From positions 5,580,001-5,644,000 of the forward strand of contig NZ_JARUBP010000001.1 of the NCBI RefSeq assembly GCF_029626225.1: a DNA stretch of 64,000 bases. The letters run 5' to 3'. A program made the position numbers and the translations under genes. Every line of letters begins with the position of its first letter. Within the stretch, counting starts at the first letter, position 1. The notes below the pieces were generated by a model. It saw nothing but the letters and a program-made list of their open reading frames with translations. It searched no databases and had not been told where the DNA came from. Source of the DNA: Asanoa sp. WMMD1127 (GTDB taxonomy: Bacteria; Actinomycetota; Actinomycetes; Mycobacteriales; Micromonosporaceae). This document shows, piece after piece, positions 1 to 64,000 of the stretch.

Positions 1-35
1 GCCGGCGTACCCTGCGTCCACGTTGGACAATGTCC

Positions 36-626
36 TCAACGCCGTAACGCGGCGGCGGCGCTTCGTCGGCCGCCAGATCCACCACGTCCCTGACTCGCAT
101 CTATCCACGCTCCCGGTTCCGCTGAATCGTCAAGAACGACACCGCCCGCGGCCAGCGCCGCACGCAGGTTGGCCAGGCCGCGGCTCGTCTGGCTGCGCAC
201 CGTGGGCGGGCGCACGCCGAGCACCTCCGCGGCCTCCTCGGCCGTCAGGTCGAGGTAGTAGCGCAGGACGAGCACCGCCCGTTGGCGCACGGGCACCCGG
301 CGCAACGCCGAGCGCACCCGCAGGCCCTCTTCGCTGGCCCCCGTCGGGTCGGAATGGGGGACGTCGGGCAGCGCGTCGCCGGCGGACCGCTCGCGTCGCC
401 ACCAGGGCCGGCGGGTCTCGTCGATGGCGGCCCGGACCACCATGGTCCGCGCGTAGAGGTCCGGCCGGTCGAGCCGGCCCCACCGCGGGTAGAGCTTCGC
501 CAGCGCGTTGGCCACGGCGTCCTCGGCGGCATGCCAGTCGCCGCACGTGACGTACGCGAGCTTGCGCAGCGCCGGCATGTGCGACGCCACGAACTCGCGA
601 AACCCGTCCTCGTCAGCCGGACTCAA
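36..626 (-). CDS. SigE-family RNA polymerase sigma factor
   Basis: Directs RNA polymerase to a dedicated promoter set, like other short group-4 (SigE/ECF-type) sigma factors of actinomycetes. The product of about 196 residues has sigma region 2 near residues 8-75 (FREFVASHMPALRKLAY, then GDWHAAEDAVANALAKLY) and region 4 near 105-155 (RQRAVLVLRYYLDLTAEEAA, then VRPPTVRSQTSRGL). I chose the TTG at 626 because a GGAGG lies about 10 nt upstream and homology begins there. The frame stays open to an ATG-class start at 701. No anti-sigma gene is adjacent. The AraC gene lies 58 bp upstream on the same strand, so the two may be co-transcribed. The family is sure; the start is less so. Confidence 0.85.
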   Translation of the reverse strand: MSPADEDGFREFVASHMPALRKLAYVTCGDWHAAEDAVANALAKLYPRWGRLDRPDLYARTMVVRAAIDETRRPWWRRERSAGDALPDVPHSDPTGASEEGLRVRSALRRVPVRQRAVLVLRYYLDLTAEEAAEVLGVRPPTVRSQTSRGLANLRAALAAGGVVLDDSAEPGAWIDASQGRGGSGGRRSAAAALRR

Positions 627-684
627 TGGGCCGCTCCCTCCGCCAGGGGTAAGACGGTGGAACCGCCGCGAAACGATGCACCGG

Positions 685-1602
685 TCACGGTTCCGATCCA
701 ACGCCGGCCCGGTAGCCGGCCGGTGACGCCCCGGTGACGCGCTTGAACGCGACGCTCAACGCGCTCTCCGAGCCGTAGCCGACCTCGCGGGCGATGCTGG
801 CCAGCGTGCCGTCGCCGCGCCGGATGCGGTCCGCCGCGAGCTCGATCCGCCAGCCGGTCAGGTAGTCGACCGGGCTCTTGCCGATGACCTCGCGGAACCG
901 GGCCGCGAGCGTCGAGCGGGACACCGCGGCCGCGCCCGCCAGCGACCCGACCGTCCACCGCTCACCCGGCCGCGCGTGCATCGCCCGCAGCGCCGGGCCG
1001 ACCACCGGATCGGTCAGCCCGGCCAGCCAGCCGGACGGGGCGGCGTCGGTGGTGGCCAGATGGAAGCGGAGCACCTGGATCAGCATCACCACCGCCAGAT
1101 GCTCGGCGACCAGCGTCGAGCCGATCCGCTTGGCCCGCACCTCGGCGTCGATCCGGTCGATCGCCCAGTGCACCGCCTCGGCCTCGGCGGTCGTGGCCGG
1201 CACGTGGATAACCGGCGGCAGGCCGTCGAGCAGGAGCGCCCGCGCCCGCCGGTGGAAGCTGAACCGGCCGCCGATCAGCGCCAGGTCGTCGCCGTCGCCC
1301 ACGCGGGCCACCCCGTCGACGGCCGCGGCGAACACCGGCCCGGCCGGCTCCGGCGGCACCTCGGCGTCGCTGGCCAGCCCGAACGGGACCGGCCTCGTGA
1401 GCAGGAAACAGTCGCCGGTCGCGAGCGGGATCGGATCGGCCAGGCCCTCGACGGTGAGCAGGCACCGCCCCCGCCGCACCGCGTTGAACTTGACCCCGTC
1501 GAGCGGGGTGAAGCGCAGCGCCCAGCGGCCGCCGGCGACCATGCCGCTGGAGAGGTGACCGGAGACCCCGATCAAGGTCAGTACGTCTTCCAAAGGATCC
1601 AT
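685..1602 (-). CDS. AraC-family regulator with N-terminal cupin-type domain
   Basis: DNA-binding regulator of 305 residues. The N-terminal 170 or so residues look like the AraC-binding cupin found in many actinobacterial AraC proteins (HLSSGMVAGGRWALRF, VEGLADPIPLATGDCFLL). The C-terminus holds two helix-turn-helix motifs around residues 205-300 (WTVGSLAGAAAVSRSTLAAR; LASIAREVGYGSESALSVAF). It is divergent from the short-chain dehydrogenase at 1677, with about 75 bp between them, which is the usual layout for a regulator and its target. The effector cannot be read from the sequence. The sigma gene follows it on the same strand. Confidence 0.88.
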   Translation of the reverse strand: MDPLEDVLTLIGVSGHLSSGMVAGGRWALRFTPLDGVKFNAVRRGRCLLTVEGLADPIPLATGDCFLLTRPVPFGLASDAEVPPEPAGPVFAAAVDGVARVGDGDDLALIGGRFSFHRRARALLLDGLPPVIHVPATTAEAEAVHWAIDRIDAEVRAKRIGSTLVAEHLAVVMLIQVLRFHLATTDAAPSGWLAGLTDPVVGPALRAMHARPGERWTVGSLAGAAAVSRSTLAARFREVIGKSPVDYLTGWRIELAADRIRRGDGTLASIAREVGYGSESALSVAFKRVTGASPAGYRAGVGSEP

Positions 1603-1676
1603 GGCTGGACGCTCGCTAAAGTTTCGTGCCGTCTCGACTATTCATCGTCTGCCGCGCGGCTCATACCGTAACAGCC

Positions 1677-2603
1677 ATGACTGAGTTCCACTCCCGCACG
1701 ACAGCCGCCGAGGTCCTGGCCGGCGTCGACCTGACCGGCCGCCGGATGATCGTCACGGGCGGTGCCTCCGGCATCGGCGCCGAGACGGTCCGCGCGCTGG
1801 CCGGCGCCGGCGCCGAGGTGACCGTCGCCACCCGCGAGCCCGCCGACGCCAAGCCGCTCGCCGACGAGCTGCCCGGCCGGGTGCTCGCCCGCCGCCTGGA
1901 CCTCGCCGACCTCGACTCGGTCGCGGAGTTCGTCCGCGGCTGGGACGGGCCGCTCGACGCCCTCGTCGGCAACGCCGGCATCATGGCGCTGCCGACCCGG
2001 CAGACCACCGCGGCCGGCTGGGAGCTGCAGCTCGCCGTCAACTACCTCGGGCACTTCGCCCTGGCGTACGGGCTGCACGACGCGCTCGCCGCCGCCGGCT
2101 CGGCCCGGGTGGTTTTGGTCAGCTCGGGCGCCCACCTGCGTTGCCCGGTCGACTTCGACGACCCGCAGTTCGACCGCCGGCCGTACGACGGGTTCGCCGC
2201 CTATGGCCAGTCGAAGACGGCCGACGTGCTGCTCGCGGTCGGGATCGCCGAGCGGTGGGCGGCGGACGGCATCGTGGCCAACGCGGTCGCGCCGGGCTCG
2301 ATCCACACCAAGCTCCAGCGGCACCTCGACCGCGACACGATGGTGGCGTGGGGCGCCATGGACGAGGCGGGGGAGCTGCTGGTGCCGGCCCATTTCAAGA
2401 CGGCCGCCGAGGGCGCGTCGACCACCGTGCTGCTCGCGGCGTCGCCGACCGTCGCCGGGGTGACCGCGCGCTACTTCGAGGACAACCGCGAGATGCCGGT
2501 CGTACCCGGTGGTCCCGACGCCCGGACGGGCGTGGCCGCGCACGCCCTCGACCCCGCGGCCGCCGACCGCCTGTGGGAGCTGGGCCTACCGTTCGTGCGC
2601 TGA
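1677..2603 (+). CDS. Short-chain dehydrogenase/reductase
   Basis: NAD(P)-dependent oxidoreductase of 308 residues, related to retinol-dehydrogenase-like SDRs. It shows the cofactor motif TGGASGIG near residue 21, NAGIM near residue 100 and the catalytic YGQSK near residue 180, so it should be active. The substrate is unknown. The ATG at 1677 (MTEFHSRTTAAEV) is chosen because the in-frame extension back to 1626 runs through the divergent promoter region and does not resemble the family. The divergent AraC gene is the likely regulator. It converges on the hydrolase at 2609, with 5 bp between the stops. Confidence 0.88.
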   Translation: MTEFHSRTTAAEVLAGVDLTGRRMIVTGGASGIGAETVRALAGAGAEVTVATREPADAKPLADELPGRVLARRLDLADLDSVAEFVRGWDGPLDALVGNAGIMALPTRQTTAAGWELQLAVNYLGHFALAYGLHDALAAAGSARVVLVSSGAHLRCPVDFDDPQFDRRPYDGFAAYGQSKTADVLLAVGIAERWAADGIVANAVAPGSIHTKLQRHLDRDTMVAWGAMDEAGELLVPAHFKTAAEGASTTVLLAASPTVAGVTARYFEDNREMPVVPGGPDARTGVAAHALDPAAADRLWELGLPFVR

Positions 2604-2608
2604 CCGGG

Positions 2609-3337
2609 TCACTCGCCGACGGCGGTGGCGGCGGCCACGATCGCCTCCGTCGTCGCCCGTGGCTGCGACACCATCGAGACGTGTGAGGCGGCCACCTCGG
2701 TGACCGTCGCGCCCGCGCGCTCCGCCATCCGGCGCTGCGCGCTCGCCGGGATGATCCGGTCCTCGGTGCCGATGACCGCCCAGCTCGGCAGCGACCGCCA
2801 CGCCGGGGGACCGGACGGGGTCATGTTGGCGCTCAAGGTGAGTGGGCGCTGGCCCGCCGCGATCAGCCAGCGGTCCTGCTCCGGCAGGTCCTGGGCGAAC
2901 GAGCTGTGCACGGTCTCGGGCTTGAGGAAGGCGTCCGCGTCGCCCTCCGGCGCGCCCGGGTAGCCGATGACGTCCAGCACGGTGGTCGGGTCGGGCACCG
3001 CGAGCGCCGACCCCGAGTCGCCCAGCACGCCGAACGTGGTCTCGCCCTCGTCCGGCATGAACGCGTCTACGTAGACGAGCGCCCGGACGTCGCCGCCGTC
3101 CAGCCCGGCGTTGGTGGTGACGAAGCCGCCGTACGAGTGTCCAACGAGGACGACCGGCCCGGCGGTCCGCTGACCGAGACAGGACGCGACGTACGCCGCG
3201 TCGTTCGTCACGCCCCGCAACGGGTTCGGCAACGCCAGCACCGTGAACCCCATGTCCCGCAGGGCCGTGACGACGGAATTCCAACTCGAGGCGTCCGCCC
3301 AGGCGCCGTGCACCAGGACGATCGTGGGTCGTGCCAT
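2609..3337 (-). CDS. Alpha/beta-fold hydrolase
   Basis: A 242-residue serine hydrolase of the small alpha/beta type related to esterases and plant salicylate/hydroxynitrile-lyase-like proteins. The N-terminus has the oxyanion motif VLVHGAWADASSW, the nucleophile elbow is GHSYGG near residue 86, the acid is probably in VIGTEDRIIP near residue 190, and the catalytic His is in ASHVSM near residue 218. All catalytic residues are present. No signal peptide is seen, so it is cytoplasmic. The gene is monocistronic. The substrate cannot be inferred from the neighbours. Confidence 0.86.
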   Translation of the reverse strand: MARPTIVLVHGAWADASSWNSVVTALRDMGFTVLALPNPLRGVTNDAAYVASCLGQRTAGPVVLVGHSYGGFVTTNAGLDGGDVRALVYVDAFMPDEGETTFGVLGDSGSALAVPDPTTVLDVIGYPGAPEGDADAFLKPETVHSSFAQDLPEQDRWLIAAGQRPLTLSANMTPSGPPAWRSLPSWAVIGTEDRIIPASAQRRMAERAGATVTEVAASHVSMVSQPRATTEAIVAAATAVGE

Positions 3338-3432
3338 GCGGATCTCCTCCCTCGGCCACTGACTGCCTCGTAGCCACGAGAGGCGACGCCAAACCTCCGG
3401 CGGCCAGGCTGGTGCCGGTGGGTCCCGCGGGG

Positions 3433-4434
3433 TCAGAGTGGGCGGCAGGAGGCCCGGACGACCAGCTCCGTCGGCATGCGGATGTGGGTTTCCCGCTCGA
3501 CGCCGGCGATCAGGTCGACCAGCAGGCGCAGCGCCTCGGCGCCCATCTGCTGCAGGGGTTGCATGATGGTCGTCAGGGGCGGGTTGACCACGGCCGACTC
3601 GGGGACGTTGTCGAAGCCGATGACCGACAGGTCGTCGGGCACCGACAGGCCCATGCCGCGCGTCACGTCCATTGTGGAGATGGCGGAGAGGTCGTTGCCG
3701 GCGAACACCGCCGTCGGCCGGTCGGGCAGCGCCAGCAGTTCCGCGGCCGGGCCCTCGGCGCTCTCGCTGCGGAAGCCACCGACGCGGACCAGCCGCTCGT
3801 CGACGGCGACGCCCGCGTCGGCCATCGCCTTGCGGAAGCCCGCCTCGCGCAGCCGGGCCGACTCGAGGTCGGGGCGGCCGCTCAGGTGGCCGATCCGCCG
3901 GTGGCCGAGCGAGAGCAGGTAGTTGGTGGCGAGCACCGCGCCGGCGAAGTTGTCGGAGTCGATGGTCGGCAGGCCGGACGGGCCGGTGTGCGGGTCGACG
4001 GCGACGACGTGGAAGTCCTGCTTGGTCTCGACCACGGTCGGCGTGACGATGACGGCGCCGTCGATCAGGGTGCCGGAGAGGCGGGCCAGCGAGCGCCGTT
4101 CCCAGCCGATGGCCGTGCCGCCGCCGTCGCCGCTGGAGTAGGCGAGCAGCTGGTAGCCCGTGCCCGCCAGCTCCTTGGACGCGCCCTTGAGCAGCTCCGT
4201 GGAGAACGGCTCGAACTCGGCGACCAGGATGCCGAGCACGTTGGTGCGGTGGCTGCGCAGGCTCTGCGCGCCGAGGCTGGCCTCGTAGCCGAGCTGGTGG
4301 ATGACCTGCTGGACGCGCTCGACGGTCGCCTGGGCCACCCCGTAGCGACCATTGACGACCTTGGACACGGTGGCCACCGAGACGCCGGCCGTGCGGGCCA
4401 CGTCCGACATCTTCACACGCTGCGGGAACGCCAC
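3433..4434 (-). CDS. LacI-family repressor of the adjacent sugar importer
   Basis: Ligand-responsive repressor of 333 residues: N-terminal LacI helix-turn-helix (VKMSDVARTAGVSVATVSKV) followed by a periplasmic-binding-protein-like sensor domain ending MPTELVVRASCRPL. It diverges from the sugar ABC operon at 4575, and operator-like palindromes lie between them, so it probably represses that importer and perhaps itself. Start choice: the GTG at 4434 has TATCCT seven bases upstream and no Shine-Dalgarno sequence, the pattern of a leaderless gene. An ATG at 4410 and the longer frame to 4548 are alternatives, but the latter runs through the operator. The inducing sugar is not evident. Confidence 0.86.
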   Translation of the reverse strand: MAFPQRVKMSDVARTAGVSVATVSKVVNGRYGVAQATVERVQQVIHQLGYEASLGAQSLRSHRTNVLGILVAEFEPFSTELLKGASKELAGTGYQLLAYSSGDGGGTAIGWERRSLARLSGTLIDGAVIVTPTVVETKQDFHVVAVDPHTGPSGLPTIDSDNFAGAVLATNYLLSLGHRRIGHLSGRPDLESARLREAGFRKAMADAGVAVDERLVRVGGFRSESAEGPAAELLALPDRPTAVFAGNDLSAISTMDVTRGMGLSVPDDLSVIGFDNVPESAVVNPPLTTIMQPLQQMGAEALRLLVDLIAGVERETHIRMPTELVVRASCRPL

Positions 4435-4441
4435 GCCGATG

Positions 4442-4447
4442 AGGATA
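4442..4447 (-). promoter_or_regulatory. -10 box of leaderless lacI-type gene
   Basis: On the minus strand this reads TATCCT. It sits 7 nt before the GTG at 4434, the distance expected when transcription starts at the start codon. No good -35 hexamer is seen 17-18 bp upstream. Confidence 0.4.
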
Positions 4448-4475
4448 GCGGGCGGTCGGGCGTACCCCTGGAGCG

Positions 4476-4500
4476 TTTCGAAAACGATATCGATAACGAT
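4476..4500. promoter_or_regulatory. Candidate LacI-type operator cluster
   Basis: Two short palindromes lie side by side: TTTCGAAA at 4476-4483 and CGATATCG at 4485-4492, the latter overlapping TATCGATA at 4488-4495. CG-centred A/T-flanked palindromes of this kind are typical LacI-family operators. The cluster abuts the TTGACA hexamer of the transporter operon, so bound repressor would block polymerase. Confidence 0.5.
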
Positions 4501-4529
4501 TGACACTGGCTTGTGATGGCTGCGAAACT
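4500..4529 (+). promoter_or_regulatory. Candidate promoter of sugar ABC operon
   Basis: A perfect -35 hexamer TTGACA lies at 4500-4505. A weak -10 (GAAACT, 4524-4529) follows with 18-bp spacing, leaving an untranslated leader of about 40 nt before the ATG at 4575. The -35 is convincing; the -10 is not. Confidence 0.4.
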
Positions 4530-4574
4530 CGCCGTCAATCCCGAGCACCCGACTGACCGGTCGAGGAGAGATCG

Positions 4575-5876
4575 ATGGCGATCAAGCACCGTGCTCTTGC
4601 GATTTTTTCGGTAACAGCCCTGCTCGTCGCCGGTTGCGGCGGCGGCGGTGAGGACGAGGCGCCCGCCGCGGACGAGCTCTACAAGAACCCTGTGACGCTG
4701 ACCTGGTGGCACAACGCCTCCCAGGACGGCCCCGGCAAGACCTACTGGCAGAAGGTCGCGAAGGACTTCTCCGCGGCGCACCCGAGCGTGACGATCGAGA
4801 TCGAGGCGATCGAGACCAACCAGCTCCAGCGCACCCGGCTCCCCGCCGCGCTGCTGACCAACGACCCGCCGGACATCTTCCAGGCCTGGGGCGGCGGCGA
4901 GATCCGCGAGCAGGTGGAGGCCGACTACCTCAAGGACGTGACCGAGCAGGTCAGGACCGAGGTCGGCAACATCGGCAGCGCCGCCGAGATCTGGCAGGTC
5001 GACGGCAAGCAGTACGGCCTGCCGTTCCGGATGGGCATCGAAGGCATCTGGTACAACAAGGACATGTTCGCGCGGGCGGGCATCTCCGCCCCGCCCACCA
5101 CGTTCGACGAGCTCAACGACGCGGTCACCAAGCTCAAGGCCATCAACGTCGTGCCGATCGCGTTGGGCGCCGGTGACAAGTGGCCCGCCGCGCACTGGTG
5201 GTACAACTTCGCGCTGCGCGCCTGCTCGGTCGAGACGCTCAAGAAGGCGTCCGTCGACCTGGTCTTCGACGACCCGTGCTTCGTCAAGGCCGGCGAGGAC
5301 CTCAAGACCTTCATCGCCACCGAGCCGTTCCAGAACAACTTCATCGCGACCCCCGGGCAGAACGACCCGACCAGCGCCAACGGCCTGCTGGCCAACGGCA
5401 AGGCCGCGATGGAGCTGATGGGCGACTGGAACAAGGGCACGCTGGAGACGGTCGCCGAGGATCCCGAGGCGCTCAAGAAGTTCCTCGGCTGGTTCCCCGT
5501 GCCGGCCCTCTCCGGCTCCGCGGGCGACCCGAAGGCGGCCCTCGGCGGCGGCGACGGCTTCGCCTGCGCCAAGAACGCGCCGGCCGAGTGCGTCGAGTTC
5601 CTGAAATACATCGTGAGCCCCGAGGTGCAGACGGGGTACGCGGAGACGGGCACCGGCCTGCCGGTGGCCAAGGGCGCCGAGGCGGGTGTCGAGGACCCGG
5701 CGCTGAAGTCCATTCTGGAGGCCACCTCCGGCGCCACCTATGTGCAGCTTTGGCTGGACACCGCGTTCGGCAGCACGGTCGGCAACGCGATGAACGACGC
5801 GATCGTCGGCATCTTCGCCGGCAAGGGCACCCCGCAGCAGGTGGTCGACGCGATGAAGTCGGCTGCCAAGAAGTGA
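4575..5876 (+). CDS. Sugar ABC transporter substrate-binding lipoprotein (family 1)
   Basis: Extracellular solute-binding protein of 433 residues that delivers a sugar or oligosaccharide to the following permeases. It has a signal peptide ending in a lipobox (LLVAGCGGG, Cys near residue 21), a Gly/Ala-rich linker, then a family-1 (maltose-binding-like) fold with VTLTWWHNASQDGPGKT and later AAMELMGDWNKG. GAGGAGAG just before the ATG is a strong ribosome-binding site. It is first in a three-gene operon whose permeases follow with 4-bp and 1-bp overlaps. No ATPase gene is present, so the complex probably uses a shared MsiK-type ATPase encoded elsewhere, as is common in actinomycetes. Confidence 0.92.
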   Translation: MAIKHRALAIFSVTALLVAGCGGGGEDEAPAADELYKNPVTLTWWHNASQDGPGKTYWQKVAKDFSAAHPSVTIEIEAIETNQLQRTRLPAALLTNDPPDIFQAWGGGEIREQVEADYLKDVTEQVRTEVGNIGSAAEIWQVDGKQYGLPFRMGIEGIWYNKDMFARAGISAPPTTFDELNDAVTKLKAINVVPIALGAGDKWPAAHWWYNFALRACSVETLKKASVDLVFDDPCFVKAGEDLKTFIATEPFQNNFIATPGQNDPTSANGLLANGKAAMELMGDWNKGTLETVAEDPEALKKFLGWFPVPALSGSAGDPKAALGGGDGFACAKNAPAECVEFLKYIVSPEVQTGYAETGTGLPVAKGAEAGVEDPALKSILEATSGATYVQLWLDTAFGSTVGNAMNDAIVGIFAGKGTPQQVVDAMKSAAKK

Positions 5877-6865
5877 CCTCGACCAAGGTGAGCCCCGCCG
5901 GTGGCGCGTCCGCGCTGCCGGCGGGGCGACCGCCCGCCCGCCGCCGGTCGTCCCGGGCGGCCGAGACCCGGCGCAAGTGGTACGAGATCATCGGCCTTAC
6001 TACGCCGGCGATCGTCGTCTACGTGATGTTCGTGCTCGTGCCGATGGGCTTCGCCGTCTACTACAGCCTCTTCCGCTGGCGCGGCGTCGGGGCGCCGACC
6101 GACTACGTCGGGTTCGACAACTACGTGCTCGCCTTTCAGGACCCGATCTTCCTGGACGCGCTGCGCAACAACGCCGTCATCGTGGTCGGCTCGCTGCTGG
6201 TGCAGGGCCCGATCGCGCTCGGCGTCGCGCTGCTGCTCAACCGGCGTTTCCGCGGGCGCACGGTGTTCCGGCTGCTGGTCTTCGTGCCCTACGTGCTGGC
6301 CGAGGTCACCGCCGGCATCATGTGGAAGCTGATCCTGACCGACGGCGGCACGGTCGACGCGCTGCTGCGCTCGCTCGGGCTCGGCGGCCTGGTGCAGGCG
6401 TGGCTGGCCGACCTCGACGTGGTGATCTGGACGCTGCTGTTCGTGCTCACCTGGAAGTACGTCGGGTTCGCCATCATCCTGCTGCTCGCCGGACTGTCCA
6501 ATGTGCCGCCGGAGCTGACCGAGGCCGCCGCGATCGACGGCGCCGGCTGGTGGCAGATCCAGCGGCACGTCACGCTGCCGCTGCTCGGCCCGACGATCCG
6601 GATCTGGATGTTCCTGTCGATGATCGGCTCGCTGCAGGTCTTCGACGTGATCTGGGTGACGTCGGTCCCCGCCGTCCGTTCGCTGGGCGCCTCGGCCACC
6701 ATGGCGACCTACATGGTCGACAACGGCTTCTTCGCCCGGCTCTGGGGCTACGGCAACGCGGTCGCCGTCATCCTGTTCGTCATCTCGTTCGTGGCGGCGC
6801 TGCTGTTCCAGCGGTTCCTGCTCCGCCGCGACATCCAGGGCGCGCTCACCGGGAGGGTGAACTGA
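5873..6865 (+). CDS. Sugar ABC transporter permease, MalF/UgpA type
   Basis: Integral membrane subunit of 330 residues. A basic cytoplasmic N-terminus (about 40 residues, rich in Arg) is followed by six predicted membrane spans, the first at TTPAIVVYVMFVLVPMGF. The EAA loop that contacts the ATPase is ELTEAAAIDGAGWWQIQRH. The GTG at 5873 is chosen because it overlaps the upstream stop (GTGA) and homology begins shortly after; the frame itself stays open much further upstream only as a shadow of the binding-protein gene. It pairs with the MalG-type permease downstream. Confidence 0.9.
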   Translation: MTSTKVSPAGGASALPAGRPPARRRSSRAAETRRKWYEIIGLTTPAIVVYVMFVLVPMGFAVYYSLFRWRGVGAPTDYVGFDNYVLAFQDPIFLDALRNNAVIVVGSLLVQGPIALGVALLLNRRFRGRTVFRLLVFVPYVLAEVTAGIMWKLILTDGGTVDALLRSLGLGGLVQAWLADLDVVIWTLLFVLTWKYVGFAIILLLAGLSNVPPELTEAAAIDGAGWWQIQRHVTLPLLGPTIRIWMFLSMIGSLQVFDVIWVTSVPAVRSLGASATMATYMVDNGFFARLWGYGNAVAVILFVISFVAALLFQRFLLRRDIQGALTGRVN

Positions 6866-7695
6866 TGGGTGCTCGGCCGTTCTCCTGGGGCAACCCGCTG
6901 ACGTACGCCCTCGCCTTCGCCGTGGCCGCGGTGTCGATCGCGCCGGTGGTCTACGTGATCGTCGGCGGCTTCCGCACCACGCCGCAGATCGTCGCCGACC
7001 CGGCCGGGCTGCCCGACCCGTGGGTCTGGGACAACTACCGGCGGGTGCTGACCGAGAGCGACTTCTGGGGGCAGGCGTTCAACAGCGCGGTCATCGCGAT
7101 CGGCACGACGGTGTGCGTCGTCGTGCTCGGCGTCTGCGCGGCGTACGTGCTGGCCCGCTACACCTTCCGCGGCCGCGAGGCGCTCTACACGTTCTTCACC
7201 CTGGGCCTGCTCTTCCCGGCCGGCGCGGCGATCCTGCCGCTCTACCTGATGCTGCGCGACCTCAACCTGACGAACTCGTACTACGCCGTGATCCTGCCCC
7301 AGGTCGCGTTCTCGCTGCCGCTCACGATCGTGATCCTGCGCCCGTTCCTCACGGCCATCCCGCGCGAGCTGGAGGACGCGGCGGCGATCGACGGCACGGG
7401 CCGGCTCGGCTTCCTCTGGCGGATCACGCTGCCGCTGTCGCGACCGGCCCTGGTCACCGTCGGCGTGCTCGCGTTCGTGGCGAGCTGGAACGCGTTCCTG
7501 CTGCCACTGCTCGTGCTGGGCGACGTCAGCCTGCATACGCTGCCGCTGGGCGTGCAGAACTTCAGCAGCCAGTACACATCGGACACCGCCGGCATCCTGG
7601 CCTTCACGTCCCTGGCCATGCTGCCGGCGTTGCTGTTCTTCACGTTCGCGGAGAAACAGATCGTGGGTGGCCTGCAGGGAGCGGTGAAGGGCTGA
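6865..7695 (+). CDS. Sugar ABC transporter permease, MalG/UgpE type
   Basis: Second membrane subunit of the importer, 276 residues with six predicted spans. The conserved EAA loop reads RELEDAAAIDGTGRLGFLWR near residue 170. A GGGAGG ribosome-binding site precedes the ATG, which shares one base with the upstream stop. Its 3' end overlaps the convergent gene ending at 7640 by 56 bp, so no separate terminator is visible. Together with the binding protein it forms a carbohydrate importer (CUT1-type) lacking its own ATPase. Confidence 0.9.
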   Translation: MGARPFSWGNPLTYALAFAVAAVSIAPVVYVIVGGFRTTPQIVADPAGLPDPWVWDNYRRVLTESDFWGQAFNSAVIAIGTTVCVVVLGVCAAYVLARYTFRGREALYTFFTLGLLFPAGAAILPLYLMLRDLNLTNSYYAVILPQVAFSLPLTIVILRPFLTAIPRELEDAAAIDGTGRLGFLWRITLPLSRPALVTVGVLAFVASWNAFLLPLLVLGDVSLHTLPLGVQNFSSQYTSDTAGILAFTSLAMLPALLFFTFAEKQIVGGLQGAVKG

Positions 7696-8146
7696 CCCGC
7701 CGGGCCCGGACGGTCGCGACCAGGAACCAGAGCAGGACGGCGAGCACGCCGGTGACGAGGGCGGGGGCGAAGGCCCAGGGGAGGGCGCGCGGCGAGAGCG
7801 TCCAGGCCTGCTGGGTGTCGGCGAGCACTCTCGGGTGCTTGGCGGACTCCGGGATCCGGACCTCCCACTCGTACGCCTCGTTCGGGTGCTCGGGGTCGAG
7901 CGCCTGCCACGAGGTGCCGACGTCGACGCCGTGGATCGGGCCGCGATGGCCGTGGCCGCCCCGGGTCCAGTTGCCGACGCACCGGTGGTGCCGGACCTCC
8001 TGGCGGTCGTAGGTGACGTAGCAGTGGTCGACCGTGGCCCGCGGCTCGTCGGCCCCGGGCCACAGACCGGCCAACCAGGACAGCACGCCGCCGAGCGCCA
8101 GGGTGGCGAGCACCATCACGGCGAGCCTGGTCCGGAACGCGTCCAT
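7640..8146 (-). CDS. Hypothetical membrane protein
   Basis: Unknown protein of about 168 residues. A membrane segment near residues 10-28 (AVMVLATLALGGVLSWLAGL) and a second near 128-148 (FAPALVTGVLAVLLWFLVAT) flank an extracytoplasmic region of about 95 residues with two Cys and many His (CYVTYDRQEVRHHRC). The layout resembles DUF3592-type actinobacterial membrane proteins, but I cannot assign a family with certainty. The ATG at 8146 (MDAFRTRLAV) has GAAGGGG upstream; the frame is open to 8236. The C-terminal tail overlaps the end of the convergent permease gene. Confidence 0.6.
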   Translation of the reverse strand: MDAFRTRLAVMVLATLALGGVLSWLAGLWPGADEPRATVDHCYVTYDRQEVRHHRCVGNWTRGGHGHRGPIHGVDVGTSWQALDPEHPNEAYEWEVRIPESAKHPRVLADTQQAWTLSPRALPWAFAPALVTGVLAVLLWFLVATVRARRVSPSPLPAGHPRSVSPRT

Positions 8147-8269
8147 GGGCTGCCCCTTCGTCTGCTGGCCCACCGTAGCCGTGCGGGGCCGTGCGTCGTC
8201 GCCCCTGACCGGTCGGGTGGAGCGCCGGAGGAACACGGACCTTCACCGCAGCATCAGGGGCATCGCGTT

Positions 8270-8812
8270 TCAGCGCCAGACTCCGTGGAGGAGGGTGTCG
8301 ACGACTAGGTCGGCCGCCTCGGGCGGTGGCATCTCCGGGAATCGGTAGGCGGCAGTGCTGACCAGTTGGTCGAGGACGGCGCGGGCCCATTCCGGGGCGA
8401 CGCCCGCACGCAGGAAGCCCTCGTCGGCGGCGCGCTGGACGAAGGCGTCGAGCCGGGCGCTCTGCCCGGCGGCCCGGGCGGCGGCGGGCGGATCGTTGCG
8501 CATCATGCGGTGCGTGTCGACCGGCCACTCGCGGCTGACCGGCACGATGCCCTCGACGAAGCGGTGCAGCGCGACCGGCACCGGCGCGGTCGTGAGGCGG
8601 GCCTCGTCGAGGACCCGCTCGGCCGAGTCGAGCTTGGCGTCGAAGACCGCGCTGAGCAGGGCCTCGCGGCTGGCGAAGCGGCGGTGCAAGGTCGTGCGGT
8701 CTACTCCGGCCGCGCTCGCGATCGCCGACAGGGGAGTGCTCGGGTCGTCGGCCAGCAGGCGGGCGCCGGCGCGGAGGACCTGGGCGAGATTGCGGGCGGC
8801 GTCTGCTCTCAT
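8270..8812 (-). CDS. TetR-family transcriptional regulator
   Basis: One-component repressor of 180 residues with the TetR helix-turn-helix near residues 28-50 (LSAIASAAGVDRTTLHRRFA, then SREALLSAVF) and a variable ligand-binding domain. It diverges from the SDR at 8944 with 131 bp between them, so the SDR operon is its likely target. No perfect operator palindrome stands out in that gap. The ligand is unknown. Confidence 0.87.
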   Translation of the reverse strand: MRADAARNLAQVLRAGARLLADDPSTPLSAIASAAGVDRTTLHRRFASREALLSAVFDAKLDSAERVLDEARLTTAPVPVALHRFVEGIVPVSREWPVDTHRMMRNDPPAAARAAGQSARLDAFVQRAADEGFLRAGVAPEWARAVLDQLVSTAAYRFPEMPPPEAADLVVDTLLHGVWR

Positions 8813-8943
8813 GGTGTGTTAGATCATACCCGCTGTAGCAGATGGGCAGCCACAAGCAGCCGTCCGGTGGCGGCTGGAATATTTAGTGCTACGTTCATGT
8901 CGTACTTAGCGTTCCAGCTTCAACATGTTCTAGGAGATTCGCG

Positions 8944-9780
8944 ATGACACGCACGTGGTTGATCACCGGGGGTTCGCAGGGCCTCGGTCGAGCCCTCACC
9001 GAGGCGGCGTTGGCGGCCGGCGACCGGGTGGCGGCGACCTCTCGGCAGGCCGACGCGCTGCCCGAGCTGCGGGCGGCGTACCCGGATCGGCTGTTGACCC
9101 TGCCCTTGGACCTCACCTCGGAGGCGGCGGCCCGAGACGTCGTCGCGACCGTGGTCGACCGCTTCGGCTCGCTCGACGTCGTGGTCAACAACGCCGGGTA
9201 CGCGACCAGCGGCTCGATCGAGGACTTCCCGGCCGACGAGTTCCGGGCCCAGGTCGAGACGAACCTGTTCGGCGTGATCAACGTGACCCGGGCGGCGCTG
9301 CCCGTCCTGCGCCGCCAGCGCTCCGGCCATGTCGTGCAGATCTCGTCCGTCGGCGGGCGGGTCGGCGGTACGCCCGGCCTCGGCGCGTACCAGACCGCGA
9401 AGTTCGGTGTCGCGGGCTTCTCGGAGGTGCTGGCCAGCGAGGTCGCGCCGCTGGGGATCAAGGTGACGATCGTCGAGCCGGGCGGCATCCGCACCGGTTG
9501 GGCGGCCGGTGCGGCGCAGACCTCGGGCCCGACCACGCCGGACTACGCTGAGACGGTGGGGCGGTGGCAGGCGATGTTCGGGCAGTACACCGGCCAAGAG
9601 CCGGGGGATCCGGCCCGGATGGCGCGGGCGATCGTCGAGGTGGCCGACGGGCCGGAAGCACCCCGCCGGCTGTTGCTGGGCAACGACGCGCTGGACATCA
9701 CGCTGGCCGCCGAGGAGTCGCGGCTCGCCGAGGCGCGGAAGTGGGCCCACGTCAGCCGATCCACGGACGTGGTCGCATGA
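8944..9780 (+). CDS. Short-chain dehydrogenase/reductase
   Basis: Classical NAD(P)-dependent SDR of 278 residues: TGGSQGLG near residue 8, NNAGY near 83, catalytic Ser in QISSVGG and YQTAK near 150. The long C-terminal part (EPGGIRTGWAAGAAQTSG onwards) matches the group of longer oxidoreductases that act on unknown carbonyl or hydroxyl substrates. AGGAG lies 8 bp before the ATG. It is followed with a 4-bp overlap (ATGA) by a broken aldehyde dehydrogenase, which suggests that an alcohol-to-aldehyde-to-acid sequence once operated here. Confidence 0.88.
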   Translation: MTRTWLITGGSQGLGRALTEAALAAGDRVAATSRQADALPELRAAYPDRLLTLPLDLTSEAAARDVVATVVDRFGSLDVVVNNAGYATSGSIEDFPADEFRAQVETNLFGVINVTRAALPVLRRQRSGHVVQISSVGGRVGGTPGLGAYQTAKFGVAGFSEVLASEVAPLGIKVTIVEPGGIRTGWAAGAAQTSGPTTPDYAETVGRWQAMFGQYTGQEPGDPARMARAIVEVADGPEAPRRLLLGNDALDITLAAEESRLAEARKWAHVSRSTDVVA

Positions 9781-10172
9781 TCGTCCGGGACAGGCTCTAC
9801 GTCGGCGGCGCCTGGGTGCCGCCGAGCTCGCCGGCGCTGCTGGAGATCCGGTCGCCGCATGACGGGTCGGTGCTCGGGCAAGCCGTTCAGGCGGCCCCGT
9901 CCGATGTGGACGACGCTGTGGCGGCGGCCCGGGCGGCGTTCGACGAGGGGCCGTGGCGGCACACGACGAAAGTGCGTGCGCTGTCGGTCGCCCGCCGGCT
10001 GTGCACCGGCACCGTGACCGTCAACGGTTCGCCGATGAGCTTCGACGGCCCGTTCGGCGGTTACAAGGCCAGTGGCATCGGTCGGGAGTACGGGATGGTC
10101 GGCCTGCTCGGTTACATCGAGCACAAGTCGGTCACCCGGGCACGGGTAGCCGCGCGTAGTTCCGCGGCGTGA
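9777..10172 (+). pseudogene. Aldehyde dehydrogenase with large in-frame internal deletion
   Basis: The 131-residue product joins the first 65 or so residues of an aldehyde dehydrogenase (LYVGGAWVPPSSPALLEIRS; DVDDAVAAARAAFDEGPW) directly to the last 60 or so (RLCTGTVTVNGSP; GPFGGYKASGIGREYG). Family members have about 480-490 residues, so some 350 are missing, including the NAD-binding core, the catalytic Glu and the catalytic Cys. The frame is preserved across the joint near residues 64-70. It overlaps the upstream SDR by ATGA and the convergent methyltransferase by 41 bp. A stable product could exist but cannot be a dehydrogenase. Confidence 0.85.
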
Positions 10173-10788
10173 GCACGCTGGCCGCGGTCAGCTCGGCGTC
10201 CTCGCCGATCAGCGACGACACCGGATAGGTCGTGACGACCTGCCAGTCCTCCGACGGGATCCGGCCGCGGCCCGGGTCACCCGCGACGACCAGGGTGTCG
10301 CGCTGGGCGGCGGCGAGCAGGAACGGCAGGACCCGGTCGGCGAGCTGGTCGTTGTAGAAGGCGTCGCCGGCCAGCACCACCTCGGCCCGGATGTCCGCGA
10401 TGGCGTCGGGGGTCAGGTCGAGCAGGTCGGTCGACAACGGAATCACGTGTACGCCGTTGACGCGGGCATTGGCCCGGATCGCCGCCGACGCGTACGGGTC
10501 GATGTCGTTGGCGACCACGACTGACGCGCCGGCCATCGCCGCCGCGATCGCGACGAGCCCGGAGCCGGAGCCGAGGTCGAGCACCCGCCGCCCGGCAACG
10601 GTCTCGGGGGCGTCGAGCACGTAGCGGGCGACCGCCTGGCCGCCGCCCCAGGCGGTGGCCCAGAACGGGGCGGGCATCTTGTGACCGGCCTGGGCCTCGA
10701 GCCGCGCCCAGAAGATCGTCGGATCCTCGGCGAGGAAGAGCTGCACCTCGGGCACCAGCCCGGTGCGGGTGAGTCGGAGACCGTCCAT
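10132..10788 (-). CDS. Class I SAM-dependent methyltransferase (COG3897-like)
   Basis: Predicted methyltransferase of 218 residues. SAM-binding motif I is VLDLGSGSGLVAIAAA near residue 70, followed by VVANDIDPYA (acidic ribose-binding residue). The preceding PAPFWATAWGGGQAVARY is typical of the group annotated as nicotinamide N-methylase-like or ETFB-lysine methyltransferase-like, so a protein or small amine is the likely acceptor. The gene stands alone. Its 3' end overlaps the aldehyde dehydrogenase remnant. Confidence 0.82.
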   Translation of the reverse strand: MDGLRLTRTGLVPEVQLFLAEDPTIFWARLEAQAGHKMPAPFWATAWGGGQAVARYVLDAPETVAGRRVLDLGSGSGLVAIAAAMAGASVVVANDIDPYASAAIRANARVNGVHVIPLSTDLLDLTPDAIADIRAEVVLAGDAFYNDQLADRVLPFLLAAAQRDTLVVAGDPGRGRIPSEDWQVVTTYPVSSLIGEDAELTAASVLTPRNYARLPVPG

Positions 10789-11206
10789 GTCGATCGCGCC
10801 TCCTTCCAGGTTCGAGCCGGCCCGGTCGTCTGCCGGGCCTGGATCGCCAGGTCGGTGGGGACCCTGGTCACCGCCGCGCCGATAACGGCCTGCTGCCGTT
10901 ACCGGTGATGTCGCTTGTGGTGCCGTTCACGGGTGGTCGCGTGGTGCGTGGTGCGTTGTGCCGTGTGGCTACCTGCAGTGTCGTCCACCGGGCGCAGATC
11001 TGCCCGCTGTGGCGCCTTCGGTCCGGCTCAGGTCCTGGAGCCGTGCCCCGGTACCGCCATCGTGGCCCGCGCCGCGGCGCTGCTGCGGCCGAATTCGTGA
11101 TTTTCCCTCTCGGGGGTGCCGGCTGGCACCGGCTGCCCGGCTGCCCGGCTGCCCGGCGGGCCGTGCCCAGGCCGATGTCGTCAGGCCCGGGCACGACCGC
11201 AACGGG
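10789..11206. other. Intergenic region, no gene recognised
   Basis: No frame here resembles a protein. The stretch contains a GGTGCC/GGCACC inverted repeat at about 11115-11130, which could end cspA transcription but lacks a U tract. Just after it, CGGCTGCC is repeated three times. A G/T-rich patch around 10920-10970 has no evident function. Confidence 0.4.
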
Positions 11207-11410
11207 TCAGATGACGCGGATGTTGGACGCCTGCGGGCCCTTCTGGCCCTGCGTGATGTCGAACTCCACGCGCTGGTTCTCTTCCAGCGAGCGGAAGCCG
11301 TTGGCCTGGATGGCCGAGAAGTGGGCGAACACGTCGGGGCCTCCACCGTCCTGCTCGATGAAGCCGAACCCCTTGTCAGCGTTGAACCACTTGACGGTAC
11401 CTACTGCCAT
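11207..11410 (-). CDS. Cold-shock protein (CspA family)
   Basis: Small OB-fold RNA/DNA-binding protein of 67 residues that acts as an RNA chaperone. Both RNP motifs are intact: KGFGFIEQ (RNP1) and VFAHFSAI (RNP2), and the family start [14 protein letters not shown] is clear. AGAGGAA lies immediately before the ATG at 11410. The gene stands alone. Its leader contains a terminator-like hairpin (11495-11529), which suggests transcriptional or structural control of the 5' UTR, as known for some other cold-shock genes. Confidence 0.95.
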
Positions 11411-11494
11411 TTCCTCTAACCTCTCGGAATGGTGCCCACACCGTGCGGGCGCCGCGATTGCCGCATGCATCCATCCCGACCGGCGTGCCGGCAC

Positions 11495-11529
11495 AAACAC
11501 AAAACGCCCGTGGTTGGCTGCCCGGGCGT
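11495..11529 (-). promoter_or_regulatory. Terminator-like hairpin in the cspA leader
   Basis: On the minus strand, ACGCCCG (11529-11523) pairs with CGGGCGT (11510-11504) across a 12-nt loop, and the 3' side runs into TTTTGTGTTTG. It lies 85-95 nt before the cspA start codon. No leftward gene precedes it closely, so it is a candidate attenuator or thermosensitive element rather than an ordinary terminator. Confidence 0.5.
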
Positions 11530-11654
11530 CTGCTTGGTATGGGGAACATGTAACCGCAATATCGGAACGGTAGCACGCACGCCCCGGCCCCGCGCCCGCG
11601 GCGTGACCGGTCCGCGCGGGGTGTCGCGCGGTCAGCCCCGCCCGGCGTGGCGGC

Positions 11655-11850
11655 GCAGCGGCCTGGCGGCCCAGGGGCCCAGCGGCCTGGCGGCCCAGCG
11701 GCCCAGCGGCCTGGCGGCGCAGCGGTCCGGCGGCCTGGCGGCGCAGCGGCCTGGCGGCGCAGCGGCCTGGCGGCGCAGCGGCCTGGCGGCGCAGCGGCCT
11801 GGCGGCGCAGCGGCCTGGCGGCGCAGCGGCCTGGCGGCGCAGCGGCTCTG
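11655..11850. repeat. Tandem 16/24-bp GC-rich repeat array
   Basis: The unit GCAGCGGCCTGGCGGC (16 bp) occurs as six perfect consecutive copies from 11743 to 11838, then decays. Before these come one 16-bp copy (11655-11670) and three 24-bp variants (11671-11742). The units are built from 8-bp blocks (GCAGCGGC, CTGGCGGC and variants), so 24-bp units are three blocks. Sixteen is not a multiple of three and all three forward frames stay open, so this is not a coding repeat. It ends about 65 bp before the IS481 element. Confidence 0.85.
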
Positions 11851-11908
11851 GTGGCCCAGCGGCCGGCCTCGCAGGCGTGGCAGCTCAGCGGTTGGAGGCC
11901 TACCGTGC

Positions 11909-11914
11909 GCTAGG
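11909..11914. repeat. Target-site duplication of IS481-family element (left copy)
   Basis: GCTAGG here is repeated at 13030-13035 on the other side of the element. A 6-bp NCTAGN duplication is what IS481 itself produces. Confidence 0.85.
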
Positions 11915-13029
11915 TGTGCTGTCCAGGGAGGTTGGTCAAGGTTGTGTGACGAGACGATCTAGGTCTTGAACGGGTGAGGCCTCCGGTCGTGAAGTGGAGC
12001 TGTCGAAGAACCGCTTCACGTTGACTGGAGGCCTCGTGGCACACGCTAACGCAGCTCTGACTCCGATAGCACGTCTGAAACTGGCCCGGCTGGTAGTCGA
12101 GCAGGGCTGGACGATCGCCGCGGCCGCGCGGCGGTTCGACGTGTCGTACCGGACCGCGAAACGGTGGGTTGACCGGTACCACGCCGCGGGTGAGGCCGGT
12201 ATGCAGGACCGCTCCAGCCGGCCGCACCGCAGCCCGACGCGCACGCCGCAGCCGCTGGTCCGCACGATCGTGCACCTGCGATTGAAACGCCGTCTCGGAC
12301 CGGTCCAGATCGCCGCCCGGCTGGCGATGGCGGCCTCGACCGTGTACGCGGTTCTGGTCCGCTGCCGGGTCAACCGGCTCACCCACATAGACCGGGTCAC
12401 CGGGGAACCTGTCCGCCGTTACGAACACGATCATCCCGGGGCGATGCTGCACGTCGATGTGAAGAAATACGGGAACGTCCCCGACGGGGGCGGTTGGCGT
12501 TTCGTCGGGCGCCGCCAGGGCGACCGCAACCGGCAGGCCACCGCCCAGCGCACCGGAGTGCGCAACGCCAAGTGGGAACCCAGGGTCGGGACCGCGTTCG
12601 TCCATACCGTCATCGATGACCACTCCCGCGTCGCCTACGCCGAGATCCGCGACGACGAGAAGGCAGCCACCGCCATCGACGTCCTGCGCCACGCGGTGGC
12701 CTGGTTCGCCGCCCGCGGTGTGACCGTCGAACGAGTCCTGTCCGACAACGGATCGGCCTACAAGTCCCACGCCTGGCGCCAGGCCTGCACCCAACTGGGC
12801 ATCAAGCCGCGCAAAACCCGCCCCTACCGGCCACAGACCAACGGGAAGGTCGAACGGTTCCACCGGACCATGACCGACGGCTGGGCACTGGCCCGGCTCT
12901 ACACCAGCGAACAGGCCCGCAGGAAGGCCTTACCGGCCTTCCTGCATCACTACAATCACCACCGACCCCACACCGCCATCGGCGGCCAACCACCCATCAC
13001 CAGGTTGACCAACCTCCCTGGACAGCACA
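11915..13029 (+). mobile_element. Intact IS481-family insertion sequence
   Basis: The element is 1115 bp. Its ends are perfect 25-bp inverted repeats: left 11915-11939, starting TGTGCTGTCCAGGGAGG, and right 13005-13029, the exact complement. A 6-bp direct repeat GCTAGG flanks both ends. It carries one transposase gene. Perfect repeats and an intact frame suggest a recent insertion. It landed on the stop codon of the leftward tetR gene without damaging it. Confidence 0.93.
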
Positions 13030-13034
13030 GCTAG
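12036..13034 (+). CDS. IS481-family DDE transposase
   Basis: Transposase of 332 residues: an N-terminal helix-turn-helix (LVVEQGWTIAAAARRFDVSY) and an integrase core with the three catalytic acids in LHVDVKKYG, VLSDNGSAYK and NGKVERFHR. The GTG at 12036 is preferred because TGGAGG lies just upstream; the frame is open to 11994. The last IS bases are CACA, and the stop codon TAG (13032-13034) lies wholly within the target duplication, so the gene borrows its terminator codon from the host site. Confidence 0.93.
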   Translation: MAHANAALTPIARLKLARLVVEQGWTIAAAARRFDVSYRTAKRWVDRYHAAGEAGMQDRSSRPHRSPTRTPQPLVRTIVHLRLKRRLGPVQIAARLAMAASTVYAVLVRCRVNRLTHIDRVTGEPVRRYEHDHPGAMLHVDVKKYGNVPDGGGWRFVGRRQGDRNRQATAQRTGVRNAKWEPRVGTAFVHTVIDDHSRVAYAEIRDDEKAATAIDVLRHAVAWFAARGVTVERVLSDNGSAYKSHAWRQACTQLGIKPRKTRPYRPQTNGKVERFHRTMTDGWALARLYTSEQARRKALPAFLHHYNHHRPHTAIGGQPPITRLTNLPGQHS

Positions 13035-13657
13035 GCCGTAGGGGCGGTTGAACGTGATCGGCCTCGCACCTGGAGTAGGTTGAGGGCGTTGGTCCACAGC
13101 GTGTCGAGCTGGTCGGGGTCGTTGAGCAGCTTCGCCAGCAGGACTCGGCCCTCTAGCTGGGCCACGATGGAACGCGCGGCTTCGCGGCTGTCGACGGACA
13201 GGTCGGCCAGGTGGTGCGCCTTGGCGTCGACGACGACCTCTTCGATCAGGTCGATCTGGGCCTCGAAGATCTCCTGCAGCCGCTTGCGGATCTCCTCGGC
13301 CTGGTTGCTGAGCTCCAGCGCGAGATTGCCGAACAGGCAACCCACCACCACGCCCGCGCGCTGCTGGCCCTTGCGCTGCACGTCTTCCGTGGCCTCGAAC
13401 AGGTCGCGCAGGCGCTGCAGCGGGTCGCGCTCGGTCCTGAGCACCTCCACCCACTGCGCCCGCTGGGCTGCCCAGTGCTCGTCGATCACCGCGAGCGCCA
13501 GCGCCTGCTTCGACGGGAAGAAGTAGTAGAAGCTGCCCTTCGGTACCCCCGCCGCCGCGCAGATCTCGGCCACCCCCAACGCCGAGTAGCCGCGCTGCTC
13601 GATCAGCACCTTGGCCGCCTCGAGGATCTTGTCTCGCGCGTCACTCGTGCGTCCCAT
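13031..13657 (-). CDS. TetR/AcrR-family regulator
   Basis: Repressor of 208 residues. The DNA-binding domain is at residues 8-55 (ILEAAKVLIEQRGYSALGVA; VPKGSFYYFFPSKQALAL), and the C-terminal half resembles the group including QacR/AcuR-like sensors with a TetR C-terminal domain. It diverges from the SDR/tautomerase pair at 13727, with two matching operator-like sites between them. Its stop codon TAG is inside the CTAG duplicated by the IS481 element, and the reading frame is intact. The inducer is unknown. Confidence 0.88.
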   Translation of the reverse strand: MGRTSDARDKILEAAKVLIEQRGYSALGVAEICAAAGVPKGSFYYFFPSKQALALAVIDEHWAAQRAQWVEVLRTERDPLQRLRDLFEATEDVQRKGQQRAGVVVGCLFGNLALELSNQAEEIRKRLQEIFEAQIDLIEEVVVDAKAHHLADLSVDSREAARSIVAQLEGRVLLAKLLNDPDQLDTLWTNALNLLQVRGRSRSTAPTA

Positions 13658-13671
13658 GCCTTGGAGCTTAC

Positions 13672-13710
13672 ACGACCGGTCGTCTAGCTTTTAGTCGACC
13701 AGTCGTCTAG
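13672..13710. promoter_or_regulatory. Pair of TetR operator-like sites
   Basis: Two near-identical 16-bp sites lie 23 bp apart: ACGACCGGTCGTCTAG (13672-13687) and TCGACCAGTCGTCTAG (13695-13710). The core of the first, ACGACCGGTCGT, is a perfect palindrome. They fill the 69-bp gap between the divergent tetR and SDR genes, as expected for an autoregulated TetR system. Confidence 0.7.
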
Positions 13711-13726
13711 TAGTAAAGGAACGCTC

Positions 13727-14434
13727 ATGACCAGTCAGAAAGTCGTCGTGATCACCGGTGCGTCCCAGGGCATCGGCGCCGGCCTCGTCGAGGGATACCG
13801 CAAGCTCGGCTACGGCGTCGTGGCCACGTCGCGCTCGATCGCCCTGAGCGACGACCCACAGGTCGTCACCGTCCAGGGCGACATCGCCGACCCGGCGACG
13901 GCGGACCAGGTGGTCGCCGCGGCGCTGGACCGCTTCGGCCGGATCGACACCGTGGTCAACAACGCCGGGGTCTTCATCGCGAAGCCGTTCACCGACTACA
14001 CCGACGACGATTTCGACCTGCTCGTCGGCGTCAACGTCGCGGGCTTCTTCCACCTCACCCGGCGTGCCCTGCCACACCTGGCACAGACCGGCGCCGGCCA
14101 CGTCGTCAACATCACGACGAGCTTCGTGGACCAGCCGAACTCCAACGTGCCGTCGGTGCTGGCCTCGGTGACCAAGGGCGGGCTGAGCTCGGCGACAAAG
14201 TCGCTGGCCATCGAGTACGCGACCCGCGGCGTACGCGTCAACGCCGTGGCGCCGGGCATCATCAAGACCCCGATGCACCCGGTCGAGTACCACCCGACCT
14301 TCGACGGCCTCCACCCGGTCGGCCGGATGGGCGAAGCCAGCGACATCGTCGAGGCGGTGCTGTATCTGGAGTCGGCCCCGTTCGTCACCGGCGAGATCCT
14401 CCACGTCGACGGCGGCCAGAACGCCGGACACTGA
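13727..14434 (+). CDS. SDR-family protein lacking the catalytic Tyr
   Basis: Rossmann-fold protein of 235 residues with TGASQGIG near residue 10, NNAGV near 84 and the C-terminal VTGEILHVDGGQNAGH typical of 3-oxoacyl-ACP-reductase-like SDRs. At the active site it reads SVLASVTKGGL: the Lys is present, but Ala stands where Tyr should precede it by four residues. From memory, a subfamily found next to 4-oxalocrotonate tautomerase genes shares this feature, and the next gene here is such a tautomerase. It may use a different proton relay or be a non-reductase. Confidence 0.83.
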   Translation: MTSQKVVVITGASQGIGAGLVEGYRKLGYGVVATSRSIALSDDPQVVTVQGDIADPATADQVVAAALDRFGRIDTVVNNAGVFIAKPFTDYTDDDFDLLVGVNVAGFFHLTRRALPHLAQTGAGHVVNITTSFVDQPNSNVPSVLASVTKGGLSSATKSLAIEYATRGVRVNAVAPGIIKTPMHPVEYHPTFDGLHPVGRMGEASDIVEAVLYLESAPFVTGEILHVDGGQNAGH

Positions 14435-14453
14435 CCAGAAAGGACGAGGAACG

Positions 14454-14687
14454 ATGCCGATCGTCACCATCCAGATCACCAAGGAAGGCACCACCCCGGG
14501 TGCGGAGGCCGCGACCGCCGAGGAGAAGGCCGCCCTCATCAAGGGCGTCAGCCAACTGCTGCTCGACGTGCTCCACAAACCGATGGAGGCGACCTTCGTC
14601 GTCATCGACGAGGTCGAGACAGAGAACTGGGGCTGGGGTGGCCTCCCCGTGGAACAGTTCCGCGCGCAACGCCGGAACGCTCAGTAG
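14454..14687 (+). CDS. 4-oxalocrotonate tautomerase-family protein
   Basis: Small tautomerase-fold enzyme of 77 residues. The catalytic N-terminal Pro (MPIVTIQITKEG) is present directly after the initiator Met. The product is slightly longer than classic 4-OT (about 62) and has the C-terminal NWGWGGLPVEQFR of the longer subgroup. A 19-bp gap after the SDR contains AAAGGACGAGGAACG as ribosome-binding site. The pairing of an SDR, a tautomerase and a TetR regulator suggests a small inducible detoxification or aromatic-compound step; the substrate is unknown. Confidence 0.85.
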   Translation: MPIVTIQITKEGTTPGAEAATAEEKAALIKGVSQLLLDVLHKPMEATFVVIDEVETENWGWGGLPVEQFRAQRRNAQ

Positions 14688-14945
14688 CGGTGCGGGGTTG
14701 GCGCTTCGCACCAATCCCGCCACCAATCTTCGGTCGCCCGACAAGCCCCGGCGTGCATCTCCTCCGGCATCAGGGCGGCTGATGCCGCCGGCTGGGCCGG
14801 ACCTGATGTGTCGCGGGCTGGGCCGGCCTGACCGCCTCAACCGGCCTCGCCGCCTTTGACAAGCTGGGCGCCCCGCACTGCGCTCACGGAGAGTGCGCCC
14901 CAAGGGCTGATGCGCTCCACGAGACGCTGACCGGGCAGGTCCCGG

Positions 14946-15086
14946 GTGTCCGCGGACACGTGGGAGGAGCTGACCTGGGCGCTAGCCGCCACGTGGGAGG
15001 AGCTGACCCGGGCGCTGGCCGCCGGCCGCGTCCCGGCGCCCCTCGAGCTGCGCGCTCGGGTCGACCTCACCACGAACCGCCCGTGA
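14946..15086 (+). CDS. Possible small ORF with internal 11-residue repeat
   Basis: This weak candidate lies in a gap of about 440 bp (14688-15129) otherwise without a gene. A GTG-started frame encodes 46 residues in which TWEELTWALAA is followed at once by TWEELTRALAA, then GRVPAPLELRARVDL. The composition is helix-favouring and third positions are mostly G/C. No convincing ribosome-binding site precedes it and I recognise no family. It could be the remnant of a larger gene. Confidence 0.3.
   Translation: MSADTWEELTWALAATWEELTRALAAGRVPAPLELRARVDLTTNRP
14958..15023. repeat. 33-bp direct tandem duplication
   Basis: ACGTGGGAGGAGCTGACC begins at 14958 and again at 14991. The two 33-bp copies differ at only two or three positions (CTGACCTGG versus CTGACCCGG; CTAGCC versus CTGGCC). 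The unit length is a multiple of three, consistent with duplication inside a coding frame. Confidence 0.75.
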
Positions 15087-15129
15087 ACATTGGTCGGAGC
15101 TCTTCGGTGGCCCCGTGCGCGACGACGCG

Positions 15130-16530
15130 TCATGCGCCGTCGTTGAGGGCCCGGGCGAGGCGGCGGACGGCGTCGTCCATCAGGTCCGGTGGCGCCGCGG
15201 CGTAGGTGAGGCGGAGGTGGGGCGCGTCGGGTTCGGCGGCGTACCACGGGCGGCCCGGGAAGACGATCACGCCTTCGGTGGCCGCCCTCGTGGCCAGTGC
15301 GACGTCGTCCGTTCCCGCGGGGAGCTCGACCCACAGGTGCAGGCCGCCGCGCGGGACCACCGTCGGGACCAGCTCCGGGAGGTGGCGGTGGAGCGCGGAC
15401 AGCAGCGCCTCGCGGCGGGTGCGGAGCGACGCGCGTAGGCCCCGGCGGTGGCGCGACCAGGACGGCGAGCTGACGAACTCCAAGGTGGCCAGTTGGAGCG
15501 GGCCCGCGACGAAGAAGTCGTCGAGCAGGCGGGCGGCGCGCAGGCGGGCGCCGGCGGGGCCGCGGGCGCCGATGGCGGCCACGCGCAGGCCGGGAGCGGC
15601 CGATTTGGTCAGCGAGCGCACGTAGACCACGTGCCCGTCAGGGTCGTCGGCCGCCAGCGGTGGCGGGGGCGTGCCGTCGATCGTCAGGTCGCGGGCGTAG
15701 TCGTCCTCGATGAGGAACGCGCCGGCCGCGTCGAGGGCGGCGGCCACGGCGGGGCGGCGGGCCGCGGCCAGCGTCGCGCCGTGCGGGTTGGCGTGCAGCG
15801 GCTGGCAGTAGAACAACCTGGCCCCGGTGCGGGCGAAGGCGGCGGCGAGCTGATCGGGGCGTACGCCGTCGGTGTCCGTCGGCACCGGCACCACCCGCAG
15901 GCCGGCGGCGTGCGCGGCGGCCAGCGCGCCGAGGTAGGTGGGGGACTCCACCAGGATCGTGTCGCCCGGAGTGGTGAGTGCGCGCAGCGCGGTCGACAGC
16001 GCCGCCTGACCACCCGGACAGATCACCATGTCGTCCGCGCGGAGACCGGCGCCGGTCTCGCGGGCGAACCAGGCGCGCAGGTCCGGATGGCCCTCGGCCG
16101 GGCCGCGTTGCCAGGACGCCGGCTGGCGGGCCGCCCGGGCCAGCGCGGCGCCGAGGGCGGCGGCGGGTTGCAGGTCGGCGTCCAGGTAGCCGCCGGAGAG
16201 CGGGATCGCGCCGGCCGGGGGTAACGCCAGTAACGCTTGCATCTCCGTCTCGCCTGACCGGCCGGGGCCGAGGGCCACCGTCTGCCACGCCAGGTCGGGC
16301 GGCTGGGCGGGCGCGTTCCGCGGCGCCGCCACGTAGGTGCCGCGGCCGGGCCGGGTCTCGACCACTCCTTGGGCGACCAGCTGCCGGAGGGCCTCCGCGA
16401 CCGTGACCGGCGACGCCTGGTGCCGGACGGTCAGCTCCCGCACCGACGGCAGCCGCGTGCCGGGCGCGGCGGCCGATGCCAGACCGCGCAGATCTTGGAT
16501 AACGCGAGCCGCTGCGTTACCGTCACTCAT
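15130..16530 (-). CDS. MocR-type regulator (GntR HTH fused to aminotransferase domain)
   Basis: PLP-dependent transcription factor of 466 residues. An N-terminal winged helix (GTRLPSVRELTVRHQASPVT) is joined to a class I aminotransferase fold, with PGGQAALSTALRAL, YCQPLHANPHG and the PLP-binding Lys in YVRSLTKSAAPGLRVA. It diverges from an EamA exporter at 16529, its probable target; YczR-like MocR proteins often control adjacent membrane proteins. I chose the ATG at 16530, where homology starts; the frame is open to 16629. No Shine-Dalgarno is seen, so it may be leaderless. Confidence 0.88.
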   Translation of the reverse strand: MSDGNAAARVIQDLRGLASAAAPGTRLPSVRELTVRHQASPVTVAEALRQLVAQGVVETRPGRGTYVAAPRNAPAQPPDLAWQTVALGPGRSGETEMQALLALPPAGAIPLSGGYLDADLQPAAALGAALARAARQPASWQRGPAEGHPDLRAWFARETGAGLRADDMVICPGGQAALSTALRALTTPGDTILVESPTYLGALAAAHAAGLRVVPVPTDTDGVRPDQLAAAFARTGARLFYCQPLHANPHGATLAAARRPAVAAALDAAGAFLIEDDYARDLTIDGTPPPPLAADDPDGHVVYVRSLTKSAAPGLRVAAIGARGPAGARLRAARLLDDFFVAGPLQLATLEFVSSPSWSRHRRGLRASLRTRREALLSALHRHLPELVPTVVPRGGLHLWVELPAGTDDVALATRAATEGVIVFPGRPWYAAEPDAPHLRLTYAAAPPDLMDDAVRRLARALNDGA

Positions 16531-16570
16531 GAGAGCAGAGAGTAGCGCTACCGGGCCGAACACGGTAACG
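16515..16570. promoter_or_regulatory. Divergent control region with inverted repeats
   Basis: CGTTACCGT (16515-16523) and ACGGTAACG (16562-16570) are exact inverted copies centred on GTAGCGCTAC (16542-16551), itself a perfect palindrome. They surround the overlapping start codons of the MocR and EamA genes. Candidate -10 boxes are TACCGT (plus, 16518-16523) and TACTCT (minus, 16544-16539). Confidence 0.55.
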
Positions 16571-17488
16571 GCCGGGTTCGCGCTCGGGGCGTTGGGCGTG
16601 GTGGCGTTCAGCATGTCGCTGCCGGCCACCCGGATCGCGGTGGCGCAGCTCGACCCCTGGTTCGTCGCCTTCGGCCGGGCGGTGGGCGCGGCGCTGCTGG
16701 CGGCGGCCTACCTCCGGTGGACCGGCGCGCCCCGGCCGACTCCCGCCCAGTGGCGGCGGCTCGCGGTCGTCGCGCTCGGGGTCGTGGCCGGGTTCCCGCT
16801 GTTCACCTCGCTGGCGCTGCTGACCCAGACCGCGTCCCACGGCGCGGTGGTCGTCGCCGTGCTGCCGGCGATGACGGCCGTGTTCGCGGTGCTGCGCGCC
16901 GGCGAGCGCCCGCCGCCGCTGTTCTGGCTCGCCGGCGCCGGGGGACTGGTGGCGGTCCTCGCCTTCCTGGCCGCGAGCGGCACGGTCCACGGTGGACTCA
17001 ACCACGCCGACCTGTTCCTGCTCACGGCCGTCACGCTCTGCGGCCTCGGCTACGCCGAAGGTGGCGCGCTCGCGAAGGAGCTCGGCGGCGCCCGTACCAT
17101 CTGCTGGGCGCTGCTCGTGGCCCTGCCGGTCACGGTCCCGATCACGGCCGTGGCCGCGGTCGCGAATGCACCCGCGGCGGACGGCCGCGGCTGGGCGGCG
17201 TTCGGCTACCTCACGCTGGTGTCGATGTTTCTGGGCTTCTTCGCCTGGTACGCCGGCCTGGCCCGCGGTGGCATCGCCCGCGTGGGCCAGATCCAACTGG
17301 TGCAACCGGTGCTCACCATGGCCTGGTCGGCCCTGCTGCTGTCGGAGCCCATCACCCCGATCGCACTGGTGGCCGCCGCGGTCGTCCTGGTCTGCGTGAT
17401 CCTGACCCAACGCACCCGCACCGGCGCGGCCACGACGCCGCTGGCCGAGGACGGCGAAGGTCGCCGCCGGACAAACCTCCAACGCTGA
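16529..17488 (+). CDS. EamA/DMT-family transporter
   Basis: Membrane protein of 319 residues with about ten hydrophobic spans arranged as two EamA repeats, typical of drug/metabolite exporters of amino acids, nucleosides or small organics. Recognisable parts are FSMSLPATRIAVAQLDPWFV near residue 25 and the C-terminal repeat YLTLVSMFLGFFAWYAGLAR. The ATG at 16529 overlaps the divergent MocR start codon by two bases (CATG). No ribosome-binding site is present, so the mRNA is probably leaderless. The frame is open further upstream, but that part lies antisense to the MocR gene. Confidence 0.85.
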   Translation: MRAESSATGPNTVTAGFALGALGVVAFSMSLPATRIAVAQLDPWFVAFGRAVGAALLAAAYLRWTGAPRPTPAQWRRLAVVALGVVAGFPLFTSLALLTQTASHGAVVVAVLPAMTAVFAVLRAGERPPPLFWLAGAGGLVAVLAFLAASGTVHGGLNHADLFLLTAVTLCGLGYAEGGALAKELGGARTICWALLVALPVTVPITAVAAVANAPAADGRGWAAFGYLTLVSMFLGFFAWYAGLARGGIARVGQIQLVQPVLTMAWSALLLSEPITPIALVAAAVVLVCVILTQRTRTGAATTPLAEDGEGRRRTNLQR

Positions 17489-17627
17489 CCAGGTCACGGA
17501 CGCGGGGCGGCGACCACTCGGCCGGGCCGCGCTCCACCGAATCGGCGTAAAGGCGCGGAAAGCCCACAGAAGGGACTAACGCGGTCTAATCTCCGAGTTG
17601 AAGCGCCGGCGAGCCCGAGGAGGCACG

Positions 17628-18860
17628 ATGGCCGACGATGCCGTACCAGCGGCGGAGCTCTACACCGACGAGTTCGCCGTGGACCCGTATCCCGCCTTCG
17701 CCAAGCTGCGCACCGACAGTCCAGTGTGTCCGGTCAGCTCGCCGCGGTTCGACTCCTACCTGATCACGCGGTTCGAGGACGCCAAGGCCGCGCTGACCGA
17801 CCCGCGGCTGTCCAAGGACCTCTACGGGCCGGGCCAGCACTTCCTGCGGATCTTCGGGCCGAACTCCGAGGGCCTGAACAAGAACATGCTCAACTCGGAT
17901 CCGCCGGAGCACAGCCGGCTGCGGCAGGTGACCTCGCGGGCCTTCGCGCCGCGGCGGATCGAGGCGCTGCGGCCGCGGGTGACCGAGATCGTGGCCGACC
18001 TGCTCGACAGGGTCGTGCCGCAGGGCCGGGCCGACCTGATGCGCGACTTCGCGATCCCGCTGCCGATGATGGTCATCTCGGAGCTGCTCGGTATCCCGCG
18101 CACCGACCACGAGCCGGTGCTGGCCTGGACGCAGGTGATCCGCGAGTCCGGGTCGTCCGGCCGGCCGCCGGCCCAGGAGAAGGCGGCCGTGCAGGAGGCG
18201 CAGGCCTGGCTGCACGGTTACCTGACCGAGCTCGTGGCGGCCAAGCGTGCGACGCCCGGCGACGACATGGTCAGCATGCTGATCAGCGCCTGCGACGACG
18301 AGGGGCTGCTGTCCGACCGCGAGCTGGTCAGCACCACGTTCCTGCTCCTGTTCGCCGGCCACCAGACCACCGCCGACTTCATCGGCAACGCGATGGTGGC
18401 CCTGCTGACCCACCCGGACCAGCTCGAGCTGTTGATCGAGCAGCCGGAGCTGCTGCCGCACGCGATCGAGGAGCTGCTTCGCTTCGACGGTCCGCTGCCG
18501 GTGGCCAGCCCACGGATCGCCACCGAGGACCTCGACTTCCAGGGCGTACGCATTCCCGAGGGTTCGGTCGTCGGTGTGGTGATCAACTCGGCCAACCACG
18601 ACCCCGCGCAGTTCGAGGACCCGGACCGGCTCGACCTGCGGCGCGAACGGGGACCGCACCTCGGTTTCGGCCACGGCGTGCATTACTGCCTCGGCGTCTC
18701 CTTGGCCCGCATGGAGGCGCAGATCGGCATCGGTGAGCTGTTGCGCCGGATGCCGGGCCTCGCGCTCGGCAAGCCGGTCGAGGAACTGCGCCGGCTGCCG
18801 GCCGCGTCGCCGTTCCGCGGCCTCATCGAGCTTCCCGTCACCTTCAACACCAATCTGTGA
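17628..18860 (+). CDS. Cytochrome P450
   Basis: Soluble bacterial P450 of 410 residues. The oxygen-binding I-helix has LFAGHQTTADF near residue 243, the ExxR motif is EELLRF near 280, and the haem-Cys loop is LGFGHGVHYCLG near 345. GAGGAGG lies before the ATG at 17628. It is followed 9 bp later by a polyketide cyclase gene, so it probably hydroxylates or couples the aromatic polyketide made by the operon at 24-35 kb. Redox partners are not encoded nearby. The substrate assignment is inference from context. Confidence 0.9.
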   Translation: MADDAVPAAELYTDEFAVDPYPAFAKLRTDSPVCPVSSPRFDSYLITRFEDAKAALTDPRLSKDLYGPGQHFLRIFGPNSEGLNKNMLNSDPPEHSRLRQVTSRAFAPRRIEALRPRVTEIVADLLDRVVPQGRADLMRDFAIPLPMMVISELLGIPRTDHEPVLAWTQVIRESGSSGRPPAQEKAAVQEAQAWLHGYLTELVAAKRATPGDDMVSMLISACDDEGLLSDRELVSTTFLLLFAGHQTTADFIGNAMVALLTHPDQLELLIEQPELLPHAIEELLRFDGPLPVASPRIATEDLDFQGVRIPEGSVVGVVINSANHDPAQFEDPDRLDLRRERGPHLGFGHGVHYCLGVSLARMEAQIGIGELLRRMPGLALGKPVEELRRLPAASPFRGLIELPVTFNTNL

Positions 18861-18869
18861 GGAGCAGCC

Positions 18870-19538
18870 GTGGTATTCCGCAACGTCATCGTCTGCCGCA
18901 TCGTCCCGGGCAGTGAGCAGAAGGTGGCCGACGTCTTCGGTCACTTCGACAAGGTGACCCGGCCGCAGGACGTGGGCGTGACCGGCCGCATCCTGCTGTC
19001 GCTGCAGGACCTCTACATCCACGTCGTCGAGCGGGCCGAGGACCCCGAGGTGTCGGGCCAGAAGCGCGGCCTGCCGGCCTTCCAGGAGATCGCCGAGAAG
19101 ATCGCGCCGTACGTCACGCCGTACCCGCGCAACTGGCAGAACCCGTCCGACTCGGTGGCCAAGCCGTTCTACAGCTGGGTCGCGCCGGGGCGCACGCCGG
19201 CCGCCGGCGCCAACCCGTTGCTCATCGTGCAGCGGATCAAGCCCGGCTCGGAGGCCGAGGTCGCCCGGATCTTCCGTGAGTCCGACGAGGGGCCGCTGCC
19301 GACCCAGATGGGCGTGGCGGGCCGGTGGCTCTACTCGATCGACGACGTGTACGTGCACCTGATGGAACGCACCGACGCCGCGGTCGCCGAAGGCCTGGGC
19401 GGCAACCACCACGCGCCGGCGTTCTCGAAGATCATCGAAGACCTGAGCCCCTACGTGGCGCCCTACGACCCGAAGTCGTGGCGCGGGCCGCAGGACTCGG
19501 TGGCCAAGCCGTTCTACAGCTGGCAGGCCGCCGACTGA
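18870..19538 (+). CDS. Tandem TcmI-type polyketide cyclase
   Basis: The 222-residue protein is two TcmI-family domains in a row. Residues 1-105 run from FRNVIVCRIVPGSEQKVADV to DSVAKPFYSWVAPG; residues 112-222 run from LLIVQRIKPGSEAEVARIF to DSVAKPFYSWQAAD. Each half aligns along its length with the single-domain cyclase at 24059. Such enzymes fold and aromatise poly-beta-ketone chains. The start is GTG with GAGGAG upstream. It pairs with the P450 gene just upstream. A didomain arrangement suggests either an internal pseudo-dimer or two cyclisation steps. Confidence 0.85.
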   Translation: MVFRNVIVCRIVPGSEQKVADVFGHFDKVTRPQDVGVTGRILLSLQDLYIHVVERAEDPEVSGQKRGLPAFQEIAEKIAPYVTPYPRNWQNPSDSVAKPFYSWVAPGRTPAAGANPLLIVQRIKPGSEAEVARIFRESDEGPLPTQMGVAGRWLYSIDDVYVHLMERTDAAVAEGLGGNHHAPAFSKIIEDLSPYVAPYDPKSWRGPQDSVAKPFYSWQAAD

Positions 19539-19595
19539 GTCGGCCGACCGGGGTCGCGGGGGTGTGAGCGTCGTCGCTCCGCCCCCGCGATGGCG

Positions 19596-19622
19596 TTCAC
19601 GGACCGCGACCGGCGCTATACA
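19596..19622 (+). promoter_or_regulatory. Candidate promoter of the STAND gene
   Basis: TTCACG (19596-19601) and TATACA (19617-19622) are separated by 15 bp, a little short. The -10 is the best A/T-rich hexamer nearby. Transcription from it would start near 19630, downstream of the first possible start codon of the long frame, which supports the later GTG at 19690. Confidence 0.4.
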
Positions 19623-19642
19623 TGTCGGTTGGGGGATCCGAC

Positions 19643-19693
19643 ATGCGCACGTACGAGCTCAGCCGGTCCGGGCCGCGGGAAACGGGCCCGTGA
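19643..19693 (+). CDS. Possible 16-residue leader peptide
   Basis: ATG at 19643 follows GGGGGA by about six bases and encodes MRTYELSRSGPRETGP. Its TGA overlaps the GTG of the STAND gene (GTGA at 19690). This is the layout of a translationally coupled leader peptide. The evidence is position only; no function is known. Confidence 0.35.
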   Translation: MRTYELSRSGPRETGP

Positions 19694-22284
19694 CCGCGGT
19701 CACGTCCGATCCGGTCGACGCGGATCGGGTCATCCTGACGCCGGACCAGCGGCTGCGGGTGTTCGTCAGCTCGACGCTCGCCGACCTGACGGCCGAGCGG
19801 CAGGCGGTCCGCGACGCCATCGCCGGCCTGCACCTCGTCCCGGTGATGTTCGAGGCGGGCGCCCGGCCGCACGCGCCCCGCGACGTCTACCGGTCCTACC
19901 TCGAACAGAGCCAGATCTTCGTCGGCGTGTACGGCGAGAGCTACGGCTGGATCGGGCCGGACGCGCCGGTGTCCGGCATCGAGGACGAGTACCGCCTCGC
20001 CGGCGGACTGCCCCGCCTGGTGTACGTCAAGCACCCGGTCGCCGGCCGCGACGCCCGACTGGACGCCCTGCTGGCCGCGATCGCCCGCGACGGCGAGGTG
20101 TCCTACCGCCGGTTCCACAGCGCGGCCGAGCTGCGCCGCCTGGTCGAGCACGACCTGGCCGTGCTGCTCTCGGAGAGCTTCCACCGCCACGGGCCGGCCA
20201 CCGGCGAGGAGGCGGCGCCCGGGCCGATCCCGGTGCCGCGCACCCCGCTGGTCGGCCGCGAGCACGAACTCGATCTGCTGTCGGGCCTGTTGACCGACGC
20301 TCGGGTGCCGTTGCTGACGCTGGCCGGACCGGGTGGCGTCGGCAAGACCCGGTTGGCCGCCGCGCTGGCCGCCCGCGTCGCGTCCCTCTACCGGGACGGC
20401 GTGCGCTACGTCGACCTGTCGACCGTCGCCGGCGTCGAGTCGGTGGGTGAGGCCATCGCGCGGGCGCTGCGCCTGCGCACCTCGGGCGGGGTCCGGTCGT
20501 GCGAGGACCTCGCCATGTTCCTGCGCACCAAGCGCATGCTGCTCGTGGTCGACAACTTCGAGCACGTCGCCGAGGCGGCGCCGGACCTGGCCACGCTGCT
20601 CCGGGCCGCGCCGGGCGTGACGGCCGTGGTGACGAGCCGCATGCCGCTGCGGCTCAACGACGAGCGGGTCTTCCGGGTCCCGCCTCTGCGGGCGCCACAG
20701 GCGAACGGCCGCCTCGATCCGGCCGAGGTGCTCGAGCGCTACAGCGCCGTGCGGTTGTTCGTCGACCGCGCCCGGGCCGGCGACCGGCGGTTCGCGCTGA
20801 CCGCCGACAACCTGGCGCCGGTGCTGGAGATCACCCGCCGGCTCGGCGGTCTGCCGCTGGCCATCGAGCTCGCCGCGGCCCGCGTGCCGCTGCTGTCCCC
20901 GGCCGGGCTTGCTGCCCGGCTCGACGACCAGCTGAGCCTGCTCACCGGCGGCCAGCGCGACCTGCCGCCGCGCCAGCGCACCCTGCGCGACACGCTCGCC
21001 TGGAGCCATCAGCTGCTGCCGCCGGACGCACAGCGGCTGTTCGCCGTGACCGGCGTGTTCGCCGGCGGTTTCGACCTGCCGGCCGTCGAGGCGGTGGCGA
21101 CCTGCCTCGACGAGCCGCTCGACGTGCTCGACGGGCTGGAGTCCCTTGTGGACGCCGCCCTGATCGACCGGGACGGCGACGCCCGCTTCCGGATGGTCGA
21201 CAGCGTGCGGCACTTCGCCCTGGAGCGGCTGGCCGCCACCGCGGGCGAGGGGGCCGCCGTCCGCGAGCGGCACGCCGCGTACTTCCTCGACCTGGCCCTG
21301 CAGGCGGCGCCCCACCTCAACGGCCCGGACTCGCCGGACTGGTTGGCCCGCCTCGACCGCGAGCACGGCAACCTGGACGCGGCGATCAACTGGCTGCTCG
21401 ACCAGGGCCGGCGGGCGGACGCGTTGCGCTTCGGCTGGGCGATCTGGCCGCTGTGGTGGCGCCGGGGCTACCTCGAGGAGGGGCAGCGCTACCTGCGCCG
21501 GACGCTCGACGACCCGCAGCGGTTGTCGCCCCGGTTGCAGGGGCGGGCCCTGGTGGCGGCCGGGGCCATGGCGTTGGTGTCCGGCCAGGACGAGCAGGCC
21601 CGCGCCGACTTCGAGCGGGGCCGTCAGCTCGCGCACGCGACGGGTGACGCCGTCACCGAGGCGCGCGCGCTCGGCCCGCTGGGCTCGTTCGCCGCGCGGG
21701 CCGGCGACCACGAGACGGCCGACCGGCTGCTGCACCAGGCGTACGACCTGGCCGTGCGCACCGACGAACGCTGGCTCGTCAGCCTGTTCCACAGCCGGCT
21801 CGGCATGATCGCCCTGCAGGAGGGCGACCCGGCCGCCGCAGGCGACCACCTCGCCGAGGCGATGCGTGTCTCGGCGGAGGCCGGCGACGAGCTCGGGATG
21901 GTGGTCGCCCGCTACACCTGCGGCGTGGTGCTGGTCGCACGCGGCGAGCTCGCCGGCGCCCAGGACAGCCTGGTGGCCGGCCTGCGCGCGGCGGCGGAGA
22001 GCGGCGACGTCGCCAGCGTCGGCCTGTTCCTGACAGTGCTGGCCGACCTGGCCGGCGCCCAGGACCGGCCGGTGCGGGCGGTGCGGCTGGCCGCGGCCGC
22101 CGGCACCTTCGAGACCCCGTCGAGCCGCCTGTGGATCCAGGCGTACGTGCCGCCGTGGCCGACCCAGGGCGCGGGCCTCGACGAGCTGCGGGAGCGGCTG
22201 GGCCACGAGCGGTTCGAGCGGAGCTGGCGCGAGGGGGAGCGACTGGGCCTGCGCGGCGCGGTGGAGGAGGCGGCTAGGCCGTGA
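19690..22284 (+). CDS. DUF4062-STAND ATPase with TPR-like C-terminus
   Basis: Multidomain switch protein of 864 residues. Residues 18-170 are a DUF4062 domain (RLRVFVSSTLADLTAERQAV; FVGVYGESYGWIG), a fold related to TIR and nucleoside-deoxyribosyltransferase domains. Residues 195-480 are an NB-ARC/AAA-type ATPase with Walker A GPGGVGKTR and Walker B MLLVVDNFEHV. The rest is helical TPR-like repeat. No DNA-binding domain is seen, unlike AfsR-type relatives. Proteins of this plan act as signal-gated switches, and many are in antiviral systems; here it sits inside a polyketide locus, so regulation is an alternative. Earlier in-frame starts lie upstream of the likely promoter. Confidence 0.8.
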   Translation: MTAVTSDPVDADRVILTPDQRLRVFVSSTLADLTAERQAVRDAIAGLHLVPVMFEAGARPHAPRDVYRSYLEQSQIFVGVYGESYGWIGPDAPVSGIEDEYRLAGGLPRLVYVKHPVAGRDARLDALLAAIARDGEVSYRRFHSAAELRRLVEHDLAVLLSESFHRHGPATGEEAAPGPIPVPRTPLVGREHELDLLSGLLTDARVPLLTLAGPGGVGKTRLAAALAARVASLYRDGVRYVDLSTVAGVESVGEAIARALRLRTSGGVRSCEDLAMFLRTKRMLLVVDNFEHVAEAAPDLATLLRAAPGVTAVVTSRMPLRLNDERVFRVPPLRAPQANGRLDPAEVLERYSAVRLFVDRARAGDRRFALTADNLAPVLEITRRLGGLPLAIELAAARVPLLSPAGLAARLDDQLSLLTGGQRDLPPRQRTLRDTLAWSHQLLPPDAQRLFAVTGVFAGGFDLPAVEAVATCLDEPLDVLDGLESLVDAALIDRDGDARFRMVDSVRHFALERLAATAGEGAAVRERHAAYFLDLALQAAPHLNGPDSPDWLARLDREHGNLDAAINWLLDQGRRADALRFGWAIWPLWWRRGYLEEGQRYLRRTLDDPQRLSPRLQGRALVAAGAMALVSGQDEQARADFERGRQLAHATGDAVTEARALGPLGSFAARAGDHETADRLLHQAYDLAVRTDERWLVSLFHSRLGMIALQEGDPAAAGDHLAEAMRVSAEAGDELGMVVARYTCGVVLVARGELAGAQDSLVAGLRAAAESGDVASVGLFLTVLADLAGAQDRPVRAVRLAAAAGTFETPSSRLWIQAYVPPWPTQGAGLDELRERLGHERFERSWREGERLGLRGAVEEAARP

Positions 22285-22942
22285 ACTCCTTCCAGTGCCC
22301 CTCGGAGATGACCTCGACGGCGCCGTCGACGACCTTGATGGCCGTTTCGTCGTCGATCGCGTAGGCCAGGCCACCCAGCTCCGCGGCCCACTTCTCCGCC
22401 GCGGCCATCGTGTTCTCCGGCAGCATCTCGTGGTCGACGTGCGGGAAGATCGAGAAGTCGACGAGACCCAGCGTGGTGTCGTCCCCGGCGGGCGGCCGCC
22501 AGTCCACGAAGTCCTCGCCGATGCGGGGCGTCAGCACCATGCTGCCGGCGCTCAACCCGACCCAGACGGTGTCGCGCAGCGACGGCAGCAGGTCGGCCAG
22601 CCCGGACTCGCGCATCCAGTGGCAGAGGAAGAGCGGGTCGCCGCCGTTGACCAGCAGCACGTCCGCGTCGCGGACCGTGGGGACCCACGTGTCCTCGCCG
22701 ACGCTGGGCAGCGCGGTCAGCTCCAGCACGCCGACGGACTTCCAACCCAGCTCGGTCATCGGGCACTGCGGTTCCTGCCCGCTGATGAACCGCCACGACC
22801 GCACCTCGCCACCGCGCCGGGCGTAGATGGCGGTGGGAATGCACAGCGCGGTCGACTCCGCGATCGGCTTGCCCAGCAGGTCGACCAGCGCGCCGTGGAT
22901 GCTCGGGTTCTTGACGCCTCCGGACGTGAGCAGCAGTTTCAT
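22274..22942 (-). CDS. Peptidase E-like protein (family S51)
   Basis: Cytoplasmic Ser peptidase-fold protein of 222 residues, related to alpha-aspartyl dipeptidase and cyanophycinase. The nucleophile is in WVGLSAGSMVL near residue 130, the substrate-side motif is LLVNGGDPLFLCHWM, and SIFPHVDHE likely carries the His. It overlaps the end of the STAND gene by 11 bp. The stop of the upstream oxidase-like gene overlaps its start by 4 bp, so these two are co-translated. The role in this locus is unclear. Confidence 0.85.
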   Translation of the reverse strand: MKLLLTSGGVKNPSIHGALVDLLGKPIAESTALCIPTAIYARRGGEVRSWRFISGQEPQCPMTELGWKSVGVLELTALPSVGEDTWVPTVRDADVLLVNGGDPLFLCHWMRESGLADLLPSLRDTVWVGLSAGSMVLTPRIGEDFVDWRPPAGDDTTLGLVDFSIFPHVDHEMLPENTMAAAEKWAAELGGLAYAIDDETAIKVVDGAVEVISEGHWKEFTA

Positions 22943-23463
22943 GATGTCCCTTCCTGGCGGTAGGTGGTCTGGCCGAACGGTTCACCCTTGGCATGGGCGT
23001 ACGCCTTGTCGGGCGTCACCTCGAACACGACGAGCCGGGTGTCGGGCGTCAGGGCGGCGACGGCGCCGTCACGGATCTCCAGCTGCCAGCGGCCGTCCCA
23101 GCGGCCGCGGTAGAGCGCGGCGACCCGCCGCAGCTCGGCCTCGTCGGTCACCGGCACGGCGGTCCCCTCGACGGCCACGTCGAGCCCGCCTTCCCAGGCG
23201 GTGTCGCCGGCGAGCACGAGCACGTGCGGGTTCGCCTGGATGTTGGCGTGCTTCACCTCGGTGCTGCCGGTGTGGAACCAGACCCGGCCGGCATCGACGA
23301 CCGGGACCATGGGTGTCGCATGTGGACGGCCGTCGGGCCGCACGGTGACGATCCAGGCGACCTCGGCCGTGGCCAGCCGGGCCTGCGCGTCGGCCCAGGG
23401 CACCGCCTCGGCCCGCTCCTCGCTGTAGCGCCGGTCGATGCGCCCACGCACGATGCCTCCCAA
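22939..23463 (-). CDS. Pyridoxamine 5'-phosphate oxidase-like flavoprotein
   Basis: A 174-residue split-barrel protein of the PNPOx/F420-dependent reductase superfamily. The start of the fold is AWIVTVRPDGRPHATPMVPV, followed by VWFHTGSTEVKHANIQANPH (cofactor phosphate contact region) and the C-terminal TRLVVFEVTPDKAYAHAKG. Such proteins bind FMN or F420 and reduce small molecules, but exact cofactor and substrate cannot be read. It diverges from the HxlR regulator at 23533, which is its likely controller, and overlaps the peptidase gene by 4 bp. Confidence 0.82.
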   Translation of the reverse strand: MGGIVRGRIDRRYSEERAEAVPWADAQARLATAEVAWIVTVRPDGRPHATPMVPVVDAGRVWFHTGSTEVKHANIQANPHVLVLAGDTAWEGGLDVAVEGTAVPVTDEAELRRVAALYRGRWDGRWQLEIRDGAVAALTPDTRLVVFEVTPDKAYAHAKGEPFGQTTYRQEGTS

Positions 23464-23532
23464 ACTGCTTGCAGAATGAAAGTGGTCGCGGTGACGCTAG
23501 CATGACCGGTTGCGAAGTACCATCAGTTCGCG

Positions 23533-24057
23533 ATGACTGACGTAGGAGACCCGCACCGGTCCGGCTGCCCGATCAACCTGGCGGTCGAGGTGCTGGGCGA
23601 CCGGTGGTCGCTGGTCGTGCTGCGCGACGTGATGTTCGGCGACCGGCACTACTTCCGCGAGCTGCTGACCGGGTCGCAGGAGGGGATCGCGTCCAACATC
23701 CTGGCCGACCGGCTGCGGCGGCTGGTCGGGCACGGTCTGCTCTGGCGGTCGGACGACGCGACGCACCGGCAGAAGATCCGCTACAGCCTCACCGAGGCCG
23801 GCGTGCAGCTCGTGCCGGTGATGGCGGCGCTCGGCTCGTGGGGGCGGCGGCACCTGCCCGTCAGCCACGAGCTGTCGGTGCGGGCCGAGCTGCTCGAGCG
23901 GGGTGGGCCGCAGCTGTGGGACCGGTTCATGGCCGAGCTGCGCGAGCAGCATCTCGGCATCCCGCGGCCGCCGGGCACACCGTCGGTCTTCGCCGAGCTG
24001 CAGGCGGCGTACGAGGACGCGGTGAGGGGCGGCCCGCAGGCCGCCCCTCCCAGGTGA
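23533..24057 (+). CDS. HxlR-family winged-helix regulator
   Basis: DNA-binding protein of 174 residues. The HxlR domain spans residues 10-105 (GCPINLAVEVLGDRWSLVVL; GIASNILADRLRRLVGHGLL), with a Cys near the N-terminus that in some relatives senses electrophiles or oxidants. A C-terminal extension of about 60 residues is unlike the basic family. It is divergent from the flavoprotein/peptidase pair, with 69 bp between. It converges on the polyketide operon and ends 1 bp before the cyclase stop, so no room is left for a terminator. Confidence 0.87.
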   Translation: MTDVGDPHRSGCPINLAVEVLGDRWSLVVLRDVMFGDRHYFRELLTGSQEGIASNILADRLRRLVGHGLLWRSDDATHRQKIRYSLTEAGVQLVPVMAALGSWGRRHLPVSHELSVRAELLERGGPQLWDRFMAELREQHLGIPRPPGTPSVFAELQAAYEDAVRGGPQAAPPR

Positions 24058-24058
24058 A

Positions 24059-24379
24059 TCAGCCGCGCCAGTGGTAGAACTCGCGGGCCACCGCGTCCTG
24101 CGGCGACTTCCACGTCGCCGGGTCGTACGGCTTGATGTAGGCCCGCAGGTCGTCGCTGATCTGCTTGAACCCGGCCAGCTGCGGACCCTTGCGCAGCGCC
24201 GCGGCCGGGTCGTCGTCGAACTCGATCACGTGCAGGTAGAGGTCGTTGAGCGAGTAGAGCGAGCGGGCCCGCACCCCCAGGTCGTGGGGGAGCGAGGTGG
24301 CGTCGGACGCCGCGAAGATCTGGGCCACCGACTGCTCGGCGTCCGGTTGGATCTTGGCCACGATCACGGTGCGGTTCAT
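24059..24379 (-). CDS. TcmI-family aromatic polyketide cyclase
   Basis: Single-domain cyclase of 106 residues, last gene of the polyketide operon. MNRTVIVAKIQPDAEQSVAQ, SDATSLPHDLGV and LYLHVIEFDDDP are characteristic of the TcmI/WhiE-VII family, which closes later rings of the polyketide. It overlaps the upstream monooxygenase gene by 4 bp. It resembles both halves of the protein at 18870. Confidence 0.92.
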   Translation of the reverse strand: MNRTVIVAKIQPDAEQSVAQIFAASDATSLPHDLGVRARSLYSLNDLYLHVIEFDDDPAAALRKGPQLAGFKQISDDLRAYIKPYDPATWKSPQDAVAREFYHWRG

Positions 24380-26754
24380 GCGGTGCCTCCAAGCGCGAAG
24401 ATGCCGGCGAGGTGCGCGTCCAGGGCCGCGGCCGAGACCGGCGCGGTGCGGAATCCGACGTGCCCGTCCGGACGGATCAGGTAGGCCCCCGTGCCGCGCA
24501 GGCCGTACGCGGCGCGGAAAGCGCCCGACGGGTCCCGCAGCACCGGCACCTCGAGCCCGGCCGGCGGGCCCGCGTCGTGGCTGGCCACGACGTAGACGTC
24601 GACGAAGCCGCGGACCTTCTCGGCCAGCTTCTCGAAGCCGGCGTACTCCTCGGCCGGCGTGGTCCCGTCGGCATAGGCCAGCAGGGTGTGCCCGGTGCCG
24701 CGGGTCAGCTCGAACAGCCGCACCGCGTGCCCGACGCCGAAGCGGCGCAGGTCCCGCACGTCGGGCGCCCGGTCACCGGGCTGCGGCCCGCCGTCGAAGT
24801 TGTCGCCGTCGGCGCCGACCAGCGGGCTGCCCGCGTAGCTCAGCGTCATCTGCATCTCGAGCAGGAACTGCTCCCGCTCGTCGTCCATGTCCATCTCGTC
24901 GGTGAACGCGATCTTCACCGCGCGGTCGACGATGGCCTTGCCGGCCGGCCGCCGTTCAGCCTCGTAGCTGTCCAGCAGCGCCGGCGCCGCGTCGCCGCGG
25001 ACGGCCAGGGCCAGCTTCCAGCCGAGGTTCCAGGCGTCGTGGATGCCGGTGTTCATGCCCTGGCCGCCGGCCGGCGGGTGCAGGTGCGCGGCGTCGCCGG
25101 CGACGAACACCCGGCCGTCGCGGTAGCGGTCCACGATGCCGTGCTTGATCCGGAAGATCGACGCCCAGCGCAGGTTGCTCGCGGTCGTGCCCTCCGGCGC
25201 CAGTTGGTCCAGCACCGCCTGGATGTCGGGCAGCGACGGCGGGTCGTACTCGGCCGAGAAGCCCGGCGGGATCGCGCCCGAGCCGATCTCGGCCTGCAGC
25301 CGCGGCGGCGCCAGTGTGGCCACCCGGTAACGGTTGCGTCCCTTGAGCGGCACGCAGACCAGCATGCCCTTCATCTCGTCGTCCTCGACCTGGATGAAGC
25401 GCAGCAGGTGGCCCTCCGGCATCGACCAGTCGAGATCGACGTCGCCGAGCATGAACAGCTGCGGGAACATCCCCATGCCGCCCTCGAACGTCAACCCCAG
25501 GGCCTGCCGCACGGTGCTGTGCGCGCCGTCGCAGCCCACCAGATATTGCGTCCGGACGGTCTCCGCCCGGCCGTCCGCGTGCCGCAGCTGGGCCGTCACG
25601 CCGTCGGCGTCCTGGGCGAACGACTCGAGCTCGACACCGCGCTCGACCCGCACGCCGTGCCCGGCCAGGCACTTCGTCAGGATCGCCTCGGTCTCGTACT
25701 GGGGCAGGCCCACGTGGGCGTACGGGAGATCGGGCAGGTCCCAGTCGACCTGGTGGGTCTGGCGGCCGTTGACGAACACGGTCTGGCCGTGCAGCCAGAT
25801 GCCCGCGTCCATCGCCTCCCGGGCGACGCCGATCGTCTCCCAGATCTCCATCGTCCGGCACTGCACGCCGATCGCCTTGTCGGCGGTGCCGGCCGCGTCG
25901 GGCCGCTTCTCGACCAGCCGGCACGACACGCCGCGCCGAGCCAGCTCGATCGCGGCGGTCAGGCCGGCCGGCCCGGCCCCCACCACGAGCACGTCGGTCC
26001 CGTAACTGTCCACAGCAGACCTTTCGACGACTGGGGCGGAATTCGGTCGCGGCCGCTCGGCCGGCTTTGGCTGCGCGGCCGGCTTCGGCGCAACGGCAGG
26101 CTTCGCCGCCGGCGTCACGACCACCCCGGCCGGCTGCGGGCTCTCCTCGGGCCGCGCCACGATGTGGTACGTGGCCCGCTGGAAGTTGTCGCAGATGTAC
26201 TGGATGAGCGGCGCCGTCTGGTCCAGGTGCGCCTGGTCGTCGGTCCAGGCGTTGAACGACGTCTCGTCCAGCCACTCGGCCAGGATGTGATAAGTCCCGG
26301 TGCCGGGCTCCCGCAGCAGCTCCTCGCGGACGTGCCCGGGCGTGCCGCGCATCCGCTCCGCCACCTTGAGATAGGCCCGTTCGTAGGCGGCCTCTTCGCC
26401 CGGCGGCACGGTGACCGTGACCATCACCCGGATCCGCGGGCCCTGGCCGACCACGGTCTGCAGCACCTCGTAGGTATTCTTCTCACCCGACTCGCGCAGG
26501 TCCCGCAGCGCCGCGGTCAGCTGCTCCCGCGCGGCGCTCGGCCCGAACGCGTCGAGCGCCCGCTGGTCCCGCCAGTCGCTGATGATCAGGAAGGTCCGCG
26601 GGTCCTCCGCGTCCCGGATCAGCTCCTGGCGCAGGCTGCCCGGCGTCCGGCTGATCTCGTCGGCGGCGGTCCGCCAGGCCGCCTCGAACGCGTCGGCGCA
26701 GCCCTCCCGGGCGCGCATCCTCAGGATCGTCCGCACTGGACTCTCATCCGGCAT
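24376..26754 (-). CDS. Fusion: two SchA/CurD domains plus FAD aromatic monooxygenase
   Basis: Protein of 792 residues. Residues 6-105 and 108-205 are two ferredoxin-like SchA/CurD (antibiotic-biosynthesis-monooxygenase-type) domains (ISRTPGSLRQELIRDAEDPR; MRGTPGHVREELLREPGTGT). An Ala/Pro/Lys linker follows to about 245. Then comes a PF01494-type FAD monooxygenase: GAGPAGLTAAIELARRG for FAD, YLVGCDGAHSTVRQ, and GRVFVAGDAAHLHPPAGGQG. A thioredoxin-like C-terminal domain ends the chain. In whiE clusters these functions (ORF I and ORF VIII) are separate genes. Expected role: oxygenation of the aromatic polyketide. CLF and this gene overlap by 11 bp. Confidence 0.9.
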   Translation of the reverse strand: MPDESPVRTILRMRAREGCADAFEAAWRTAADEISRTPGSLRQELIRDAEDPRTFLIISDWRDQRALDAFGPSAAREQLTAALRDLRESGEKNTYEVLQTVVGQGPRIRVMVTVTVPPGEEAAYERAYLKVAERMRGTPGHVREELLREPGTGTYHILAEWLDETSFNAWTDDQAHLDQTAPLIQYICDNFQRATYHIVARPEESPQPAGVVVTPAAKPAVAPKPAAQPKPAERPRPNSAPVVERSAVDSYGTDVLVVGAGPAGLTAAIELARRGVSCRLVEKRPDAAGTADKAIGVQCRTMEIWETIGVAREAMDAGIWLHGQTVFVNGRQTHQVDWDLPDLPYAHVGLPQYETEAILTKCLAGHGVRVERGVELESFAQDADGVTAQLRHADGRAETVRTQYLVGCDGAHSTVRQALGLTFEGGMGMFPQLFMLGDVDLDWSMPEGHLLRFIQVEDDEMKGMLVCVPLKGRNRYRVATLAPPRLQAEIGSGAIPPGFSAEYDPPSLPDIQAVLDQLAPEGTTASNLRWASIFRIKHGIVDRYRDGRVFVAGDAAHLHPPAGGQGMNTGIHDAWNLGWKLALAVRGDAAPALLDSYEAERRPAGKAIVDRAVKIAFTDEMDMDDEREQFLLEMQMTLSYAGSPLVGADGDNFDGGPQPGDRAPDVRDLRRFGVGHAVRLFELTRGTGHTLLAYADGTTPAEEYAGFEKLAEKVRGFVDVYVVASHDAGPPAGLEVPVLRDPSGAFRAAYGLRGTGAYLIRPDGHVGFRTAPVSAAALDAHLAGIFALGGTA

Positions 26755-27943
26755 CGCGCAGCCCTTCTTCCCGGTAACGCTTGAGCACGATGGAGCTGTT
26801 GAACCCGCCGAAGCCGCGCGCGTTGACGAGCACCACGTCGGTCCGCAGCGGCCGCGGCTCGCGGACCAGGTCGAGGTCGTGACCGGGCCGCGCCAGGTTG
26901 CCGACCGCCGGCACGACGCCGTCCCGCAGGGCGAGCAGCGCGGTCGCCACGGTCAGCGCCGCACCGCCGGAGCACAGCCGCCCGACGAACCCCTGCGGCG
27001 CGGTCACCGGGACCGGCCGGCCGAAGACGTCGCGGATCGCCCGCGCCTCCAGCGCGTCCAGCGCCGGCGTCGCGGCCCCGTCGGCCACCACGAAACCGAC
27101 CTCGTCGGGCGTGACCGCCGCGTCGGCGAGCGCCTGGCGCATCGCCCGGGCCAGCTGGGCGGAGTCCGGCGCGGGGTCCTGCGGGTGGTGCCCGTCGTGG
27201 GTGGCCGCATAGCCGGCGATCTCGCCGTAGATCTGCTGCGCGCCCCGCTCGGCCGCGGCGGCCGCGTCCTCGACGATCAGCACCGCGCCGCCCTCGCCGG
27301 GCACGAACCCGTCGGCGTCGGCGTCGAACGGCCGGTAGCCGGTGCGGCTCATCCGCCCGCTGGTGCCCTGACACACCAGGGCGTACGGCGACAGCGGCGC
27401 CTCGGTGCCACCGGCGATGACGGCCGGGGTGCCGCGGCGGATGATGCGGCGCGCGGCCCCCAGGCTGTCCAGGCCGCCGGCCCCCTCCGAGACCAGCACG
27501 CTGTTGGGTCCCTTGGTGCCGTGCAGGATCGAGGTCTGACCGACGCTGGCCGCGTAGAACCAGGCGATCGACTGGTACGCGGTGACGGCCCGGCGACCCT
27601 GGCTCCACAGCGCCTGGATCTCCCGCTGGCCGAACTCGTTGCCGCCCGAGCCGCTGGCCAGCACGACCGACGTGGCGTACGGGTCGTACGCCGCCGGGTC
27701 GTACTTCGCGTCCTCGAGCGCCATCTTCGTGGCGGCCAGCGACATCCAGGTCCACCGGTCGGTCTGGATGATCAGGCGCGGGTCCACGTTGTCCTCGGCG
27801 GAGAACCCCGGCACCTGGCCGACGGGCTGGTCGCCCAGCGTGCCCACCCGCACCTCACCGGCCAGTGTGGAGCGCCAGTGCTCCTCGGCGGTCAGCCCGC
27901 TCGGCGCGACGACGCCGAGTCCCGTGACGACGGCCCTGGTCAC
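26744..27943 (-). CDS. Type II PKS chain-length factor (KS-beta)
   Basis: Partner of KS-alpha that sets chain length, 399 residues. Ketosynthase fold with [36 protein letters not shown] and the C-terminal [15 protein letters not shown]. At the position of the KS active-site Cys (Gln in most antibiotic CLFs) it reads VSEGAGGLD, that is Gly. The GTG at 27943 is preferred: its first bases overlap the KS-alpha stop (GTGA) and CTCCGGAGG lies 8 bp upstream. The frame is open to 27952. Confidence 0.93.
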
Positions 27944-29199
27944 GACGACCACCTCCGGAGGACAGCGGCGGACTGGAAGCCACCGAAACCGCTACCGACC
28001 GAGAGCGCGACGTCGATCCGTTGCTCGCGCGCGTTCTTCGGCACGTAGTCGAGGTCACACTCGGGATCCTTGTTCTCCAGGTTCGCGGTCGGCGGGACCA
28101 CGCCGTAGCGGATCGCCAGCACGCAGGCGGCCAGCTCGATCGCGCCGATCGCCCCGAGCGAGTGGCCGACCATCGACTTGATGGAGCTGACCGGCACGTC
28201 GTACGCGTGCTGCCCGAGGCTCCGCTTGAACGCCGCGGTCTCGTGCCGGTCGTTCTGCTTGGTGCCCGAGCCGTGCGCGTTGACGTAGCCGACCGCGGTC
28301 GGGTCCAGTTTGGACTGCCGGAGCGCGTCGGTGATCGCCTCGGCCATCTCCAGCCCGTCCGGCCGCAGCCCGGTCATGTGGAACGCGTTGCTGCGGTTGG
28401 CGAACCCGGCCACCTCACAGAAGATCTCGGCGCCCCGCCGCTTCGCGTGCTCGAGCTCCTCCAGGATCAGCACGGCCGCGCCCTCGCCCATCACGAACCC
28501 GTCCCGGGTAGCGTCGAACGGCCGGGAGGCGTGCTCCGGGTCGTCGTTGCGCGCCGAGGTGGCCCGGATCGCGTCGAAGCAGGCCATCGAGATCGGCGAG
28601 ATCGGCGCGTCGGCGGCGCCGGCGATGACCACGTCGGCGTCGCCGTCCTCGATGAGCTGGTGGCCGTAGCCGATCGCGTCGAGGCCCGAGGTGCAGCCGG
28701 TGGAGATCACCGCGGCCGGGCCGTGGGTCCGGTAGCGGCACGCCACCTCGGTCGCCGCGCTGCTCGGCACCAGCGCCTGGTAGAGGAACCGGCTGCCGTA
28801 GCGCTCGTCGACGTCCCAGAGCCGGCCGTGGTCGCTGACGTTGACGTACTCGTCCTCGAGCCGGGTGGTCGCGCCGACCGCGCTGCCGATGCTCACCGCG
28901 ACCCGGTCGCGGTCCGCGGCCTCGAGGTCCAGGCCGCTCTCGGCCATCGCCTCGTCGGCCGCCACCAGGGTGAACTGGGCGAACCGGTCGCTGCGGTGGA
29001 TCTCCTGCGGGGTCAGCCCGGCCGCCCGCGGGTCGAAGTCGCATTCGGCCGCGATCTGCGAGCGGAAGTCCGCCGGATCGAAGAACGTGATCCGCCGGGT
29101 GGCGGTGCGGCCGGCGGTCAGCATCTCCCAGAACGCGCTCCGGTTGACGCCGCCCGGCGCGACCACACCGACCCCGGTGACCACGGTCCTGCGACTCAT
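27940..29199 (-). CDS. Type II PKS ketosynthase alpha
   Basis: Condensing enzyme of the minimal PKS, 419 residues. The active-site Cys is in [13 protein letters not shown] near residue 170, the first His is in [12 protein letters not shown] and the second in [13 protein letters not shown]. It extends malonyl units on the ACP together with the chain-length factor. The start ATG overlaps the upstream cyclase-cupin stop by 4 bp. Sequence and gene order match spore-pigment-type (whiE) synthases. Upstream extension of the frame is only read-through shadow. Confidence 0.96.
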
Positions 29200-30077
29200 G
29201 GCGTGCTCCCGGGCAGGGCCTCCGTGTCGACGTGGCCCAACTCGGGGCGGGGCGCCAGCGGGCCGAGCGCGAACACCAGGAACGCCGGCGCGGCGCCGTC
29301 GTTCATCAGCCGGTGCTTGACCCCGAGCGGGATGTGCACGCCCTCGTTGGCCTTGAGCGCCAGCTCCCGCCCGTCGAGGCGCACGGTGATCGCGCCCTCG
29401 ACACAGAACAGGAACTCCTCCGAGTACGGGTGCCAGTGCTCGGTGACGACCTCGGCCGGCGCGAGCCGCAGCGTGCCCATGAAGCCCGCCGTCGAGCCGA
29501 CCGTCGCCGGCGACAGGATCGTCCGGATGTCGCCGCCCCGCCGCCTGTTGCTCGGCACGTCCTCGATGGACACCACGCGGATCTCGCGGCGCGGCTGGCT
29601 CGGGCCGCCGATGCCGTGGATCGCCATCCGCTCGACCTTGTCGCGGATGACGTCCATCTGGACGGCCGTGTTGGCGTTGATCCGGTCGGTCATCGCGGCG
29701 GTGTCGATCGGCGCGTCCGGGCGCATGCGGAAGTCCTGGATCCAGCGCATCCGGGTGCCGTTGCCCTCGATCTCGTACGTCCACTCGATGTTCATGAACT
29801 CGAACGGACCCGGCTCGACGCGGCGGGCGACCACCCGGCGGGCGGCCTTGTCCGGTGTGCGCTCGGAGACCCAGCTCCACACCTTGCCGTTCTCGTCGGG
29901 GTGCATGGCCAGGCGGAACCGCACGGTCTCGCCCGACCGCTCGATGATCTCGGCCTGCGCGTACTCGGTGAACAGCTCCGGCCACTTCTCGACGTCGTTG
30001 GTGGCCTCCCACACGACCTCGAACGGCGCGTTGATGAGAATCGAGTTGTCCACGTGACCGATGGTCGGGGCGCTCAT
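29196..30077 (-). CDS. Polyketide cyclase/aromatase-cupin fusion
   Basis: A 293-residue fusion. Residues 5-150 form an SRPBCC (START-like) aromatase/cyclase ([37 protein letters not shown]), like WhiE ORF VI, which closes the first ring. Residues 190-285 form a cupin ([31 protein letters not shown]) with metal-binding His residues, like WhiE ORF II. Its start overlaps nothing upstream except the 4 bp shared with the ACP stop. Fusion would couple first-ring cyclisation to a metal-dependent or scaffolding step. Confidence 0.9.
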
Positions 30078-30325
30078 GCGGCCGGCTCCGAGGTCAGTCG
30101 CTCGTCGATGGCGGTCGACATCTCGCCGACGGTCAGGGCCATCGGGCGGTCGTCGGGCAGCTCGAACCCGTACAACGCCTGCAGTTCGGACTGCAGCTGG
30201 AGGAACGCGAGCGAGTCCAGCCCCAGGTCGCCGAACGTCTTCTGTGGATCGTTCGTGCGCATGTCCGAGGGCAGACCGACCTTGGTGACCAGCAACTGCA
30301 TCAGGTCGTCGATGGTGAACCTCAT
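30074..30325 (-). CDS. Type II PKS acyl carrier protein
   Basis: Carrier of the growing chain, 83 residues. The phosphopantetheine Ser lies in [15 protein letters not shown] near residue 38. GGGAGGAATC before the ATG is a strong ribosome-binding site. It overlaps the biotin carboxylase stop and the cyclase-cupin start by 4 bp each. Too short for easy recognition in the much longer read-through frame around it. Confidence 0.95.
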
Positions 30326-31689
30326 GATTCCTCCCGGTTTTCCGGATCGGTGAGCCGGCCGACGAGCGACGTGTCGTGGGTTCCGGCTACGAATTGCGGG
30401 TGGGCCAGCGCGGTCAGCAGGAAGTCGCGGTTGGTGGAGAGGCCCGGGCCCTCGACGGACAGCTCGGCGAGGGCCCGGCGCATGCGGGCCAGGGCCTGCG
30501 GGCGGTCGGGCGCCCAGACACAGACCTTGGCGAGGAGCGGGTCGTACGCGGCGGAGATCCGGCCACCGGCCTCGGCCGCGGTGTCGACCCGCACGAACGG
30601 GCCGGCCGGCAGGGTCAGCCCGGTCAGCCGGCCCGGGGTCGGCATGAAGTCGCGGGTGGGATCCTCGGCGTTGATCCGGCACTCGATCGCCCAGCCGCGG
30701 GCCTTGAGCTCCTCCTGCGACACGTCGAGCGGCTCGCCGGCCGCGATCCGCAGCTGCTCGCGCACCAGGTCGACGCCGTGGGTCAGCTCCGTCACCGGGT
30801 GTTCGACCTGGATCCGGCAGTTGACCTCCATGAAATAGAACCGGTGCTGGTCGTCGACGAGGAACTCGACCGTGCCGGCCCCGACGTAGCCGGCGGCGAG
30901 CAGGCCGCGCACGGCGGCGTGGCCCATCTGCTCGACGAGACCCCGGGGCAGACCGGGCGCCGGGGCCTCCTCGATGATCTTCTGCCGGCGGCGCTGCACC
31001 GAGCAGTCGCGCTGGCCGAGGTGGATGCCGTTGCCGTGGCTGTCGCAGAGCACCTGCACCTCGATGTGGCGGGCCGCGGGCAGGTAGCGCTCGACGTAGA
31101 CCCGGTCGTCGCCGAACAGCGACTGCGCGGTGCTGCGGATCTCCCGGTACTGCCGGGGCAGGTCGTCGGGTTCGGTGACCACCTGCATGCCCCGGCCGCC
31201 ACCCCCGGCGACCGCCTTGACGATGACCGGGTAGCCGATGTCGGCGGCGACCTTGGCGACCGCCTCCGCGTCGGAGACCGGCTCGATCGTGCCGGGCAGC
31301 AGCGGCAGGCCGGCGTCGGCCATCGCGGCGCGGGCGGTGGACTTGTCGCCGAGCCGGTCGATCACGGCCGGGGGAGGGCCGACGAAGGTCAGGCCCTCGG
31401 CCTCGCACGCCTCGGCGAAGTCCGCCTGCTCCGAGAGGAAGCCGTAGCCGGGGTGGATCGCCTCGGCGCCGGTCTGCCGGGCCGCCTCCATGATCGCCGG
31501 GAGGTAGAGGTAGCTGTGCCGCGCGGGGCCGGGTCCGATGCACACCGCCTGGTCGGCGAAGCGCACCACGGCGCTGTCCCGGTCCTCGGTGGAGTAGACG
31601 ACGGCCACGCGCAGGCCCAGCTCGCGGCAGGTCCGGGCGACCCGCAACGCGATCTCGCCGCGGTTGGCGATGAGCACGGTGCTGAACAC
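30322..31689 (-). CDS. accC: Biotin carboxylase subunit of acetyl-CoA carboxylase
   Basis: ATP-grasp enzyme of 455 residues that carboxylates biotin on the carrier protein. MFSTVLIANRGEIALRVART, the ATP loop VAGGGGRGMQVV, and YFMEVNCRIQVEHPVTE are diagnostic and complete. The ACP gene follows with a 4-bp overlap, and BCCP precedes it by 9 bp. Its place among polyketide genes indicates supply of malonyl-CoA extender. It lacks the fused BCCP seen in primary actinobacterial AccA-type subunits, so it is of the bacterial/plastid separate-subunit type. Confidence 0.94.
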   Translation of the reverse strand: MFSTVLIANRGEIALRVARTCRELGLRVAVVYSTEDRDSAVVRFADQAVCIGPGPARHSYLYLPAIMEAARQTGAEAIHPGYGFLSEQADFAEACEAEGLTFVGPPPAVIDRLGDKSTARAAMADAGLPLLPGTIEPVSDAEAVAKVAADIGYPVIVKAVAGGGGRGMQVVTEPDDLPRQYREIRSTAQSLFGDDRVYVERYLPAARHIEVQVLCDSHGNGIHLGQRDCSVQRRRQKIIEEAPAPGLPRGLVEQMGHAAVRGLLAAGYVGAGTVEFLVDDQHRFYFMEVNCRIQVEHPVTELTHGVDLVREQLRIAAGEPLDVSQEELKARGWAIECRINAEDPTRDFMPTPGRLTGLTLPAGPFVRVDTAAEAGGRISAAYDPLLAKVCVWAPDRPQALARMRRALAELSVEGPGLSTNRDFLLTALAHPQFVAGTHDTSLVGRLTDPENREES

Positions 31690-31698
31690 GACGACCTC

Positions 31699-32220
31699 CT
31701 AGGCTGCCTGGGGATCGATGGTCATGAGCCGTTCGCCGAACTCGACCGGCGCGCCGTCGGCGACGTGCAGCCCGACGACCCGACCCTCGGCCTCGGCCTC
31801 GACGGGGATCATCAGCTTCATCGCCTCGACGATGCCGACCTGCTGGCCGCGCCGGACCTGGTCGCCCTCGGACACGAAGGGCGCGGCGCCGGGCTCCGGC
31901 GAGCGGTAGAACGTGCCGACGATCGGCGCGCAGATGCCGGCGCCGGGCGGGAAAGCGGCCTCCTCGGCCGGAGCGGGGCTGGGCGCCGGAGCCGGCGCCG
32001 GCGCCGGCGCCGGGGCGGCCCCCACGGCGACGGGGACGGGCGCGTGCTGCTGGTCCGTCCACTCCATCTCGACCACGACCTCGCCGGCCCGGATCCGCAG
32101 CGCGCGCGGCCGGTCGGCCAGATCGGCCAGGAGCGACTGGGCGCTGCGGCGCACCTCCTCGAGCGCCTCCGCGAGCGGCGCGGCACCGTCCGTCCGCGCC
32201 GGTTCCATCAAAGACGTCAC
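31699..32220 (-). CDS. accB: Biotin carboxyl carrier protein
   Basis: Carrier of 173 residues. A helical N-terminus is followed by an Ala/Pro-rich flexible hinge ([20 protein letters not shown]) and a biotinyl domain with the biotin Lys in [12 protein letters not shown] near residue 135. The GTG at 32220 is chosen: GGAGGATCCCA precedes it and it overlaps the AccDA stop by 4 bp (GTGA). An ATG at 32208 is possible. Works with the adjacent AccC and AccDA. Confidence 0.92.
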
Positions 32221-33899
32221 TGGGATCCTCCAGGGTGGGTGAGAGCGGCGGCGTTGACGTCGCCGCCGAACCGGCGGAAGCGGGCGCGGCGCTCGGCGAC
32301 CAGGCGCGCGGGGTCCCGCGCCGCGAGGTCGGCGAGCTCGGCCCGGATCGCCTCGCGGACGAGCGTGCCGGCCCGGTTGTTGTCCGACTCGGCGCCGCCG
32401 GGTGGTTCCGGCACGACGCCGTCGACCACGCCGAGCTCCAGCAGCGAGCGGGCGTCGACCCGCAGCGCCCGGGCGGCGGTCGGGGCGGCGGCCGAGTCCT
32501 TCCAGAGGATCGCCGCGCAGCCCTCGGGACTGATCACCGTGTAGATGGCGTTCTCCATGATCAGCACGCGGTCGGCGACGGCGATCGCCAGCGCGCCGCC
32601 GCTGCAGCCCTCGCCGGTGACCACCGTGACCAGCGGGACCGGCAGGGCGCCCATCAGGCGCAACGTCTCCGCGATCACGGTGGCCTGCCCCTGCAGCTCG
32701 GCGTCCACACCGGGGTAGGCCCCGGGCGTGTCGACGAGCGTCACCACCGGCAGCCCCCACTTGGCGGCGAGGCGCATCAGCCGGGCGGCCTTGCGGTAGC
32801 CGGCCGGGTTCGGCATGCCGAAGTTGTGCGCGGCGAGCTCCGCCGGCGTGTGGCCCTTCTGGTGCCCGATCACCACGACCGGCTCGCGCCCCAGCCGGCC
32901 GATGCCGCCGACGATCGCCGGGCAGTCGCCGCCGACCCGGTCGCCGTGCAGCTCCTCGAAGTCGTCGAGGATCATCCGGAAGTACTCGGCGGTGGTCGGC
33001 CGGCCCAGGTGCCGCGCCCGGCGGACCGCCTCCCACGGGTCGAGCTCGGGCACCTGCTCCGGGTCGCGGATCACCACCTGCTCCGCGGGGCACAGGTTGG
33101 CCGCCGTGTCGCGCCGCGCCCCGACCGAGAGCACCCGGCCCAGCCGCTCGCGCAGCTGCGCCCGCGGCGCCACCAGGTCGACGAAGCCGCGCTCCAGCAG
33201 GAACTCGGCGGTCTGGAAGCCGGGCGGGAGCTCCTGCTTGATGGTCTGCGCGATCACCCGGGGGCCGGCGAACCCGAACCGCGCGCCGGGCTCGGCGATC
33301 ACGACGTCACCCAGCATGGCGTACGACGCGGCGACCCCGCCGTAGGTCGGGTCCGTCAGCACGCACGCGGTGACCAGGCCGGCGTCGTCGAGGGCCTGCA
33401 TCGCCTGGGCGGTCTTGGCCATCTGCATCAGCCCGACGACGCCCTCCTGCATGCGCACGCCGCCCGACGCGGTCACGATCACCAGCGGCAGGCGGTCGGC
33501 CAGCGCGGTCTCGGCCGCCCGGGTGACCGTCTCGCCGACCGCGGCGCTCAGGCTGCCGCCCATGAACCGGAAGTCCATCGCGGCGACCACGACCGGCGTG
33601 TCCACGATGGACAGGCGGGCGCAGAGGACGGCCTCGGCCATCCCGGTCGCGTGGCGGGCCTGAGCCAGGCGCTGGGCGTACGGCACGCCGTCGGCGAAGC
33701 CCAACGGGTCGCCGGCGGGCACGTCGAAGTCGAGCGGGCGCAGCGACTCCGGGTCGGCGAGCAGGTCGAGCCACTCCTGGGCGGTCAGCGGGAAACAGCC
33801 GCCGCACTGTGGACAGACGCCGTGGTTGCGGGCGAGCCGCTTGGCGTAGACGACGGCCCGGCAGTGCCGGCACAACGCCCAGTCCGGCCTCGTTGTCAT
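32217..33899 (-). CDS. Fused carboxyltransferase beta-alpha subunits (AccD-AccA)
   Basis: A 560-residue fusion that transfers CO2 from carboxybiotin to acetyl-CoA. Residues 1-270 are AccD-like, beginning with a zinc ribbon (CRHC at about 10, CPQC at about 29) and containing [20 protein letters not shown]. Residues 295-560 are AccA-like ([50 protein letters not shown]). Escherichia coli encodes the two halves separately. The start overlaps the ligase stop by ATGA. With AccC and BCCP it completes an acetyl-CoA carboxylase inside the PKS operon. Confidence 0.93.
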
Positions 33900-35080
33900 G
33901 CCTTCACCCCCGCGTCGACGAGGAACAGGGCGCCGTCGGCGTCGAGGTAGCCGAGGTCGCCGGTGCGCAGCCAGCCGTCCGGGTCGGCCGTCGCCGTGGC
34001 CACCTGCGGGCCGCGTACCCGGACGTGGCCGGGTCGGCCCGGTGGCGCCGGATGCCGCCCGTCGAGGTCGGTCACGCGGCAGTCGGTGCCCGGCACCGGC
34101 CGGCCGACGGAGCCCGCCGTGGGATGGTCGATCCGGTCGCAGTGGGTCAGCGGGCCGCCGGCCGGGCCGTACCACTGCACGAGCGGCGCGCCCACCCGCT
34201 TGGCGAGCCGGCGCGCGGCGGCCGGCGTGATCGTGGCGCCGCCGGAGAGCACGGCCCGCACGGTCAGCGTGCGCGGGTGGGTGTCCCGGGGGTCGGCCGC
34301 GAGCCGGGTCAGCGGCGCCGGCAGGCCGCAGTAGTGGGTGGCGGCCTCGCGACCGGCCAGGGCGACACCGCCGGCCGGGTCGGGGTCGGCGCAGAGCACC
34401 TGGGTCGCGGCCGCGTGGACCGTCGCGTCGAGGTACACCTGTTCGTACGCGGGCAGGTGGTTGACCACCGTCGAGCCCGGCCCGAAACCGTAGGCCCGCG
34501 CCGCCTGGGCGGCGCCGACGGTGAGGTTGCGGTGCGTCAGCGGGAGCACCACCCCACCGGGCCCGAAGCGCAGGCAGGCCACCGCGTCGACGTCCGTGGG
34601 CGGCGGGGCGGGGCGCCGGCGCCGGCCGGCCTCCTCGCGCACCAGCGCGGCCACGGTGCGGGCGCCGCGGTGGCCCGGCTGGTCCAGGTAGGCCACGTCG
34701 AGCTCGTCGCGCTCGACCCGGATGCGGCGTAGCCGGTCGGCCATCCCGGCCATGGCCACGAGCAGGGCGATCCCGGCGCGCTCGATGGCCGCGTCGAGGG
34801 CGTCCTCGGTGAGGTCGGGGTCGAGCACGGCGCAGACGTGGCCGGCCCGGATCGCTCCGAAGTAGGCGATGGGGAAGGCGGGGTGCAGCGCGGCGGTGAC
34901 GCCCACGACCGTGCCGCGCGGCCGGCCGGCGAGCGCGGCGGCGAAGCCGTCCACGGCCGCGTCGAGCTCCCGGTAGGACAGCGCGCGGGCGCCGTAGCGG
35001 ATCGCGGGGCGGTCGGGCGCCTCCGTCGCGGCCCGGCGCAGCAACCCATCCAGCGACTGAGGCGACTCAGTTTCGGACAC
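33896..35080 (-). CDS. Acyl-CoA ligase-like AMP-binding protein lacking C-terminal domain
   Basis: Adenylate-forming enzyme, first gene of the operon, 394 residues. The large N-terminal domain is present: a phosphate-loop-like [26 protein letters not shown], and [20 protein letters not shown]. It then stops at VDAGVKA, exactly before the usual C-terminal domain of about 110 residues that carries the catalytic A10 Lys. The typical SSGTTG phosphate loop is also degenerate. The stop overlaps the next start by 4 bp, so the end is not a random break. It may adenylate only, bind an acyl group, or be vestigial. Confidence 0.85.
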
Positions 35081-35183
35081 GGAGGGCTCCTTCGGGCCGG
35101 CTGTCTAACGGCCTCCCGACCGTCGCAGTTGCCCGCTTGAGCCCGCCTGGAATGTCGGTGGAGGCCCGTGAGCTGCTGTCACA

Positions 35184-35241
35184 ATCGTACGATCCAACCG
35201 AAAAGGTTCCTCATGTCGTTTAAGCCCTTTAAGGTTCTTCA
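35184..35241. promoter_or_regulatory. Divergent PKS/SARP control region with repeats
   Basis: The 185-bp gap between ligase and SARP genes is A/T-richer than its surroundings. It contains the palindrome ATCGTACGAT (35184-35193), a direct repeat AAGGTTCCTCA/AAGGTTCTTCA (35203-35213, 35231-35241) and a doubled TTTAAG (35219-35224, 35228-35233). SARP activators bind short direct repeats near -35 boxes, so these are candidate sites; the 28-bp repeat spacing is not the usual 11 or 22. Confidence 0.4.
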
Positions 35242-35265
35242 CAGCGACGGTCATACGGGGGCGCA

Positions 35266-36057
35266 ATGACCTACTACGTTCTTGGTCCGCTGGCGGTGAG
35301 AGCCACGCCCACCGGCCCGGCGGATCAGCTGACCGCGCCGAAGCCGCGCAAGGTGCTGGCCCTGCTCCTGCTGCACGCGAACCTGGTCGTGCCGGTCGAG
35401 ACGCTGACCGCCGAGCTGTGGGGCTGCGAGCCGCCGGCCAGCGCGCAGACGACGCTGCAGACCTACGTCCTCAAGACCCGCCGCATGCTGACCCACGCGC
35501 TGGGCGTCTGCCCGGCCCGGCTGGCCAACGAGATCCTGGTGACCACGTCCGGTGGCTACCGGCTCAACGTGGGGCCGGGCGAGCTCGACCTCCACGAGTA
35601 CGAGCGCCTCGCCGCCGCCGGCCGGGCCGCGCTGGCCGCCGGCGACGACGTCGAGGCGGCCCGCCTGCTGGGCGAGGCGCTCGGCCTCTGGCAGGGCGGG
35701 GCGCTGGTCGACGTGCGGCACGGCCCGGTGCTGCGGGCCGAGGTGCAGCGGCTCGAGGAGGGCCGGCTGTCACTGTGGCGCCAGCGGATCGAGGCGGAGC
35801 TGCGGCTCGACCGGCACCAGGCGGTGCTCGGCGACCTCGGCTGGCTGGCCGCCCGGCACCCGCTCAACGAGGACCTGCAGGCGCAGTACATGATCGCGCT
35901 CTACCGGGCGGGCCGGCGCACGGACGCGCTGGAGGCGTTCCACCGGCTGCGCGGCACGCTCCAGGACGACCTGGGCCTGGAGCCGTCAGAACGGGTCCAG
36001 CGGCTGCAGCACGCGATCCTGACGGCCGACCCGGCGCTCGACCACGCGTACGCCTAG
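35266..36057 (+). CDS. SARP-family pathway activator
   Basis: Streptomyces antibiotic regulatory protein-type activator of 263 residues: N-terminal OmpR-like winged helix (KPRKVLALLLLHANLVVPVE; LQTYVLKTRRML) followed by a bacterial transcriptional activation domain (LHEYERLAAAGRAALAAGDD; EALGLWQGGALVDV; DALEAFHRLRGTLQDDLGLE). It has no ATPase or TPR extension. It diverges from the ten-gene polyketide operon and is the natural candidate for its activator. Its stop overlaps the convergent gene at 36054 by 4 bp. Confidence 0.92.
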   Translation: MTYYVLGPLAVRATPTGPADQLTAPKPRKVLALLLLHANLVVPVETLTAELWGCEPPASAQTTLQTYVLKTRRMLTHALGVCPARLANEILVTTSGGYRLNVGPGELDLHEYERLAAAGRAALAAGDDVEAARLLGEALGLWQGGALVDVRHGPVLRAEVQRLEEGRLSLWRQRIEAELRLDRHQAVLGDLGWLAARHPLNEDLQAQYMIALYRAGRRTDALEAFHRLRGTLQDDLGLEPSERVQRLQHAILTADPALDHAYA

Positions 36058-36464
36058 CCGTCGGCGAGCCGGCGCTCCAGCAGGACGCTCAGGGCGATCG
36101 ACTCGCCGTCCTTGCCACCGCGACCGACCACGAGCGGCGCCGGGCGCGGCTCGGGCCGGACGCCGGTCAGCCGGGCCCGCGTGGAGTTCGGCACGGCGAG
36201 CAGATAGAACCGGCCCTCGGTGTCGACCGCCATCGACTGCCGCTGGTCGAGGTACCAGCCGCGCAGCCCGGTGCGGTAGCGGACGCGGCCGCGGTGGGCG
36301 GGAGCCGTCAGCGCGACCGGCGCGATCCCGCGCTCGTGCGCGTCGCGGACGAACGCCGCGACGAGCCCGGCGGTCTGCTCGGCCTCGCGGGCGGCCCGGT
36401 CGGTCTCGGCCCGCGCGTGCGCCTCGACCGCCCGCCGCCGCTGCGCGTCCCAATCGGCCTTCAC
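36054..36464 (-). CDS. Hypothetical protein
   Basis: Unknown protein of 136 residues. The first 40 are a charged helix rich in Ala, Arg and Glu; the rest has a compact beta-like pattern (GRVRYRTGLRGWYLDQRQSM; AVDTEGRFYLLAVPN). No signal peptide or membrane segment is seen. It converges on the SARP gene with a 4-bp overlap. I do not recognise a family; the composition and start context look like a genuine gene. Confidence 0.6.
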   Translation of the reverse strand: MKADWDAQRRRAVEAHARAETDRAAREAEQTAGLVAAFVRDAHERGIAPVALTAPAHRGRVRYRTGLRGWYLDQRQSMAVDTEGRFYLLAVPNSTRARLTGVRPEPRPAPLVVGRGGKDGESIALSVLLERRLADG

Positions 36465-36620
36465 GTGTGGTGACGCTACCCCCGCCGGAGCAGCCCGCGC
36501 CCGGGGCCGCCGAGGCCGGATCGCGGTCTCGAAAGGACGGACAATGGCCGTTCCGGGGACACGCCGTTATGGTGTCGTTATGCTCCGCGCCAGGCAGCCG
36601 CGCGTGGACCGCGGTCGGCG

Positions 36621-37412
36621 ATGACAGTGGCCGACGAGGTCGCGGGCGCTGCGCCGCCCCGCCGTCGACGGCGGTTCTGGCTGGTCGGCGCCGGTCTCGT
36701 CGCCCTGCTGCTCGCGGTCACGGCCGTCGTCGCGTTCCGGGCCGGCGGTGGGGGAGACCGCCCGGCGGCCGCGCCCAGCCCGTCGCCCACGGCCAAACCG
36801 CCACTGACCACCGCCCAGGTGTACGCCGCCCTCGCCCCGTCGGTGGTCAGCATCCGGGGTGCCGGCAACGGGACCGGTGTGGTCGCCAACGCCGACGGGC
36901 TGGTGGTCACGGCGCTGCACGTCGTCGACGGCGCCAAGCGGATCGAGATCACCTTCCCGGACGGCGCGGCGGTGCCGGCCACGCTCGCCAGCCGCGATCC
37001 GGCCACCGACATCGCCCTGCTCCTGCCGGAGCGGTCGCCGACGCTCGTCGTGCCGGCCGTGCTCGGCAACGCGGGCCGGCTCGCCGTCGGCGAGGACGTC
37101 GTGGCGATCGGCAACCAGCTCGGTCTCGTGCACAGCACCACCGCCGGCGTGGTGTCGGGCCTGGAGCGGGCCGCGACCGGGACCGACGGCGTGCGGCTGC
37201 GCGGGCTGATCCAGTTCGACGCCGCCGTCAACCCGGGGAGCTCCGGCGGCCCGCTGGTGAACACCCGCGGCGAGACCGTCGGCATCGTCGTCGCCCTGCT
37301 CAACCCGACCACCGCCGGCACCTTCGTCGGTGTCGGCTTCGCCGTGCCGATCGGCGCCGCGCTCGCCGGCGGCGGCGGTGACAGCCCCGGCCCACCCGGA
37401 CCCCTGCAGTAG
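36621..37412 (+). CDS. Membrane-anchored trypsin-like serine protease (S1C/DegP type)
   Basis: Extracytoplasmic protease of 263 residues. A short basic cytoplasmic tail and one membrane span (FWLVGAGLVALLLAVTAVVA, near residue 20) are followed by a Pro/Ser linker and a chymotrypsin fold. The catalytic triad is His in VVTALHVVDG, Asp in ATDIALL and Ser in NPGSSGGPL. There is no PDZ domain, so it is shorter than DegP. Eight bp later begins the MoxR operon, so it may belong to the same transcript and act on the envelope with those proteins. Confidence 0.88.
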   Translation: MTVADEVAGAAPPRRRRRFWLVGAGLVALLLAVTAVVAFRAGGGGDRPAAAPSPSPTAKPPLTTAQVYAALAPSVVSIRGAGNGTGVVANADGLVVTALHVVDGAKRIEITFPDGAAVPATLASRDPATDIALLLPERSPTLVVPAVLGNAGRLAVGEDVVAIGNQLGLVHSTTAGVVSGLERAATGTDGVRLRGLIQFDAAVNPGSSGGPLVNTRGETVGIVVALLNPTTAGTFVGVGFAVPIGAALAGGGGDSPGPPGPLQ

Positions 37413-37420
37413 GAGCGCGC

Positions 37421-38385
<965 letters not shown>

Positions 38386-38389
<4 letters not shown>

Positions 38390-39270
38390 GCAGCGCCCCC
38401 GACCGCCTCCTGCGCCGCCTCGAGTGGCGGGTCGTCCGCCGCCTCGACGGCCGGCTGCAGGGCACCTACCGCACGGCCTACCGCGGCACGGGGATCGACT
38501 TCGACAGCCTCCGCGAGTACGCGCCCGACGACGACGTCCGGCACATCGACTGGAACGTCACCGCCCGGCTGGACCAGCCGCACGTCCGGCAGTACACCGA
38601 GGACCGCGAGCTGACCGCCTGGCTCGTCCTGGACCAGTCAGCCTCCATGCGCTTCGGCGAGACGCCGCAAGGAAAAGACTCCATGCTCACCGACCTGGCG
38701 GTGTGTCTCGCGCGGTTGTTCACGCGGGGCGGCAACCGGGTCGGCGCGATCCTCTACGACAACCACCGGCACCGGGTCGTGCCGCCGCGCACCGGCCGCG
38801 ACCATGTGCTGCGGCTGACCGGCCTGGTCACCGCGCCGACCCCGGACCGCGGCGGCGGCAGCACCGACCTAGCGGCGATGCTGCGGCTGGCCGCGCGCAA
38901 CGCCCGCCGGCGCGGCCTCGTGTTCGTGGTCTCCGACTTCATCGGCGCGGGCGAATGGGCCGGCGAGCTGACCCGGCTGGCGCTGCGGCACGAGGTGGTG
39001 GCGATCCGGGTCGTCCACCCGGTCGAGTTGGAGCTGCCCGACCTCGGCCTGGTGCTGGTGGAGGACGCCGAGACGGGCGAGCAGCTACTGGCCGACACCG
39101 GCGACCCGCTGTTCCGCGAGCGGCTGCGCGCGGAGGTCGAGGCGAGGGAGTCCACCGTGGACGATGCGATGCGCCGCTCCGGCGTCGACGCCCACCGGGT
39201 GCGCACCGACGAGGACCTGGTCGAGGTGCTGGTGCGGATGGTCCGCCGCACGGGACGGGTGCGCCGATGA
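38386..39270 (+). CDS. DUF58-domain protein
   Basis: Protein of 294 residues with the DUF58 signature DDDVRHIDWNVTARLDQPHV near residue 45 and a degenerate von Willebrand A fold (AWLVLDQSASMRFG). These proteins link MoxR ATPases to VWA membrane proteins. No membrane spans are seen. It overlaps MoxR and the next VWA gene by 4 bp each (ATGA), so expression is tightly coupled. Confidence 0.91.
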
Positions 39271-40223
39271 GCGTCGAGCATCCCGTTCTGATCGCCGTCG
39301 CCGTCCTCGTCGGCGCCGCGTGCGCGGTCGGGCTGCGCCGGCTCCACCGCGAACGGACCCGGGCGTACGCGGCTGCCGGGGTGACCGCCCGTGGCGGGCT
39401 GCGGCGCTGGTTGCCACCGGTGCTCTTCCTGGCCGCCGTGGTCTTTCTGCTGCTGGCCGTCGCGCGTCCACAAGTGACACTGGGCGTGCCACGCACGTCC
39501 GGCACCGTCATGCTGGCTTTCGACGTGTCCAACAGCATGGGCGCGGACGACATCGCCCCCAACCGGCTGGCCGCCGCCCAGAACGCCGCGATCGCCTTCG
39601 TCGAGGCGCAGCCCGACACCGTCGACATCGGAGTGATCGCGTTCAGCCAGGGCGCGCTCAGCACGCACGAGCCGGGCAACCGGCACGCCGAGACCGTCGA
39701 CGCCATCAAGCGGCTGCGGGTGACCGGCGGCACATCGCTCGGCCAGGCGATCCTAGGCTCGCTCACCGCGATCGTCGGCCGGCCGGTGCTGCTGCCCGAG
39801 CCGCCCGCGCCGCCGCCGGACGTCGGCTACCACGCCGACGCCACGATCGTGCTGCTCACCGACGGCGAGGACACCGGCGGCCCGGACGTGCTGCAGGCGG
39901 CCGAGCTCGCGTCCAACGCCGGGGTGCACATCCAGACGGTCGGCGTCGGCACGGTCGAGGGCAGCACGGTCGACATCGACGGCTACCAGGTGGCGACCGC
40001 GTTGAACGAGGACCTGCTGACGCAGGTCGCCACGGCGACCGGCGGCGCCTACCACCGCGCCGCGGACGCCGGGGCGCTCGATGCCGCGTACCGCGATCTC
40101 GACCTGCGCACCACGATCGAGCCGCGGCCGGTCGAGCTGACCGGCCCGGTCGTGGCGTTCGCGCTGCTGTTGCTGGTGGCCGGCGCGGTGCTCACGATCC
40201 ACTGGTTCGGACGGATCGTCTAG
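39267..40223 (+). CDS. VWA-domain membrane protein (BatA-like)
   Basis: A 318-residue membrane protein with N-terminal spans (HPVLIAVAVLVGAACAVGL; LPPVLFLAAVVFLLLAVA), a von Willebrand A domain carrying the metal site MLAFDVSNSMGADD near residue 90 and TIVLLTDGEDTGG, and a C-terminal span (VAFALLLLVAGAVLTIHWF). It belongs to the MoxR-associated Bat/VWA group. The upstream frame extension is shadow of the DUF58 gene; the ATG at 39267 overlaps the DUF58 stop. Confidence 0.9.
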   Translation: MSVEHPVLIAVAVLVGAACAVGLRRLHRERTRAYAAAGVTARGGLRRWLPPVLFLAAVVFLLLAVARPQVTLGVPRTSGTVMLAFDVSNSMGADDIAPNRLAAAQNAAIAFVEAQPDTVDIGVIAFSQGALSTHEPGNRHAETVDAIKRLRVTGGTSLGQAILGSLTAIVGRPVLLPEPPAPPPDVGYHADATIVLLTDGEDTGGPDVLQAAELASNAGVHIQTVGVGTVEGSTVDIDGYQVATALNEDLLTQVATATGGAYHRAADAGALDAAYRDLDLRTTIEPRPVELTGPVVAFALLLLVAGAVLTIHWFGRIV

Positions 40224-41306
40224 ATGTCGCTGACCTGGCCCTGGGCCCTCACCGCGCTGCTGGTCTTCCCGGCCCTGCTGGGCTACCGCTGGTGGCTGCG
40301 CCGCCGCCGGCGCCGGGAGACGGTGCGGCTGCCGAGCCTGGCGCTGGTGCGGGCCGCGCTGCCGGGCCGCTCCCGCTGGCGGCGCCGCATCCCGCTGTGG
40401 CTGTTCGCCGCCGGCCTGCTGGTGCTGGCCACCGGCGCCGCCCGGCCGCAGGCGTCGGTGCCCGTGCCGGCCAACTCGACGACCATCATGCTGGCCATCG
40501 ACTCGTCCGGCTCGATGTGCTCCACCGACGTGCCGCCGAACCGGTTGACCGCCGCGCAGGCGGCGGCCCGCGAGTTCGTCGAGGGCCAGCCCGACGGGGC
40601 GAAGATCGGGCTGGTCACCTTCTCGGGCAATGCCGGGCTGCTGGTCGAGCCGACCGACGACAAGCGGGCGCTGACGGCCGCGATCGACGCGCTGCGCACC
40701 GCCCGCGGCACCGCGATCGGCCTGGCCATCCTCACCTCGGTCGACGCGATCGCCGAGGTCAACGCCGACGTGCCGCCGACCGGGGTGGAGCTGCCGGCCG
40801 GCGGCGCGCCGGGTGACTTCGAACCGGACACCATCGTCGTGCTCACCGACGGCCGCAACACCCAGGGCGTCGACCCGACCACGGCGGCGCAGCAGGCGGC
40901 GGCCCGCGGGCTGCGCGTCTACACGATCGGCTTCGGCACCACCCAGCCGTCGGCCATGGTCTGCGACCCCACCCAGGTCGGCGGCGACGCGATGTTCGGC
41001 GACGGCTCCCGCTTCGGCGGCGGCGGGTTCGGCGGCCGCCGCTACCAGAACATCGACGAGCCGACCCTGCGCGAGGTCGCGGAGCTGACCGGCGGCGAAT
41101 ACTACAAGGCCGAGGACGCCGCCGAGCTCAGCCGGGTGCTCCGCGACCTGCCCAGCAACATCGTGCTGCAGCGACAGGATCAGGAGATCACCGGTTGGTT
41201 CGCGCTCGCCGGCGCCCTGCTCGTGCTGGCCGCCGTCGCACTGGCCCAGTGGTGGGCCCGGCCTCCGGTCAGAAGCTCGACCGCGGCACCGCCTTCCCGC
41301 CCGTGA
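40224..41306 (+). CDS. VWA-domain membrane protein (BatA/BatB-like)
   Basis: Second VWA membrane protein, 360 residues, starting directly after the previous stop. The metal-binding site is MLAIDSSGSMCSTD near residue 90 and TIVVLTDGRNTQGVD near 210. A Gly/Phe-rich insert (GGGGFGGRRYQNIDEP) lies near 270, and a C-terminal span ends the protein. With its partner it likely forms a heteromer acted on by MoxR. Its end overlaps the convergent formamidase by 38 bp. Confidence 0.9.
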   Translation: MSLTWPWALTALLVFPALLGYRWWLRRRRRRETVRLPSLALVRAALPGRSRWRRRIPLWLFAAGLLVLATGAARPQASVPVPANSTTIMLAIDSSGSMCSTDVPPNRLTAAQAAAREFVEGQPDGAKIGLVTFSGNAGLLVEPTDDKRALTAAIDALRTARGTAIGLAILTSVDAIAEVNADVPPTGVELPAGGAPGDFEPDTIVVLTDGRNTQGVDPTTAAQQAAARGLRVYTIGFGTTQPSAMVCDPTQVGGDAMFGDGSRFGGGGFGGRRYQNIDEPTLREVAELTGGEYYKAEDAAELSRVLRDLPSNIVLQRQDQEITGWFALAGALLVLAAVALAQWWARPPVRSSTAAPPSRP

Positions 41307-42528
41307 CCTTCGCCGGGCCGGACGCCGACGGGCGTACGTCGATGTCGAAGATCTCGGTGGGGATATAGATGGTGGCGCAGGAGTTGGGGATGTCGACGAC
41401 GCCCGAGAACCGGCCCTCGATCGGCGCGGCGCCGAGGATCAGGTAGGCCTGCTCGCGGCTGTAGCCGAACTTCTCGAGGTAGTCGATCGCGTGCAGGCAG
41501 GCCCGCTGGAACGACAGCTGAGCGTCGAGGTAGCGCTGCTCGCCCTGGAGCGTCACGGACACGCCGGAGAAGGCGAGCCACTGACAATATTGCGGGTTGT
41601 TGTTGCCGGGGAGGAAGATCGCGTTCTCGCCGACGCCGTACGTCTGCATGCCGCCCTTGATGACGTCGACGTGCAGGTCGACGAAGCCGCCCATCTCGAT
41701 GGCGCCGCAGAAGGTGATCTCGCCGTCGCCCTGGGAGAAGTGCAGGTCGCCCAGCGACAGGTTGGCGCCCGGCACGAACACCGGGTAGAAGACCCGCGAG
41801 CCCTTGGTCAGGTTCTTGATGTCCTGGTTGCCGCCGTTCTCGCGCGGGGGAGCGGTGCGGGCGGCCTCGGCCGCGGCGTCGTCGAACGCGGAGCCGCTCA
41901 GGGACCCGAGCACGGCGTCCTGCGGCAGCGGCGGCAGCGACAGCGGGGGCACGCGGTCCGGGTCGGTCTCCCGCAGCGCCGTCTCGCGCTGGTTCCACGT
42001 GCGCAGCAGCTCGATCGACGGCGCGGTGCCCATCAGGCCGGGGTGGACCATGCCGGTGAACGAGACGCCCGGGATGTGCCGCGAGGTCGCCACCTGGCCG
42101 CTGAAGTCCCAGATGGCCTTGTAGGCGTCGGGGAACCAGTCGGTGAGGAAACCGCCGCCGTTCTGCTTGGCGAAGATGCCGGTGTAGCCCCAGCCCTGCC
42201 CGGCCAGCGGCCCCGAGTCCTCCTGCGGTATCGGCCCGACGTCCAGGATGTCGACCATCAGCAGGTCGCCGGGCTCCGCGCCCTGCACCGCGAACGGCCC
42301 GCTGAGCGCGTGCACAGTGGACAGCGGCGCGTCGCGTACGTCGTCGGCCGAGTCGTCGTTGTGGATCGCGCCGTCGAACCACTCCCGGCAGTGCACCCGG
42401 AACGTCGCGCCGGGCTTGACGGTCGCCACCGGCGGAACGGCCGGATGCCACCGGTTGTGGCCGACCTTCTCCTGCTGGGTGAAGCGCTTCGTCGAGTCCA
42501 ACCCAAAGATGACCTCGGGCATGCCCAT
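41269..42528 (-). CDS. fmdA: Formamidase/acetamidase
   Basis: Amidase of 419 residues that hydrolyses formamide (or acetamide) to ammonia and the acid. The FmdA/AmdA family pattern is clear throughout: MGMPEVIFGLDSTKRFTQQE, HNRWHPAVPPVATVKPG, ISRHIPGV-like ATSRHIPGVSFTGMVHPGLM, and HFSQGDGEITFCGAIEMGG. It is cytoplasmic. A FmdB zinc-ribbon gene lies 39 bp upstream on the same strand, the classical companion. Likely a nitrogen-scavenging unit. Confidence 0.94.
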   Translation of the reverse strand: MGMPEVIFGLDSTKRFTQQEKVGHNRWHPAVPPVATVKPGATFRVHCREWFDGAIHNDDSADDVRDAPLSTVHALSGPFAVQGAEPGDLLMVDILDVGPIPQEDSGPLAGQGWGYTGIFAKQNGGGFLTDWFPDAYKAIWDFSGQVATSRHIPGVSFTGMVHPGLMGTAPSIELLRTWNQRETALRETDPDRVPPLSLPPLPQDAVLGSLSGSAFDDAAAEAARTAPPRENGGNQDIKNLTKGSRVFYPVFVPGANLSLGDLHFSQGDGEITFCGAIEMGGFVDLHVDVIKGGMQTYGVGENAIFLPGNNNPQYCQWLAFSGVSVTLQGEQRYLDAQLSFQRACLHAIDYLEKFGYSREQAYLILGAAPIEGRFSGVVDIPNSCATIYIPTEIFDIDVRPSASGPAKVTGGKAVPRSSF

Positions 42529-42567
42529 TGTCCTTTCGCCGCGCCGCGCCCCCGTGGCGCGTGCCGT

Positions 42568-42837
42568 CTAGAGCCGCGGCAGGCCGCGCGGCACCGGCGC
42601 CGGCACGCGGCGGGCGCCCGGCAGCTGGGCGACCACCCGCGGCGCCTCGGCGCTGCGCCCGGCCTGCTCGATCGCGGCGGCCAGCGGGCGTGGGGTCCGG
42701 CTCAGATGGGGCGCCGACCAGACTCGGGTGGCGTCGCCGGCACAGTGTCCACAGGAGATGCTCTCCGTCGCCGCGCCGAGCGGGAGCCGCACCTCGAAGT
42801 CGCCGTCGCGCGAGCAGCGGTAGACATACGTCGCCAT
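42568..42837 (-). CDS. fmdB: FmdB-family zinc-ribbon protein
   Basis: Small protein of 89 residues. The FmdB start MATYVYRCSRDGDFEVRLPL is present with Cys 8; the usual second Cys of the first pair is replaced (RCSRDG instead of CxxC), while the second pair is intact in ISCGHCAG. The tail is Arg/Pro/Ala-rich and probably disordered. FmdB is a putative regulator or assembly factor linked to the formamidase that follows. The weakened zinc site is worth noting. Confidence 0.83.
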   Translation of the reverse strand: MATYVYRCSRDGDFEVRLPLGAATESISCGHCAGDATRVWSAPHLSRTPRPLAAAIEQAGRSAEAPRVVAQLPGARRVPAPVPRGLPRL

Positions 42838-42954
42838 CGGCCGTCCCCTTCCGCACCGGACGCCACCAGCATCGAACGCCGGCGCAGCCCACCTCGGCAG
42901 GCGCGCGGCCGGTGCACCCGAACGAGTGACCTCAGGCCTGGGAGCCCGGCAGGC

Positions 42955-42956
42955 TA
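42955..42956. repeat. TA target duplication of IS630-family element (left)
   Basis: TA here and at 44090-44091 flank the element, within CTAG at both ends, the usual IS630 target. Confidence 0.8.
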
Positions 42957-44089
42957 GTGTCCTGAGTCGTTAAATCGTTGTCAGTGGGTACGGTGGTCGT
43001 ATGCCGTCTCCGATAGCAGTGTCGATCGTGCTCACTGATGACGAGCGTGAGCAGTTGGTTACCTGGTCACGAAGGCCGACCAGTGCGCAGGCTTTGGCGG
43101 CGCGGTCACGGGTCGTGCTGGCCTGTGCCGATGGTCCCGGCGAGTCGAACGGCCAGATCGCGCAGCGTCTGGGGATCTCGCGGAACACGGTGAAGAAGTG
43201 GCGTAATCGGTTCGCGGTCGACCGGCTCGACGGGTTGTTGGACGAGCCGCGGCCGGGCCGGCCGCGCACGGTCACCGACACCGACGTCGAGCGCGTCATC
43301 ACCACGACGTTGGAGACCACGCCGAAGGACGCCACGCACTGGTCGACCCGGTCGCTGGCCGCGCAGGTCGGCCTGTCACAGACGGCGGTATCGCGGATCT
43401 GGCGGGCGTTCGGGCTGCAGCCGCACCGGCAGGACTCGTGGAAGCTGTCGAAAGACCCGCAATTCATTGACAAGGTCCGCGACGTGGTCGGTCTCTACTT
43501 GGACCCGCCGGAACGGGCGGTCGTGCTCTGCGTCGACGAAAAGTCTCAGATCCAAGCCCTCGACCGGACCGCGCCGGTCCTACCAATGCTGCCCGGCACA
43601 CCCGCCAGGGCCAGTCACGACTACATCCGCGCCGGCACCTCCAGCCTCTACGCCGCCCTGGACCTGACCACCGGCAAGGTGATCGGCTCGTTGCACGCCC
43701 GACACCGGGCGATCGAGTTCCGCAAGTTTCTGACCACCCTCGACCGGGAAGTCCCCGCGGACCTACAGGTCCACCTGGTCCTGGACAACGCCTCCACACA
43801 CAAGACACCAGCGATCAAACGCTGGCTGGCGGCCCACCCTCGCTTCGTCCTGCACTTCACCCCGACCAGCTCATCCTGGCTCAACCTCGTCGAGCGCTGG
43901 TTCGGCGAACTGACCACCAAGAAACTCCAACGCGGAACCCACCGCTCGGTCCGCGCCCTCAACAAAGACATCCGCGAATGGATCGGAACCTGGAACGACA
44001 ACCCCAAGCCCTACGTCTGGACCAAGACCGCCGACCAGATCCTCGAATCCATCGCCCGCTACTGCACTCGAATTAACGACTCACGACAC
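42957..44089 (+). mobile_element. Intact IS630-family insertion sequence
   Basis: The element is 1133 bp. Ends start GTGTCCTGAGTCGTTAA on the left and, on the complement of the right end, GTGTCGTGAGTCGTTAA, so the inverted repeats differ at one position over 17. Flanked by a TA duplication inside CTAG. It carries one complete transposase gene and no passenger. It sits between fmdB and a monooxygenase gene whose TAG stop it preserved. Confidence 0.92.
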
Positions 44090-44092
44090 TAG
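43001..44092 (+). CDS. IS630-family DDE transposase
   Basis: Single-ORF transposase of 363 residues. A Tc1/IS630-type helix-turn-helix (QIAQRLGISRNTVKKWRNRF) is followed by a second DNA-binding region and the catalytic domain, with Asp in VLCVDEKSQIQ, Asp in HLVLDNASTHKT and Glu in SSWLNLVERWFG. The IS ends at CAC (44087-44089) and the stop TAG (44090-44092) is formed by the target site, so the gene borrows its stop from CTAG. Confidence 0.94.
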   Translation: MPSPIAVSIVLTDDEREQLVTWSRRPTSAQALAARSRVVLACADGPGESNGQIAQRLGISRNTVKKWRNRFAVDRLDGLLDEPRPGRPRTVTDTDVERVITTTLETTPKDATHWSTRSLAAQVGLSQTAVSRIWRAFGLQPHRQDSWKLSKDPQFIDKVRDVVGLYLDPPERAVVLCVDEKSQIQALDRTAPVLPMLPGTPARASHDYIRAGTSSLYAALDLTTGKVIGSLHARHRAIEFRKFLTTLDREVPADLQVHLVLDNASTHKTPAIKRWLAAHPRFVLHFTPTSSSWLNLVERWFGELTTKKLQRGTHRSVRALNKDIREWIGTWNDNPKPYVWTKTADQILESIARYCTRINDSRH

Positions 44093-45246
44093 GCGTGGCC
44101 GGCCAGCGGGTCGTAGCCGTAGAGCCAGTCGATGTCCGGGGACAGGCCGTTGCTCGACGCGATCGCGGCGTCGCGGGCCTCCTGCTGCGGCCCGTCCGGC
44201 AGGTGGAAGCGCACGGCGTTGCCACGCGAGAGCTCCTGAACCCGGGCCGTGCGGTCGTGTCGCAGCGTCTCGTAGCGGGCCAGCGCCGCCGGCACGTCGT
44301 CGTTGTCGCGCAGGCACGCCGCCAGGACCCACGCGTCCTCGATGGCCTGGGCCGCGCCCTGAGCCCCGTACGGCAGCATCGGGTGGCAGGCGTCGCCGAG
44401 CAGGGTGACCGGGCCCTTGCTCCACCGCCCGAACGGGAGGCGGTCGAAGAGCGCCCACTTCAGCGGCGCGTCGAGCGCGTCGACGAGTGACCGGACCACC
44501 GGGTCCCAGCCGGCGAACGCGGCGCGGAGCTCCGCCGGGTCGCCGCGGTCAGTCCAGGACTCCCGGGTCCAGGTGTTCTCCTCGACGACGCAGACCACGT
44601 TGAGCAGCCGGCCCGCCGAGACGAAATAGTGCACGAAGTGGCGGCCCGGCCCCATCCGGACCGTAGCCGTCCGCTCGACCGGCAGCCCGGCCACCCGCGC
44701 CGCGGGGATCAGTCCCCGGAACGCCACGTGGCCGGTGAACCGGGCGTCGGCCGCGCCGAGGATCGCGTGCCGGACCACGGAGTGGATGCCGTCGGCGCCC
44801 ACCACCAGGTCGGCGCGCTCGACCCGCCCGCCGGCGAACCGCACCTCCGCGTCGCGGGCGCCGGGCGCCACGTCGACGCAGCGCGCGCCGGTCTCGACCG
44901 GCACGACGTCCGCCAGCACCGCGACGAGATCGCCGCGGTGCACGTGCAGGTAGGGCGCGCCGTAGGCGTCCTGCGCGGCCGGGCCGAGCGCGGTCGACGA
45001 CAGCAACCGCCCGTCGTCCCACCGCCGGAACTCGAACGCCGTCGGCGCCACCGCCACCCGCCGCACCGCCGGCAGCACACCCAGCGCGTCGAGGATCCGC
45101 GTCGCGTTGGGCGCGAGCTGGATGCCGGCCCCCACCGTGCCGACGGCCGGCGCCTGCTCGTAGACCCGCACGTCGCACCCGGCCCGGCGCAGCGCCAGCG
45201 CCGCGACCAGCCCGCCGATCCCACCACCGACCACCGCCACCCGCAT
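44089..45246 (-). CDS. FAD-dependent monooxygenase (salicylate hydroxylase-like)
   Basis: Class A flavoprotein monooxygenase of 385 residues. The FAD-binding GGGIGGLVAALALRRAGCDV is at the N-terminus, DG motif ADLVVGADGIHSVVRHAI near residue 150, and GDACHPMLPYGAQGAAQAIE near 280. These enzymes hydroxylate aromatic rings with NAD(P)H and O2. The TAG stop overlaps the IS630 target CTAG; the third base of the stop is now the last base of the element, but the protein is unchanged. No partner genes adjoin it. Confidence 0.9.
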   Translation of the reverse strand: MRVAVVGGGIGGLVAALALRRAGCDVRVYEQAPAVGTVGAGIQLAPNATRILDALGVLPAVRRVAVAPTAFEFRRWDDGRLLSSTALGPAAQDAYGAPYLHVHRGDLVAVLADVVPVETGARCVDVAPGARDAEVRFAGGRVERADLVVGADGIHSVVRHAILGAADARFTGHVAFRGLIPAARVAGLPVERTATVRMGPGRHFVHYFVSAGRLLNVVCVVEENTWTRESWTDRGDPAELRAAFAGWDPVVRSLVDALDAPLKWALFDRLPFGRWSKGPVTLLGDACHPMLPYGAQGAAQAIEDAWVLAACLRDNDDVPAALARYETLRHDRTARVQELSRGNAVRFHLPDGPQQEARDAAIASSNGLSPDIDWLYGYDPLAGHA

Positions 45247-45367
45247 CGTCGCATCATCGCTGCTCGATGGCGCCGGGTCAGTCCGGTTTCAGCGGCGCCG
45301 CAGCGGACTGAACGAGTGACGCGAATCGGACACCGGGGTGGTAAACGGTCAGCTAGCCTCGGATGCG

Positions 45368-47059
45368 ATGGACGTCGCCGCCGCCGTCACGTTGCCCGAA
45401 TCGACCACTCCGGAGGGTCCCGCCCCGGCGCCCGCGCGCCCGTGGTGGCGCTGGTTCAGGTGGGCCGATCTCGCCCTGGTCCCGTTGGCGATCGGTGTGG
45501 TGCTCTTCGTCCGGCGCTATGCGGCGCACGCGCCACTGTGGCTCGACGAGCAGATGATCGCCCGCAACATCCGCGATCGGGGCTTCGGCGAGCTGGCCGG
45601 CGCGCTCGACTACAACCAGAGCGCGCCGCTCGGTTGGCTGTGGGCGCAGCACGCGCTGGTGGCGGTGTTCGGCACCGACGAATACGTGCTGCGCCTGCTG
45701 CCCCTGCTGGCCTCGATCGGGACGCTGGTGCTGGCCTGGCTCGCCGGCCGGAGCTGGCTCGGTCCGGTCGGCGCCGTGGTGCTCGTCTCCTTCGTGGCGA
45801 GCAACGCGTCGGCGATCCGCTACGCGGCTGAGGTCAAGCAGTACAGCGGCGATCTCTTGTGGACGATGTCGCTGCTCGTCGCGACCATGGCGTTGCTGGA
45901 GCGACCGCGACCGACCGCCCGGCAGTTCGTGTGGTGGTGGTCGCTGGCCGCGGTGGCCTGCCTGTTCAGCATGGGCGCCATGCTGGCCACGCCGGTGTTC
46001 GCGTTCGTGGTGGTGGCCACCGTGCTGCTGCGGGCCGGCTGGTCGGCCGCCTTCCGCGCCGCGCTGCCGTTCCTGATCTGGACGGCGGTGTTCGCCGGCC
46101 ACTATCTCGCATCCCTGCGACACGTGCTGTCCAGCGACTACATGGCGACGTTCTGGGGCCGGCGGGGCTACCCGCCGGCGGACGGCTCGCTTCGCCGGGT
46201 GGCGCACTGGTCCTGGGACCGCCTCCACGTGCTCGGCGTGGACCCGCTGAGCCTGGCGCCGCCGGGCGAGGGCCGGTCCCACATCGACACCGTGGCGCCG
46301 ATCTTCTGGCTCCTGGTCGCCGCCGGCTGTGTGGCGGCCGCGTGGCAGGTCCGCCCGTTCGGCGCGTTGCTGGCCGGTGTGGTGGTGTTCGCCTATGCGC
46401 TCGCCTTCGCCGAGCTGGTCCCGCTCTACATGCGGATGGCGATCTGGATCCTGCCCGCCGTGTACGTCGCGGTCGCGTTCGGCGCCGACGGGGCCGCCCG
46501 CCTGGCGTTGGGCGCCGGCCGCGCGATGGCCCGCGGCGCACCCCGGACGTGGCGCACCGGCGCCGTGCTGACCGGTGGCGTCGCTGGCGCGGCGGCCGCG
46601 CTCGTCGTGCTGGTCATGCTCGTCCCGCTGGTCGTCGGCCGGGTCGGCGAGCGACCACCGCCGCCCGGCCTCGACGAACGCGCCGCCGTCGCCTGGGCGG
46701 CCGGCCAGCACCGGCCCGGTGACCTGACCCTGGTGCTGACCACCAGCCGCCATGCCGTGGGCTGGTACGCGGACGACGAGTTGGAGCCGCGCCGTTACCC
46801 GGTCGCGGTGTCCCGGTTGCCCGGCCGGCCCTGCACGGGCCACGACATCGCCACGCTCGTGGCCGGCCATCGGCGCGTGATCCTCTACGGCTACTACAAG
46901 TCCGCCTATTACACCCGCACGGCGCAGCGACTCCGCGCCGATCTCACGGCCATCGGCACGGTGGTCGCGGACGGCGCCTTCCCGTCCGCGGTCGCCATCG
47001 TGGTCGAGCTGCGCCCGCCCGCCGGCCGCGCCCCGACCACCGGTTGCTACCAGGCATAG
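45368..47059 (+). CDS. Polytopic membrane glycosyltransferase-like protein
   Basis: Membrane protein of 563 residues with about ten predicted spans. The first extracytoplasmic loop has LWLDEQMIARNIRDRGF, matching the acidic Asp-Glu motif of GT-C transferases (GT39/ArnT-like) that use polyprenyl-phosphate sugars. The C-terminus is an extracytoplasmic soluble domain of about 140 residues. The ATG at 45368 is preferred because TAGCCT lies 8 nt upstream, suggesting a leaderless mRNA; a GTG at 45338 lies before that box. Donor and acceptor are unknown. Confidence 0.7.
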   Translation: MDVAAAVTLPESTTPEGPAPAPARPWWRWFRWADLALVPLAIGVVLFVRRYAAHAPLWLDEQMIARNIRDRGFGELAGALDYNQSAPLGWLWAQHALVAVFGTDEYVLRLLPLLASIGTLVLAWLAGRSWLGPVGAVVLVSFVASNASAIRYAAEVKQYSGDLLWTMSLLVATMALLERPRPTARQFVWWWSLAAVACLFSMGAMLATPVFAFVVVATVLLRAGWSAAFRAALPFLIWTAVFAGHYLASLRHVLSSDYMATFWGRRGYPPADGSLRRVAHWSWDRLHVLGVDPLSLAPPGEGRSHIDTVAPIFWLLVAAGCVAAAWQVRPFGALLAGVVVFAYALAFAELVPLYMRMAIWILPAVYVAVAFGADGAARLALGAGRAMARGAPRTWRTGAVLTGGVAGAAAALVVLVMLVPLVVGRVGERPPPPGLDERAAVAWAAGQHRPGDLTLVLTTSRHAVGWYADDELEPRRYPVAVSRLPGRPCTGHDIATLVAGHRRVILYGYYKSAYYTRTAQRLRADLTAIGTVVADGAFPSAVAIVVELRPPAGRAPTTGCYQA

Positions 47060-47073
47060 GGGAACGTCGTAGT

Positions 47074-47754
47074 GTGCACACTGTGGATGATCGACTAACG
47101 CTGGCGCGGGAGCGCTACGAGGCGGCGCTCTTCGGCGGCGCCGACGACGGACTGGACGCCGCCGACCGGGCGCTGGACGGGGTCGAGGCCGACCTCGCGG
47201 TGGCCCGCGGCCGGATCCGGCACGCCCGCTACCTGTCGGCGCAGGCGGCGGGGGAGCAGCCCGCCGAGGACCTGACCGAGCTCGCGCTGTTCGAGCGCGC
47301 GCTGTCCCTCTACGAGGCGCTCGACGACAGCCGCGGCGCGGCGGAGGCCCAGTTCTGGGTGGGCTGCTTCCACCAGGTGGTGCGCGGCGACCTGACCGGC
47401 ACGGAGGCGCTGTTCGCGCGGTCCCGCGACCTGGCGACTGCGGCCCGCGACGACCTGACCCGCTCGTACGCCCTGCGCCATCTGGCTTTCGTCGCCCAGC
47501 ACGCCGGTCGCGCGGCCGAGGCGCGGGCGACGCTGGCCGAGTCGACCCAGTTGCGGCGCGATCTCGGCTTCACCGCGGGCGTCGCCGCCAACCTGGTCGC
47601 CCAGGCCTACCTGACAGCCGAGGACGGCCGGCCCGCGGAGGCGAGCGCGCTGCTCGACGAGGCGGCGACGCTGGCCACCGAGGCCGGCGCGCACGCCGTG
47701 GCCGGCTGGGTGTCGGAGGCCCGGGCCAACCTCAGCTCGCTTCCCGAAGCCTGA
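47074..47754 (+). CDS. Hypothetical TPR-like protein
   Basis: Soluble helical protein of 226 residues with repeats suggestive of tetratricopeptides (ALFERALSLYEALDDSRGAA; AVAGWVSEARANLSSL). The GTG at 47074 (VHTVDDRLTLARERYEAALF) is chosen, with GGGGAA upstream; it lies in the palindrome AGTGTGCACACT (47071-47082). It overlaps the convergent hydrolase by 23 bp. Probably a protein-interaction scaffold; function unknown. Confidence 0.7.
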   Translation: MHTVDDRLTLARERYEAALFGGADDGLDAADRALDGVEADLAVARGRIRHARYLSAQAAGEQPAEDLTELALFERALSLYEALDDSRGAAEAQFWVGCFHQVVRGDLTGTEALFARSRDLATAARDDLTRSYALRHLAFVAQHAGRAAEARATLAESTQLRRDLGFTAGVAANLVAQAYLTAEDGRPAEASALLDEAATLATEAGAHAVAGWVSEARANLSSLPEA

Positions 47755-48562
47755 GCCACGGCAGGAGCAGGCCCGACACCTGTCCCGGCGCCTGCTCGGG
47801 CAGCCAGTGGGACGCGCCTTTGAGCACGTGGAACTCGTAGGGAGCGCGGACGTACCGCCCGCACCGCCGCGCCGCGGCCCGGGTCACGTACCGGTCGCCG
47901 TCGCCCCACATGAACAAGGTCGGCACGTCGACGGGCCCGGTGGACGGGTTGAGCCCGATGGCGCGGTACCAGGCGAGCGGCCCGCGAACTGCGTCCGGGT
48001 CGGCGAGCCGGGCGGCGTAGCGCTCCGCGTGCGGCGAGTCGAGGCCGGCCCGCCGCGGCCATTCTCGGCCCCGCCGGCCCGCGAAGTAGCGTTCCGGCAG
48101 GACGGGCAGCACAAAAGCGGCGATGTACGCGGAACGGATCGCCTGCCCGCTGGTCAGCAGGGCCCGGCCGAGCGCAGCGGGATGGGGAACCGACAGGCAC
48201 GCCAGCGACCGCAGCCGCTCGGGATGACGGGCGGCCAGATGCCAGGCGACGGACGCGCCCCAGTCGTGACCGACCAGGTGGAACCGGTCGGCGCCGGCGG
48301 CGTCGGCCAGGGCCAGCACGTCCCCGGCCAGCTTCGGCAGCGTGTACGCGGCCCGCCGCCTCGGCGCGGCGCCGGGAGAGTAGCCGCGCTGATCGGGCGC
48401 GAGCACCCGATGCCCGGCCGCGGTCAACGCGCCGGCGACGGCGTCCCAGGAACGCCGATCCTGCGGAAAGCCGTGCAGTAGTACGACCACAGACCGGGAT
48501 TCGCCGCGCGGCCGGTGGTCGCTGACCGGGAACGTCAGTCCCTCATGGACGTACGTGTCCAT
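47732..48562 (-). CDS. Alpha/beta hydrolase (epoxide hydrolase-like)
   Basis: Hydrolase of 276 residues. VVVLLHGFPQDRRSWDAVAG gives the oxyanion region, the nucleophile is Asp in LVGHDWGASVAW near residue 100, the acid is likely in FMWGDGDRYV, and the His in LKGASHWLPEQAPG. An Asp nucleophile suggests epoxide hydrolase or haloalkane dehalogenase type rather than esterase. The ATG at 48562 is favoured by GGAGG eight bases upstream. The upstream truncated SMI1-like gene overlaps its start by 20 bp. Confidence 0.86.
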   Translation of the reverse strand: MDTYVHEGLTFPVSDHRPRGESRSVVVLLHGFPQDRRSWDAVAGALTAAGHRVLAPDQRGYSPGAAPRRRAAYTLPKLAGDVLALADAAGADRFHLVGHDWGASVAWHLAARHPERLRSLACLSVPHPAALGRALLTSGQAIRSAYIAAFVLPVLPERYFAGRRGREWPRRAGLDSPHAERYAARLADPDAVRGPLAWYRAIGLNPSTGPVDVPTLFMWGDGDRYVTRAAARRCGRYVRAPYEFHVLKGASHWLPEQAPGQVSGLLLPWLRLREAS

Positions 48563-48791
48563 CGCCCGTTCCTCCATGGAGCAGGTGCCGGCCGAGGAGC
48601 CGGTAGCCCTGCCGCACCGCCTCCGGCAGCCGCACTCCGAAGCGTTCCTCGACGGCGTCGAGCTCGGCCTCCGTGACGTCGTCGACCTCGTCGACCGGTT
48701 CGGCCCACGCGGCGGCGAACCCGCGGATGAAACGCCAGGCGTCGGCGTAGGTGTCCAGCCCGCGCAGCCCGGCGACGATGTCGAAGCTCAC
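48543..48791 (-). pseudogene. Truncated SMI1/KNR4 (SUKH)-type protein
   Basis: An 82-residue product starting GTG at 48791. The first 65 or so residues look like the N-terminus of SMI1/KNR4 proteins (TEAELDAVEERFGVRLPEAV; RQGYRLLGRH), which act as immunity proteins to contact-dependent or nuclease toxins. After LLGRH the sequence becomes LLHGGTGDGHVRP and stops inside the start region of the hydrolase gene. Full members are roughly 130 residues or more, so the C-terminal part is missing. Probably a deletion remnant; no toxin gene is adjacent. Confidence 0.6.
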
Positions 48792-48802
48792 GGTGGCACA
48801 GC

Positions 48803-49264
48803 CTAGGTGCCGGCGAGCGCTCGTTCCGCGCGGCTCAGGTGCTTGTCGACCATGCGGCGGTCGTAGCCGCGGAAGGCCACCGGCGGTCGCGGCCCGGCGA
48901 TCGCCCGCAATGCCTCGGCGCGGCGGAAGGGGTCGTCGCTGGCCAGCGCCGCGGCGACCGTGGCCACGAGGGCGTCGGTCTCCTTGATGCGGTAGCCGCG
49001 CAGCACGACCAGGAACTCCGGCGTCGGAGGGTCGACCTCGGTCGGATCGGCCGCCACCCCGCCGGCACGGGCGCGCGCGAGCCACGCGTCCACCTGCGCG
49101 CGGTCGTAGCCGCGCAGCACCTCGATCGGCGGCCAGTACGCCCGTACGGCCGCCTCGATCGCGGCCTGGTCACCGGCCGCCGCGTTCACGGCCCGAACCA
49201 TCGACTCCACCGCTGCCCGGTCGTAGCCGCGCAGGCTGATATCGAATTCCGTCACGACCGACAT
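48803..49264 (-). CDS. DivIVA-like protein with four RGYDR repeats
   Basis: A 153-residue protein built from four copies of a short motif: SLRGYDRAAVESMVRAV, VLRGYDRAQVDAWLARA, VLRGYRIKETDALVATV and AFRGYDRRMVDKHLSRA. The motif resembles the N-terminal signature of DivIVA domains (RGYDxxxVDxxL), which bind curved membrane. No long coiled coil follows any copy, unlike DivIVA. Copies are about 37-43 residues apart. Function unknown; it may be a scaffold. Its start is 29 bp from the divergent gene. Confidence 0.72.
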   Translation of the reverse strand: MSVVTEFDISLRGYDRAAVESMVRAVNAAAGDQAAIEAAVRAYWPPIEVLRGYDRAQVDAWLARARAGGVAADPTEVDPPTPEFLVVLRGYRIKETDALVATVAAALASDDPFRRAEALRAIAGPRPPVAFRGYDRRMVDKHLSRAERALAGT

Positions 49265-49293
49265 TGTCGTCGGTTCTGGCTACGCTGCCACCC

Positions 49294-49953
49294 GTGAGCT
49301 ACGACCTGTACTTCTGGCCGGCCGGGGCGACGCCCGACCCGACCCGGTTGGCGCGCCGGCTGGCCGACGAGAAGGTCGGTCGGCTGCCGCCCGACGAGCG
49401 GGTGCTGGCCTTCCGGGCCGACCTGCTGCGGCGCTGGCCGGAGCTCACCGACCGGATCGCGCCCTGGCACGACGACCTCGGCCGGCGCCAGCCTTGGGGA
49501 CGCACCGACCTCGCCGACCGGTTCGTGGGGCTGACGTTGCCCTTCGGATGGCCGGCCACCGACGCCCTGCCGGTGCTGGCCGGCGCCCACGGCCTCGACT
49601 GCTACGACCCGCAGGTCGGGCACCTGCTGGTGAGCAGCCGCAATGTCGGCCTTGACGGCGCGAGCGAGGTCGGCGGCTCGGTGGGCGAGGCCAACGTCGT
49701 GCCCCTGCTGCGACGGATCAGCGGCCACATCGGCTACGCCTACGACGACCTGGACGCGGACGCCCTCACCGGCGCCCTCGACGGCACCGACGCGGAGGCC
49801 GACCGCTGGTTCGATTACCCGCTCAGCGGCCGGCCCGTGGTGAACGTCGCGTTGGCCCGGTCCGGCGACGGCTCGGTCGTCATGGTCCGAGCGCGCGGTG
49901 AGCTGGACCTCGTCCTCGCGTCGCGCATCGAGACGGCGATCGACCTGCTCTGA
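49294..49953 (+). CDS. Hypothetical protein of the SYDLYFW type
   Basis: Unknown 219-residue cytoplasmic protein beginning VSYDLYFWPAGATPDPTRLA, an opening I recall from conserved actinobacterial hypotheticals. The GTG at 49294 has TACGCT 7 nt upstream and no Shine-Dalgarno sequence, suggesting a leaderless mRNA. No catalytic motif is apparent. It is divergent from the four-repeat gene and could share a bidirectional promoter with it. Confidence 0.65.
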   Translation: MSYDLYFWPAGATPDPTRLARRLADEKVGRLPPDERVLAFRADLLRRWPELTDRIAPWHDDLGRRQPWGRTDLADRFVGLTLPFGWPATDALPVLAGAHGLDCYDPQVGHLLVSSRNVGLDGASEVGGSVGEANVVPLLRRISGHIGYAYDDLDADALTGALDGTDAEADRWFDYPLSGRPVVNVALARSGDGSVVMVRARGELDLVLASRIETAIDLL

Positions 49954-50020
49954 GCGCCGCTCCCGATCCCCCGACGGGGCCGGGCGCCCGGCCCGGCCCC
50001 GATCAGGCGCGGCCCGCCGG

Positions 50021-50446
50021 TCAGACGTCGACCCAGGAGGTGCAGGTCCAGCTGTTGGCGCCCGCCACCGAGTAGCAGGCGTGGTGCTGGTCCTGGCTGG
50101 CCGCGCCGCCCCACCAGCCCTGGACGGATCCGGTGAACGTGCTGCCGTACCCACCCGTGGCGGTCTTCCGCTCGGTGACCACGCCGTTCTCGCGCCGTTC
50201 GACCTTGATGTCCCACAGCGGCGACAGCCGTTCGTCGACGACGAGCCGTGCGTAGTAGGTGCAACTCGACGTCCGCACCAGGCTCAGGGACGCCCTGAAC
50301 AGCGGCAGGTAGCCCGGCGTCGCGGGCCCGCACGAGCCGTACGCCTGGGCCGGCGTCGCCGCGACGCCGGGAACGAGGGCCACCGCGAGGGCGACCGCGG
50401 CCACGAGACGACCGACCAGGCCGGTACGCCGATTTCGGATTGTCAT
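50021..50446 (-). CDS. Small secreted protein of unknown function
   Basis: Exported protein of 141 residues with a clear signal peptide (basic RNRRTGLVGR, hydrophobic LVAAVALAVALVPGVAA, cleavage near TPAQAYG). The mature part, about 105 residues, has four Cys that could form two disulphides and many aromatic residues (GYLPLFRASLSLVRTSSCTY; GWWGGAASQDQHHACYSVAG). No known family is recognised. It stands alone. Confidence 0.72.
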   Translation of the reverse strand: MTIRNRRTGLVGRLVAAVALAVALVPGVAATPAQAYGSCGPATPGYLPLFRASLSLVRTSSCTYYARLVVDERLSPLWDIKVERRENGVVTERKTATGGYGSTFTGSVQGWWGGAASQDQHHACYSVAGANSWTCTSWVDV

Positions 50447-50579
50447 GCGGCGAGAGTCGCGCGGTCACCTATCGCCGACCTATCCGACCGACCGCGACAC
50501 CCGGTTCCGGTCCGCCGCGCCGGGCGCACCACGGGTGACGGTACCTGCCGACGACGACGGTGCTCCGGTGGGTGTTCTT

Positions 50580-51572
50580 CTAGGACACCGCGGGCGGGCA
50601 GCACCGGACCAGTTCGACGTCGCCGTCGATCCGCACCTGACCCGCGTCGTGCCCGACCAGGACCGTCATGCCGGCACGCAGGTCGATCGCGTCTCCCGGG
50701 CAGCTCAACCGGCCCGCACCGGAGACCACCACGACGACCGCGAACCCGGCGTCCCACGTGGACGGTCCACTGTGGCGGACGGCGCGGAAGAACCCGTCGC
50801 CGTACGCCGGGAAGATGCGTGGGTCGTCGATCCGGCCGAACAGCTCCTTGAGCGTCTCGGCGGGCACGGCCGCGCGGCTCACGCACGGCAGGGCCGCGTC
50901 GAAGCCGATGCCCAGGTGGCCGTCGCGCGGGCCGTCGATGGCGAAGCCGTCGTATTCCAGCAGCAGCGACAGGTCGGCTGCCTGCTGCAGCTCCAGCAGC
51001 AGGATCCCCGAGCCGATCGCGTGCGGGTAGCCGGCCGGCACGAAGACCGTGTCGCCCGCGGCGACCTCGACCTCGTGCAGCGCCGCGAGCATCGCCGTGC
51101 GGTCCTGTGCGGAGACCCAGCCACGAAGCGTCTCCGGTGCGACGTCCTCCCGGAAACCCAGGTGCACCCTGGCCCCGGGCTCCGCGGACAGGATGATCCA
51201 GGACTCGGTCTTGCCGTTGCGACAGCCCAGGTGCGACTGCGCGAACGCGTCGTCGGGGTGCACGTGCACCGGCAGCCGCTCGCCGGCGTCGAGGAGCTTG
51301 ACCAGCAGGGCGGGGTCCGCGCCGAACCGCGCGACGTGCGCCGGGCCCAACCACCGCACCGGGTCGTCCGCGATCGCGGCCCGCAGCGTCCGCCCGTCGT
51401 CGAGCACGGTCAGCCCGAGCGAGTCGAACCCGGCGACCGTCGTCGTCGAACCCACCCAGTCCTCGGGTACGTGGTCGCCGGCGGGCGCGGTGCCGCGGAA
51501 GGCGGCGATCCGGTCGCCGCCGAGATAGAACCGGTCGGCCGGCTGGTTGGCGGGAAGGACGATGACGGACAT
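50580..51572 (-). CDS. manA: Class I mannose-6-phosphate isomerase-like protein
   Basis: Zinc-dependent phosphosugar isomerase of 330 residues. The metal-binding region is LPVHVHPDDAFAQSHLG near residue 100, followed by KTESWIILSAEPGA and the late His in FVPAGYPHAIGSGILLLEL. It interconverts an aldose-6-phosphate and a ketose-6-phosphate, classically mannose and fructose. It follows the P-loop kinase gene on the same strand (36-bp gap) and diverges from the ketose operon, so it may feed that pathway. The exact substrate may differ from mannose. Confidence 0.87.
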   Translation of the reverse strand: MSVIVLPANQPADRFYLGGDRIAAFRGTAPAGDHVPEDWVGSTTTVAGFDSLGLTVLDDGRTLRAAIADDPVRWLGPAHVARFGADPALLVKLLDAGERLPVHVHPDDAFAQSHLGCRNGKTESWIILSAEPGARVHLGFREDVAPETLRGWVSAQDRTAMLAALHEVEVAAGDTVFVPAGYPHAIGSGILLLELQQAADLSLLLEYDGFAIDGPRDGHLGIGFDAALPCVSRAAVPAETLKELFGRIDDPRIFPAYGDGFFRAVRHSGPSTWDAGFAVVVVVSGAGRLSCPGDAIDLRAGMTVLVGHDAGQVRIDGDVELVRCCPPAVS

Positions 51573-51608
51573 GGGCTCTCCTGGAGGGGGTACGAGGGCT
51601 GGCCGTGA

Positions 51609-52184
51609 TCATTCGCGCGGGTCGCGCGACGCGTCAAGCTGGTCAAGGACCGTCCGGAGCTGGGCGCCGGGTGCGGCGGCGGCGTCGACGGCGAGATGGT
51701 CGACGGCCGGCGGCGCCAGGTCGATGCGGTCCAGGAAGGCCGTCAGGTCGGCGAGTTTGGGGCGGTCGCGGTCGGCGGCCCGGCTGCTCATGCGGTCCGC
51801 GAGCAGCGCGCGGTCGGCCCGCAGCCAGACCAACGACGGGCGGCCACCCGCCGCGGTCAGCCGGTCGGCGGCGGCCCGCCAAGCGCCGGGATCGCGGCGT
51901 TCGGTGGTGAACGGGGCGACCAGCACGACCGGGATGCCGGCGGCCAGGTTGTCGACCGCGGCGGCGTACACCGTGTCGTAGCGGGCCCGGCGGGTGGCGG
52001 CGACGAGCCGCGGGTCGTCGACGTCGTGGGTGCCGACCAGGTCGCCGACCACCGCGGTCAGCGGGTTGGTCAACACGTCGAGGTCGAGCAGGGCCGCGCG
52101 GAGGCGGCCGGCGAGCGCGGCGCCGAGCACGGTCTTGCCGCTCGCGGGCGGGCCGGCCACGAGCACCGCGGGGGAGATCACCAC
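51609..52184 (-). CDS. P-loop kinase, likely sugar or small-molecule kinase
   Basis: Nucleotide kinase-like protein of about 191 residues with Walker A AGPPASGKTVLG at the N-terminus, a LID-like region SSRAADRDRP and the shape of gluconate/shikimate kinase relatives. The start is one of TTG 52187, GTG 52184 or GTG 52181, all downstream of AAAGGAG. It lies upstream of manA and divergent from the PfkB operon, so it might phosphorylate a hexose for ManA. Substrate unproven. Confidence 0.7.
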   Translation of the reverse strand: MVISPAVLVAGPPASGKTVLGAALAGRLRAALLDLDVLTNPLTAVVGDLVGTHDVDDPRLVAATRRARYDTVYAAAVDNLAAGIPVVLVAPFTTERRDPGAWRAAADRLTAAGGRPSLVWLRADRALLADRMSSRAADRDRPKLADLTAFLDRIDLAPPAVDHLAVDAAAAPGAQLRTVLDQLDASRDPRE

Positions 52185-52200
52185 CAACAGCGCTCCTTTC

Positions 52201-52218
52201 GTCACGACATTTCGTGAC
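52201..52218. promoter_or_regulatory. Inverted repeat upstream of the P-loop kinase
   Basis: GTCACGA (52201-52207) and TCGTGAC (52212-52218) are exact inverted arms around CATT. TCACGA recurs at 52268 and TCGTGAC at 52362, so a second regulator or dispersed LacI half-sites may act here. Confidence 0.45.
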
Positions 52219-52299
52219 TTAGTCAGGCACGCTCCATCTCGAACAACCAACCAAGGAAACGATCGCGTCACGAAACGTCCCCGAAAACTCCTCGTCATC

Positions 52300-52329
52300 T
52301 TGACAGTCATGAAGCCGAGTGCACATAGT
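52300..52329 (+). promoter_or_regulatory. Promoter of the ketose operon
   Basis: TTGACA (52300-52305) and CATAGT (52324-52329) with an 18-bp spacer form a good housekeeping-type promoter. Transcription would start near 52336, just before the paired operators and about 70 nt before the PfkB start. Confidence 0.6.
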
Positions 52330-52341
52330 GCGAGCACTGCT

Positions 52342-52378
52342 GTGACATCGATTACCTCGTCTCGTGACAACGATTACC
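52342..52378. promoter_or_regulatory. Paired 15-bp operator-like direct repeats
   Basis: GTGACATCGATTACC (52342-52356) and GTGACAACGATTACC (52364-52378) differ at one base and are 22 bp apart, two helical turns, on the same face of DNA. They lie just downstream of the predicted transcription start, ideal for repression by the LacI protein encoded second in the operon. Confidence 0.65.
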
Positions 52379-52404
52379 CGACGACGGAAATGAGGGACCG
52401 GTCA

Positions 52405-53373
52405 GTGCTGATCGCGACGCCCAACCTGTGTCTGGACAGGACACAGCTCGTACCCGAGCTGGTGCTCGGCGGGGTGATGCGCGCCCGGTCCGTCGAGGTC
52501 ACGGCGGGCGGCAAGGGCGTGAACATCGCCCGCGTCGCCCGCGCCCACCACCGGCCCGCCACCGTCGTCGGGCTCGTCGCCGACGGCGACCGGCAGCGCC
52601 TGCTCCGCCTGCTCGCCGAGGAGGGCGCCGACGTCGTCGACGTGCCGATGCCGGGCGACACCCGCAACGCGGTCATCATGATCGAGCAGCCGAGCGGCCG
52701 GACCACCATCGTCAACGAGCAGGGGTCCACGATCGACGCCGAGATCTGGGGCCGTTACCGCGCCGCCGTCGACGCCAACCTGCCCCGGCACCGCGTGCTG
52801 TCCTGCTCGGGCAGCCTCCCGCCGGGCGCGCCGGAGGACGGCTACGGACAGCTGGTCGCGCTGGCTCACGCGGCCGGCGTGCTCGCCGTGGTCGACACCG
52901 CGCCGGGCGCGCTCCGCGCCGCCCTCGACAGCCACCCCGACCTGGTCAAACCCAACCTGCAGGAGGCCGAGGCGGCGATCTCCGGCACGTCGGGGCTGGT
53001 GCTGACCGACGCCGACAGCGACGTGCGCGAACGCGCCGAGACCGCCGCCGCCACCCTCTGCGCGCTCGGCGCCCGCAACGCCGCCGTCACCGCCGGCGCA
53101 CACGGGGTGGCACTGGCCGAGAGCGGAAAGAGGCCGCGCTGGTTCCCCGCCGTCAAGGTGCGGGTGGTCAGCGCCGTCGGCGCCGGCGACTCGTTCCTGG
53201 GCGGTGTCCTGCTGGAGATCGAGGACTCCGCGACGCCGGACTGGGTGGCGGCGATCCTGCGCGGATCCGCCACCGCCAGCGCCTCGTGCGAGCAGCTGCG
53301 CGCCGGCGGCGTCGACCCGGACCGGGCCGCCGAGCTGCTGGCCCAGCTCCGCAAGCAGGTCGGCCGCTCATGA
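52405..53373 (+). CDS. PfkB-family phosphosugar kinase (LacC/FruK-like)
   Basis: Kinase of 322 residues. N-terminal ATPNLCLDRTQLVPELVLGG and GGKGVNIARVARAHHR place it near 1-phosphofructokinase/tagatose-6-phosphate kinase; the catalytic Asp is in VVSAVGAGDSFLGGVLLE near residue 255. It likely forms a ketose bisphosphate for the aldolase at 55740. The GTG at 52405 is chosen because GAGGGA lies 7 bp upstream; an ATG at 52390 is alternative. Four-bp overlap with the next gene. Confidence 0.88.
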   Translation: MLIATPNLCLDRTQLVPELVLGGVMRARSVEVTAGGKGVNIARVARAHHRPATVVGLVADGDRQRLLRLLAEEGADVVDVPMPGDTRNAVIMIEQPSGRTTIVNEQGSTIDAEIWGRYRAAVDANLPRHRVLSCSGSLPPGAPEDGYGQLVALAHAAGVLAVVDTAPGALRAALDSHPDLVKPNLQEAEAAISGTSGLVLTDADSDVRERAETAAATLCALGARNAAVTAGAHGVALAESGKRPRWFPAVKVRVVSAVGAGDSFLGGVLLEIEDSATPDWVAAILRGSATASASCEQLRAGGVDPDRAAELLAQLRKQVGRS

Positions 53374-54377
53374 AGGCGCCCCGGCCTCGGCTCCGCGACG
53401 TCGCGCAGGCCGCCCAGACGAGCACCAAGACGGCGTCGCGCGTGATCAACGGCGACGAGCGGGTCTCGGCCAGTACGCGGGCGCGGGTCGAGCAGGCCGT
53501 CGTGGACCTGGGCTACCGGCCGGACCCGCTGGCCCGGTCGCTGCGGCGCGGCCAGGACGAGACGATCGGCGTGGTGGTCGACGAGGTCGGCGACCCGTTC
53601 TTCGCCAGCGTGATCGGCGAGATCGAGCGGATGGCCCTCGATCGCGGCATCTCGGTCATCATCGCCAGTACCCGCCGCCGCGCCGAGCGGGAGCGGATCG
53701 TCCTCGACGGCCTGCTGCAGCGCCGGGTCGCGGGGCTCATCATCGCCTCCATCTCGGACACTCACGCCTACCTGCACACCTCGCCGTGCCCGTTGGTGTT
53801 CATCGACCGCCCGGCCGAGGATCTCGCCGCCGACGCGGTGGTGGTCGACGACCACGGCGGCGCCCGGATGGCCGTCGAGCACCTGATGCGGCACGGCCAC
53901 CGGCGGATCGCGTACATCGGCGACCGGCTGCACACCGCCACCGCCCGCCACCGGTTGGCCGGTTACCGGGCCGCGCTGGAAGCGGCCGGCATCGCGCCCG
54001 ACGACGCCCTGGTCGCCGAGGTCGAGCCGGCCAAGGGCGACGCCGGCGTCGCGGCGGAGACGCTGCTGCGCCTGCCCGACCCGCCGACCGCCGTGTTCAG
54101 TGCCAACACCCGCTGCTCGCTGGGCAGCCTGCCGACGATCCACCGCCTGCGCCGCACCGACATCGGGTTCATCTCGTTCGGCGACTTCGCGATGGCCGAC
54201 ACGCTGACCCCGGCGATCACCATCGTCGACCACTCGCCGGAGGCGATCGGCCGGCTCGCGGCGCAGCGGCTGTTCAGCCGGCTCGCGGGCGAGGCGCCGC
54301 CGGTCGAGACCATCCTCGCCCCGCTGCGCATCGTGGCGCGGGGCAGCGGCGAGCTCGCATCGCGGGACACGCCATGA
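53370..54377 (+). CDS. LacI-family repressor of the ketose operon
   Basis: Repressor of 335 residues: LacI helix-turn-helix (LRDVAQAAQTSTKTASRVIN) followed by a sugar-sensing domain (TIGVVVDEVGDPFFASVIGE; IGFISFGDFAMADTLTPAIT). It is encoded within the operon it presumably controls, so autoregulation is expected. ATGA overlap with the PfkB stop and with the FGGY start. The inducer is probably an intermediate of the pathway. Confidence 0.9.
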   Translation: MKAPRPRLRDVAQAAQTSTKTASRVINGDERVSASTRARVEQAVVDLGYRPDPLARSLRRGQDETIGVVVDEVGDPFFASVIGEIERMALDRGISVIIASTRRRAERERIVLDGLLQRRVAGLIIASISDTHAYLHTSPCPLVFIDRPAEDLAADAVVVDDHGGARMAVEHLMRHGHRRIAYIGDRLHTATARHRLAGYRAALEAAGIAPDDALVAEVEPAKGDAGVAAETLLRLPDPPTAVFSANTRCSLGSLPTIHRLRRTDIGFISFGDFAMADTLTPAITIVDHSPEAIGRLAAQRLFSRLAGEAPPVETILAPLRIVARGSGELASRDTP

Positions 54378-55756
54378 CCGACGTCGTGGCCGGGATCGAC
54401 CTCGGCACCACGGACACCAAGGCCGTCCTGACCCGCCCGGACGGCGAGCAGGTGGCGTTCGCGCGGCGGCCGACGAGCTGGACGACGACCACCGACGGCC
54501 GGCTGGAGACCACTGGGGCCGCGCTGGCCGCGGACGTGCTGCGTACCCTCGAAGCCGCGGTCGCGGCCGCCGCCGAGGACGTCCGGGTGACCGGCATCGG
54601 CATCGCCGGCCTGGCCGAGAGCGGCGTCGTCCTCGACGAGCGGGGCCGCGAGACGTCGCCGGTCATCGCCTGGTTCGACGAGCGCGGCCAGGCCGAGCTG
54701 ACCGCGCAGGGGCCGGCGTTCGTCGCCGAGTTCCCGCGGCGCACCGGGCTGCCGTTAGGTGCACAGTGGAGCCTGCCGAAGCTGCTCTGGATGCGGGCCA
54801 ACGGCGTCCTGATCGACCACGCGTCGCGCTGGCTCAACATGCCCGAGTTCGTGGCGTACGCGCTGACGGGCGAGCGGGTCAGCGAGCCGTCGCTGGCCTC
54901 GCGCACCGGCCTGCTCGACCAGGCGACCGGTCAGCTCTGGCCGGAGGCCCTCGACCGGATCGGCGCGGGACCGGGGTTCCTGCCGGAGACCCGCACCGCG
55001 GGCGAGGTCGCCGGGCGGGTCACGGAGGGCGCGTTCGCCGGCGCCGCGGTCACCGTGGCGGGCCACGACCATCCGGTCGCCGCGATCGGGGCCGGCGCCA
55101 CCGGTCCCGAGGACCTCTTCAACTCGTGCGGCACCGCCGAGGTGCTGCTGCGGTCGGTGCCCCGCATCCTCACCGACGACGAGCGCGCCACGCTGGTCGG
55201 CCTCGGCATCGACGCGGGCCGGCACGTGCTGCCGGGCCACGGCGTGCTGATCGGGGGCATGCGCTCCGGCCTGGTGATGCGCCGGATCCTCGCCCTGGTC
55301 GGCGCCGACGACCCGGCCCGGCGCGACGCGCTCGACCGGCGATGGCGGCCGGACGCGGCGGTCGGCGACGCCGTCGCGGTGCTCCCGGCCGGGCCGCACG
55401 ACAACGACGTCACGCTCCGCCTCCGGGACGGCGCCGGCCCCGACCAGCTCTGGGCGGCCACCCTCGCGCACCTGGGCGAGCAGACCGCGGCCCTGCTGGC
55501 GGCGGTCAACTCGGTGGTCGGCCCGCACCGCACGGCCGTCGCCGCCGGGGGCTGGACCCGGATGGCGAGCGTGCGGCAAGCGAAGGCCGCGGTGATCCCG
55601 CGGCTGCGGATCTCGGCTCTCGAACAACCCGGCGCCCGCGGTGCGGCGATGTTCGCCGCCTGCGCCGCCTACGACGTCCCGTTCGACAAGGTGACGCGGC
55701 ATTTCCTGGACACGGCCGACGCCACGGAAAGGACCACAGATGACCGATCGACATAA
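54374..55756 (+). CDS. FGGY-family carbohydrate kinase
   Basis: Sugar kinase of 460 residues. VVAGIDLGTTDTKAVLTRP opens the actin-like fold, the probable catalytic Asp is in VTVAGHDHPVAAIGAGAT near residue 236, and the C-terminal signature region is VAAGGWTRMASVRQAKA. It phosphorylates an incoming ketose or polyol-derived sugar; the PfkB protein would add a second phosphate. Exact sugar unknown. Its 3' end overlaps the aldolase by 17 bp. Confidence 0.9.
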   Translation: MTDVVAGIDLGTTDTKAVLTRPDGEQVAFARRPTSWTTTTDGRLETTGAALAADVLRTLEAAVAAAAEDVRVTGIGIAGLAESGVVLDERGRETSPVIAWFDERGQAELTAQGPAFVAEFPRRTGLPLGAQWSLPKLLWMRANGVLIDHASRWLNMPEFVAYALTGERVSEPSLASRTGLLDQATGQLWPEALDRIGAGPGFLPETRTAGEVAGRVTEGAFAGAAVTVAGHDHPVAAIGAGATGPEDLFNSCGTAEVLLRSVPRILTDDERATLVGLGIDAGRHVLPGHGVLIGGMRSGLVMRRILALVGADDPARRDALDRRWRPDAAVGDAVAVLPAGPHDNDVTLRLRDGAGPDQLWAATLAHLGEQTAALLAAVNSVVGPHRTAVAAGGWTRMASVRQAKAAVIPRLRISALEQPGARGAAMFAACAAYDVPFDKVTRHFLDTADATERTTDDRST

Positions 55757-56651
55757 CGGTCTCGGCGCGATCGCCGACGCCAACGGCGTCTTCTCGATCG
55801 TCGCGATGGACCAGCGCAACACGTTGCGCCGGATGTTCGCGGCGGTCGGCCGGCCGGACGTGGGCGACGCCGACCTGCGGCAGGCGAAGATCGACGTCGC
55901 GGCCGCCCTCACGCCGCTGGCCAGCGCGATCCTGCTCGACCCGACCTGGGGCGTGCCGGCCACGACCGAGGCCGGTGTCCGAGCGGCGAGCTGCGGCCTG
56001 CTCGTCGCGGCCGAACCGGCCGACCGGGGCAACTACAACGGCGAGCCGCGTACGCACCGCGACCCCAAGCAGGACGCCGCGTGGGTCAAGGCGCAGGGCG
56101 GCGACGCCGTCAAGTTCCTCGTGCAGCTGCGCCCCGGTCGCCCGGTCGGCGACGGCCCGGACATCGCCGCCGAGGTGCTCGACATCGTCCGTGAGGTGGC
56201 CGCGGACTGCCGGGCGGCCGGCATTCCGTCGGTGGTGGAGAACCTGATCTACGCGCTGCCCGGCGAGGAGCTGAGCGCGCAGCAGCGGGAGGACCTGATC
56301 GTCGAGGCGGCCGTGCAGATCGCGGACACCGGCGTCGACCTGGTGAAGATCGAGTACCCGGGCTCGGCCAAGGGTTGCCGCCGGGTCGCCGACCAGGTCA
56401 AGGCGCCGTGGGCGGTGCTGTCGGCCGGCGTCGGCTTCGACGAGTTCCAGAACGTGCTCCGGGTCTCCTGCGACGAGGGCGGCGCGTCCGGCTTCATCGC
56501 GGGCCGGTCCATCTGGAAGGAGGCCGTCGGCCTCGACGGGCCGGCCCGGCAGGAGTTCCTCGACACGGTCGCCAGACCGCGGCTGCAGACCTGTCTGGAC
56601 ACGGTCGCCGGCCGCGCCCGGCCCTTCACGGAGGCGGTGAGCCGGTCATGA
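55740..56651 (+). CDS. Class I ketose-phosphate aldolase (LacD/YihT-like)
   Basis: TIM-barrel aldolase of 303 residues. NGVFSIVAMDQRNTLRRMF is typical of tagatose-1,6-bisphosphate and sulfofructose-phosphate aldolases; the Schiff-base Lys is likely in GVDLVKIEYPGSAKG near residue 205. It should cleave the phosphorylated ketose to dihydroxyacetone phosphate and an aldehyde. The combination with PfkB and FGGY kinases favours a ketohexose or related sugar. Four-bp overlap with the ABC ATPase gene. Confidence 0.87.
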   Translation: MTDRHNGLGAIADANGVFSIVAMDQRNTLRRMFAAVGRPDVGDADLRQAKIDVAAALTPLASAILLDPTWGVPATTEAGVRAASCGLLVAAEPADRGNYNGEPRTHRDPKQDAAWVKAQGGDAVKFLVQLRPGRPVGDGPDIAAEVLDIVREVAADCRAAGIPSVVENLIYALPGEELSAQQREDLIVEAAVQIADTGVDLVKIEYPGSAKGCRRVADQVKAPWAVLSAGVGFDEFQNVLRVSCDEGGASGFIAGRSIWKEAVGLDGPARQEFLDTVARPRLQTCLDTVAGRARPFTEAVSRS

Positions 56652-57406
56652 CCGCGGTGCTCGAGGCGCGCGGCATCACCAAGCACTATGGACACGTCGA
56701 GGCGCTCAGCGACGCCAGCTTCGACGTGCAGGCCGGTGAGGTGGTCGCCCTGATCGGCGACAACGGCGCCGGCAAGAGCACGCTGGTCCGGATCCTCTCC
56801 GGCGCGGAGTCGGCGGACTCCGGCGAGGTGCTCTTCGAGGGCCGGCCGGTCCAGCTCGGTTCGCCGACGGACGCCCGGGCGCTCGGCATGGAGACCGTCT
56901 TCCAGGACCTCGCGCTCGCGCCCCACCTGTCGCCGGTGCAGAACATGTATCTGGGCCGCGAGGTGATGCGCAAAGGCCTGCTCGGCAAGCTCGGGTTCAT
57001 GGACGCGAAGGCGATGCGCGACGGCAGCCGGGCCGCGTTCGACCGGCTCGGGGCGACCGTACGCAATCTCAACGGTCCGGTCGGCTCGATGTCCGGCGGC
57101 CAGCGGCAGGGCATCGCGGTGGCCCGCGCGGCCGCCTGGGCGCAGAAGGTCATCTTCCTCGACGAGCCGACCGCCGCGCTGGGTGTCGTGCAGACCCAGA
57201 ACGTGCTGGAGCTGGTCCGCCGGGTCAGCGGCGAGGGCATCGGCGTGGTGTTCATCAGCCACTCGATGCCGCACGTGATGGAGGTGGCCGACCGCATCCA
57301 GGTGATGTGGCGCGGCCGGCGGGTGGCCACCTACAACAAGGCGGACACCTCGATGGAGCAGCTGGTGTCCGCGATGACCGGCGCCCTGGCGCAGGAGGCG
57401 TCATGA
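56648..57406 (+). CDS. Sugar ABC transporter ATPase (single domain, FrcA-like)
   Basis: Nucleotide-binding subunit of 252 residues, one domain rather than the tandem RbsA type. Walker A GDNGAGKSTLV near residue 36, signature MSGGQRQGIAVARA near 150, Walker B VIFLDEPTAALG and His-loop VFISHSMPHVM are complete. It energises uptake through the permease encoded next. ATGA overlaps with both neighbours. Confidence 0.93.
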   Translation: MTAVLEARGITKHYGHVEALSDASFDVQAGEVVALIGDNGAGKSTLVRILSGAESADSGEVLFEGRPVQLGSPTDARALGMETVFQDLALAPHLSPVQNMYLGREVMRKGLLGKLGFMDAKAMRDGSRAAFDRLGATVRNLNGPVGSMSGGQRQGIAVARAAAWAQKVIFLDEPTAALGVVQTQNVLELVRRVSGEGIGVVFISHSMPHVMEVADRIQVMWRGRRVATYNKADTSMEQLVSAMTGALAQEAS

Positions 57407-58494
57407 CCACCACTCGGACCGCCGACCAGGTGTCCACAGAGGACGCGCCGACCAGCCGGCTGTCCCGCATCTCCCGCCTGCAGGCGTTGCAGATCCTGAT
57501 CCTGCTGGTCGTCACGGTCGCCGTGTTCACCGCGCTGCGCCCCGACACGTTCCTCACGGGCTTCAACATCCGCGGCATCGTGCAGAACACCGCCATCTAC
57601 GCCGTACTCGGCGTGGGCATGACGTTCGTCATCATCACCGGTGGCATCGACCTGTCGGTCGGCAGCGTGCTGGTGTTCAGCGGCGTGGTCGCCGACAAGG
57701 TGATGGTCTGGTACGGCGGCCAGGGCTGGGGAACCGTCCTCGTAGGACTTGTCGCCGCCCTCGCCTCGGGGCTGGCCTGGGGCCTGCTCAACGGCGTTCT
57801 GGTGGCCAAGGCCAAAGTGCCACCCCTGGTGGTGACGCTCGGCTCGCTGAGCGCGGCGCTGGGCTTCGCGCAGATCATCACGAAGGGCCTCGACCTGCGG
57901 GACGCGCCGCAGGCCCTGGTCAACGACATCGGGTTCGGCAACATCGTCGGACAGGTGCCCACCATCGCCGTGGTCTCCGCGGTGGTCGTCGCCTTCGGCA
58001 TCGTCCTGCTGCACCGCACCCGCTTCGGCCTCTACACGTACGCCATCGGTTCCAACGCCGAAGCCGGGCGCCGGTCCGGTGTCAAGGTCGAACGGCACCT
58101 CATCAAGGTGTACGCGTTCGCGGGGCTGCTGGCCGGTTTCGCCGGCCTGCTCAACCTCGGCTTCTTCCAGTCCACGACGATCGGCGGGCAGTCGAACACA
58201 CCGCTGAACGTCATCGCTGGCGTCGCGATCGGCGGCACCAGCCTGTTCGGTGGCATCGGTTCCGTGTTCGGCACCGTCATCGGACTGTTCATCCCGATCG
58301 TGCTGCAGAACGGGTTCATCCAGGTCGGCGTGCAGCCGTTCTGGCAGCAGGTCGTCGTCGGCGCGGTGCTCGTCGCCGTCGTCTACGTCGACCAGCTCCG
58401 TCGTGCCGCCGCCGTGCGGGGCACGCCAACACGCCTGCCGTTCCTGTCCAGAGCAGGGCGAGCAGGAAGCGCATCGAGAAAGGGATCAGCATGA
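57403..58494 (+). CDS. Sugar ABC transporter permease (RbsC/FrcC-like)
   Basis: Membrane subunit of 363 residues with about ten spans. VGMTFVIITGGIDLSVGSVL near residue 68 and GIGSVFGTVIGLFIPIVLQN near 290 are the RbsC family signatures. The N-terminal 30 residues are cytoplasmic and the C-terminus is basic. It overlaps the ATPase and binding-protein genes by 4 bp each. Confidence 0.93.
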   Translation: MTTTRTADQVSTEDAPTSRLSRISRLQALQILILLVVTVAVFTALRPDTFLTGFNIRGIVQNTAIYAVLGVGMTFVIITGGIDLSVGSVLVFSGVVADKVMVWYGGQGWGTVLVGLVAALASGLAWGLLNGVLVAKAKVPPLVVTLGSLSAALGFAQIITKGLDLRDAPQALVNDIGFGNIVGQVPTIAVVSAVVVAFGIVLLHRTRFGLYTYAIGSNAEAGRRSGVKVERHLIKVYAFAGLLAGFAGLLNLGFFQSTTIGGQSNTPLNVIAGVAIGGTSLFGGIGSVFGTVIGLFIPIVLQNGFIQVGVQPFWQQVVVGAVLVAVVYVDQLRRAAAVRGTPTRLPFLSRAGRAGSASRKGSA

Positions 58495-59480
58495 AGCGCA
58501 AGTCAACCGCCATAGTCGCCGCGTTGGCCGCCGTCGCGCTCGGCGCGGCCGCCTGTGGTTCCGACAGCGACGGCGGGGGCTCGTCCTCCGGCGGCTCGGA
58601 CGGCAACTACAAGCTGGCGTTCATCCAGGGCGTCGCCGGTGACGCGTTCTACATCACCATGGAGTGCGGCATCAAGGAGGAGGCGGCCAAGGAAGGCGCG
58701 ACCGTCGACGTCCAGGGCGCCCAGAAGTTCGACCCGACCCTGCAGACCCCCGTGCTGCAGTCGGTCATCGCCTCCAAGCCCGACGCCATCCTGATCGCGC
58801 CCACCGACGTCTCCGCGATGCAGCAGCCGATCGCCCAGGCCAAGGCCCAGGGCATCAAGATCGTCCTGGTGGACACGACGCTCAACGACCCGTCGGTCGC
58901 CGTCTCGGCGATCGCCTCGGACAACAGCGCCGGCGGCAAGGCGGCGTTCGAGGCCATCCAGAAGCTCGTCCCCAACGGCGGCAAGGTGCTCGGCGTCGGC
59001 GTTCAGCCCGGCATCAGCACCACCGACGCCCGCGACAAGGGCTTCGAGGAGGCCGTCAAGGCGGACCCGAAGTTCACCTACCTGGGTGTGCAGTACTCGC
59101 AGAACGACCCGGCCAAGGCCGCGTCCATCGTGAGCGCCGCGCTGCAGAAGGACCCCGACATCGTCGGCATCTTCGCCTCGAACCTGTTCTCGGCCCAGGG
59201 CTCGGCCACCGGCATCCGCCAGGCGGGCAAGCAGGGCAAGGTCAACGTCGTCGGCTTCGACGCGGGCCCGGAGCAGATCAAGGCCCTGCAGGACGGCACC
59301 GTGCAGGCGCTGATCGCGCAGCAGCCGGGCGACATCGGCGTGCAGGGCGTCCAGCAGGCCATCAAGGCCCTGAAGGGCGAGGCCAACGAGGCCAACATCA
59401 AGACCGGCTCCACCATCATCACCAAGGACAACCTGGACAGCCCCGAGGGCCAGGCGGCCGCCTACAAGGCGAGCTGCTGA
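58491..59480 (+). CDS. Sugar-binding lipoprotein (RbsB/FrcB-like)
   Basis: Extracytoplasmic sugar receptor of 329 residues. The signal peptide ends in a lipobox LGAAACGSDS (Cys near 22), followed by a Ser/Gly linker and a periplasmic-binding fold type 1 (KLAFIQGVAGDAFYITMECG; PDAILIAPTDVSAMQQPIAQ; VVGFDAGPEQIKALQDGTV). It is the last gene of the operon and a strong hairpin follows 18 bp later. It is the best protein for determining the transported sugar. Confidence 0.93.
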   Translation: MKRKSTAIVAALAAVALGAAACGSDSDGGGSSSGGSDGNYKLAFIQGVAGDAFYITMECGIKEEAAKEGATVDVQGAQKFDPTLQTPVLQSVIASKPDAILIAPTDVSAMQQPIAQAKAQGIKIVLVDTTLNDPSVAVSAIASDNSAGGKAAFEAIQKLVPNGGKVLGVGVQPGISTTDARDKGFEEAVKADPKFTYLGVQYSQNDPAKAASIVSAALQKDPDIVGIFASNLFSAQGSATGIRQAGKQGKVNVVGFDAGPEQIKALQDGTVQALIAQQPGDIGVQGVQQAIKALKGEANEANIKTGSTIITKDNLDSPEGQAAAYKASC

Positions 59481-59498
59481 CCCCACCCCGGGCACGCC

Positions 59499-59529
59499 GG
59501 CCCGGCACCCCCACCCGGGGTGCCGGGCC
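59499..59529 (+). terminator. Strong hairpin after the ketose operon
   Basis: GGCCCGGCACCCC (59499-59511) pairs perfectly with GGGGTGCCGGGCC (59517-59529) across a 5-nt loop. No U tract follows, which is common for actinobacterial terminators. Confidence 0.8.
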
Positions 59530-59682
59530 CTTCGCGGTAATCGGGATGAACGGACGGGGCGGCAGCGCGTACGATCCTCGCTGCGGTGGGCGGCTCCGCG
59601 CGGCGCTTCCTTCTCAAACCTCTCTGGCTGATTAGCGTCGCGACTCTCCGCCCACCGCCTTCGCAACGGGGGAGGTGGCGCG

Positions 59683-62562
59683 ATGGATCCGCTGGCCGGA
59701 GTGTTGCTGCGCCAGACGGGCCGGGTGGCGGTGGTCAGCGCGGGCGCGACGCCGCCGGACGGAAGTGCGTGGGTCGCCGCGCTGGAAGCCGACCTCGCCG
59801 GTCGTGGTTGGTTGTTGCGCGACGACCTGCGGGCCGCGGCCGCGGCGCTGCCCAGCGCGATCCGGGTGCGCTGGGCCGACTGGCTGCTCGCGGCCGTCGA
59901 CGAGCTGGCGGGCGCCGACCGCACGATGGTGCCGCTCTACCGCACGTTCCCCGACACACCCCGCGACGTCGACAAGCTCTTCGTCCAGCGGCTGCTCGTC
60001 CACCTGTTCGCGGTGCCCGGCGCGCCGTGCGTCCTGTGTGGACGCGACGACGGTGGCGCGCCGCTCGATCCGTGCGGGCATCCCGTCTGTCCCGCCTGCT
60101 TTCCGCCGGAGCGATACAGCGCGTGCCCCGTCTGCGGCCGTCGGTTGGCGGCCGACAACACGTATCTCCCGGTAACGCCGCCCGCTGCGCCGCGAGCACG
60201 CCGGCTCGACGAGCGCCCGCCCCTGCCGCTGCGGCTCGCCGGGCTCGAGCCCGACCCGCACGCCGCCGCCGTCCGGCTCCGTGACGAGTTCGTCGCCCGG
60301 CCCGGCGCGCTGTCGGAGGCGGACCGGGCCGACCTCGAGGTGCTGGTCACCGCCACCGCCAAGGGCCGGCTCGACTGGCTGCCCGAGGTGGTGCCCGCTC
60401 GCGAGACGCTCGCGCTCGTCACCGCCTGGGCCCTGCACGCCACCGCCCTGACTCCCGCGTTCCCCGGTCTGGTCGCGGAGGCCGGGCGGCGCTGGACGAC
60501 CGCCACCGACGTGGCGCGGACGCTGTGGGCTTACTCCGGCGGCGATCCCGGTCTGGTCCTCCCGCGCCGCGCCGACGACACGGGGCCTGGCACGGCCTGG
60601 CGGCCCGTGCAGGAGCCCGTTGTGACCGTTCCGGAGGTGCGGGTCCGCGCGCTGGCGCGTCCGTTGCGGCGGGCGGCCCTCACCTTCCTCGACCGCTGTG
60701 GCGCGGCCGGGGCGGCGGAAGACCTGCAGCGCCATCCGACCGTGTGGAAGCGGCTCGGCGAGCGGCTGCACCCTTTCGAGCGGGTCGCGTCGCGGCCCGC
60801 GGCCGCCCTCGCGTTCGCCGCGCTGCGTGGCACCCGCACCGCGCCCGACAGCCACCTGGCGGTGGCCATCGAGGAGGCCTGTGCGCGCGAGCCGCGCCAC
60901 CTGCTGCTGATCAACCACGCGGACGGCACGGTCGGCGTCCGGTTGCGCACCCACGCCGCGCTGGTCGAGGCGGCCTTCGCCGCCGGTGACGTGGCGCGGG
61001 CCGCCGAGCTGCTCACCGAGCGGCCGGGTCAGCTGTGGCGGCGGCTCGACCACCTGCTCCGCGCCGCCGGCGAGGACCCGGTGGCCCGCGCCGCCGTCGA
61101 CGCCGCCATGCGGGCCACGGTCCCGGCGGCGGGGGCGGCCGTGCTCACCGCGGCGGCAGCCGAGCTGGCCGGCCGCGCCGAGACCGTGCCCGCCACGGCC
61201 GAGGAGCTGGCCGCGACCGCCCGCGCGCGCACCGCGGCCCGGGCGCACCGCGCGGCCGTCGCCGCTGCGATCCCGGCGTTCACCGAGAATGTCGGTACCC
61301 TGCTCGACGCGGCGGTCCGGCGGCTGCGCGGCGGACCGACCCGGCCACCGACTGGCTCCCCTCCCGTTGCGGATGACGCACCGCTGCCCGGGATCGTCGG
61401 TGGTCGGCCCGGTCCCGGCATGCCCCGGCGGGTGTTCTTCCCGCGCGGCAGCGTCGTCACCACCTGGACCGAGCCCGAGCGGCGGCGGCCGATCCCGGCG
61501 GATGCCATCGCCGCGACCCGCGCCCTCGTCGACGGCGAGCTCAGCGCCCGCGCCGGCCGGCACGAGCGGTTCGACGTCGCCGTGCTGGACGCGGCGCTGG
61601 CCGGGATGCCGGCGCCGATGCGGGAGCGGGCGGCCTCGGCCCAGCTGGCCGGCTGGCCGCGCGGGGGCGTCCGTCCGCTGCCGCCGGGCCAGGTGCTGCG
61701 ACTTTTCCTGCACTGGACGGAACCCGCGGGCACCCGGGTCGACCTCGACCTGTCCTGCGCGTTCTTCGACCGTGACTGGCGACGGCTGGGCCAGTGCGAC
61801 TACGAGCAGCTGCGGTTCCGCGGCGATGCCGCCGTGCATTCCGGCGATCTGACCTCCGCCCCGGCGCCGCTGGGGGCGACCGAGTTCCTCGACCTCGCGG
61901 TCGACCGGCTCGCGGTGACCGGCGTGCGGTACGCCGTGCCCGTGGTGCTCAGCTACAACGCCGTGCCGTTCGAGGCCCTCGGCGATGCGTTCGCCGGCCT
62001 CATGGTGCCGCCGCCCGGCGGAGGGCTCTTCGACGCCGCGGGTGTGGCCCAGCGGTTCGATCTCCAGGGGAACGCCCGAATGCTGCTGCCCATGGTCATC
62101 GACCTGCCGGCCCGCCGGCTGCTCTGGACCGACCTCACGCTGCCGGGCCGCGGCTACGGCCACAGCGTCGGTCGCCACGGCGACCAGCTCGCCCGGGCCG
62201 CGGCCGACCAGTGGATCCATTTCCTCGGCGGCCACCGGGCGACGCTGCTCGACCTGTTGGCGTTCCACGCGGCCGGCCGGGCCGACCGCATCCTCGTCGG
62301 TCACGCCGACGGCACCTGGACCCAGGTCCCGGCCGACCCGGCCGCGGTCCGCGCCGCGGCCGCGGCGTCCACCGGCGGGCTGGCGCCCGATCTGTCGGGG
62401 CGCACGGTGCTGGCCGGCGCCCTCGATGTCGATGGCCTCGATCGCCTGGTGCCGTGGGCGGTCGGTGCCGGCTCGACCGCGCTGACCGTGACCGGCTCGG
62501 CCGGCGATCCGTGGACGCCGCGCCGCGCCGAGTACCTCCTCGGCGATCTGCGGGCCGGCTGA
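59683..62562 (+). CDS. RING-finger protein, MXAN_6230/SCO0854 family
   Basis: Large cytoplasmic protein of 959 residues. A zinc RING-like module lies at residues 115-155: CVLC, DPCGHPVCPAC and CPVCGRRL, giving a C3HC4-type pattern, unusual in bacteria. The middle is long, Ala-rich and helical. The last 300 residues look TerD-like (RVDLDLSCAFFDRDWRRLGQ; CDYEQLRFRGDAAVHSGD). I recall this plan from the MXAN_6230/SCO0854 family, of unknown function; ubiquitin-like ligase activity is not shown. GGGGGAGG precedes the ATG. The following gene starts 16 bp later. Confidence 0.82.
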   Translation: MDPLAGVLLRQTGRVAVVSAGATPPDGSAWVAALEADLAGRGWLLRDDLRAAAAALPSAIRVRWADWLLAAVDELAGADRTMVPLYRTFPDTPRDVDKLFVQRLLVHLFAVPGAPCVLCGRDDGGAPLDPCGHPVCPACFPPERYSACPVCGRRLAADNTYLPVTPPAAPRARRLDERPPLPLRLAGLEPDPHAAAVRLRDEFVARPGALSEADRADLEVLVTATAKGRLDWLPEVVPARETLALVTAWALHATALTPAFPGLVAEAGRRWTTATDVARTLWAYSGGDPGLVLPRRADDTGPGTAWRPVQEPVVTVPEVRVRALARPLRRAALTFLDRCGAAGAAEDLQRHPTVWKRLGERLHPFERVASRPAAALAFAALRGTRTAPDSHLAVAIEEACAREPRHLLLINHADGTVGVRLRTHAALVEAAFAAGDVARAAELLTERPGQLWRRLDHLLRAAGEDPVARAAVDAAMRATVPAAGAAVLTAAAAELAGRAETVPATAEELAATARARTAARAHRAAVAAAIPAFTENVGTLLDAAVRRLRGGPTRPPTGSPPVADDAPLPGIVGGRPGPGMPRRVFFPRGSVVTTWTEPERRRPIPADAIAATRALVDGELSARAGRHERFDVAVLDAALAGMPAPMRERAASAQLAGWPRGGVRPLPPGQVLRLFLHWTEPAGTRVDLDLSCAFFDRDWRRLGQCDYEQLRFRGDAAVHSGDLTSAPAPLGATEFLDLAVDRLAVTGVRYAVPVVLSYNAVPFEALGDAFAGLMVPPPGGGLFDAAGVAQRFDLQGNARMLLPMVIDLPARRLLWTDLTLPGRGYGHSVGRHGDQLARAAADQWIHFLGGHRATLLDLLAFHAAGRADRILVGHADGTWTQVPADPAAVRAAAAASTGGLAPDLSGRTVLAGALDVDGLDRLVPWAVGAGSTALTVTGSAGDPWTPRRAEYLLGDLRAG

Positions 62563-62578
62563 CGGGAGAATTAGGCCC

Positions 62579-63430
62579 ATGGCGATGGAGGGGCTCGAGC
62601 CGGTCGCCGACGTGTCGGCGGGGGACTGGCTCGCGGCCGCTCTGCCCCGACCGAACGGCGCCGTGTCGGGTGTGGTGCCGGGCAGCTTTCCGGCGTACGC
62701 CCGGGTCCTGCACCCCGTCGAGCGCCACGACGGCGGGCCGGACACCACGTGGGCCCAGGTGTGCCAGGCGACCGGCCGCGTCGCCCATCCGCTGATGCAA
62801 TGGTTGTCGATCATCACTCGGGCGGACGGCAGCGAGTGGACCGACGGTGACGTACGCCCAGGAGCGCTGGCGCCGCCGGCCTTGGCCGCGCTGCTCGACG
62901 TGCTGGCTCCCTACGCCGGCGACCAGGTCTGTTGGCACGCCCTCTGGGAGGGCTGGGGCTGGGTCGGCGGTGGCGGCGTCGCGGTGATGAGCGTGGTCGA
63001 GCGCGACGACGACATTCCCGGACCGCGTGGCATCGTGCGCTACCAGGAGAGCACAGCCGACTGGGACGAGGACGCCGTGCCGGCGCTCGCGCCGCCCTTC
63101 GTGCCGACCGATCCCGGCGTGCCCCGCGAGGTCTGGGATCTGCCTCGCCTTCGACTGCCGGATCGCGACTACCTCCTCTATCGCGGTCCGTTGCGGGCGG
63201 CCCTGGCGATGGGCCACGACTTCGCCGGCGCCTTCGAACCCCAGTCGCCGAGCCTGCTCTGGCCGGCCGACCACGCCTGGTGCGTCGGCACCGAGATCGA
63301 CTTCGACTCGACGCTGGTGGCCGGCCCGCCCGAGCTGATCGCCGCCGTCCTGGCCGCGCCCACGCTCGAGGCCTATCCCGTGCGGGCCACGGACGACCTG
63401 TCGCTGACCGGCGACCGCATCAACACCTGA
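62579..63430 (+). CDS. Hypothetical protein
   Basis: Unknown soluble protein of 283 residues, rich in Trp, Pro and acidic residues (DGGPDTTWAQVCQATGRVAH; WHALWEGWGWVGGGGVAV; PADHAWCVGTEIDFDSTL). It resembles conserved actinobacterial hypotheticals and may be co-transcribed with the RING protein (16-bp gap). No catalytic motif, signal peptide or membrane segment is evident. Confidence 0.68.
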   Translation: MAMEGLEPVADVSAGDWLAAALPRPNGAVSGVVPGSFPAYARVLHPVERHDGGPDTTWAQVCQATGRVAHPLMQWLSIITRADGSEWTDGDVRPGALAPPALAALLDVLAPYAGDQVCWHALWEGWGWVGGGGVAVMSVVERDDDIPGPRGIVRYQESTADWDEDAVPALAPPFVPTDPGVPREVWDLPRLRLPDRDYLLYRGPLRAALAMGHDFAGAFEPQSPSLLWPADHAWCVGTEIDFDSTLVAGPPELIAAVLAAPTLEAYPVRATDDLSLTGDRINT

Positions 63431-63463
63431 CGGCCCGCCACCCCACGAGGGAGTGACGGGCCG
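63431..63463. terminator. Possible bidirectional terminator
   Basis: CGGCCCG (63431-63437) and CGGGCCG (63457-63463) form a 7-bp stem with a 19-nt loop in the short gap between two convergent genes. Confidence 0.45.
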
Positions 63464-63480
63464 CCGCCGGCCGGGCAGGG

Positions 63481-64000
63481 TCAGTCGAACTGGACCCAGT
63501 TGAGGTTGACGAGGCCGGTCGTCGGGCCGCCGGTGACGCCGGTGAAGACCAGGAAGAGCTTGTGCGCGCCGGCCGCGTAGCTGACCGGGACCGCCGTCTC
63601 GACGAAGGCGCCGTTGCCCGTCGTCGCGTTGAGCGTGCCCGTGCCCGCCAGCGGGCCGGTGGGCGAGTCGATCCGCAGCTCGACCGTCGCCCGCGGGGTG
63701 CCCGCGGTGGCCGCCGATCCGCCCGAGTGCCGCAGCGTCACGGTCGACACACCGTCGAGGTTGATCGGGTCGAAGGCGATGCTGTCGCCCACGTCGATGC
63801 CGTTGACGTGCAGGCCGCCGCCGGTGTCACCGGTGTTGGCGACCGTCACGCCGGTCTGCACCTGCGCGAACTCCGCCTGCTGCCGCGGCGTCTGGATGAC
63901 CGCCTGCGACACCGTGGTCAGCGCCGGCTGACCGCCACCGCCCAGGTCGGTGTACGACGCGCTGACCGCGCCGAACAGGTAGCCGCCCGCGTGGTCGGCG
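63481..64000 (-). CDS. C-terminus of a secreted protein with CBM6-like module (partial)
   Basis: The last 173 or so residues of a leftward gene whose 5' part lies beyond the window. The frame is open to the window end (ADHAGGYLFGAVSASYTDLG), so the GTG at 63912 is not the true start. Residues onwards from RQQAEFAQVQTGVTVANTGD form a jelly-roll carbohydrate-binding module of family 6 type, ending KLFLVFTGVTGG and LVNLNWVQFD. Such modules end ThuA, PQQ-sugar-dehydrogenase or glycoside-hydrolase proteins of actinomycetes. It binds polysaccharide outside the cell; the catalytic part is not visible. Confidence 0.78.
   Translation of the reverse strand, partial: ADHAGGYLFGAVSASYTDLGGGGQPALTTVSQAVIQTPRQQAEFAQVQTGVTVANTGDTGGGLHVNGIDVGDSIAFDPINLDGVSTVTLRHSGGSAATAGTPRATVELRIDSPTGPLAGTGTLNATTGNGAFVETAVPVSYAAGAHKLFLVFTGVTGGPTTGLVNLNWVQFD

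Follow-up and report, generated by a model that had tools for sequence, protein, structure and literature searches.

A type II polyketide synthase operon with an embedded acetyl-CoA carboxylase in Asanoa sp. WMMD1127

Introduction

The whiE spore pigment genes are arranged in the order cupin-KS-CLF-ACP-cyclase-TcmI, and several clusters of the kinamycin, lysolipin, pradimicin and jadomycin sort carry carboxylase genes. In a literature search on carboxylases with these four compounds, the term carboxylase appeared in none of the matches listed. An in-cluster carboxyltransferase, biotin carboxyl carrier protein (BCCP) and biotin carboxylase have been described for persiamycin as PerH/I/J (PMC7296137), and the lanthomicin gene table lists XanB1-B3 as the corresponding carboxylase of xantholipin (PMC9127795). 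The enzyme is credited with malonyl-CoA supply in the accounts of both persiamycin (PMC7296137) and lanthomicin (PMC9127795). Here, we analysed a 64,000-nucleotide stretch of DNA from Asanoa sp. WMMD1127 (the window), which we interpret with reasonable confidence as containing a type II PKS cluster that belongs to the spore-pigment/frankiamicin branch and has a bacterial-type acetyl-CoA carboxylase dedicated to it.

Results

On the minus strand at 24059-35080, ten co-directional genes encode a type II PKS and a complete bacterial-type acetyl-CoA carboxylase composed of AccDA, BCCP and AccC (Table 1). Adjacent genes overlap by 4 bp at seven of the nine junctions and are separated by 7 and 9 bp at the remaining two, counted with a corrected AccDA start at the ATG at 33899, which overlaps the stop codon of the 'ligase' gene; the AccDA form used in alignments and trees was the shorter one starting at 33875. 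A sequence-only reading of this DNA had described ten leftward genes of these families, most of them overlapping by 4 bp, and both points held. From the overlaps, we infer that the carboxylase and PKS genes are co-translated. The whole operon is kept in all six Asanoa genomes examined, and the mean pairwise dN/dS per gene is 0.13-0.32 (0.26 for the ABM-ABM-FAD monooxygenase; highest single pairs, 0.53), so that the arrangement is not due to chance. The SARP gene adjoins the operon in 6/6 genomes, across a divergent spacer; a scan for sigma-70 promoters and terminators gave no signal above chance.

Table 1. Cluster features in the window, with the matches on which each assignment is based
Feature	Position	Strand	Evidence
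Cytochrome P450, tailoring oxidase	17628..18860	+	PF00067
Two-domain TcmI-type polyketide cyclase	18870..19538	+	PF04673 twice; SchA_CurD match weak, under cut-off
TcmI-type polyketide cyclase	24059..24379	-	PF04673 2.3e-41
Two ABM domains fused to class A FAD monooxygenase	24376..26736	-	PF03992 in two stretches, PF01494, Rng_hyd_C
Chain length factor (CLF, KS-beta)	26744..27943	-	actinorhodin CLF 1tqy_B 2e-96; PF00109/PF02801
KS-alpha	27940..29199	-	actinorhodin KS 1tqy_A 3.9e-171; PF00109/PF02801
TcmN-type aromatase/cyclase fused to cupin cyclase	29196..30077	-	PDB 3tvr, 2rer; PF03364, PF07883
Acyl carrier protein (ACP)	30074..30325	-	PF00550 3e-8; DSL motif
Biotin carboxylase AccC	30322..31689	-	TIGR00514 6.5e-174, under curated cut-off; ATP-grasp motifs
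Biotin carboxyl carrier protein AccB (BCCP)	31699..32220	-	TIGR00531 over cut-off; EAMKLM at residue 132
Fused carboxyltransferase AccDA, 560 aa with corrected start	32217..33899	-	AccD and AccA in one ORF
Degenerate AMP-binding protein ('ligase')	33896..35080	-	PF00501 only
Divergent promoter spacer	35081..35265		inverted repeat 35118-35129 / 35241-35252, mostly kept across Asanoa
SARP-type activator	35266..36057	+	BTAD 1.1e-41 and Trans_reg_C

The P450 and the two-domain TcmI protein (17628-19538) are cluster members, although they lie outside 24059-35080. The pair is found close to the operon in all six Asanoa genomes, in G001 at a distance of 61 bp from the TcmI gene, and equivalents are located inside the operon of Trujillonella L004 (P450 identity 60%). 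The added P450 and SARP of the earlier reading are both present and linked to the operon in every Asanoa genome, the P450 beyond the span it had given. The HxlR, PNPOx and peptidase S51 genes at 22274-24057 were rejected as members, as they had no match of at least 50% identity in the stretches from the other five Asanoa genomes. No SDR family that could represent a C-6 ketoreductase was detected among the predicted genes at 17628-36057. An SDR is encoded at 13727-14434, and the stretches compared from the other five genomes contain no counterpart to it at 50% identity. A ketoreductase is usual in pentangular clusters (PMC4383371), and its absence from the conserved span was counted against our main reading.

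The minimal PKS is complete, with KS-alpha, CLF and ACP; the Cys, His and Lys-His motifs of KS-alpha are intact, the active-site Gln of the CLF is replaced by Gly, and the ACP scores far under the NCBIfam cut-off for housekeeping ACPs. A WhiE VI-like aromatase, a WhiE II-like cupin and a WhiE VII-like cyclase are all encoded. Further PDB relatives of the aromatase/cyclase domain are 3tl1 and 2kf2, labelled 'polyketide cyclase', and we take WhiE to be among the relatives 3tvr, 3tl1 and 2kf2. The three tetracenomycin-type cyclases that serve as a pentangular criterion (PMC4383371) are present as well. The cyclase-cupin fusion occurs in all six Asanoa genomes and uninterrupted in three others of 354 (G032, G033, G043), which rules out that it is exclusive to Asanoa; a match in G332 contains one stop, and in G043 no carboxylase gene was found within the 20 kb examined. 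Near end-to-end relatives of the ABM-ABM-monooxygenase fusion are encoded in G142, G340 and G081 (the last match with one stop codon read through), and Trujillonella L004 has an 829-aa relative.

In the KS-alpha tree, the window sequence falls into a 25-row group with whiE-layout Streptomyces, Pseudofrankia and Micromonospora-type loci (support 100/99), in a tree that holds no named whiE reference sequence, whose groups were named after the trees had been seen, and in which relations within this group lack resolution. It lies outside an 8-row group of other type II PKSs. The whiE-like, self-supplied type II PKS operon that had been read from the sequence is supported. The CLF residues I133, A139 and S140 fit the set I/V133, A139, S/T140 reported for products with 24 or more carbons (PMC4383371); this KS-beta rule for chain length may reflect ancestry only.

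Judged from these genes, the product is likely an aromatic polyketide with roughly 24 carbons, formed via TcmN/TcmJ/TcmI-type cyclases and related to spore pigments and frankiamicin, and the polycyclic aromatic compound probably serves as a pigment. It is quite possible, yet in our view clearly short of an even chance, that the same machinery serves another role, its product being not a pigment of spores or colonies but a secreted antibiotic of the tetracenomycin or pentangular type. The best PDB relative of the monooxygenase is rifampin monooxygenase, and its relatives also include GrhO5 and RubL, which belong to rubromycin-type pathways; adjacent PdmH/PdmI-like monooxygenases are described as a mark of pentangular clusters (PMC4383371), to which the two ABM domains encoded here, fused to the FAD monooxygenase, may correspond; and persiamycin, too, combines WhiE-like genes with a carboxylase (PMC7296137). 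On the other hand, KS-alpha belongs to the pigment/frankiamicin group and not to the 8-row group, even if frankiamicin is itself pentangular, the cluster is found in 6/6 Asanoa genomes, and no transporter, glycosylation or resistance family was found among the genes common to these six genomes.

Carboxyltransferase, BCCP and biotin carboxylase activities are all encoded with key motifs and, as the earlier reading had it, upstream of the ACP in a whiE-like operon. The first half of AccDA matches the NCBIfam accD model just under its cut-off, the second half matches the accA model over the cut-off, and the four zinc-ribbon Cys residues are present. That AccC and the AccD half stay under the NCBIfam accC and accD cut-offs was counted against the main reading. 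Linkage suggests that the carboxylase supplies malonyl-CoA to the PKS: among the 66 best AccDA matches across 64 genomes of the family (6 of them Asanoa itself), 57 have a KS-alpha within 20 kb, compared with a chance expectation of about 0.008 per gene. It could also feed fatty acid synthesis or the general malonyl-CoA supply, in which case its position in the operon would only couple supply to growth phase; malonyl-CoA is diffusible and the operon bears no sign of channelling. We consider this unlikely, given the tie of AccDA to KS-alpha loci and the other carboxylases of the genome, which are of other types and include further biotin carboxylases, one of them a BC-BCCP fusion, as well as a carboxyltransferase; in four other Asanoa genomes, the equivalents of the latter adjoin a fatty-acid-type KS. 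Furthermore, the genome contains a second type II PKS region, and this one too is accompanied, within about 40 kb, by AccDA, BCCP and AccC genes of its own.

The leading gene had been labelled a ligase, which as an activity is probably wrong: the P-loop motif TSGTTGxPK and the C-terminal domain are absent in 6/6 Asanoa species, and the A5 Glu (YGxxE) is missing in the window and four other species. The protein is probably non-catalytic, and because the catalytic motifs are lost, it is unlikely to be a starter-unit enzyme. We therefore regard it as very improbable that the PKS receives an unusual acyl starter unit from a working ligase, despite the retention of the A5 Glu in G001, purifying selection on the Asanoa ORF (omega 0.32), and full-length relatives with intact motifs that precede ACP and AccDA in clusters of genus g8; the four nearest clusters (L096, L098, L099, L100) lack a gene of this kind in the SARP-AccDA interval. 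An AlphaFold model of the protein (mean pLDDT 41.6, from 7 sequences) was too low in confidence for use.

Discussion

We propose that SARP switches on the divergent operon, upon which AccC would carboxylate the biotin on BCCP and AccDA would transfer the carboxyl group to acetyl-CoA, yielding malonyl-CoA. ACP, KS-alpha and CLF could then assemble a chain about 24 carbons long. Its first rings would be closed by the TcmN-type domain and later ones by the cupin fused to this domain and by the TcmI-type proteins, and the ABM-ABM-FAD monooxygenase and the P450 would oxidise the product. The 'ligase' has apparently lost acyl-adenylate formation and may more likely act in binding, as a scaffold or in regulation.

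The KS-alpha and AccDA trees are in conflict, and therefore carboxylase cassettes have probably been exchanged between clusters. One might speculate further that AccDA cassettes are exchangeable supply modules of Micromonosporaceae type II PKS clusters, swapped between pigment-type and other clusters, that in at least two pigment lineages came to rest at the same spot, immediately upstream of the ACP-cyclase-KS block, and that in Trujillonella led to an AccC-ACP fusion. The Asanoa cassette would have arrived with a starter ligase, which has since lost catalysis but been conserved as a protein that took on a new function in binding, as a scaffold or in regulation. We put this forward tentatively, as not far short of an even chance. 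These results point to precursor supply as a component of the genetic unit for aromatic polyketide synthesis in much of a large family of actinobacteria; such carboxylase-PKS operons also lend themselves, ready-made, to heterologous production, and Asanoa offers a case of a decayed ligase retained under selection.

Among described clusters, persiamycin from Streptomonospora sp. PA3 shares WhiE-like KS, CLF and ACP, the WhiE II cupin, WhiE VI aromatase and WhiE VII cyclase, PerH/I/J interleaved among the WhiE-like genes and an AfsR/SARP-family regulator, whereas its gene order differs, cyclase and cupin are separate, 3-oxoacyl-ACP reductase and sugar genes are described, and the product is known (PMC7296137). 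In the lanthomicin ltm cluster, as tabulated, LtmH1 (571 aa), LtmH2 and LtmH3 are carboxyltransferase, BCCP and biotin carboxylase in the Asanoa order and co-directional with the PKS, and a SARP and small paired monooxygenases (LtmG1/G2, beside the carboxylase genes) are present; in contrast to Asanoa, the carboxylase is encoded downstream of the PKS genes, the cluster includes ketoreductases and methyltransferases, and KS-beta belongs to a 26-carbon subclade (PMC9127795). Frankiamicin fkm from Frankia has three tetracenomycin-type cyclases and paired PdmH/PdmI-like monooxygenases, but these are two separate genes, a ketoreductase is present and the genes described include no carboxylase (PMC4383371); N occupies CLF position 109 in both fkm and Asanoa. 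The Streptomyces whiE spore pigment loci L005, L006, L007 and L012 encode KS, CLF, ACP, TcmN-type cyclase, cupin, TcmI-type cyclase and FAD monooxygenase, with separate cyclase and cupin genes and no carboxylase gene in the DNA examined around them. Their ACP is downstream of CLF, while the Asanoa operon departs from the whiE order with its ACP upstream of cyclase, cupin and KS.

The same gene order, AccDA-BCCP-AccC-ACP-cyclase-cupin-KS-CLF in one direction, is found at 11 hand-picked non-Asanoa loci, namely ten Micromonosporaceae loci (L096, L098, L099, L100, L106, L107, L111, L120, L121, L124) and Trujillonella L004, which differ from Asanoa in having separate cyclase and cupin and no leading ligase remnant. 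The L106 group has TcmI before AccDA, and L004 has an acyltransferase gene before the cupin. In L004 and L106, the seeming absence of the ACP is due to fusion with a neighbour, as the ACP shares one open frame with AccC in L004 and forms a fusion with the cyclase in L106.

Taken together, the sequence-only reading had put the operon forward as an under-described kind of system, a view largely overturned by the in-cluster carboxylases of persiamycin, lanthomicin and xantholipin and by the 57 KS-alpha-linked AccDA matches. Its claim of a distinct order and distinct fusions stands in part: the full combination of fusions is absent from the characterised clusters compared, but the cyclase-cupin and ABM-ABM-monooxygenase fusions are each found in other genomes. 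The Asanoa operon is therefore not a new kind of system, and the pairing of carboxylase and PKS has been described before and is frequent in the family Micromonosporaceae; new here are the degenerate 'ligase' under selection, the cyclase-cupin and ABM-ABM-FAD monooxygenase fusions, and the conflict between the KS-alpha and AccDA trees.

Results

Codon-based gene prediction, annotated with Pfam and NCBIfam models, confirmed as real all ten genes that the sequence-only reading assigned to the operon (window, G000:C1:5580001-5644000 of the 8.0 Mb host genome). They are transcribed in the order AMP-binding protein ('ligase'), fused AccDA, BCCP, AccC, ACP, cyclase-cupin fusion, KS-alpha, CLF, ABM-ABM-FAD monooxygenase and TcmI cyclase. 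Reading the DNA at the ligase-accDA junction places the AccDA start at an ATG overlapping the ligase stop, so that seven of the nine junctions are 4-bp overlaps, as had been said of most of them, and at the remaining two the genes are 7 and 9 bp apart. The operon is real and well conserved, with mean pairwise omega values of 0.13-0.32 across the six Asanoa genomes and a highest single-pair value of 0.53 (TcmI and ACP).

The ligase has the highest omega of the ten genes (0.32), yet this is well below 1. In all six genomes it is 379-409 aa long, lacks the C-terminal domain, and has the TSGTTGxPK motif of full-length relatives replaced by other sequence, three to six residues shorter. The A5 glutamate (YGxxE) is missing in five genomes; G001, which branches off first within the genus in both the KS and the AccDA tree, retains it. 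Relatives from g8, another genus, are 563-641 aa long with intact motifs; one g8 cluster (L093) encodes a full-length AMP-ligase with a C-terminally fused ABM domain. The structure model of the Asanoa ligase was too poor to help.

Judged by its domain matches, AccDA is a true fusion: the NCBIfam accD model covers residues 2-251 (just under its cut-off) and the accA model residues 276-538 (just over its own), and the two halves match solved bacterial alpha and beta chains. The zinc-ribbon cysteines of AccDA, the biotin motif of BCCP and the AccC motifs are all present. Elsewhere, the genome encodes a BC-BCCP fusion and a further carboxyltransferase, whose equivalents in four other Asanoa genomes (L089-L092) adjoin a fatty-acid-type KS; a second type II PKS region comes with an AccDA, a BCCP and an AccC of its own. 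Given these other biotin enzymes and this second region, the operon carboxylase seems to be an extra, dedicated copy. G003, another Asanoa genome, also has a second AccDA, adjoining BCCP and AccC (L087).

A P450 gene and a gene for a two-domain TcmI protein are paired near the operon in all six genomes; in G001 the pair abuts it at 61 bp, and in Trujillonella endophytica (L004) the pair lies co-directionally inside the operon (60 and 62% identity). The SARP gene flanks the operon in six of six genomes. For the genes beside the operon's downstream end and the SDR gene (Table), the regions retrieved for the other five genomes gave no match at 50% identity, and they therefore probably lie outside the cluster. 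In five of six genomes, the P450 pair and the operon are separated by a STAND-like NTPase gene, for which PADLOC gave no match, with two copies in each of G002 and G004; G001 has none there. The divergent SARP/operon spacer is spanned by an inverted repeat, largely conserved in all six species, which is a possible operator.

Positions of features (window coordinates unless a contig or locus is named)
Feature	Position	Strand	Detail
131-aa ORF	9777-10172	+	aldehyde dehydrogenase family match; directly after an SDR gene, upstream of the one listed below
IS481-type transposase gene	11994-13034	+	Pfam
SDR gene	13727-14434		
P450 + two-domain TcmI	17628-19538	+	
STAND-like NTPase	19690-22284	+	DUF4062-AAA/NB-ARC-TPR
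Genes beside operon	22274-24057		
Operon	24059-35080	-	ten genes
Inverted repeat	35118-35129 / 35241-35252		12 nt
SARP activator	35266-36057	+	
L112, second type II PKS region with AccDA	G000:C1:535576-555258		KS 532017; AccDA 546576
BCCP + AccC of second region	C1:569282-570876		~21 kb away; BCCP 569282, AccC 569539
Carboxyltransferase	C1:7619257		
AMP-ligase-ABM	L093 4712-6637		
AccC-ACP frame	L004 6327-8072		581 aa; PP-binding at 506-557
Acyl_transf_1 gene	L004 8593-9573		between cyclase and cupin
ACP-headed cyclase ORF	L106 10655-11392		

Of 354 family genomes, 206 have an AccDA match at E<=1e-60, in some cases to just one of its halves; across the phylum, 5 of 396 genomes (own genome included) have one at 1e-130, so that the two counts rest on different cut-offs. 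Among the best 66 AccDA matches listed (64 genomes), 57 have a KS-alpha within 20 kb, against a chance expectation of about 0.008 per gene; with the genus excluded the figure is 51 of 60. The other nine lie on contigs without a KS-alpha match (four) or at 22-46 kb (five). The order AccDA-BCCP-AccC-(ACP)-cyclase-cupin-KS-CLF is kept in 17 of 18 distinct, hand-picked pigment-type loci with AccDA (six Asanoa, L096, L098, L099, L100, L106, L107, L111, L120, L121, L124 and L004), L110 being the sole exception; L001 was dropped as a copy of L115. No carboxylase was found in the DNA fetched for six pigment-type loci (L002, L003, L005, L006, L007 and L012).

In L004, a single open frame covers both AccC and ACP, possibly a fusion, the alternative being a sequencing error that removed a stop codon; its acyltransferase gene possibly supplies the operon's own malonyl transferase. 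L106 may carry an ACP-cyclase fusion, and in L107, L111, L120 and L124 the length of the cyclase ORF (235-270 aa) may point to the same arrangement.

Discussion

In the KS-alpha tree (33 rows), Asanoa falls into a 25-row group with whiE-layout Streptomyces loci, Pseudofrankia, Trujillonella and Micromonospora-type loci, separated from eight other rows with support of 100/99. The AccDA tree (36 rows) instead places four g8 clusters in one 15-row clade (100/100) with Asanoa and the four clusters nearest to it, despite the g8 KS-alpha belonging to the other KS group. An AccDA tree constrained to keep the KS-pigment rows together (17 rows versus 8; without L110 and L004) was rejected with p-AU 9e-6, and a KS tree constrained to keep the AccDA clade together with p-AU 2e-10, values that are only descriptive because the group names were assigned after inspection of the trees. 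On a plain reading of these trees, the carboxylase, together with the SARP and the ligase, would have been exchanged between clusters; loss and hidden paralogy are a possible source of the same conflict.

With regard to the product, the nearest PDB relatives of the aromatase domain are TcmN-type polyketide cyclases, and for the flavin domain the top PDB match is a rifampin monooxygenase, followed by others that include GrhO5 and RubL. Published work notes ABM domains fused with cyclases and proposes that ABM proteins are monooxygenases, or helpers keeping the PKS on track. The CLF contains I133, A139 and S140, residues that one study reported for every one of its products with 24 or more carbons (PMC4383371). 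Such a set is found in 23 of 24 pigment-type CLF rows (L096 has C140) versus one of eight others, and the active-site glutamine of actinorhodin, a glycine here, is missing in 23 of 24 versus three of eight, although these rows are related, include the L001/L115 copy and are thus not independent. The genes predicted in the conserved span include no ketoreductase. Our best guess is a pigment with about 24 carbons that resembles tetracenomycins or pentangular compounds; we do not claim that it is itself pentangular.

A literature search including Asanoa and polyketide clusters, with subscription papers mostly outside its coverage, gave no paper on the operon among the matches listed, and the passage available from one such match does not mention it. 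In Micromonospora, a study describes whiE-type genes in all tested strains but one and raises a link to black pigments as a possibility. The sequence-only reading had offered the operon as its best candidate for an under-described system. The AccDA linkage, the gene order and persiamycin tell otherwise: the operon is a variant, itself new, of a known arrangement that is common in the family. In the persiamycin cluster, malonyl-CoA is described as coming from PerHIJ, an acetyl-CoA carboxylase complex that is likewise listed among WhiE-like cyclases, ACP, KS and CLF (PMC7296137).
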